Positions 1 to 31,639 of a stretch of DNA of 31,639 bases are shown here, in pieces (position 1 is the stretch's first letter; every line of letters starts with the position of its first letter). Made by a program: the position numbers and the translations under genes. The notes beneath the pieces are model-generated. The model ran no database searches. It was not told the DNA's origin and saw only the letters and a list, made by a program, of their open reading frames with translations. The DNA is from a virus: the IMG/VR virus record IMGVR_UViG_3300021364_000102, positions 1 through 31,639 of that record; one strand, written 5' to 3'.

Positions 1-44
1 TCATTATTTCTTGCAAAAAGAACTATTCCTTTACTAGTATTCAT
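1..44 (-). CDS. Start of a hypothetical protein gene, cut by the left window edge
   Basis: An ATG at 44-42 overlaps the TGA stop (43-41) of the upstream gene as ATGA, a typical coupled start in a dense phage operon. Fourteen codons are visible, beginning MNTSKGIVLFARNN, and the frame is open to the edge. The hydrophobic beta-strand-like run KGIVLFARNN resembles the opening of small sugar-nucleotide or glycosyltransferase-like proteins of marine myophages, but 14 residues are too few to assign a family. No strong Shine-Dalgarno is visible, so translation may depend on coupling to the preceding gene. Confidence 0.6.
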   Translation of the reverse strand, partial: MNTSKGIVLFARNN

Positions 45-388
45 AAATCAACTAAATTTTTTACAGATCGTTCTTTTTTAATTTTATTATAATCGTTAAG
101 ATAAGAATTAGAAGCTCTAAAATAAAGATCTAATATTTGTGTTAAAAAATCTTCTAAATTTTCAATTTCTATTGGATTTTCATTATCATCTATCAAAATA
201 ATTTCTTTATAACCTCTTGTTGACATCATATTACAAAAGGTAATTAATTCTTGCGTAACTGTAAATTGTCCGCCACTATAGTAACATATTAAATTTTGAT
301 AATATTGTTCTTTAAATATTCTTAATTGGTTATGTAACGTAACCATAAAATTAGAAAAATCTAAAGCTTTTTCTAATCTTTCATCCAT
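41..388 (-). CDS. Conserved-type small hypothetical phage protein (115 aa)
   Basis: The product is a small, soluble protein of 115 aa, predicted mainly alpha-helical, with a charged C-terminus (NDYNKIKKERSVKNLVDL). It has no signal peptide or membrane segment. The start is set at the ATG at 388-386 because a GGAG Shine-Dalgarno (398-395) lies six bases before it. A TTG four codons upstream (400-398) is in frame, but its own bases form that ribosome-binding site. A late-promoter motif AATAAATA lies 26 bases before the ATG, so it can be transcribed separately from the fibre genes. Its place after the fibre genes suggests a late role such as tail or fibre assembly, but that is inference. I do not recognise a named family. 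Similar short proteins seem common beside fibre genes of marine T4-like phages. Confidence 0.8.
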   Translation of the reverse strand: MDERLEKALDFSNFMVTLHNQLRIFKEQYYQNLICYYSGGQFTVTQELITFCNMMSTRGYKEIILIDDNENPIEIENLEDFLTQILDLYFRASNSYLNDYNKIKKERSVKNLVDL

Positions 389-394
389 AATAAA

Positions 395-398
395 CTCC
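395..398 (-). promoter_or_regulatory. Shine-Dalgarno GGAG that decides the start of the 115-aa gene
   Basis: GGAG on the minus strand is followed by six bases (TTTATT) and ATG. It overlaps the alternative in-frame TTG, which therefore cannot be the start served by this site. Confidence 0.75.
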
Positions 399-414
399 AA
401 ATAATTATTATGAT

Positions 415-422
415 TATTTATT
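415..422 (-). promoter_or_regulatory. Putative T4-type late promoter (AATAAATA)
   Basis: The minus strand reads AATAAATA, one base from the T4 late -10 element TATAAATA, with 26 bases to the ATG at 388. It lies in the 67-base gap after the 310-aa gene. The same kind of motif sits at almost the same distance before the two genes upstream, which raises confidence despite the AT-rich background. Confidence 0.55.
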
Positions 423-455
423 GTTGTATTATGTTATTTTTTTAGTTTTGGTTTT

Positions 456-1388
456 TTAGAACGTGCTTACATTTGTATAAGTAGGGGCAGCTATACTTAC
501 ATAACTGCCAGTTGCTCTAAATTCATCTACAGAACAAGAAATTGTGCCTGACACATCCTCATCTTGAGCTGGTCCTATTCCTGTTTGATCCCCAGTATCG
601 TCATCTTGTAACCTAACCTCAAATTCTAGGATATTAGTCGAAGGATTAGCTCTAACTCTAACTATAACATCATTTTCTGAATAAACAGTATTATTCCAGT
701 CACCTGCATTTGAACTATATATAATATTATAAGCAGTACTTGTACTTTGATTTTGAGAAAATCCAAAGGTAACAATGCCTACATTATTTAAAATTTGTTG
801 CCAATTATAAGATTTTAAATATCTAGGATCTGTATTTGCAGGAATGTTTGACATAGACAACGAAATCCTAATTTGTCCACCTGTATTAAAAAAGTGTCTT
901 CTATGATTATCGTTTGTAAATTCTACTCTAAAAATGTAATTTATAAAATTGTTCCAATCTGCTGTTCTTTGATCAGCTCTTACACTTTGAGTAGTAGTCA
1001 TTTGACTTGCATTCAATGATACAGTTGGAAGTCTATTAGTGTCTATTGTGTTGACATAAGATATATATTGATTATGGGTTTTAGTGGTAGTTCCAGTTCC
1101 TGCTGTAATTTCATCACCTGCGTTAATATCACCTAAAGAAAATGTATTTGCAGTTTGGTGAACCCAACATTTTTGGATATCTGCTTTTAAATTATCCATT
1201 TGTGTAGCAGTCACTAAATCTCCAATTGTAGATGGAAAATTAGTAGCCGATACTTGACTGCTTACAACTGTTTGTCCGTATCCATAATCTCCTGATCCTG
1301 TTCCTAAAATACTTGCTACTTTGCTTTGTAAATTATTATAATCAGTAGCATTAATTGAACCACCCTGCAACACATTTGATATTGCCAT
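456..1388 (-). CDS. Virion structural protein, probably fibre- or baseplate-associated (310 aa)
   Basis: The 310-aa product begins with a block (aa 1-80) rich in G, S, N and Q: an SINATDYNNLQSKVASILG stretch, then GTGSGDYGYGQ, then a second helix-like stretch ending in KCWVHQTAN. This DYN...LGTGSG..GYGQ...HQT layout is, as far as I recall, recurrent in structural or fibre proteins of marine myophages. The rest (aa 110-310) is predicted beta-rich with aromatic residues and no membrane segment or signal peptide. Its start follows GGAG with an eight-base spacer (TTTTAAAT before GG count includes the TTTTAA run), and a perfect TATAAATA late-promoter motif lies 25 bases upstream. The position directly after three fibre genes supports a role in the adsorption apparatus. 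The exact role and partner are not evident. A decoration protein is the main alternative. Confidence 0.7.
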   Translation of the reverse strand: MAISNVLQGGSINATDYNNLQSKVASILGTGSGDYGYGQTVVSSQVSATNFPSTIGDLVTATQMDNLKADIQKCWVHQTANTFSLGDINAGDEITAGTGTTTKTHNQYISYVNTIDTNRLPTVSLNASQMTTTQSVRADQRTADWNNFINYIFRVEFTNDNHRRHFFNTGGQIRISLSMSNIPANTDPRYLKSYNWQQILNNVGIVTFGFSQNQSTSTAYNIIYSSNAGDWNNTVYSENDVIVRVRANPSTNILEFEVRLQDDDTGDQTGIGPAQDEDVSGTISCSVDEFRATGSYVSIAAPTYTNVSTF

Positions 1389-1413
1389 TTAAAACTCCAT
1401 AGTATTATAGTTT

Positions 1414-1421
1414 TATTTATA
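1414..1421 (-). promoter_or_regulatory. T4-type late promoter (TATAAATA)
   Basis: The minus strand carries TATAAATA, identical to the T4 late promoter -10 element used by RNA polymerase with gp55 and gp33 sigma-like factors. It ends 25 bases before the ATG at 1388. The TAA stop codon of the upstream 524-aa gene is inside the motif. Confidence 0.7.
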
Positions 1422-2991
1422 CTAATATCTCAATTAAAGCTGTACTTAAAGAAGTATTTTTAGATAAACTTTTGCCAATTACGCAATAAAACTTACCATT
1501 ATTTTTTTCTTCTTCGGTTAAAGCTCTAGCAACACCAGGAAGATCCGATGTTACTAATAAATCTCCTTTATTAACTATTCCTTTTACCTTACAAGGAACT
1601 CTTCCTTTTAAAGCAACTGCAACTCTTTCTCCAGCTAATTCAGTATTCATTAAATGCGCTGGATTTGTAGAAACAACACCTGCAACAGTATCGTCGCAAT
1701 CTTTATTTGATTCAGTAACTTCAGCATCACCACCTAGTACTAAAACAGTTCCAGGCTCATAATTTTTATCGCTTAAATAATATTCAGCTAAATCAGCATA
1801 TTTTGCAGAAGTAGCAACTCCTCTAAATACATTTGCATTTATATCACCGGATAAATCTCTTGCAACAATTGATATACCGCTAGTAGCTTGTGTATTTCCA
1901 TTGTAATACCCAATTGAAGAAACGCTTTGAGCATTTACATAATTTACTTGAACTAATGAAGATTGACTTGCAAGCCCTACAAAATTATTAGCATAAACAT
2001 TTTGAAAAATGTTAGTTGCACTACCAATATTTACACTTCTTGTTCCTGCTGCCGCAGCATTAAAACTTGTACTTGTAGGATCAATTGCAATATCGTAACC
2101 TGGTAAAATTTCACTACTTGTAATTCTGAAAGGCATTCTGACTTGATTGTTGCTGTCTTTAACTTGAAAAAATACATCTAAACCTTGTTCATTACCTATA
2201 ATAGCTTGGTTATCATTAACTATTCTAAGTCTAAGATCTTGACTATTTCCTATTGCAATACCATTATCACCAAAATTAACTTGATTACTAAAGGCTGCTC
2301 CTGTAAATCTTACAAATTCCTCTGCATTGTAGCCACCTAACTTATCTGAGTTTGTAGCAGTTCCATGCCATCTGTGCTCAGTACTTGTAACTCCATTTGT
2401 TGCATTGATTGTATTTTTTAAGGTTAAACCCTTATGTATTTTGTCAAACCCTGGATAATCAGCTGAATCGATATTTCCTATTGTAAATGTATTACCACTA
2501 ATTATATGCACAACTTCATCATTTACGACACTTACAATAACAGATCTGTTAATATCATCTATGTCTTTAATTGTCCTACTTTGGAATTGTGTAACATCAG
2601 ATCCTGTTCCTTGCGGACCTACTAGAATCCAAGTCGTTCCATTAAAAGCATATAACTGCTCATTTTCTATATCCCACCAAAAATCACCCTCAGTCAACCC
2701 TACAGGAGCTGTACTTGCAACTTCGGAACCACCTGTTGTTCTCCAAAGCGTGCCGTCATAAAATTTTAATTTTCTACTATCACTGTCAAACCAAACTTGC
2801 CCTGTAATAGCTTTAGGTGGTTCATTTGCACCTGCAAAGTTTTCAAGCAAAAATACAAAATTTTCATTCTGTATTTCACCATACCCTGCATAATTTTTAC
2901 CAACTAATTTTAAATCAGTTGTTTGATCAATTGTTCCGTCTTCTACTACAGTTAACTGAGCAGTATTATATGTGTTTATTATATATGCCAT
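1417..2991 (-). CDS. Tail-fibre protein with shared docking module and a peptidase-G2/long-fibre-type C-terminus (524 aa)
   Basis: Residues 1-130 match the N-terminal module of the two genes upstream: GKNYAGYG, NENFVFLLENFA, then two W-D units (GQVWFDSD...LKFYDGTLW and GDFWWDIENEQLYAFNGTTW) ending in LVGPQ. This is probably the part that attaches the fibre to the virion. The middle (aa 140-390) is a beta-rich shaft with INAN and SIGS-type repeats. Residues about 395-524 (ADLAEYYLSDKNYEPGTV, VAGVVSTNPAHLMN, GRVPCKVKG) resemble the C-terminal domain of long tail fibres of marine T4-like phages and may be distantly related to autocleaving intramolecular chaperone domains. No catalytic residue can be assigned by eye. 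The start at 2991 is preceded by a strong GAGGTGAT. An ATG four bases upstream is in another frame. It has its own putative late promoter. Confidence 0.8.
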   Translation of the reverse strand: MAYIINTYNTAQLTVVEDGTIDQTTDLKLVGKNYAGYGEIQNENFVFLLENFAGANEPPKAITGQVWFDSDSRKLKFYDGTLWRTTGGSEVASTAPVGLTEGDFWWDIENEQLYAFNGTTWILVGPQGTGSDVTQFQSRTIKDIDDINRSVIVSVVNDEVVHIISGNTFTIGNIDSADYPGFDKIHKGLTLKNTINATNGVTSTEHRWHGTATNSDKLGGYNAEEFVRFTGAAFSNQVNFGDNGIAIGNSQDLRLRIVNDNQAIIGNEQGLDVFFQVKDSNNQVRMPFRITSSEILPGYDIAIDPTSTSFNAAAAGTRSVNIGSATNIFQNVYANNFVGLASQSSLVQVNYVNAQSVSSIGYYNGNTQATSGISIVARDLSGDINANVFRGVATSAKYADLAEYYLSDKNYEPGTVLVLGGDAEVTESNKDCDDTVAGVVSTNPAHLMNTELAGERVAVALKGRVPCKVKGIVNKGDLLVTSDLPGVARALTEEEKNNGKFYCVIGKSLSKNTSLSTALIEILV

Positions 2992-3017
2992 TCATATCAC
3001 CTCAAGTACCTTTAATA

Positions 3018-3024
3018 TATTTAG
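3018..3024 (-). promoter_or_regulatory. Putative late promoter (CTAAATA)
   Basis: CTAAATA on the minus strand lies in the 60-base gap before the 524-aa gene, 26 bases from its ATG. It differs from the T4 late element, but the spacing equals that of the motifs at 415-422 and 1414-1421, and a strong GAGGTGAT ribosome-binding site follows. Confidence 0.4.
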
Positions 3025-3051
3025 TTGTTTTTTATTTTACTACTAACACTA

Positions 3052-5091
3052 TCAATCAATCTGAACAAAATCTGTAGAAATATAATTCCAATTTGCACCA
3101 TCACTTCTAAATTTGTATACATATCTATCAACTACAAAAGTAATGTCAGTAGTTGAGCCGGTAAAAATGGGATTTGCAACTAAATCTTGCATAACTGTTA
3201 CAGTTCCTGTATTATTAAAATTACGGACTGTAATTCTAGATTTTTGCAAAACAGAATCATCAGTTTCTGAAACTGTAACTGGAAAGACTGCTTGTATTTC
3301 CCTTATCCTTGTAGCCATTATTTTTACATCAGTATTAGGTAAAGACTCTTCAATTGGTAACATTTCATTCAAAACTTTTCTAATATTATTGACAGTTTCT
3401 GCATAAAAAGGTACATTTTCAGGCTCACCGGGAGCAAGTAAACCATTTATATCTAAAGAAAGCAAAATTTCTTTTCCTTGAATACTTCTATCAACATATT
3501 CTTTAGTAGTAGCATCTTTTAAATCTATAGGATCTGCTAGATTAATGATCCTGTTATGATTAGCAAAACTTACTGTTCCAGCATTCTGTATTGTACCATT
3601 TGCATCAATAACTAAATTTTGACCATTAATTCTTCGTATTGAACTATCATCGATTTCAACATTATCGACTTTTAAATTTATTAAAGTTCCAAGTTCAGTC
3701 ACTCCGCTTGCTTTTGTTACACTACTAAATAACTCTGTGCGTGTTAATATTAAATTATTATCAATTTTAAAAGCAGGTGTAGAATTATATACTGTAGTTT
3801 TTAAATTAATGTCTTGATTACTTGTCCAAGATCCCCTAATTGTACTTGTTTGATCCGGTTCTTGTTCCCATAAAAATTCTTTATCACTATCAGAACTTTT
3901 TAAAATAATACCGCCACCGACTACTGCAGTATCATCACCAATTTCATTGTTCTCACTTATTGCTAATTCTATTTGTTTATCTGATATTTTTAAATCTATA
4001 GAACTTACATAAGTAATTTCTCCCGCTACAGTTAATGTTCCTGCAACTGACATGTTTCCTGTAACACTAATATCAGAGTTTGCATTTATTATCGGTCTAA
4101 TACCAATATCATCAAAATTAGGTACATCAGAAAATAAATTGAGAGACAAATCACTTGCAGATATTTTTAAAGCATTTATTGTATAATTAGGAAATTGATT
4201 ATTTTTTATTAATACATTAAAATCGCCATCATTTTCTATATTTTCTATATAAGAAGACCTACCTGTTACACGGAAATTTGTTACTGGCCGATCTCCAATA
4301 CCAATTATTAAACCATTAGAATTCTTAATCTGTAAATAACCTGTTGTTACTCCATCTGCATCAGTTGGTAAAAAATTTGCGCTTTGTTTTTTTTCTCCTA
4401 GATCATTAATTAAATATTTTGCATTTAACGCTGTTCCTCTATACCATAGCCCATCTATACCTGTCTCATTTGTTGTTTTAGCAATATTAAAACCTTTAAA
4501 TATTTTTTGCCTCTTTACAGTAGCAGTATCATCTTGCCAAGGATCTAAACCTATAATTGAATATTGAATAGGAATTATAAATTCATCTTTTGACCAAATA
4601 CCGGATAAAACACCACCAATATATAAATTTAAAATTGAATGACTTTTGTTATCAACGTCAATTTGTGTTGTAACTTCAAATCCTGTTTTATTCTGATCTG
4701 CAGTATATTGTGGTCCTACAAGTGTTAAATCAGTTCCATCAAATATATATAATTGATTTTTATCGTTATCAATCCATATATCACCTGCAACTAAATTACT
4801 TGGTTGACTACTATTTACTACGGTACCACTTGCACTTTTAAAAAATGTTCCATTAAAGACTTTAAGCTTTTCATCCTGCTTATCATACCAAAGTTGTCCT
4901 GTGATAGGTACACTAGGTTGGTAAGTGCTGGCAAAATTCTCTAATAACTTTACAAAATTTTCATTTAACCACTCTCCAAAGCCTTGGTAATTCCTTCCTA
5001 TTAATGTCAAATCTGTAGTAGTTGAATCAATAATTCCGTCTTGTAAGTCAACTAATAATTCGCCATCAGTTCTGTTTATTCTATAACTCAT
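3052..5091 (-). CDS. Tail-fibre protein with shared docking module (679 aa)
   Basis: The N-terminus (aa 1-130) is paralogous to its two neighbours: IGRNYQGFG, NENFVKLLENFAS, GQLWYDKQDEKLKVFNG and GDIWIDNDKNQLYIFDG, ending LVGPQ. Residues about 340-430 hold a beta-rich segment with SVAGTLTVAGEITY, then DKQIELA, GGGIILKSS and SWTSNQDINL, a pattern I associate with shaft domains of cyanophage-type fibres. The C-terminal part (aa 535-679) differs from both sister proteins, with neither the collar domain nor the YEPGT-type domain, and ends in a compact beta-rich stretch (FVVDRYVYKFRSDGANWNYI). It lies six bases after the 699-aa gene, with AGGA nine bases before the ATG. It is probably a trimeric fibre or short-tail-fibre-like component, and the receptor it recognises cannot be inferred. 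Confidence 0.8.
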   Translation of the reverse strand: MSYRINRTDGELLVDLQDGIIDSTTTDLTLIGRNYQGFGEWLNENFVKLLENFASTYQPSVPITGQLWYDKQDEKLKVFNGTFFKSASGTVVNSSQPSNLVAGDIWIDNDKNQLYIFDGTDLTLVGPQYTADQNKTGFEVTTQIDVDNKSHSILNLYIGGVLSGIWSKDEFIIPIQYSIIGLDPWQDDTATVKRQKIFKGFNIAKTTNETGIDGLWYRGTALNAKYLINDLGEKKQSANFLPTDADGVTTGYLQIKNSNGLIIGIGDRPVTNFRVTGRSSYIENIENDGDFNVLIKNNQFPNYTINALKISASDLSLNLFSDVPNFDDIGIRPIINANSDISVTGNMSVAGTLTVAGEITYVSSIDLKISDKQIELAISENNEIGDDTAVVGGGIILKSSDSDKEFLWEQEPDQTSTIRGSWTSNQDINLKTTVYNSTPAFKIDNNLILTRTELFSSVTKASGVTELGTLINLKVDNVEIDDSSIRRINGQNLVIDANGTIQNAGTVSFANHNRIINLADPIDLKDATTKEYVDRSIQGKEILLSLDINGLLAPGEPENVPFYAETVNNIRKVLNEMLPIEESLPNTDVKIMATRIREIQAVFPVTVSETDDSVLQKSRITVRNFNNTGTVTVMQDLVANPIFTGSTTDITFVVDRYVYKFRSDGANWNYISTDFVQID

Positions 5092-5097
5092 TATCTG

Positions 5098-7197
5098 TCA
5101 TCCTGCATAAATTATGTAGTTTAATGTTAAGAAAGGATTTAATATATTTAAAGAATTACCTAATCCGCTTTCTGTTACTACACCTTGTGTTGTATTCATT
5201 CCATAACCAGAAAATTCTGCTTCATCCTCTTTAAAAAAATGAAATTTTGACACTTCATCTTGAGCATCGTTTAAATCATTGTCGATATCAGGCGCTATAG
5301 CATAAAATGATTTTTGTAAACCATAATTAGGATTGGTTACATCTGTCGGTTCATACATCATAGAATGTGTGTGTTCCGGTAAATTAGATGTGTTTATAAT
5401 TATATTATCATTACCGTCACTACCTCCTAACACTTCAGCTGAAGTATTGGAAAAACTGCCACTATGCGTACCGCCCATGTTTAACATTCCTAAAGGAAAT
5501 TTTCCTCTTAAATCAGGCACTGCAAAAAATCCATTTGGTAATAATTCCTGTGCTTTATAAGTATAACCAATAATAGCAAACAATTTTTCATAATCAACTG
5601 TTTGTACTTCTCCTCCATCACATAGCAACCAACCTAAAGGCGCAGCTTGCCCAGCAAACGGAATTATTGATCCGATTGGCATTACAGGAACTTTATCTAG
5701 TAATGTCCGAACTTGTATTTTCTTATATCCAATATCATTAGTAGGTCTATAAGTAAGTAATAAATCATCATTTTGTGCTTCAACAACCTCATTCTTTCCT
5801 TGTATCATGTTTTCTGATAACTGTGTAGGAAACTCTATTAAAGCTCCTTGTCCTGTAAAGTTAATATTTTCATTAGCTAACAGTATATCTCCTGTAAATT
5901 CAAACGTAGACGGTTGAGAAAGCCTATTGGCAGACCCTGCTCTACCTGTTACAGATCCTGTTACATTTCCTTCTAAATTACCATAAAAAACATCTGCGTA
6001 AATTCCCGTAAAAGGCATACTTGAATTTCCAATTGAAGATACTCTACTATTTGTGATATCTTCATGTGGCATAATACTATCAGTGTACAATTTGCTATCA
6101 ATAGCAGAATTTAAATAAATATTTTCGCCTACACGTAAATTTTTTGAAATACCTACACCACCAGAGGTTGTAATTGAGCCTGATGTTATCTGATTAGTAT
6201 CCAATGTACTTGTAATAATTAATTTTCCCTGCGTAGTATCTGTAATAGAATTGCTGGTTTTAATGTCCCCTGATACATCTAATTCTGCGCTAGGATTTTC
6301 TTTGTTAATTCCAACCTTCATTGATGAATCGAATGAAGCAACTGTTTTGAAAATACCATCATTTTTAACTACTATGTTTACACTTGCACCAGGTATATTA
6401 TGTCTAATAAAAGCATTGTTGAAATCAACTCCTAATTCATAATCACCATTAAATCCAAGTGAAATTCCATCATTACTTAACACATTTAACGAATAATTTG
6501 TCGTACTATGAGCATCACTTCTTAAAAAATTTCCTGCTAAAACAGTTTGATTATTTACAATCAAACTTTCTGCTTTTTCAGCGACACCGAAATATTTAAA
6601 GTTTTCTCCTAATGGACTTGCTAAATTCAATCCTGCCTTTATAGTTACAAATCCGTCTATTTTCTTTTTAGGAGTGAATTCTATATAAGAAAAAATAATA
6701 AGTGGTTTTCCATTTACATCTAATCTTAAAATATTATATTGATTATTATCAATACCTTCAACTATTTGTGGTGTAGCACCAGTAGTCAAACCACCCGTGA
6801 ATTGCGGACCGATTAATACCCAACCTGCTGCATCAGTATAAATAAATAACTGTAAATTTTCTGTATCAACCCAAAGTTCCCCTTCCTGCTTGATAATCGG
6901 CTGCGTTATTCCTTTATTAATTGTACTTACAGGTATCCAATTTGCGCCGTTATAAACCATCATTTTTTCATTATTTGGAGAAGAATCAAACCAAAGCTGC
7001 CCCTGTACTGGGGTTGCAGGTTGAGTTATACTAGCAAAATTTTCTAATAAATGTAAAAAGTTTTCTCCTATTAAAGGTCCGTATCCTGTATAATTTTTTC
7101 CAGGAAATTTTAAAGATGTTTCACTATTAATAGATTGATCTTGTACAACTAATCCTAATTTGTTAACTTTATCTGTAAAAAAGATTTGATAGGCCAT
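5098..7197 (-). CDS. Short-tail-fibre-like protein with phage tail collar domain (699 aa)
   Basis: Residues 1-135 are the docking module shared with the next two genes (GKNYTGYG, ENFLHLLENFAS, GQLWFDSS, GELWVDTENLQLFIY, LIGPQ). The middle is a beta-rich shaft with DVSGDIKTS, SITTSGGVGISKNLRVG and GNLEGNVTGSVTGRAG repeats. A phage tail collar domain (PF07484 type) occupies about aa 503-570: MPIGSIIPFAG, PLGWLLCDGG, FFAVPDLRGKFPLGM. It is followed by NLPEHTHSM (about aa 604-612), matching the HxH segment that binds zinc in the receptor-binding part of T4 gp12. At 699 aa it is longer than T4 gp12 (527 aa) because of the added N-terminal module. It starts two bases after the stop of the 203-aa gene, with GGAG seven bases before the ATG. 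It most likely anchors to the baseplate and contacts the cell surface. Confidence 0.88.
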   Translation of the reverse strand: MAYQIFFTDKVNKLGLVVQDQSINSETSLKFPGKNYTGYGPLIGENFLHLLENFASITQPATPVQGQLWFDSSPNNEKMMVYNGANWIPVSTINKGITQPIIKQEGELWVDTENLQLFIYTDAAGWVLIGPQFTGGLTTGATPQIVEGIDNNQYNILRLDVNGKPLIIFSYIEFTPKKKIDGFVTIKAGLNLASPLGENFKYFGVAEKAESLIVNNQTVLAGNFLRSDAHSTTNYSLNVLSNDGISLGFNGDYELGVDFNNAFIRHNIPGASVNIVVKNDGIFKTVASFDSSMKVGINKENPSAELDVSGDIKTSNSITDTTQGKLIITSTLDTNQITSGSITTSGGVGISKNLRVGENIYLNSAIDSKLYTDSIMPHEDITNSRVSSIGNSSMPFTGIYADVFYGNLEGNVTGSVTGRAGSANRLSQPSTFEFTGDILLANENINFTGQGALIEFPTQLSENMIQGKNEVVEAQNDDLLLTYRPTNDIGYKKIQVRTLLDKVPVMPIGSIIPFAGQAAPLGWLLCDGGEVQTVDYEKLFAIIGYTYKAQELLPNGFFAVPDLRGKFPLGMLNMGGTHSGSFSNTSAEVLGGSDGNDNIIINTSNLPEHTHSMMYEPTDVTNPNYGLQKSFYAIAPDIDNDLNDAQDEVSKFHFFKEDEAEFSGYGMNTTQGVVTESGLGNSLNILNPFLTLNYIIYAG

Positions 7198-7199
7198 TT

Positions 7200-7811
7200 T
7201 TATTCTCCAAGCATGCTAGATAAACTTTGTATCCTAACAGTATAATCAACTTGTATTAATCTGTTCAAACTTTTTTGGACAGGATGAAATAATACATGAG
7301 TTAATAACATGCTTTCACCAGTTGAACTCCAACTTTTCAATCCTAACTCATCAAATATGAAAGTATCATTTGTATCTGTACCTGTATCAAAAGCATCTTG
7401 GCCTGCTGGTTCACTATAATCTAATAAGCAACTTACAATTATATCTGTATAATTAGTACCACTTACATGCCTAATTTCAGTTTTATTCCTAAACGTATCT
7501 AAATTGTTAACGCTCCTATCATCTACAACTTTTTCGTATGTTTCATTATATAATGCAGAATTTGTACCAGTGCTATTAGGAGTTAAATATGTAATTATTC
7601 CTGTAGGATCTACATAAGTTCCTCCATTACCAAAATTCATCGAATATATAAATCCGTTACCTGAATTACTCAAACAAGAAGCTAGTGCAATACTCATATT
7701 TTCATAATGTATTGCATTTCTTTTGTTTACATAAATCTTTTCTGATTCAGGATCATAAATCTTTATATGTCCTTCTATCATTATTCCATTCTTTTCATTA
7801 AATAAATTCAT
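7200..7811 (-). CDS. Virion structural protein, probably baseplate (203 aa)
   Basis: The protein is soluble and probably beta-rich, with three recognisable blocks: NKRNAIHYENMSIALASCL at about aa 29-47, MNFGNGGTYV at about 58-67, and DELGLKSW followed by LLTHVLFHPVQKSLNRLIQV at about 155-190. Such blocks occur, as far as I recall, in structural proteins of marine myophages between the large wedge gene and the fibres. They suggest a domain that binds fibre or wedge partners. It lies 20 bases after the giant gene and two bases before the collar-domain fibre gene, so it is probably made with both. AGGA lies seven bases before the ATG. The T4 gene-order counterpart would be gp9 or gp8, but I see no residue-level evidence for either. 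Confidence 0.7.
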   Translation of the reverse strand: MNLFNEKNGIMIEGHIKIYDPESEKIYVNKRNAIHYENMSIALASCLSNSGNGFIYSMNFGNGGTYVDPTGIITYLTPNSTGTNSALYNETYEKVVDDRSVNNLDTFRNKTEIRHVSGTNYTDIIVSCLLDYSEPAGQDAFDTGTDTNDTFIFDELGLKSWSSTGESMLLTHVLFHPVQKSLNRLIQVDYTVRIQSLSSMLGE

Positions 7812-7828
7812 ATTTTTTCCTATAATGT

Positions 7829-7836
7829 TATTTATC
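7829..7836 (-). promoter_or_regulatory. Possible late promoter (GATAAATA) at the end of the giant gene
   Basis: GATAAATA on the minus strand overlaps the TAA stop of the giant gene and ends 17 bases before the ATG of the 203-aa gene. The spacing is shorter than at the three stronger candidates, and this composition will give chance matches, so the call is tentative. Confidence 0.3.
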
Positions 7837-10800
7837 TTGGCATGTCAGGCTTATTAATTCGTATTTTTTGAACTATTGCGTTATTTGTGCTATTTAAAGT
7901 CTCTCCTTCGGCTTTCCAAAGTTTTCCTTGTCTTCTTATAACCGTGACTTTTTCACTTGCCATAGGTGGTACTAATAAAACTAATTCGTTGCTATTTTCT
8001 AAATCAAATTCTTGAGGAAGAATTATGTCACCTTCAGGTGAATCTTGTCCTAAAGCAGGATTAAATGAAGCAATTGAATTTTTACGTAATCTTTTACCTC
8101 CTACAAAGACTTCAAATTCGTTAATATTATTAGGAATAAAATCTAAAACAAATCTAGTATTTTCTCCATCGCCGTTAAAAATTGTTCTTAATATCTCATC
8201 TTTATAAGGCAATATAGTTTCTATACTTTGATTATAAATTTCAACTCCCGCAGCATGCATATTTTTTACACCTGTTCCGAGTGTTCCTCGCCGTAAATTA
8301 AACAAAATATTTTCTGTTTTTTCATAATATTCTATTCTCTCTCCGTCGATTATAATTACTCCAGGATATTTGCTATTTTCAGTAGGTTGAGGTAATAAAC
8401 TTCCATCATTAACTTCTATAAATTTATCATACCAATACAAATCCTGCATTAAAGTTATATTATTTTCTCCATTTAAAGTAGTGTAATGCGTATTATTTAA
8501 GATATCATGGAATTGTTTCCAGGCAAACTTATTAGAAAATAATTTATTACTAAAATGTATTACTTGAACATTATCATTTTCTTGCAATCCATTTACTAAC
8601 TTTACAGAAAATCTATCAATTCCTAATTTATAATCAACACTAGGACTCAACATTATTCCATTTTTAACTACCCATACATACTGAGCATCTATAGCCGAGC
8701 TATTTAAAGGTATAATTCCATTTTTTAATTTTTGATATTCATAAAAATCATCTCTATATTCATCAGTATTAGTAAAAGGATAATCAGACTGGATTTCTAC
8801 TACCTTTATAACGTCTCCTTTGCTTACTGTTAACCCTATATCAGCCAAATTTAATATTCTAGTACCAGTTCCAAATGGAGTTTTAATAGAGGCAAATAAA
8901 TTGCTTACTTGGCCTTCACCAAAATTTAGATCATCTATCCTTAGCCCATTTTTAAAAATTTGATATTGTTTATTTGCTTGAAGAATTATAGAAAATTTTA
9001 TTTCTATTAAATCATCTATCACTCTTTTTATATCAAACTTAGATGATGGAACATTTGAAAATTCTGTCCTTTCTACTACATCGAAACTTTGCCAATCTAT
9101 ACTTTGACTATCGTGATTACTAAATTGGTAAACACGGATTTTATCGTTTACATTTAAATGTATGGGATTTATATATAATGTATCCGGTGTTGAAATAAAC
9201 TCTGTATTGTTAAAATATCCAAATCTATAGTCTCCACCAGATTCTACACTGTCCTCATAACCGTAAACATAAACCTTCAAAATATCTCCAGGCTGACTTA
9301 AACCTTTCCTGATTTCTATTGTACTACCTTCTTGGGAATAATCATCAACTAATAAATCTGTTGCAGTAGACGAAGTGTAATTCCAATCTACTATATGTTG
9401 TAATTCATTATCATTTAAGTAAACTTTAATTTGATGAAAACTTAAACTACCTAATGGTATTTGATATAATTTCAAACTATATTCTGTTACATCTGTTGTT
9501 ACAAAAGTCTCTACATATCCAGGATTTAATAATTTATTATTTACAAATACAAGAGTATGCCATTCTGCAGGCATTTGAGCAAATGGTGCATTGTACAATT
9601 TAAATGCTGTTGTAGATCCATCTGCAATAAATTCATCTATATGTATAGCACTATGCTTTTTTTCTTCTCCAAAAGTAATTAAGTAATTAATTATTGCGTT
9701 TTCTTCTATAATATCTGAAAATCTTATTAAAACATTATTAGAACTATCATAATATTCCGTATCTGAAGCAATTAAAACATAATCTAAATTTTTTCCATTA
9801 ACTGTAATTTGGCCATTTAAATCTTCCTGCCACCTAACATTTAACAAAAACTCATTTGTTTTTCCATCAGCTACTAGTACACCAGTATCAAGCACATCAT
9901 CTGCACTGTAATCTAAAATTAAAATATTAATTTTATCATTTAGCGCAGGTGTGTTTACAAATATAACTTTTTCTTCATTATAATTTAGTGTGTAGTCTTT
10001 ATCTAATTGATACAACACATTATTAATTTTAACTATTAATGATAATTGACTAACTGGTTTTACATTAATATCATATTCAGTTTGAACTCCATTTCCGATA
10101 TAATTAAGATTATATATAAAACTACCGCCTAAATTAGGTCTTTCATAGACAGTAATAGCAAAGGAATCTTGCACAAGACCTGGTAAAAGTTCTTCAGGTC
10201 CTTTACTATTTGTCGGAGATACAAAATTATCACCATCTATAACTATTTCATTTGATACTATTCCTTTTGCATTACTATAATTTAATAGTCCGCCTTGTAT
10301 TTCAGTATCTAAATTTTCATAATTAGGAACAAAACTTCCATCACTTATTGATTTTCTTATTATAATTATATCATTAGCATTAATATTTGTAATGTAATCC
10401 TGTACAATAAAACTATCTTGAACTCCGTCACCTATAATTGTTTGCATAATTGCATTAGGATTATTGACTGCAGTTTCCGCATCAACAAACTCAGGATCGT
10501 CAATTCTAACATTATTATGATAAACATTGTATGCAGAACCAGTTTCTAATGATAAATCAAAATTAATTACTACATCATTTAGTACTTTTTCATTAATCAA
10601 AAATCCTATTTGTGTTTCATTAAAAGTTAAAAATTTAGGTATAATTTCTTGTGAAATATTATCAAAATCATCTACATCCAATCCTAATCCAAAATCTTGA
10701 AAAATATTTGCACTGTTAATACTTAGACTTGTATTATTTGCCACGTTTAATATACTTGTTCCAGCTGTAGAGTTATCAAGTGGTTCATTTTCATAATTGA

Positions 10801-13800
10801 CATTAAACAAAGTATAAAAATTTATTTTCTCAGCTATAAAATTACTATTACCATTAATTATAGCTGCTACTAACTTTGCAAACATATTAAAATCAATTAC
10901 ATATTTTCTATCTAAAACTGCAATGTAAGTTAAATGTCTATCAACAGTATAAACTATATCATTGTATTTTTCATCATTAATATCAAATGCTGTATCTAAA
11001 TATTCAGTAGTATCCCATCCTAACTTTGATCCAAATAGAATACTTTTAACTTGTACACCACCGTAATCTATTCCATCCATATAATCAGCTAAAGTTAAAT
11101 TAGACGAAAATAAAGAGTATACTAAAGAAAATCTATCTTGTGCTGTTAAAAATTTTACATCTTTAAAATAATTTATTACTATTTCTGTATTAGCATTAGG
11201 TGGAACATCAAAAGTAACAGCTCCTACATATCTATCATAACCCTTTGAATTATCTAATACATTTGTAATTGTATATTCTTGTGATAATACCTTAGCATTA
11301 TTGAAATATATTGAAACTTTACTTTTGGTTAATTGCATTGGCCATTGTAAAATAAAATAAAATTTATTATTTGTACCAACAAACGTTTCGCTTGTTTCTA
11401 AGCTTGTAATTTCATATTTTTTAGATAATCTATCAAATTTTATACTGGTGTTAACAGATCTTGTAAGCTGGTCTCCTAATATGATAGACAATCTAGCTTC
11501 TCTTCCTTCCTCTGCTACTGAACCATTTATAGTGATTCTAGGAGTAGAAAAATAACCAGTTCCAGGATTGATTACATCAACTGCTGTAATGCTTCCATTA
11601 TTACCGAGCCTAGCAATTGCTTCAAACCCAGATCCACCGCCGCCCGTAACAGTTATTTTAGGTGGCACACTATAGCCTGCTCCACCATCACCTATTTTAA
11701 TTTCAGTTATAGAATATGTATTATAAGCATTCCAAATTTTAGAAACATCTGTATTTAAACTTTCTGTATTATAAAATCCATCTTCTGTAACAGTTATTTT
11801 ATATGGCAAAATTTTATTATAATCCTGCTGATATTGAGGACTTAAATCAAAATCTCCTATAAACGTAGACGCATTTTCTGTAGTATCATAAACACTTACA
11901 AATTCTCTTAATTTAGATTTGAAAGGTTTAACTTCTCTTACATATTCTTCATAACTTGACAAATTATCATTGTTAAATGTAACATCATTTCTCAATTCTC
12001 CAACATTATGCTTAACTTTTAAAAAATTAGTTTTGAATGCCCAATCTATAGCAGAGTGTTCGTAAAACGCATACCGTAACAATGCAAAAAACAATCTATT
12101 GTACTCTACTGCTAAGTCATCTATAAATATTTCATTCTTTATTGCATTCAAAATATTCCTAATTTCTATACTTGGAATACTATCGTATAGATTTGTATCA
12201 TATGATTTTAAATCAAAATTAATTAAAGCGTCTGTAACATTATATAATACCGACGAAAACTCTATTGTCCCGTTTTGCTTTCCAATAGTTTCATAGTTTA
12301 CTGTATAATCTGCATTCGCAATATTATTAATTTTCTTTAATAATAACCATCCGTTATTTGATATATTTTTAATTTTAACGACATCGCCTATTATATCCGA
12401 TAAGCCTGGCAATTGATAAGCATAATCTATTACGTAATTTATTTTAGATTTAGTGTTATAACCTTTTTCATACCAATCTATATAATTCCAATACAGATTT
12501 GTATTAAACCCTTGTGTTTGAATTCTACTCCAACTTGTATGGCTATCTTTTTCATAAAGTGCCCATTTTCCTAATACAGTTTCATCAGCTGTTACTAAGG
12601 CAGTAAATTTACGTACAACTACATAAGTTGACTGAGAATAATTTTCTCCTCCATTCACAACGCCTACACTTGATATACTACCTGTTGTATCTAACTCAAA
12701 ATCTAATATTAAATTACTACCTTTACCAATAACTGTATACGTTGGATTAACTAAGTATCCATAACCTGGATTTATAACAATTACTTCTAAAATTGAACCA
12801 TTTTCTATTACTAGAGAAATCTCTGCTTGTTCTGTTTTTCCAATACCAGAATTAAATAAATCATCATACGTATCAACTACTACGTCATAAAAATTTAATT
12901 CATAACCAGGCGGTTCATCTTTTGCAAATAAATTAGATATATCTTTATTATCAATCAATAAGTAATTTTTTAAAACAAGATTTACTCTGTTGAAATAAAT
13001 TTCCAAAGCCTTGTGTCTATCTTTAAACCAACTTTGTCTAATAGATTGCAAATTACCATACCTATACTTTTCACTTAATGTCATATCTGGCACAGACCTA
13101 CCATAAAGATCATAACCTACCAAAGAATCAACTAAGTTCATATGAACATTTTCTGGAATTTTACTTTGTGCATCATCTACAGTCAATAATTTATATTCAA
13201 AATGCTCAGGAGTAATTGTATCTGTGTATATTTGAAAAGATATTGCAACATGATCATCTATTAAATAGTTTTTACAATTAAACAACGCAAATTCATTTGT
13301 AGATATTAACGCTACAAAAGAATAATTCTCATTTAATGGATCTTGTAACAAATTTTTTATTTGAGCTGCTGTTAAATTCCTTCCTTTTTTACTTGGTAAT
13401 ACAGTAACATTCTTTACCCAATAATAATATTTTACAAAAAAAGATTTAGTTATTTCGTTATATTTTCTTTCTATAGAATAGTTACTATTTGCTGTACCAG
13501 TGATATTAAGAGAAATCCCTTCAGGTGTACCAGACAGTTCATTCCACTGTGTTGGTGTATAGTCTGATTCAACCCATTCGTATATTTCTATATCAACAGT
13601 ATTATCATACTTAAACCAATAATTAGTTGAATATTTAACGTTATCTTGATATGGATGATAAAATTTTACATTTTTTGTATTCCACCAAATTTCATTTACA
13701 TGATCATTACTCCAGTACATAGTTTCATCTTGATTAACTTCCGAAGAATTTGCATTTGTATAAATTGCAGGATCGTATGGTAATTTAAAAGTAATATTTT

Positions 13801-16800
13801 GTTCTGCAGGTCCTGGAATTTTACCTTGTGAAGCATCTATATAATCTAATTCTTTAATTACTTTTTTTGTTCGCTTATCATACAAATTAATTTTTTTAAT
13901 TTTAGATAAATCAACTGGATATTTTGGTTTTCTCAAAATAGAAAATAATTCTTTTTTCTTTTTCCCAAATTCAACTATTTTATCTAAATTTTGTAAACTT
14001 ACATAAACATTATTATTGTTAGTAATTATATGCTCTCCAAACGACGTAGTTACATCTGTAATTTGCATATCTAAATTTCCAGAATATACAAAAGTATTTC
14101 CTATAATTTGAAAAATGCTAACTGATCCTAAATTATCTTTAATAGTATTAAAACTGGTAAAATTATTATCAAAAGTTGTAGTAGAATTATCTAAACTAAT
14201 GTAGAAAGTTTGATAACCATTTTTTGAATACACATACAATAATAAATTTTCATCTATAGTTACATACTCTCCAAATTTTTCAAAAGCTTCATTATATCTA
14301 TTATAAATAGTCTGTTTTAATACAAAATTGCTACTTTCTAATTTGTAATAAAAAACTACGCCATTAGAAAACCCACCAAAATTATTTTTTGGATCACTTA
14401 CTATTAATATCGAGCCATCACCGTTTAAACTAAGAGAATGTCCAAAATCTATGCTATTGTTTGGTGGACTTATATTTTGACTCCATTTATAATATCCATT
14501 TAAATTTCTATATACTGCCAGTGTATTAGTATTTTCATTGGTATATTTTACTGTAACAACTAAAACTTCGCCATCTTTACTCACAGCATAATTTATTCCA
14601 TATTCAAATAAATTCTCTAAAGGAATTGTACTAATATCTACTGAATCAAAAGTGATATTTAAAAGACTATTATTAGGCAAATATCCTGTATAATCTATTA
14701 AATTATCTGCTTCTTTCCATACTCCTAAATCATATGCATAATCAAAAGTCTCAGGATTTCTATTAGAAGTTGCAACATAGAACACATTATCAACAAGTAC
14801 AATATCATTTACAAAATAAGTTTCATTATTATCGTACGTTCCCCTGTAATTAGGATTTTTAGATGTAGTCCAATCATATAAAATATTATTTTCAATACCT
14901 TTCTTGAAAATATTAATATTTTTACTAATGCCTAAATTAGATGAACTAAAAACTTTATAAACTTCATTATGAGATGTAATCGATATATCTTTACCAAATT
15001 CAGTATTATTATCTCTGTTAAACAAAACAAGTTGTTTACTTTTTCTATAAATATTTCCAATAAACTCATATATGTATAACGATCCTTCTTTCTCATAAGA
15101 GCTAGGACTACCATTTACATCGTATTGTAAATTTTTAACTTCTTGCCATTCCAACGAAACCTTAGAAGGGATTGATGCGGACCTTGCTTGTCCTACTACA
15201 ATTTCATTTTTATAAATCCAATATTCTTCTCCTTTTATTTCTGATTCTGCTGTAATCGGTATACTAAATTGGTGTAAAACAACTGCAAGTTTACCTATTT
15301 CATTTGTTGGTAAAGATACATCAATACTGAATCCTATATCTCTATCTACATTGTAAATGTCTGCACGATTATACGGATCATTAATACCTGTCATTGCTAG
15401 CATTTCTATAGTTGCTTCTTGACTTAAACCATCTATTACAGTTTTCTCACCTAATTTCCATGTACCAGTAACATTTCCAACATAGACTAATATTGTTCCA
15501 TCAGAAAGACGTTGTAGATACATTACCTCAGCAGTATTGCTTGTTCCTTTTTCTCTAATAATTTGTCCTACACGACCTGGTACTGTTTCTAAATTCCCTA
15601 AATTTTCAAAATATTTAGGATATGGTTCATAAGGCAAACCATCTGGACTAAATCTATTTTCTCTATAAATTATAAATCCATCCCATAAATCCCAAATAGT
15701 TGTTAGATTATCATTATTATTCAAAATAGTGTTATTTGAAAACCCTAAGTCTGTAATTGATTTGTAAATATTTGAAACAGGAGTTTCAATCGGAACTAAA
15801 AATGTTTCTCCGCTAACAGACCCTACAAGTAAATTTTCAAAATCAAAAATAATTTCTGATACGTCTTGACTTAAGAATTGAACTTGGATTTGCCAAACAG
15901 GTACTGTATTATCAATATTATTAGGATCTTCTACAACTACACTTGAAAATACAGTAGCAAATGCATTTGTATTACGTTGAGTTAAAATTTCTCCTTCGAC
16001 TAACGTAGGTGCAGTAGCAAAGCGAACATTTTTTACTTTTAATAGCTTAATTGTTTTTGGTAATTGATTATAATAAAATGAAAAACTATCACCAATAGAT
16101 AAATTTTCTAAACCTATAGGTAATCTCACTGCATAATGTCTAAAAACATATTCTTGATCAACTGATTCCCATGCATCAGGGATTAATGGATCTATTTGTT
16201 GTATTTTTATTCCATTGTAACTAAATCTTTTGATTAAACTAGCATTAGTATTGATGTTTACATTATCTAAGATATTAGCGTAAAATAAATTTGTAGGTGT
16301 ACTATCTGTAATCGTTTCTTTAACTATTAATCCCCTACCATTATCTATAACTGTATTTCCAACATAGTATGGTGGAACATCAATCTTAATATAATGACCA
16401 AGAATATTTCCATATAAATTGTCTTCATTTGTTAATGCTAAAGTATAATCTCCTAAAATTTCTCCATCTTGATACAGAATAGAGCTTTGGTCAAATACTT
16501 TGTATACATTTTTTAAGTAAATTATATTAGAATCAACTGTTGTATATTGATATGCAACATAACCAAATGCATTACCAGAATATACACGTGAATTTAATTC
16601 AATCTCAATAATTGTTTCTAAAACTAAAATACATTCTACTTTTTCTTGAATAATATGCTTATCAGTAAGTATATTGCTAGCTTTAGCATTTGAGTTTAAA
16701 AAATTTATAGAATCATAAAATGGTTCCCTAGCAAATATTTCTAATTGGGTCTGATTAGCATTAGTAAATTTATTCCAATGCAGTACTATTTCATCTCCTA

Positions 16801-19800
16801 CCTGTACTGCATCATACATTTCTTTATTAAGTTTTATTAAAAAATGATCAGCAATTATAGTATTATCACTACCTGTAATTGGATAATTTCCAGTTAACAA
16901 CATAGCTACATCAACAGCATTTTCAGTATCTAAATTTTGTTCAACCAAAAATTCATTAAAATTATAAAAACTGTTGATTAAAGTAGACTCAGCAGCAGGA
17001 AGAACTGGTATCAGAGCAGTCCAATATAAATTATTATATGCAACAATATCTCCAGTTTCGTACGTTTGATTTTCTAAATAAGTTCCAACAAATTTAGTTT
17101 TTACAAAAGATTCTGACGGACTTCCTATTGCTATAAACTTTCCATCTTTAGAAATTTTTAAAGATTCGCCAAACAAATAAGGAATTGCATGTTGTGAAAA
17201 CTCTATTATAACTTTTGCACCAAACCCTTGAGTTTGATTAAAAACTATTTTATTTTCATTTACAGATACTGTATAATCTGTAATTCCAACTCCATTTACA
17301 AATATTTTTTCTATGTCTGTTACAGAAAAATTACTATCGACTACTACATATTCATTTAAACCATTTAAATCAGATATTATAAATTCGACCTTTGAACTTT
17401 CGTTAGGTTCCAATATTTGCGATAAAACAAAAGGATATAATGTGCTTGCCCTAGTATAGACATATACTTTACCATCACCCTTACTATGATTACCTACGAC
17501 TAAAATGGTATTTTTTTCGTTTACATCAAATGTAATATTAGAAAAATTATCTAGTGAAATTTCATTAGTTTTGTTAAATTTTTCATTTAAATTTAAAACT
17601 TGCCAATCATCATCATTATCAACCCAAATTTTATGCCCAAGTTGAAATTTTTCAAAATTTATTTTTGTAATATCATCAAAATTGGATATTCTAGAATTTT
17701 CAAATCCTGTTAATATGCCAGTGTATTCTATTATTGTGTCCGGTAATTTAGGTAATTGATCTTTTAAGTTTGTAACAAAATCTGACGTAGCGTTTAATGT
17801 TAATGTGTTATCTACAATTGTTTGTATAGAAAAAAACAAATCTACATCTATCGAGTTAGTAAATTTAGAAAGGTCATTATTTTGTTCTACAAAATAACTA
17901 TAAGATATAGTAGAAATTCCAACTATAGATCCAACATATATATCGTTTTTAGGCAAACGATCTAATGTTATGATAATTTGAGTTACCTTTGCATCATCTA
18001 TAATAATATTTTTTATAAAATAAGACAATTGAATATATTTTAAAACAGCCCAATTATTTTTGTCATAATTTATAACATGTATATAATCATACAGATTTAA
18101 TTGAGTTGCGTTATAAACTAGCAAATCCTCATAATTTTGTATTGTATCATTTATATCTTTTACATTTACATATCCTGTAGTAGAAAATACATCAGTATAT
18201 CCTTTTTCTACTAAAGGAAATGGGTTATGATCGTAGTTTTCATATTTTAAATACGTTTCGTAGCTAGGTATTCTATAGATATTATCTATAATATTTGTTT
18301 TTTCATTAGTTAATAAAATAGGCTGAGATTTTAAATCATATTTTTCTTCATTAAGTGTATAATCAAATTCTTTGTAAGTGTCAATTCCTCCATACGTACA
18401 TACTCTAACTGCCCATTCTTCAAAAAATTCTAAACTTTCTTTTTGATCACTACTTAACACATCAAACAAATTTGTTAAACTTTTCTTTGTGCCTTTATCT
18501 TTTATGTAACCTTGATAAAACTTATACTGACTAACTTCATTATTGATAATATTTTCTAAATATTGTCTTTTTTGATATCCAATTAAATGTTGTCCCATTT
18601 GCTGCAGTTCAACATTAAGATTATTACTATCTAAACTATAAAAATCATTAAATTGTTCTGTCTTGTAATCAAAATTTGCCATTAATTTTGATTCTGGTTT
18701 ATAGTCTAATCTTGTCCACTGGTCAAAATCAAAAAATTCTTGTCCTGATATTTTATTAGGTGCTATATAATAAAATTCTTTATATTTTACTAGATCGCCT
18801 GTGTTATAATCATTCCATTGTAACCATTGTTTTAAAGTTGCATCATGATAAATAAATCCTTCTATGTTAAATGCTCCTGTCCAATTATTAGTTATATACC
18901 CTGCTACTCTAATTCTATCTTGTCTATATCCTGGAACTAAGTCAAAAATTGTATCATTAAATACAGTTATATTATCAATTAACACAACATGTTCTTTTAA
19001 TACTAAAGGAAATTTTGCAAAATATATACTTTTATCAGTATCAGCTGCATCAATAATAAAATTATTACTATTATCTCTTACAAAATTTAAATCTTTAAAA
19101 TTAATACTTGTACCATCAGCGTCTAATATATTATAACCCGACCTAGAATCTAAAGTATTACCAACTACTGCTTGAGAATTGTAATAATTTAATCTATAAG
19201 CACCTGGACTTAATGTTATAATTGATCCTGCTTGCCAGTTTTGCGTACACCAAAAAACAAACTGTTTTACTGCATGATTCCAATCAGCTAATTCATATTC
19301 GTCATTAATAAACTTATCGAATTTAAATCCAATTGTCTCTAAGTAGTGCCCATAACCTAATAAAAAGTCAACGACATCTTGCACAGACTTTACGCCTGTA
19401 TCATAATCTAAATATGATAAACTTTTTTCAAAATTAGTTGGAATAGTAATATCTATACCACCTTCAATTGGTAATCTTGGTAATACAACAAATTTTGTTT
19501 TGTCAAATTCATCTGTACTTGTATGACTAATTTTTACTCTATAAAAAATTTCATTTACTCTTACAATTGTACCAATGACGTAATCTTGCGCAGGAACCCA
19601 ATTAATAAAACTTTCACTTATTCCACCAATGTTTAATGTTCTATCTGTATTTTTCCTAATAACTTTATAATAAGCAAATAATGGTAATGTATTATCATAA
19701 CCACGAATATAAAGTAATTCTGCTTGCTTTTCAATAATTACACCACTGTAAACAATTTCTTTTATAGGATAACTTTCTACATAATTTATTGAATAATTTT

Positions 19801-22800
19801 CACTAGGTACAAAAACATTACCATTATTAGACGGAGTCCTACTATCTAAAATTAATTTTAGTTTTTCTTTATCTGTAAATCCTCCAAGATGAAAGGACAT
19901 CTGATTTGTAATATTTCTCAATAATAATTGATAATCTACGTATTTTCCTTTGTATATTTTATTTTGATAATCAAAAACATAATTAATTAATCCACTACAA
20001 TAATTTACATTGTCTGTATCTGTTTTTTCTAAAAATATTAAGTCAGAAAGTTTAATATGATTATCAGTTTCTGAATAAACTATTTGTCCTGCTACATTCC
20101 TTTTTTGCCTATTCCTATCAAAAGCTACAGAAAAAACGTAGCTAGGTTTATTGAGTATAGCTGCCTTAAGCAAAGAAAACACATAACCACTAGACCTTCT
20201 CCATGCAGTTTCTACTGGACTATAATCTCCGAATCTAAATTGATCTTGTATCCTATCATAAGAGTAATTTTTCAACACATTGCTATACAAAGGATTTACT
20301 AAATTACCATGCTCGTCTACCGGAATATACTTTGTTAAATTTGGTCTAATAAATCTTTTATCAATTTTTATTGTAGGTTTTCTTATTATACCTGCTTCAA
20401 GGTCTTGCCACAATTCTAAATTATTTCTAGTATATGGTAATTTACCATATTGTTCTTCCCACCAGTCTGGTTTTATAGAAAAACCTAGCATTTCCCAAGG
20501 ATGAGTATGCGGTCTGTCAGTATCATAAACATAATGAAAAATTCCTCTCCACCAGCCAGGAACTGATTCACCATTATCAAATTTAGTATGATTAAAATTA
20601 TATGTAAATTTATTATTAAAATCAAAATATCGATGTGTTACAAAATCAACATTTACCAATTTTATCCATTTAGCAAAATCGGCAAACATAATACTTTCTA
20701 TATTTGATCTAGAAATATTTGTTTTCCTATTATATCCAGGAATAATTTTATATATATCAAATAAATCAGCATCATAATTAATTTTAATATTATTAAAAAT
20801 TCTCTTTTCTAGCTCTAATATTAAATTATCTCTGTAATCTTTAAATGCTGTAATCTTACTATTATCATGTCCTTGTATTATCACTTCACCAATAATTAAT
20901 TCATTGTACACCTCATTATCTTGAGCTGCTAAATTTTTATTTGACATTGGTAGATAATAAGCTCTTGATAATCCTTCTAATTTTAAAATATATACTTCAC
21001 CGTTTCCGCCTAATTCGACATCTTTATCACTTGCAGTTTGATATTCGTTGAATAAAGGAAAAAACCACCCTATTTCTTGTGTATTTTCTTCAACACCATA
21101 TAACTTAAAATTTTCTAAAATATTATTTCCTGTAATTTGAACAGTATCGTCAATATATAATCTTGGTTGAAATTTAGGATATAAACCTAATTTTGTAGGC
21201 GTAGCTGGAATAAAAGACCCATTAGTACTTTCAAACTCATAAATCGAAATTATATCTCCTAATTGTTTTTTTGCATTTATTTCTACAAACCCGCCATCTA
21301 TAAATATATAATCTTTACCATGAATAAGTTGTTTTTTATTCTTATATACAAGGACTGATTTATCACTTAGATAATCTAATTTAAAATCTTCACTTATACC
21401 AAAATAAATTTGATCTACATCTTCTATTGTTGTTTCATTTATTAATTTTCCATTTATTCCTAGCATATCTGACAAATAAAATGCATTTGTTTCAGTTTTA
21501 TTTTTATTTAAACTCAACAGTATTTTGTCAAAATGATTTATTATTTCTCCATCAAATCCTAAATTTGTTGCAGTTGAAATAAAATTTCTTTTAAATTTAC
21601 TATATTCGTCTTGTGAAAAAGATATTGAATCAATTATGCTAAAATCTTTTTGTAACATGTTAAAACTATATAAGTTGAATAATGAAGAATGCTTGCAAAA
21701 TTTTCTTCCTTTGTGAAATTGCAAACCTAAATCACGTAAATTATTTCTACCAGGAAAAATGCCTTCAAAATTATTTGTTTCTTCTACTATAGTTTTACAA
21801 TGATCTAAGACTTCACCAAAAGTAAAAATATCCAAATCTTCATTTAATGGATTCGTTTCTAAATTCGCTGGAATTTCATAGAATCCATTAGAATTTTTTT
21901 GATATTTTGTTCTTGTTTTTAATATGATACTTGATCCTAAAACTAAATTTTTCAAAAATCTAATATAACTTTCGCCATTTACATTTTGTTCTATAACGTA
22001 TGCAACATTTATTTTTTGTAAAACATTGTTAACGTAAACCCTTATCCACAAATCATTAATAAAATTATTATCATCATATGTATCAATGGGATATATTTTA
22101 CTGTCATCTTCAACTATAAACTGTCTTATAACATTTTGTCTACTGGCTTCTACTTTTGTAAACCCATTAACTAGCTGATATGTTTGATCATTATTATATT
22201 TTCTAATATATAATGGATTGTTATAGATGCTTAGTTGTATATTATCTTTATAAATTATATTATCATGAGAAACTAAGTCAAATTTAAAAACAATATCTCC
22301 AGAATTTTCTATATTCTTATATGTTATTGGAAATCCTAATTCAGTATCATTATTGCCATTTCCTATTTCATAAGAAAAAATCTTGTTTCCTGAAAAATTA
22401 CTACTAGGATAATTTAATTGATCGTTTAATGAAATATCATTTTTATCAAAACAATCAAACAAGGGTGCCTGATTAACTGAAACTTTCTGTTGAGCTTTAA
22501 TCCACGTTGTACCATTAAAATAAAAACTTGTGCCATTGTATTTTTGACCATTTCTGACTGTTATATTGTCATTAATTTCCGGCACTGTATCATCTTCTAC
22601 AAGTGTTATTTGCTTATTATTATTAACAGTAATAAACTTGATTTTAAAAATCCTATTTTTTACCAAAATATCAGTATCTTTTAAAAACGTTACTCTTAAT
22701 CCTTCTGTTAATTCTACACCATCAATAAAATATCCTTCACTACCTTCTATATTAGAAAATGCATCTGTTGTTACATCATCTACTAAATCAATTTTTCCTT

Positions 22801-24181
22801 TATTTTTTGTACCAAAATTAAATAATTTTAAATTTTTATTAAATTCAATAATAGGTCTTGCAGCTTTAAAACTTTGATTTATAGAAGTATTTTCTTTGTT
22901 AATTTCATAAGACTTCTCTATAACGTCAATATGAAACCACCTATTAGTATTACTCCAAATATTTCCATCGATGCTACTGCGATTAATTGTTATATAATCT
23001 TTATTACCTAAATACTTCAATGCTTTACTAAAAGGTAACGTATCAAATCCGTTTGTATCAAAATCTACAAATTCATCATTTAAAAAACCTGCTACAGATT
23101 CTAAATTAGACGAATTTATCAATTCTATAGATTCTCCTACGCCTTCAACAAACCATTCTCCATCAGCATATTTTTTAGGAAAAACATTACCAATAAAATT
23201 AACTTTCATACCATTGGATAAATCCCAACCTTGACTTGTCGTGTAATTCTTTTTACCGATTATTTCCTTTTCTACATCTATTTCTGAATTTTCTAAAATA
23301 TCAAAAATCCTTATAGACCCTGCAAGGTTTGGATCGGTTTTAGAAATATAATAAATTACATCAGGAGCATTATCCGGTACAGTAAATTCTATTACTCCGC
23401 TATCAATAAATTTTTCATCAGTTAAAAAGCCATCGTTATCTAATTTTGTAATTCCATTTTCATAAACTAAAGAAGTGTTTGTTGTTTCTTGACCATACTC
23501 TCTACCAGGAGTAAAACTTATCTTTGTAACAAACGCAATAGGATAATTTGGAACATTTACAACAAATTTATATGTTTGACCTCTATATAAGGTAATATCA
23601 GGATTATTAGTAAGTCCGTCTGGTGTAAAAACATATGTAAAATTATCTAAATTATCTCTAAGATCAATAGCATAAGTGCTTTTCACTTCCTTAGTTTGAC
23701 CATAAACTTGTACACTAGGTGGACCATAAGGTAACCAATAATAACTTGAAAAATTAATAAATTTATCAAAATCAATATGAGGTTGCCATGCATAATATTC
23801 TGCAGAATTTACTACATCATGATTTACATTATCTTTAGCATAATTTTGCAATAAATTGATTAAATCATTGTAATTACTGTAATATTCTAAATTACCTAAC
23901 TCATCTTTAACCAATGTAGCAGGTTCAAATTGATAATCATTTCTATTTTTAAAATTATCAGTGATATATAAGTCTTTTGTAGAATCAAAGGCAGTTGTAT
24001 TTTTCCTACCATAAAAACCATTTAGATCTTTAACTAATCCCGATTGTATCAATTGATCAACTGTTGCATTTAGAAATTTTTTGTTAAAATTTGTTCTAAA
24101 ATATTTTGGTAGATGGTTAATAGATTCTTTTTTGTCATTATTACTTGGCATGGGTTCGGTTTGATCATTTAAAAAAGCCAT
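7832..24181 (-). CDS. Giant modular virion protein, probable baseplate wedge (gp7-position) protein (5449 aa)
   Basis: A single open frame of 5449 codons, roughly 600 kDa, fills half of the window. In T4, gene 6 is followed by 7, 8, 9 and 10; here this ORF follows gp6 after 11 bases. Modules in order: conserved-looking N-terminus (aa 24-180: LPKYFRTNFNKKFL, SSYYWLPYGPPSV); cupredoxin-like sandwich (about 185-292: YRGQTYKF, VPDNAPDVIYYIS); LFDCFDKND block (545-620); W-rich block (1215-1350: PHTHPWEMLGFSIKPDWW, GDYSPVETAWRRSS); carbohydrate-binding-like units (near 1525, 1787, 2369, 3116); helical QYKFYQGYIKDKGT segment (about 1875-1910); propeller-like blades (2220-2356 and 3195-3385); VPDMTLSEKYRYG block (3670-3735); glycine-rich GYG/P sheets (3785-3860, 4158-4220); MDGIDYGGVQV (about 4360); beta-sandwich repeats (4575-5370). 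AGGA precedes the ATG. A sequencing-error fusion is unlikely because no internal start signals or frame breaks are seen. Function is inferred from position. Confidence 0.85.
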   Translation of the reverse strand: MAFLNDQTEPMPSNNDKKESINHLPKYFRTNFNKKFLNATVDQLIQSGLVKDLNGFYGRKNTTAFDSTKDLYITDNFKNRNDYQFEPATLVKDELGNLEYYSNYNDLINLLQNYAKDNVNHDVVNSAEYYAWQPHIDFDKFINFSSYYWLPYGPPSVQVYGQTKEVKSTYAIDLRDNLDNFTYVFTPDGLTNNPDITLYRGQTYKFVVNVPNYPIAFVTKISFTPGREYGQETTNTSLVYENGITKLDNDGFLTDEKFIDSGVIEFTVPDNAPDVIYYISKTDPNLAGSIRIFDILENSEIDVEKEIIGKKNYTTSQGWDLSNGMKVNFIGNVFPKKYADGEWFVEGVGESIELINSSNLESVAGFLNDEFVDFDTNGFDTLPFSKALKYLGNKDYITINRSSIDGNIWSNTNRWFHIDVIEKSYEINKENTSINQSFKAARPIIEFNKNLKLFNFGTKNKGKIDLVDDVTTDAFSNIEGSEGYFIDGVELTEGLRVTFLKDTDILVKNRIFKIKFITVNNNKQITLVEDDTVPEINDNITVRNGQKYNGTSFYFNGTTWIKAQQKVSVNQAPLFDCFDKNDISLNDQLNYPSSNFSGNKIFSYEIGNGNNDTELGFPITYKNIENSGDIVFKFDLVSHDNIIYKDNIQLSIYNNPLYIRKYNNDQTYQLVNGFTKVEASRQNVIRQFIVEDDSKIYPIDTYDDNNFINDLWIRVYVNNVLQKINVAYVIEQNVNGESYIRFLKNLVLGSSIILKTRTKYQKNSNGFYEIPANLETNPLNEDLDIFTFGEVLDHCKTIVEETNNFEGIFPGRNNLRDLGLQFHKGRKFCKHSSLFNLYSFNMLQKDFSIIDSISFSQDEYSKFKRNFISTATNLGFDGEIINHFDKILLSLNKNKTETNAFYLSDMLGINGKLINETTIEDVDQIYFGISEDFKLDYLSDKSVLVYKNKKQLIHGKDYIFIDGGFVEINAKKQLGDIISIYEFESTNGSFIPATPTKLGLYPKFQPRLYIDDTVQITGNNILENFKLYGVEENTQEIGWFFPLFNEYQTASDKDVELGGNGEVYILKLEGLSRAYYLPMSNKNLAAQDNEVYNELIIGEVIIQGHDNSKITAFKDYRDNLILELEKRIFNNIKINYDADLFDIYKIIPGYNRKTNISRSNIESIMFADFAKWIKLVNVDFVTHRYFDFNNKFTYNFNHTKFDNGESVPGWWRGIFHYVYDTDRPHTHPWEMLGFSIKPDWWEEQYGKLPYTRNNLELWQDLEAGIIRKPTIKIDKRFIRPNLTKYIPVDEHGNLVNPLYSNVLKNYSYDRIQDQFRFGDYSPVETAWRRSSGYVFSLLKAAILNKPSYVFSVAFDRNRQKRNVAGQIVYSETDNHIKLSDLIFLEKTDTDNVNYCSGLINYVFDYQNKIYKGKYVDYQLLLRNITNQMSFHLGGFTDKEKLKLILDSRTPSNNGNVFVPSENYSINYVESYPIKEIVYSGVIIEKQAELLYIRGYDNTLPLFAYYKVIRKNTDRTLNIGGISESFINWVPAQDYVIGTIVRVNEIFYRVKISHTSTDEFDKTKFVVLPRLPIEGGIDITIPTNFEKSLSYLDYDTGVKSVQDVVDFLLGYGHYLETIGFKFDKFINDEYELADWNHAVKQFVFWCTQNWQAGSIITLSPGAYRLNYYNSQAVVGNTLDSRSGYNILDADGTSINFKDLNFVRDNSNNFIIDAADTDKSIYFAKFPLVLKEHVVLIDNITVFNDTIFDLVPGYRQDRIRVAGYITNNWTGAFNIEGFIYHDATLKQWLQWNDYNTGDLVKYKEFYYIAPNKISGQEFFDFDQWTRLDYKPESKLMANFDYKTEQFNDFYSLDSNNLNVELQQMGQHLIGYQKRQYLENIINNEVSQYKFYQGYIKDKGTKKSLTNLFDVLSSDQKESLEFFEEWAVRVCTYGGIDTYKEFDYTLNEEKYDLKSQPILLTNEKTNIIDNIYRIPSYETYLKYENYDHNPFPLVEKGYTDVFSTTGYVNVKDINDTIQNYEDLLVYNATQLNLYDYIHVINYDKNNWAVLKYIQLSYFIKNIIIDDAKVTQIIITLDRLPKNDIYVGSIVGISTISYSYFVEQNNDLSKFTNSIDVDLFFSIQTIVDNTLTLNATSDFVTNLKDQLPKLPDTIIEYTGILTGFENSRISNFDDITKINFEKFQLGHKIWVDNDDDWQVLNLNEKFNKTNEISLDNFSNITFDVNEKNTILVVGNHSKGDGKVYVYTRASTLYPFVLSQILEPNESSKVEFIISDLNGLNEYVVVDSNFSVTDIEKIFVNGVGITDYTVSVNENKIVFNQTQGFGAKVIIEFSQHAIPYLFGESLKISKDGKFIAIGSPSESFVKTKFVGTYLENQTYETGDIVAYNNLYWTALIPVLPAAESTLINSFYNFNEFLVEQNLDTENAVDVAMLLTGNYPITGSDNTIIADHFLIKLNKEMYDAVQVGDEIVLHWNKFTNANQTQLEIFAREPFYDSINFLNSNAKASNILTDKHIIQEKVECILVLETIIEIELNSRVYSGNAFGYVAYQYTTVDSNIIYLKNVYKVFDQSSILYQDGEILGDYTLALTNEDNLYGNILGHYIKIDVPPYYVGNTVIDNGRGLIVKETITDSTPTNLFYANILDNVNINTNASLIKRFSYNGIKIQQIDPLIPDAWESVDQEYVFRHYAVRLPIGLENLSIGDSFSFYYNQLPKTIKLLKVKNVRFATAPTLVEGEILTQRNTNAFATVFSSVVVEDPNNIDNTVPVWQIQVQFLSQDVSEIIFDFENLLVGSVSGETFLVPIETPVSNIYKSITDLGFSNNTILNNNDNLTTIWDLWDGFIIYRENRFSPDGLPYEPYPKYFENLGNLETVPGRVGQIIREKGTSNTAEVMYLQRLSDGTILVYVGNVTGTWKLGEKTVIDGLSQEATIEMLAMTGINDPYNRADIYNVDRDIGFSIDVSLPTNEIGKLAVVLHQFSIPITAESEIKGEEYWIYKNEIVVGQARSASIPSKVSLEWQEVKNLQYDVNGSPSSYEKEGSLYIYEFIGNIYRKSKQLVLFNRDNNTEFGKDISITSHNEVYKVFSSSNLGISKNINIFKKGIENNILYDWTTSKNPNYRGTYDNNETYFVNDIVLVDNVFYVATSNRNPETFDYAYDLGVWKEADNLIDYTGYLPNNSLLNITFDSVDISTIPLENLFEYGINYAVSKDGEVLVVTVKYTNENTNTLAVYRNLNGYYKWSQNISPPNNSIDFGHSLSLNGDGSILIVSDPKNNFGGFSNGVVFYYKLESSNFVLKQTIYNRYNEAFEKFGEYVTIDENLLLYVYSKNGYQTFYISLDNSTTTFDNNFTSFNTIKDNLGSVSIFQIIGNTFVYSGNLDMQITDVTTSFGEHIITNNNNVYVSLQNLDKIVEFGKKKKELFSILRKPKYPVDLSKIKKINLYDKRTKKVIKELDYIDASQGKIPGPAEQNITFKLPYDPAIYTNANSSEVNQDETMYWSNDHVNEIWWNTKNVKFYHPYQDNVKYSTNYWFKYDNTVDIEIYEWVESDYTPTQWNELSGTPEGISLNITGTANSNYSIERKYNEITKSFFVKYYYWVKNVTVLPSKKGRNLTAAQIKNLLQDPLNENYSFVALISTNEFALFNCKNYLIDDHVAISFQIYTDTITPEHFEYKLLTVDDAQSKIPENVHMNLVDSLVGYDLYGRSVPDMTLSEKYRYGNLQSIRQSWFKDRHKALEIYFNRVNLVLKNYLLIDNKDISNLFAKDEPPGYELNFYDVVVDTYDDLFNSGIGKTEQAEISLVIENGSILEVIVINPGYGYLVNPTYTVIGKGSNLILDFELDTTGSISSVGVVNGGENYSQSTYVVVRKFTALVTADETVLGKWALYEKDSHTSWSRIQTQGFNTNLYWNYIDWYEKGYNTKSKINYVIDYAYQLPGLSDIIGDVVKIKNISNNGWLLLKKINNIANADYTVNYETIGKQNGTIEFSSVLYNVTDALINFDLKSYDTNLYDSIPSIEIRNILNAIKNEIFIDDLAVEYNRLFFALLRYAFYEHSAIDWAFKTNFLKVKHNVGELRNDVTFNNDNLSSYEEYVREVKPFKSKLREFVSVYDTTENASTFIGDFDLSPQYQQDYNKILPYKITVTEDGFYNTESLNTDVSKIWNAYNTYSITEIKIGDGGAGYSVPPKITVTGGGGSGFEAIARLGNNGSITAVDVINPGTGYFSTPRITINGSVAEEGREARLSIILGDQLTRSVNTSIKFDRLSKKYEITSLETSETFVGTNNKFYFILQWPMQLTKSKVSIYFNNAKVLSQEYTITNVLDNSKGYDRYVGAVTFDVPPNANTEIVINYFKDVKFLTAQDRFSLVYSLFSSNLTLADYMDGIDYGGVQVKSILFGSKLGWDTTEYLDTAFDINDEKYNDIVYTVDRHLTYIAVLDRKYVIDFNMFAKLVAAIINGNSNFIAEKINFYTLFNVNYENEPLDNSTAGTSILNVANNTSLSINSANIFQDFGLGLDVDDFDNISQEIIPKFLTFNETQIGFLINEKVLNDVVINFDLSLETGSAYNVYHNNVRIDDPEFVDAETAVNNPNAIMQTIIGDGVQDSFIVQDYITNINANDIIIIRKSISDGSFVPNYENLDTEIQGGLLNYSNAKGIVSNEIVIDGDNFVSPTNSKGPEELLPGLVQDSFAITVYERPNLGGSFIYNLNYIGNGVQTEYDINVKPVSQLSLIVKINNVLYQLDKDYTLNYNEEKVIFVNTPALNDKINILILDYSADDVLDTGVLVADGKTNEFLLNVRWQEDLNGQITVNGKNLDYVLIASDTEYYDSSNNVLIRFSDIIEENAIINYLITFGEEKKHSAIHIDEFIADGSTTAFKLYNAPFAQMPAEWHTLVFVNNKLLNPGYVETFVTTDVTEYSLKLYQIPLGSLSFHQIKVYLNDNELQHIVDWNYTSSTATDLLVDDYSQEGSTIEIRKGLSQPGDILKVYVYGYEDSVESGGDYRFGYFNNTEFISTPDTLYINPIHLNVNDKIRVYQFSNHDSQSIDWQSFDVVERTEFSNVPSSKFDIKRVIDDLIEIKFSIILQANKQYQIFKNGLRIDDLNFGEGQVSNLFASIKTPFGTGTRILNLADIGLTVSKGDVIKVVEIQSDYPFTNTDEYRDDFYEYQKLKNGIIPLNSSAIDAQYVWVVKNGIMLSPSVDYKLGIDRFSVKLVNGLQENDNVQVIHFSNKLFSNKFAWKQFHDILNNTHYTTLNGENNITLMQDLYWYDKFIEVNDGSLLPQPTENSKYPGVIIIDGERIEYYEKTENILFNLRRGTLGTGVKNMHAAGVEIYNQSIETILPYKDEILRTIFNGDGENTRFVLDFIPNNINEFEVFVGGKRLRKNSIASFNPALGQDSPEGDIILPQEFDLENSNELVLLVPPMASEKVTVIRRQGKLWKAEGETLNSTNNAIVQKIRINKPDMPR
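8070..10440 (-). repeat. Array of related beta-sandwich repeats in the giant protein C-terminus
   Basis: At protein level, segments opening with a G-D/N-G-x-x-x-x-F/Y type turn followed by V-N-x-x-L and Y-T-L strands recur: IGDGVQDSF (about aa 4580), YIGNGVQTEYDI (4688), VADGKTNEFLL (4765), FIADGSTTAFKL (4847) and FNGDGENTRFVL (5329). Units are spaced by about 75-130 residues in the first four and are divergent at DNA level. This is the usual build of elongated phage fibre or wedge arms. Boundaries are approximate. Confidence 0.55.
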
Positions 24182-24192
24182 TCATTTTCCTT

Positions 24193-27100
24193 TTAAGCTG
24201 TATTTCTAACACTACCAATTGCTAACCTAAGTTCAACGGCATTTAGTTCATCAACAATGTCTATATCTTTAATTGTCGCTCCACTAATAAAAATTTCATC
24301 GTCGTCTGCTTTAATTTCGTATAAACTACCAAACGTTTGAGACATAGACAGAGGAACCAATACAATAGACACAATTTTAGGAGACATGGAGTAGGTAATA
24401 TAGGCAGACAATTCAGTCATATAAAAAGTTTCACCAAAATCCCAATTTTCTAAAGCAAAAAACTCGTTTACATGCTGTATAATTTCAGATTTTATAAAGT
24501 TATCATTAGTTGATATATCAGTATTTTTTACAACTTTGAATTTTGCTTGTAATTCGGGATCAGCCTTAGATCCAAATAAAATTCTATACTTTGCAGGATG
24601 ATATATTATTTCATCTGTTAATGATTTTATTTCTTCTAAAGGTCCACTATAATTCAAATATAATTCATCTGAAGTTAAAGATACTGGCTTTGCATTTATT
24701 AAATTATTAGCATAATTTCTAAAATCATTATCATATGATTTTGTTAAAAGATATATATCAATTATATTGGAAACACTAGGGTCTAATCTACTATTCACAT
24801 CAGCCGAATGAACATAACTAAATTTTAATTTATCTCTACCAACAAATGCTTTATAATTGTAAGTATATTCTAATATGCTCTTATTTTTGTTCAAAATTTT
24901 AAAAGAATTAGTATCGCTTATATAAAAAAGCTGATTATTTTCATATTGACTATATGGTCCAATCTGTGTTTCGTTTGTAACAATTTGAACGTTTATTAAA
25001 TTTTTATCAACATATTCATAAGTTTCTACACCATTTATATTAGTTATTTTTTGTTGAAAAATAAATTTATCTGTATTATAAACGCCAACAATCTCATCAA
25101 AAAGGCTTACATTGTCAGGAACTCCGTCGTCGTCACTATCGAAGAAATTTACTTCTACTTTTTTACTAGAAATATAACCTAAAGTTTCTCTATATGGTGC
25201 TGTAATTTCCCATGTAAAATCATTTGTGTAATTTGTTAAACCATTTTCATTTGCTTGTAAAGATAAGGGTGTGGTATTAATATTTAATACTGTAATCTTA
25301 TCTTTTACAATTCTTCCTGTAACAGTATCAAAAATTTTATCTGTTTCTTCTGTATAAAATCTAATTTGTTTTTCACTTTCAAACACAAATCTCAAAACTC
25401 TGTATTCTACAATATATTTTACTCCATCAAAAACAAATTTTAGCAACCAACTTGAATCAACTTTTTGACCAGTATTATCGCCACTATTTCCTTCATTAAA
25501 AGCATCCAATGTATTCAAATTTTCTTCTAAAATGATCATCCATTCTGCTTTCTCTTTATCAAATCGTAATCCAAAAAATTTCTTTTCAAAAATTAGATTA
25601 AGTATTTCTGTTTTAACTGTTTGTGATATTTTTTTATTTATGAAAGGTCTAATCACAGATAAAATAGCTCCTGTTGGGACATTTTCATTTAATACTATCG
25701 GTCCTTCGCCATTGTCTAAAGTTCCTACACCGTTATTGTATACGGATTGAACTGTTGCATATATGTAAGTTTTAGAACCAGCATAATTAGCCTCTCCTTG
25801 TTCTAATTTATTTAATGACGTGAAATGAAATCCATTTGGAGCATCAAATTTTAATGCAGTTCCTATCCTTATATTTCTAAAAATGTCATTAACTTCTGGA
25901 CCTACTGTAATTTCTAAATTGTTTTTACTAAGTAAACTTCCTGAAGAATATCTTGATGTAGATTGTTTATTAATCCAAGTTACATTTAAATCAACATAAG
26001 GAATAGGGTCTGTAGAGCCATAATAAAAATTACTTACTTTTGTATTTTTTACTATAGGATCAATTGCATTATATAAAATTCCTTCTATATCTGTTAAAGT
26101 TTCAAAAGTAAAAGCGTATGATTCTATATAATTTTCTTTATATATAATACCATCAAACCCTAACAAATTAGTTGAGCTATATTTTCCTGTTGCATCTATC
26201 AAGTCAAAATATCTAGATATTCCGCTTGAAATTCTATTTACACTTTTTGTTTTAATAATCTCATTACTACTTAATAAAGGACCAATTTGATAATCTTCGG
26301 CAGTAATTAATCTATTTTGAGTATAATATTGCATAGGAGCAAGTCTTTTAACTTCATCGTTAGATTCTGATTGACTTGCATTTGATACTGTATATTGTAA
26401 TTCTAAAGTTATTGATAATTTTTCAATTTTATTTGATTGACTACGATAATCTATATCAATCCCTATACCCGACATATCCTTAGGTGTAATTGAATATGAA
26501 AGATTCCTACTTGTTCGGTAATAAACTCGAAAAGATCCTCTAGGTAGGTCTCCAAAAACACCATCCGAAAATATTAAACTAATTCTATCATTTAATCTCG
26601 AAAGTACACTGTAAATATTTTTTGTTTTTTTACTTATATCATTGTAAATCGTATTATTACCAGCAATACTCGATATTTTATTCCATAAATCGCTTTCATT
26701 ACTATTATTATCTAATTTATAAAGCCAAATATCATCATTATTAATATTAATTGCATCGATTGTTACTAACTGATTTGCACTTGGATTTTCAATTTGAAAA
26801 TCTCCTGAGTCTATTGTCCCTTGCTTAAACATACAGAAAAATCCAGTATTATTACTAGCTGGTCCTATGTAATCTTCTCTAAATATTATTGAGAATTTTT
26901 TGTCAATAATAGGAGCAGATTCAACTAATTTACTATCTTCTATATCTATTGGAACAACTTCAAAAGCTACATTAGATCCGTCTATATTTTTACTAAACGA
27001 TTTTATTCCTAGTGTACCATCCTCTAGTGAATTTATATTATACTTTGCAGTATAAATACCTTCAACATCTGCTTGTTTTTCTGGATTACCAAACTTTTGA

Positions 27101-27600
27101 TTACTATCAAACAAAGTGTTCATAACAATAATAAATTGTTCGTACCAATTTGGATTAGATGGATCATTCCAAATAATATTTTGATTAGACAATATTAAAT
27201 TATTAGAATCTGTTACAATTTCAGTAGTTCTTACACTTGTTATTTTAAGTAAACCTGACGCTGCTGTATTTCTTTTAGGATAATAACTTAACAAACGAGC
27301 AAGTCTTAGAATACTTTCTCGTCTTTCTGCTAATTCTAAAAAGTTTTCCCTAGCATTTAAATCTATCCTAAATGACAAATTTTGTCCTAAATAGGCTATC
27401 AAATCAATTAAAGCTAAATATTCTGAACTTTGTATATAATCATTAAAGTCTTCTGGATAATTTTGCCTTAGGTAATTTATCATCACTCTCCTTAAATTTT
27501 CAAAATCATAACTTTGAAAATCAGCTTTTTGAAGAGTTTGGTAAATCCTTTTCCAATCTTCAGCAACTAATAGCCTATTTTGTCTATCACTAGATGACAT
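24193..27600 (-). CDS. 6: Baseplate wedge subunit gp6-like, enlarged (1135 aa)
   Basis: Gp6 dimers form the continuous inner ring that joins the wedges of T4-like baseplates. Residues 30-130 carry the gp6 signature: SYDFENLRRVMINYLR, NYPEDFNDYIQSSEY, LIDLIAYLGQNLSFRIDL, NARENFLELAERRES and LSYYPKRNTAASGLLKI. A baseplate-J-like motif FSDGVFGDLPRGSFRVYYR is at about 334-352. The C-terminus (about aa 1010-1135) has the AKYRILFGSKADPELQAKF and YMTELSAYITYSMSP type blocks. At 1135 aa it is much longer than T4 gp6 (660 aa), with extra beta-rich sequence in about aa 500-1000. That includes FDSDDDGVPDN near aa 819-829, which resembles a calcium-binding D-x-D-x-D-G loop. AGGA lies before the ATG, and a 43-base gap separates it from gp25. 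Confidence 0.92.
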   Translation of the reverse strand: MSSSDRQNRLLVAEDWKRIYQTLQKADFQSYDFENLRRVMINYLRQNYPEDFNDYIQSSEYLALIDLIAYLGQNLSFRIDLNARENFLELAERRESILRLARLLSYYPKRNTAASGLLKITSVRTTEIVTDSNNLILSNQNIIWNDPSNPNWYEQFIIVMNTLFDSNQKFGNPEKQADVEGIYTAKYNINSLEDGTLGIKSFSKNIDGSNVAFEVVPIDIEDSKLVESAPIIDKKFSIIFREDYIGPASNNTGFFCMFKQGTIDSGDFQIENPSANQLVTIDAININNDDIWLYKLDNNSNESDLWNKISSIAGNNTIYNDISKKTKNIYSVLSRLNDRISLIFSDGVFGDLPRGSFRVYYRTSRNLSYSITPKDMSGIGIDIDYRSQSNKIEKLSITLELQYTVSNASQSESNDEVKRLAPMQYYTQNRLITAEDYQIGPLLSSNEIIKTKSVNRISSGISRYFDLIDATGKYSSTNLLGFDGIIYKENYIESYAFTFETLTDIEGILYNAIDPIVKNTKVSNFYYGSTDPIPYVDLNVTWINKQSTSRYSSGSLLSKNNLEITVGPEVNDIFRNIRIGTALKFDAPNGFHFTSLNKLEQGEANYAGSKTYIYATVQSVYNNGVGTLDNGEGPIVLNENVPTGAILSVIRPFINKKISQTVKTEILNLIFEKKFFGLRFDKEKAEWMIILEENLNTLDAFNEGNSGDNTGQKVDSSWLLKFVFDGVKYIVEYRVLRFVFESEKQIRFYTEETDKIFDTVTGRIVKDKITVLNINTTPLSLQANENGLTNYTNDFTWEITAPYRETLGYISSKKVEVNFFDSDDDGVPDNVSLFDEIVGVYNTDKFIFQQKITNINGVETYEYVDKNLINVQIVTNETQIGPYSQYENNQLFYISDTNSFKILNKNKSILEYTYNYKAFVGRDKLKFSYVHSADVNSRLDPSVSNIIDIYLLTKSYDNDFRNYANNLINAKPVSLTSDELYLNYSGPLEEIKSLTDEIIYHPAKYRILFGSKADPELQAKFKVVKNTDISTNDNFIKSEIIQHVNEFFALENWDFGETFYMTELSAYITYSMSPKIVSIVLVPLSMSQTFGSLYEIKADDDEIFISGATIKDIDIVDELNAVELRLAIGSVRNTA

Positions 27601-27618
27601 CTTTTAATCCTTTTTTTG

Positions 27619-27626
27619 TATTTATT
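27619..27626 (-). promoter_or_regulatory. Possible late promoter (AATAAATA) before gp6
   Basis: AATAAATA on the minus strand lies in the 43-base gap between the gp25 and gp6 genes, ending 18 bases before the gp6 ATG, with AGGA between. The gap is otherwise A/T runs, so a chance match is possible. Confidence 0.35.
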
Positions 27627-27643
27627 TTATAAAAAACACATGT

Positions 27644-28087
27644 TTAATTAGATAAAAAACCTGCATTTTTATCAAAATTTAATTGCATGCTTTCTTGTAT
27701 ATTAAACAATAGATACTTTATATTACATTCAATCTGTATACCTGATTCATATTCGTCTACAATAATTTGACTTACATAAATTCTAGGATCACTATTTACA
27801 ATATTTGTTACATTATCGATAATTAAATTTCTGAGCTGAGGCGTCATTGGTTCAAATAGTAAATCCCATATAATAGTTCCAAAAGTAGGATCTGCTAAGT
27901 TTTCGCCTTGCCTAATATGAAAATGATTAATTAGATCTTGTTTAATTAACGACAAATCATATAAGGATACATTTTTGTTGGAAGGATTGATTGTGCTTAT
28001 ACCTTTGTATATTTTACCAGATTTTTTTGCTTGTTGTATAGTTTTATTACCTTTAACAACAACTTCTTTATAGAGCTTTGATTTCAT
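27644..28087 (-). CDS. 25: Baseplate wedge subunit gp25-like (147 aa)
   Basis: This is a member of the GPW/gp25 family, the most conserved sheath-initiating wedge protein of contractile injection systems. T4 gp25 is 132 aa, so the length fits. The core runs from about aa 45 to 140: LIKQDLINHFHIRQGENLADP, then TFGTIIWDLLFEPMT, then the helix LRNLIIDNVTNIVNSDPRI and strands IIVDEYESGIQIECNIKY. The basic N-terminus (KSKLYKEVVVKGNKTIQQAKK) is an extension. The ATG overlaps the gp5 stop as TAATG and is preceded by AGGAAGGGGAG, so translation is coupled to the spike gene. In the mature tail it should bind gp6 and the first sheath subunits. Confidence 0.93.
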   Translation of the reverse strand: MKSKLYKEVVVKGNKTIQQAKKSGKIYKGISTINPSNKNVSLYDLSLIKQDLINHFHIRQGENLADPTFGTIIWDLLFEPMTPQLRNLIIDNVTNIVNSDPRIYVSQIIVDEYESGIQIECNIKYLLFNIQESMQLNFDKNAGFLSN

Positions 28088-30150
28088 TATCTCCCCTTCC
28101 TAAATGTATCTTCTTGTGCTCCCCCTTTAAATGTAATAGGAGCTTTTATTTCTTCTTGTTCATAATTGATAGCAAAAACACAATCATCATTTATAGAAAT
28201 TGTGCTGTCAGTTTTATCTGGATAAAACTGTTCTGGTTTTAAATTTTCATGACTATAATAAGGTTCGTGTGTAGGTATTCTAATAGGTATAAATGTATGA
28301 TGAGCACATTCTGGTAATACTGCATCTATAGCATCTACAGCGTTTGTAGCAGGTGTAGCTGTAACTCCTGGTGATCCAGTAGCTGATCCAGAACCAAAAT
28401 TTTGTATCATGCTCATGTTATTTTGCGGAGCATTATATTCATTGGATCCTGATCCAGTAATATAATTTGTTGCGGCTACCATATGATTAGCTGCACTACC
28501 ATTTATATAATTATTAGTACTTTTTAAAACTGCATTAGTGCTAGCAAAAATCCTACAATCTTTGTCAGATTTTATATGCATATCTGCACCGGATAATTGG
28601 AAAAATTCTTTATCTGATTTAATATCAAGTGTATCATTTGACAAAATATATGTAGATTTAGTTGAATGTTGGTGTATTTCTTCGTCCGATAAAGTAAATG
28701 TTGATTTGTTAGAATGCTGATGAATATTTTCTTTCACTAAAATAAATCTATCTCTGTCAATCGTAATGTGATGGTCTTGAGAAATTTCTACTTTCATATC
28801 TCCTTTTTCAGGATGGGTGCCAATTTTCCAATATACATCTCGAGACACATCTATATACAAATTATCACCAGGTTGCTCCACTGTTGGTAAATCTTCAAAA
28901 CTATTCCATTTCCATGTTCCGTCTTCATTTTTGATTCCTAATTCTGATCGCAGAGCTGGATCTTTTTTAATTTCTGCTGTACCAACTTTCCAATGTGTAG
29001 CATTACCAGATTCTAAACGCATTTGCTCTCTAGCTTTAATATTAACATTTCCAGATGCTTCTAGATTTATATCACGATTTGCTTTTAAATTAAAATCAGT
29101 TTCAGAATGTATACTAACACTATCATCTGTATAAATATCAATTTTTCCATTACTTGTTATTTCTATCCATGCATTTCCCTGGGCATTAATCACATAAATT
29201 AGATCCTCTGTATTGTGCATAACAATCTGATGACCAGTACGAGTCCGCCATCTTGTTAATTCGTTATGTGGTAATGTTACATCACCGTCAGTTTCATTTT
29301 TTTCAACATAAGAATATTCTGGCGGATGTGTATTTGCAGGTTTCTTTCTTAATATTTTTCCATCACCATCATCAAATACAAAACTTGTTCCTCCTAATCT
29401 GTTAAAAGGTACATTTGTTTGTCCAAACTTTTCTCCATAAGGTACTTTTGGTTTTCCGCTTCTTCTGTCAGGATGACCTGGACTACTGATTCCTACTACC
29501 ATGCTAGGAACCTCGCGCCTAGCACTTGACGTTGTTGTTCCTCTAGTTTGATCTACAATATTTTCATCCCATTTTGTTAAACCTTGTTTTTCTAAAATAT
29601 CTGCTTGATCAGTGTCAACAAATTTATAATATTGAGTAGGATCGCTGCCTGTTCCTGACTCTAATGTTTTATTATACTCACCTACTGGCACAATTTTATT
29701 AGAGTATTTTCCTGCAGAACTTTCTGTGCTGTAACCAGTAGATGCATTTCCTGGCATCATAAAATTCATAAATTTATCTTGAATACAACCTACCCAATAT
29801 CCAAAACCAAAATTATTTTCTGCCATTAAAACTAAAACTTTTGTATCTATATCAGGAGGAATACCCCAAAATCCATAACTTTTTTGAGTATAATCAAATC
29901 CATATCGTTCAGCAACTCCTTTTCTAGGTGTTTGCCCTAGAAAAGGACTTACATACGTACAAGGAATATAATAACCACTACTTTCAGTAGGACTCCCAGC
30001 TTCTGTAGTTTTCATAATTTCTACTTCAATTGATCCCATAAATTCTGTATCTAAATGGTTAGCTACCCTTCCAACATAAGGTCCTGTCCCTGTCATCCAA
30101 GCAGGTTTATTTCCTCTTGCGTATTGATTCCTAGGAGTTGTAGATGCCAT
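28087..30150 (-). CDS. 5: Central baseplate spike/hub gp5-like, without lysozyme domain (687 aa)
   Basis: Residues about 20-130 form a gp5-type OB-fold (YVGRVANHLDTEFMGSIEVEI, then GFGYWVGCIQDKFMNFMMPG). A linker follows (130-270) and then RTRTGHQIVMHNTEDLIYVI and WIEITSNGKIDIY, which lead into a triple-stranded beta-helix in octads: aa 335-382 (DSVSIHSE, TDFNLKAN, RDINLEAS, GNVNIKAR) and again aa 460-539 as five 16-residue units, two of which begin IHQHS. A 77-aa insert parts the two. T4 gp5 (575 aa) has a lysozyme domain between OB-fold and helix. Here the corresponding region has no lysozyme-like E/D/T motif that I can see. The C-terminus carries RIPTHEPYYSHENLKP, typical of marine gp5 proteins. 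The start is TAATG-coupled to the upstream gene with GGAGGAG five bases before ATG. Confidence 0.92.
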   Translation of the reverse strand: MASTTPRNQYARGNKPAWMTGTGPYVGRVANHLDTEFMGSIEVEIMKTTEAGSPTESSGYYIPCTYVSPFLGQTPRKGVAERYGFDYTQKSYGFWGIPPDIDTKVLVLMAENNFGFGYWVGCIQDKFMNFMMPGNASTGYSTESSAGKYSNKIVPVGEYNKTLESGTGSDPTQYYKFVDTDQADILEKQGLTKWDENIVDQTRGTTTSSARREVPSMVVGISSPGHPDRRSGKPKVPYGEKFGQTNVPFNRLGGTSFVFDDGDGKILRKKPANTHPPEYSYVEKNETDGDVTLPHNELTRWRTRTGHQIVMHNTEDLIYVINAQGNAWIEITSNGKIDIYTDDSVSIHSETDFNLKANRDINLEASGNVNIKAREQMRLESGNATHWKVGTAEIKKDPALRSELGIKNEDGTWKWNSFEDLPTVEQPGDNLYIDVSRDVYWKIGTHPEKGDMKVEISQDHHITIDRDRFILVKENIHQHSNKSTFTLSDEEIHQHSTKSTYILSNDTLDIKSDKEFFQLSGADMHIKSDKDCRIFASTNAVLKSTNNYINGSAANHMVAATNYITGSGSNEYNAPQNNMSMIQNFGSGSATGSPGVTATPATNAVDAIDAVLPECAHHTFIPIRIPTHEPYYSHENLKPEQFYPDKTDSTISINDDCVFAINYEQEEIKAPITFKGGAQEDTFRKGR
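28534..28773 (-). repeat. Five 16-residue beta-helix repeats with HxH motifs in the gp5 spike
   Basis: Protein residues 460-539 divide into five units of exactly 16 residues (two octads each): HHITIDRD..., IHQHSNKS..., IHQHSTKS..., LDIKSDKE..., MHIKSDKD.... Units two and three are the closest copies. The DNA copies have diverged, so this is a protein-level repeat. Confidence 0.75.
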
Positions 30151-31639
30151 TAAACTCCTCCACCTGCATTACCTGCAGCACGGTTTATGTCCTCATTTGA
30201 TACAACTGTTCTTGCTACACCCTTTTTAGGATCTGCTAATTCATTTGTATCTATTTTTTCTTGATTTCTTATTCTTATCATTTTTAGTTGTTGGGAAAAT
30301 TTACCTTCACTAAAATTGTTTGTAACCTGTACTACTTGATAAATTCCACTAAATGCCTTTGGGCTATGTGTTCCATCTGCATAGAAATCCATAAATCCAT
30401 CATTAGAAACATTAGCATTTTTTTTACTATGAGGGTAATCAAATGGTGTTCTAAAATTTAATAAAATATGAACTTCTCCATCTTGATAGTTCATTGATCC
30501 ATCAGAATTTAAATTTAAAAAATCATCCTCAGGTACTGCCGTATAATTTCCAAATCCGCTGTCAACAATGTAATACGGATCTCCCCAAATTGTCATATTC
30601 ACATTAACCAAATCAACTGTGCTATTTAAAATAGCATCATTAAAATCTCTAGCTACACTATTTGTAACTTTATCTAACATGCCACCGCCTGCAAATCCAG
30701 TGCCTGGCTTATAAGATTCTTCATAAACAGCTGATCCTGATTTCGAGTTACTTTCACCCCCTGAACTTGGCACAGATCTTGGTACTTGTTCAGTGCCTGC
30801 TCTTCTACTTGCGTTTGCATCTAATGTGCCTGCTTTATTTTTTCCTCCAAAAGGTGTACTAGCTAAAAAAAATGCTCTATTAAAAGAAATGTCAAAATCA
30901 ATTATGTTATCATTTTTTCCAGTATAAATGTAATTATATTCTTTTACACATTGCGAACGTAATGAATTAGTTAAGCTAGGTTGACTGACTGGAGAATATC
31001 TACTAATATGAGTTTTATAAGGAACAACTTTAAAAACATAAATTCTAGGAGGTCTTCCTGCTTTAATCTCTTGTTCTTTATCCTTTAGATTATAAACTTC
31101 TAGTTCTATTTTAAACCAACTTATCATGCCATATGCATCAGGCGTTTTTGAGCCTATCTTCCTTCCGTATTCACTCGATAAAATAATTTCTTCAATTATA
31201 TCTTGGATAGTCGTTCCTGCTTTGAATGTCAAGGTAGCTAAATTGTCACTAACTTGTATTTGGTTCCTTTCGAACTGCCCATATGTAGAAGTTGTCAATT
31301 CTACAAACTTCGGTTTACTAAAAGGTTTTTTCACACCATCTCGATTATCATCTATAATTTTAGATCTTCCAATTTGATTGTTTGCTCTAGTTTCTTCAGC
31401 TTTATAACGAATAAATTCTCCTAAATTAGATCTTTTAACCATTACTCCTAAAATTGTTTTATCAACATTATCTAAATCACTAGAAAAATCTGAATTTATA
31501 TTTGTTTTTTCGTTAATAGATTGCCTCCATAACCGAGGTTTTGAGGTAGCTAGACTTGTTCTTATAGACGGAGCAACTTCTCCTGTACCAGTGTTAGACA
31601 ATGTCCCAGCAAATAATTTTTCCTTAGCATCTTTCGGAA
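30150..31639 (-). CDS. Baseplate hub/tail protein (gp27-like), 5' end cut by the right window edge
   Basis: The frame is open to the window edge: twelve further in-frame codons (PKDAKEKLFAGT) precede the TTG at 31601-31599, which has no clear ribosome-binding site, so the true start lies outside. The visible 495 residues have no membrane segment. From the TTG, blocks are YRFKV-like RIYVFKVVPYKTHIS (about aa 186-200), KEYNYIYTGKNDNIIDFDISF (about 219-239), NVNMTIWGDPYYIVDSGFGNY (about 333-353), LLNFRTPFDYP and FSGIYQVVQVTNNFSEGKFSQQ (about 418-440). The GDPYYI and final GIY..V...F..G.F.Q.L pattern is that of hub proteins related to gp27 and late-control protein D, which form the trimeric ring that holds gp5. 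Its position directly before gp5, with a TAATG overlap, fits. The assignment to gp27 itself is by fold pattern and context. Confidence 0.7.
   Translation of the reverse strand, partial: PKDAKEKLFAGTLSNTGTGEVAPSIRTSLATSKPRLWRQSINEKTNINSDFSSDLDNVDKTILGVMVKRSNLGEFIRYKAEETRANNQIGRSKIIDDNRDGVKKPFSKPKFVELTTSTYGQFERNQIQVSDNLATLTFKAGTTIQDIIEEIILSSEYGRKIGSKTPDAYGMISWFKIELEVYNLKDKEQEIKAGRPPRIYVFKVVPYKTHISRYSPVSQPSLTNSLRSQCVKEYNYIYTGKNDNIIDFDISFNRAFFLASTPFGGKNKAGTLDANASRRAGTEQVPRSVPSSGGESNSKSGSAVYEESYKPGTGFAGGGMLDKVTNSVARDFNDAILNSTVDLVNVNMTIWGDPYYIVDSGFGNYTAVPEDDFLNLNSDGSMNYQDGEVHILLNFRTPFDYPHSKKNANVSNDGFMDFYADGTHSPKAFSGIYQVVQVTNNFSEGKFSQQLKMIRIRNQEKIDTNELADPKKGVARTVVSNEDINRAAGNAGGGV

Follow-up and report, generated by a model that had tools for sequence, protein, structure and literature searches.

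A 5449-residue protein encoded directly after gp6 in a metagenomic virus is probably a greatly enlarged baseplate wedge protein of the gp7 type

The window, that is, the whole of IMG/VR record IMGVR_UViG_3300021364_000102 (a 31.6-kb metagenomic fragment of 31,639 nucleotides), carries on its minus strand 5449 codons without interruption (7832-24181); is this a genuine gene, and what might so large a product do beside the genes for a phage baseplate? The preliminary description read it as one uninterrupted frame under coding selection, encoding a ~600-kDa virion protein that either replaces several wedge and fibre-anchor proteins or forms a long peripheral arm. From the dinucleotide composition of the ORF itself, each random codon has p = 0.092 of being a stop (about one stop per 11 codons), so the probability of encountering no stop in 5449 codons is ~10^-228. 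The remaining five frames contain 302-867 stops over the same interval, with a longest open run of 109 codons. Third-position GC stays at 0.13-0.14 across the six segments of the ORF, and gp6 has 0.14. A ribosome-binding site (AAGGA) is located immediately 5' of the ATG, and the gene after the giant ORF has a separate one (AGGAAAA); Rfam gave no match in the window, where promoter and terminator patterns were at chance level. The single coding frame is thus borne out, and the mass computed from it, 624.6 kDa (pI 4.7), agrees with the size first proposed.

Profile searches of IMG/VR identified at least 588 confirmed relatives per scan. Among the IMG/VR matches listed, 159 relative loci contain the giant frame, which is complete in 34 (4459-5345 aa, all on other contigs); the loci were taken with flanks of up to 10 kb, so longer copies are under-represented. 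The frame is split in only one of the 159 (L133, 9628-15922), in which two overlapping frames meet at residue ~1084; this resembles a single frameshift, either real or a sequencing error. At the level of contigs, independent copies of the same full-length frame make a mis-assembly very unlikely; the giant gene is genuine, conserved and widespread. A peptide-pattern search for related loci with the C-terminal slice gave no match, although the C-terminus of the giant protein is conserved.

The genome neighborhood is that of a T4-type baseplate operon at gene 7, as had been claimed: a gp5-type hub, gp25 and gp6 are encoded upstream, and a 203-aa protein followed by collar/fibre proteins downstream (Table 1). 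The gp25-gp6-gp7 order that marks the T4 gp7, or wedge initiator, is therefore found in the window; gp6 is directly upstream of the giant gene in 143 of the 147 relative loci with room upstream, and a gene of ~200 aa is directly downstream in 27 of the 28 with room downstream. The latter probably encodes a small wedge or adaptor protein that is essential; it is 65-74% identical in the relatives, far above the giant protein (40-55%).

Table 1. Features of the giant gene, its product and the neighboring genes; residues are those of the giant protein.
Feature	Residues	Position	Strand	Basis
Giant gp7-slot baseplate wedge protein (probable)		7832..24181	-	5449 aa, 625 kDa; ATG start; homologues
Conserved N-terminal block	1-1013	21143..24181	-	AlphaFold2 mean pLDDT 81
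Cupredoxin-like beta-sandwich within N-terminal block	166-297	23291..23686	-	structure match
Second conserved block	1100-2100	17882..20884	-	AlphaFold2 mean pLDDT 75
Carbohydrate-binding module family 5/12 (CBM5/12) domain	~1525-1569	19475..19609	-	PF02839 E 4e-8; chitin-binding modules Z ~7, 45 residues
Second CBM5/12-like domain	~1781-1827	18701..18841	-	PF02839 and structure match
Most conserved part	1838-1937	18371..18670	-	helical, low pLDDT alone
gp7-core motif FYxGxIxxKGTxxxxxxLF	1886-1911	18449-18526	-	profile scan
Hypervariable insert	~2100-3000	15182..17884	-	occupancy 0.18-0.8 in relatives
Third conserved block	3390-4135	11777..14014	-	BLASTP, conservation
GxGY beta domain, copy 1	3797-3854	12620..12793	-	iterated profile
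GxGY beta domain, copy 2	4158-4217	11531..11710	-	iterated profile; also in cyanophage giant gp7
Tandem ~70-90-residue beta repeats	4689-4976	9254..10117	-	iterated profile
gp6-type baseplate wedge subunit, 1135 aa		24193..27600	-	phrog_10646 5.8e-285, phrog_219 1e-22
gp25-type baseplate wedge subunit, 147 aa		27644..28087	-	PF04965
gp5-type hub/spike protein, 687 aa		28087..30150	-	phrog_13211 2.7e-40
Conserved 203-aa gene, phrog_11259		7200..7811	-	adjoins giant gene in 27/28 relatives
Tail-collar fibre protein, 699 aa		5098..7197	-	PF07484

A tblastn search with the N-terminal slice matched 60 phage records, the matches listed being jumbo-type myoviruses. Three successive slices of the giant protein match phrog_10938 (E 1.8e-143, 4e-82 and 1e-46); the match extends over most of the family and the gene directly follows gp6, so we place the protein in PHROG 10938, the giant virion structural protein family of RaK2-like and other related jumbo phages. 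Homologues occupy the same slot in Atu_ph07 (AUZ94962, 4449 aa), PA5oct (gp355, 3857 aa; the record notes ESI-MS/MS), RaK2 (gp465, 3326 aa), Salicola phage SCTP-2 (3807 aa), Phosso (4555 aa) and Vibrio phage 2.275.O (3771 aa), as does CBB_236 (3340 aa). The isolates share with the giant protein three colinear BLASTP blocks (residues 1-1013, ~1070-1960 and 3400-4120), the slot after gp6 and the KGT motif in its place; however, they are only 25-32% identical to it and shorter, and the profile for the beta repeats detects few copies in them or none.

Several of these large proteins are constituents of virions: 21 virion peptides were recovered for CBB_236 (PMC5259590) and 71 peptides for the cyanophage protein S-SZBM1_208 in CsCl-purified virions (PMC9146016, in which 724 kDa is the predicted mass). 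Together with the PA5oct annotation, these agree with the proposal that the giant protein is a virion component. A further relative, phAPEC6 gp245 (381.88 kDa, 17 peptides, directly after wedge protein gp244; PMC7247149), is assigned as such by size and position. Two genes in the gp6 position of the isolates were also noted: in SCTP-2 (L005, 8606-17896) the gene ahead of the giant homologue, in the gp6 position, is 9291 bp long (~3096 aa), and in Vibrio phage 2.275.O (L014, 11995-15858) the 1287-aa gp6-position protein is annotated with a CBM5/12 module, suggesting that this module entered the neighboring wedge protein too.

Giant proteins in the same slot are also encoded by cyanophages, some annotated as gp7 or baseplate wedge initiator (P-SSM4, 7312 aa; B23, 2845 aa; ACG-2014f, 4225 aa; S-SZBM1_208, 6619 aa) and others unnamed or 'structural' (S-RIM8, 6395 aa; Sf-CH11, 3275 aa; P-SSM7, 7124 aa); short gp7s are those of T4 (1032 aa), Pelagibacter phage HTVC008M (1016 aa) and Stenotrophomonas phage Ps15 (503 aa), all sizes being taken from annotated coordinates. 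The giant protein is thus one of the large members of a kind that had been catalogued before, the giant gp7-slot baseplate proteins, which reach 7312 aa; the kind is not new. The cyanophage gp7s share with it the gp25-gp6-giant order, a core motif of ~26 residues and the GxGY and beta-repeat modules, but they have no overall sequence similarity to it, and their modules differ in order and number; hhalign of block A1 with the N-terminal 2000 residues of S-SZBM1_208 gave no significant match. The short gp7s have the same gene order, but they are at most about one fifth of its size and have no direct profile match; hhalign of blocks A1-A3 with the single T4 gp7 sequence gave probabilities of at most 0.2.

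The piece common to short and giant gp7s is located around residue ~709 of S-SZBM1 (IRDFYRSKGTKVATQYLFKILFG). A profile of this cyanophage core, built without T4, aligns with residues 732-760 of T4 gp7 (DFYSTKGIEASYKFLFKVLYNEEVEIEI; hhalign probability 92.8, 48% identity over 29 residues), and it is this cyanophage core that in turn matches the giant protein. When the profile was slid over 152 windows of the giant family, the window with residues 1886-1911 ranked first with a score of 29.6 (mean 11.9, sd 3.5); 34 column-shuffled decoy profiles reached at most 21.1, and addition of T4 and HTVC008M to the profile gave the same result. The motif had been spotted by eye prior to the scan, which took in every window. 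By profile comparison, the giant protein thus has a motif related to the gp7 core, a short one only, and the link amounts to 26 residues with an hhalign probability of 41%. Conservation in the giant protein peaks at residues 1801-1900, in which 28 of 100 positions are near-invariant. Folded alone by AlphaFold2, the core region gives helices with pLDDT <50; this may reflect a segment that needs its gp6 partners in order to fold, but low pLDDT may also come from plain failure of the model. No gp7 chain was among the structural matches listed for models 1-1013 and 1100-2100; the core region, part of the second model, has low pLDDT. P2 gpI (Tail_P2_I, PF09684) was considered as a source of the KGT motif and rejected: PF09684 has no match in the window or its relatives (P2 control, 8e-58), and the single P2 gpI profile scores within the decoy range at a place other than 1886-1911.

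In phage XM1 and type VI secretion systems (T6SS), two gp6-type subunits join small gp7 counterparts in a core bundle and trifurcation, and XM1 gp17 is 242 residues long (PMC10457771, PMC6300606); compared with the 1032 of T4 gp7, this indicates that gp7 normally varies in size around a small core. A study of pelagimyophages concluded that gp7 is absent and that VrlC substitutes for it in pelagi- and cyanomyophages (PMC7029224). The gp7-slot genes of cyano- and pelagiphages examined here (L180-L188) carry the core related to T4 gp7 732-760, which argues, from sequence, that gp7 is present in both groups and enlarged in the cyanophages.

From the gene order, the family relationships and the core motif, we conclude that the product of the giant ORF is probably a gp7-type wedge protein of the baseplate (the wedge initiator), hugely enlarged, with a conserved core and an outward arm. 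The core motif, which connects the jumbo-phage giants, the cyanophage giants and T4 gp7, is the useful outcome; residues 1886-1911 offer a testable anchor between the first and the last of these, and a solved baseplate of an isolate would reveal how a wedge subunit of 400-800 kDa is organised.

Conserved blocks make up about half of the giant chain, with variable stretches between them. A structure search with the N-terminal model matched cupredoxins at residues 166-297 only (Z 9.8, rmsd 2.4-3.5 A, 100-107 residues aligned); the model of residues 1100-2100 matched CBM5/12 and, weakly, pilin/Ig-like folds. The slice with the second CBM5/12-like domain holds two PF02839 stretches, and the domain matches a tail-fibre chain of Agrobacterium phage 7-7-1 (9rkv_M; Z 7.4, 46 residues). 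In the viral structure library the matches belonged to the family itself, most of them being unnamed or 'YHYH domain' proteins, and a PDB sequence search started from the N-terminal slice and from profiles A1-A3 gave only chitin-binding modules and one chance-level antibody match. At residues 2010-3420, FG-GAP_2 was detected in 18 and CBM5/12 in 13 of the 21 family members scanned; in the copy encoded by the window, CBM5/12 is the only signal over this stretch, and FG-GAP repeats are attributed to it from the family. Iterated profiles identify two GxGY domains and eight to ten beta repeats of 70-90 residues, the additional repeat copies being at residues 685-766, 924-991, 4263-4352 and 5334-5434; S-SZBM1 carries both modules too, GxGY about 15 times. 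A match of residues 4130-4244 to phrog_460 ('head closure') is the GxGY domain, that is, a mobile module and not a neck protein.

Modules of the CBM5/12, FG-GAP and beta-repeat types are common components of adhesion proteins; we therefore propose a host-facing arm, and the modular domain content fits the long peripheral arm of the preliminary description. In the build that we envisage for an enlarged gp7, the conserved core would dock on gp6 in the baseplate core, the stretch around 1886-1911 would supply the helices packing against two gp6 subunits of the inner baseplate, and the blocks 1-1013, 1100-2100 and 3390-4135 would build the wedge body. From gp7 stoichiometry, one copy per wedge and six per virion would be expected. 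The protein may have grown by gain of small beta domains (cupredoxin-like, CBM5/12, GxGY and tandem beta repeats), with FG-GAP propeller repeats in addition in the relatives; the variable domains would form the outward arm, probably meeting host surface glycans and/or docking fibres, and might help in relaying the signal for contraction to the core. Contact with the host is inferred from the domain types only.

The other part of the preliminary description, that the giant protein replaces several wedge and fibre-anchor proteins, is not supported. Phage-Gp8 (PF09215) and T4_gp9_10_N (PF07880) found nothing over the cut-off in Atu_ph07, PA5oct, RaK2, SCTP-2, Phosso and Vibrio 2.275 or in the IMG/VR contigs searched (T4, the positive control, matched strongly), and residues 176-294 weakly match the end of the gp9-type phrog_677, as would be expected if gp7, gp8, gp9 and gp10 had been fused or functionally replaced so that one chain does several jobs. 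However, S-SZBM1 combines its 6619-aa gp7 with both Phage-Gp8 and T4_gp9_10 matches, so giant size does not require replacement; the chain owes its size to small beta domains rather than to recognisable wedge proteins; the PA5oct annotation has a gp10-like protein three genes downstream; and the gp8 and gp9/10 families of the jumbo relatives may have diverged beyond detection. We consider such a replacement unlikely.

Somewhat less probable is that the protein is a peripheral fibre or adhesin located after gp6 by chance, with some other unrecognised protein acting as gp7: adhesive proteins typically contain modules such as CBM5/12, FG-GAP and beta repeats, but the gp25-gp6-giant order is kept across very distant phages, conserved blocks account for about half of the chain, and the gp7-core motif is within its most conserved part. 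Least probable is a polyprotein that a phage protease would cleave to yield several structural proteins; the variable stretches between the conserved blocks make cuts conceivable, but we found no evidence of cleavage (the 724 kDa in PMC9146016 is a predicted mass and no cleavage test), and T4-type baseplate wedge proteins are not known to undergo processing.

A broader suggestion, offered tentatively, is that a single gp7 lineage spans 503-7312 aa, in which the wedge initiator of T4-related and jumbo phages is a common anchor that carries a lineage-specific host-facing arm of carbohydrate-binding, propeller and beta-repeat modules, the arm in some lineages assuming the functions of gp8-gp10.

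Farther downstream on the minus strand, three successive fibre-type genes (5098-7197, 3052-5091 and 1417-2991) have in common an N-terminal domain of ~90 residues (GKNYxGYGxxxxENFxxLLENFA...PxxGQLWFD; phrog_15511), and their C-termini differ; from this pattern, the N-terminal domain is predicted to be a common docking domain.
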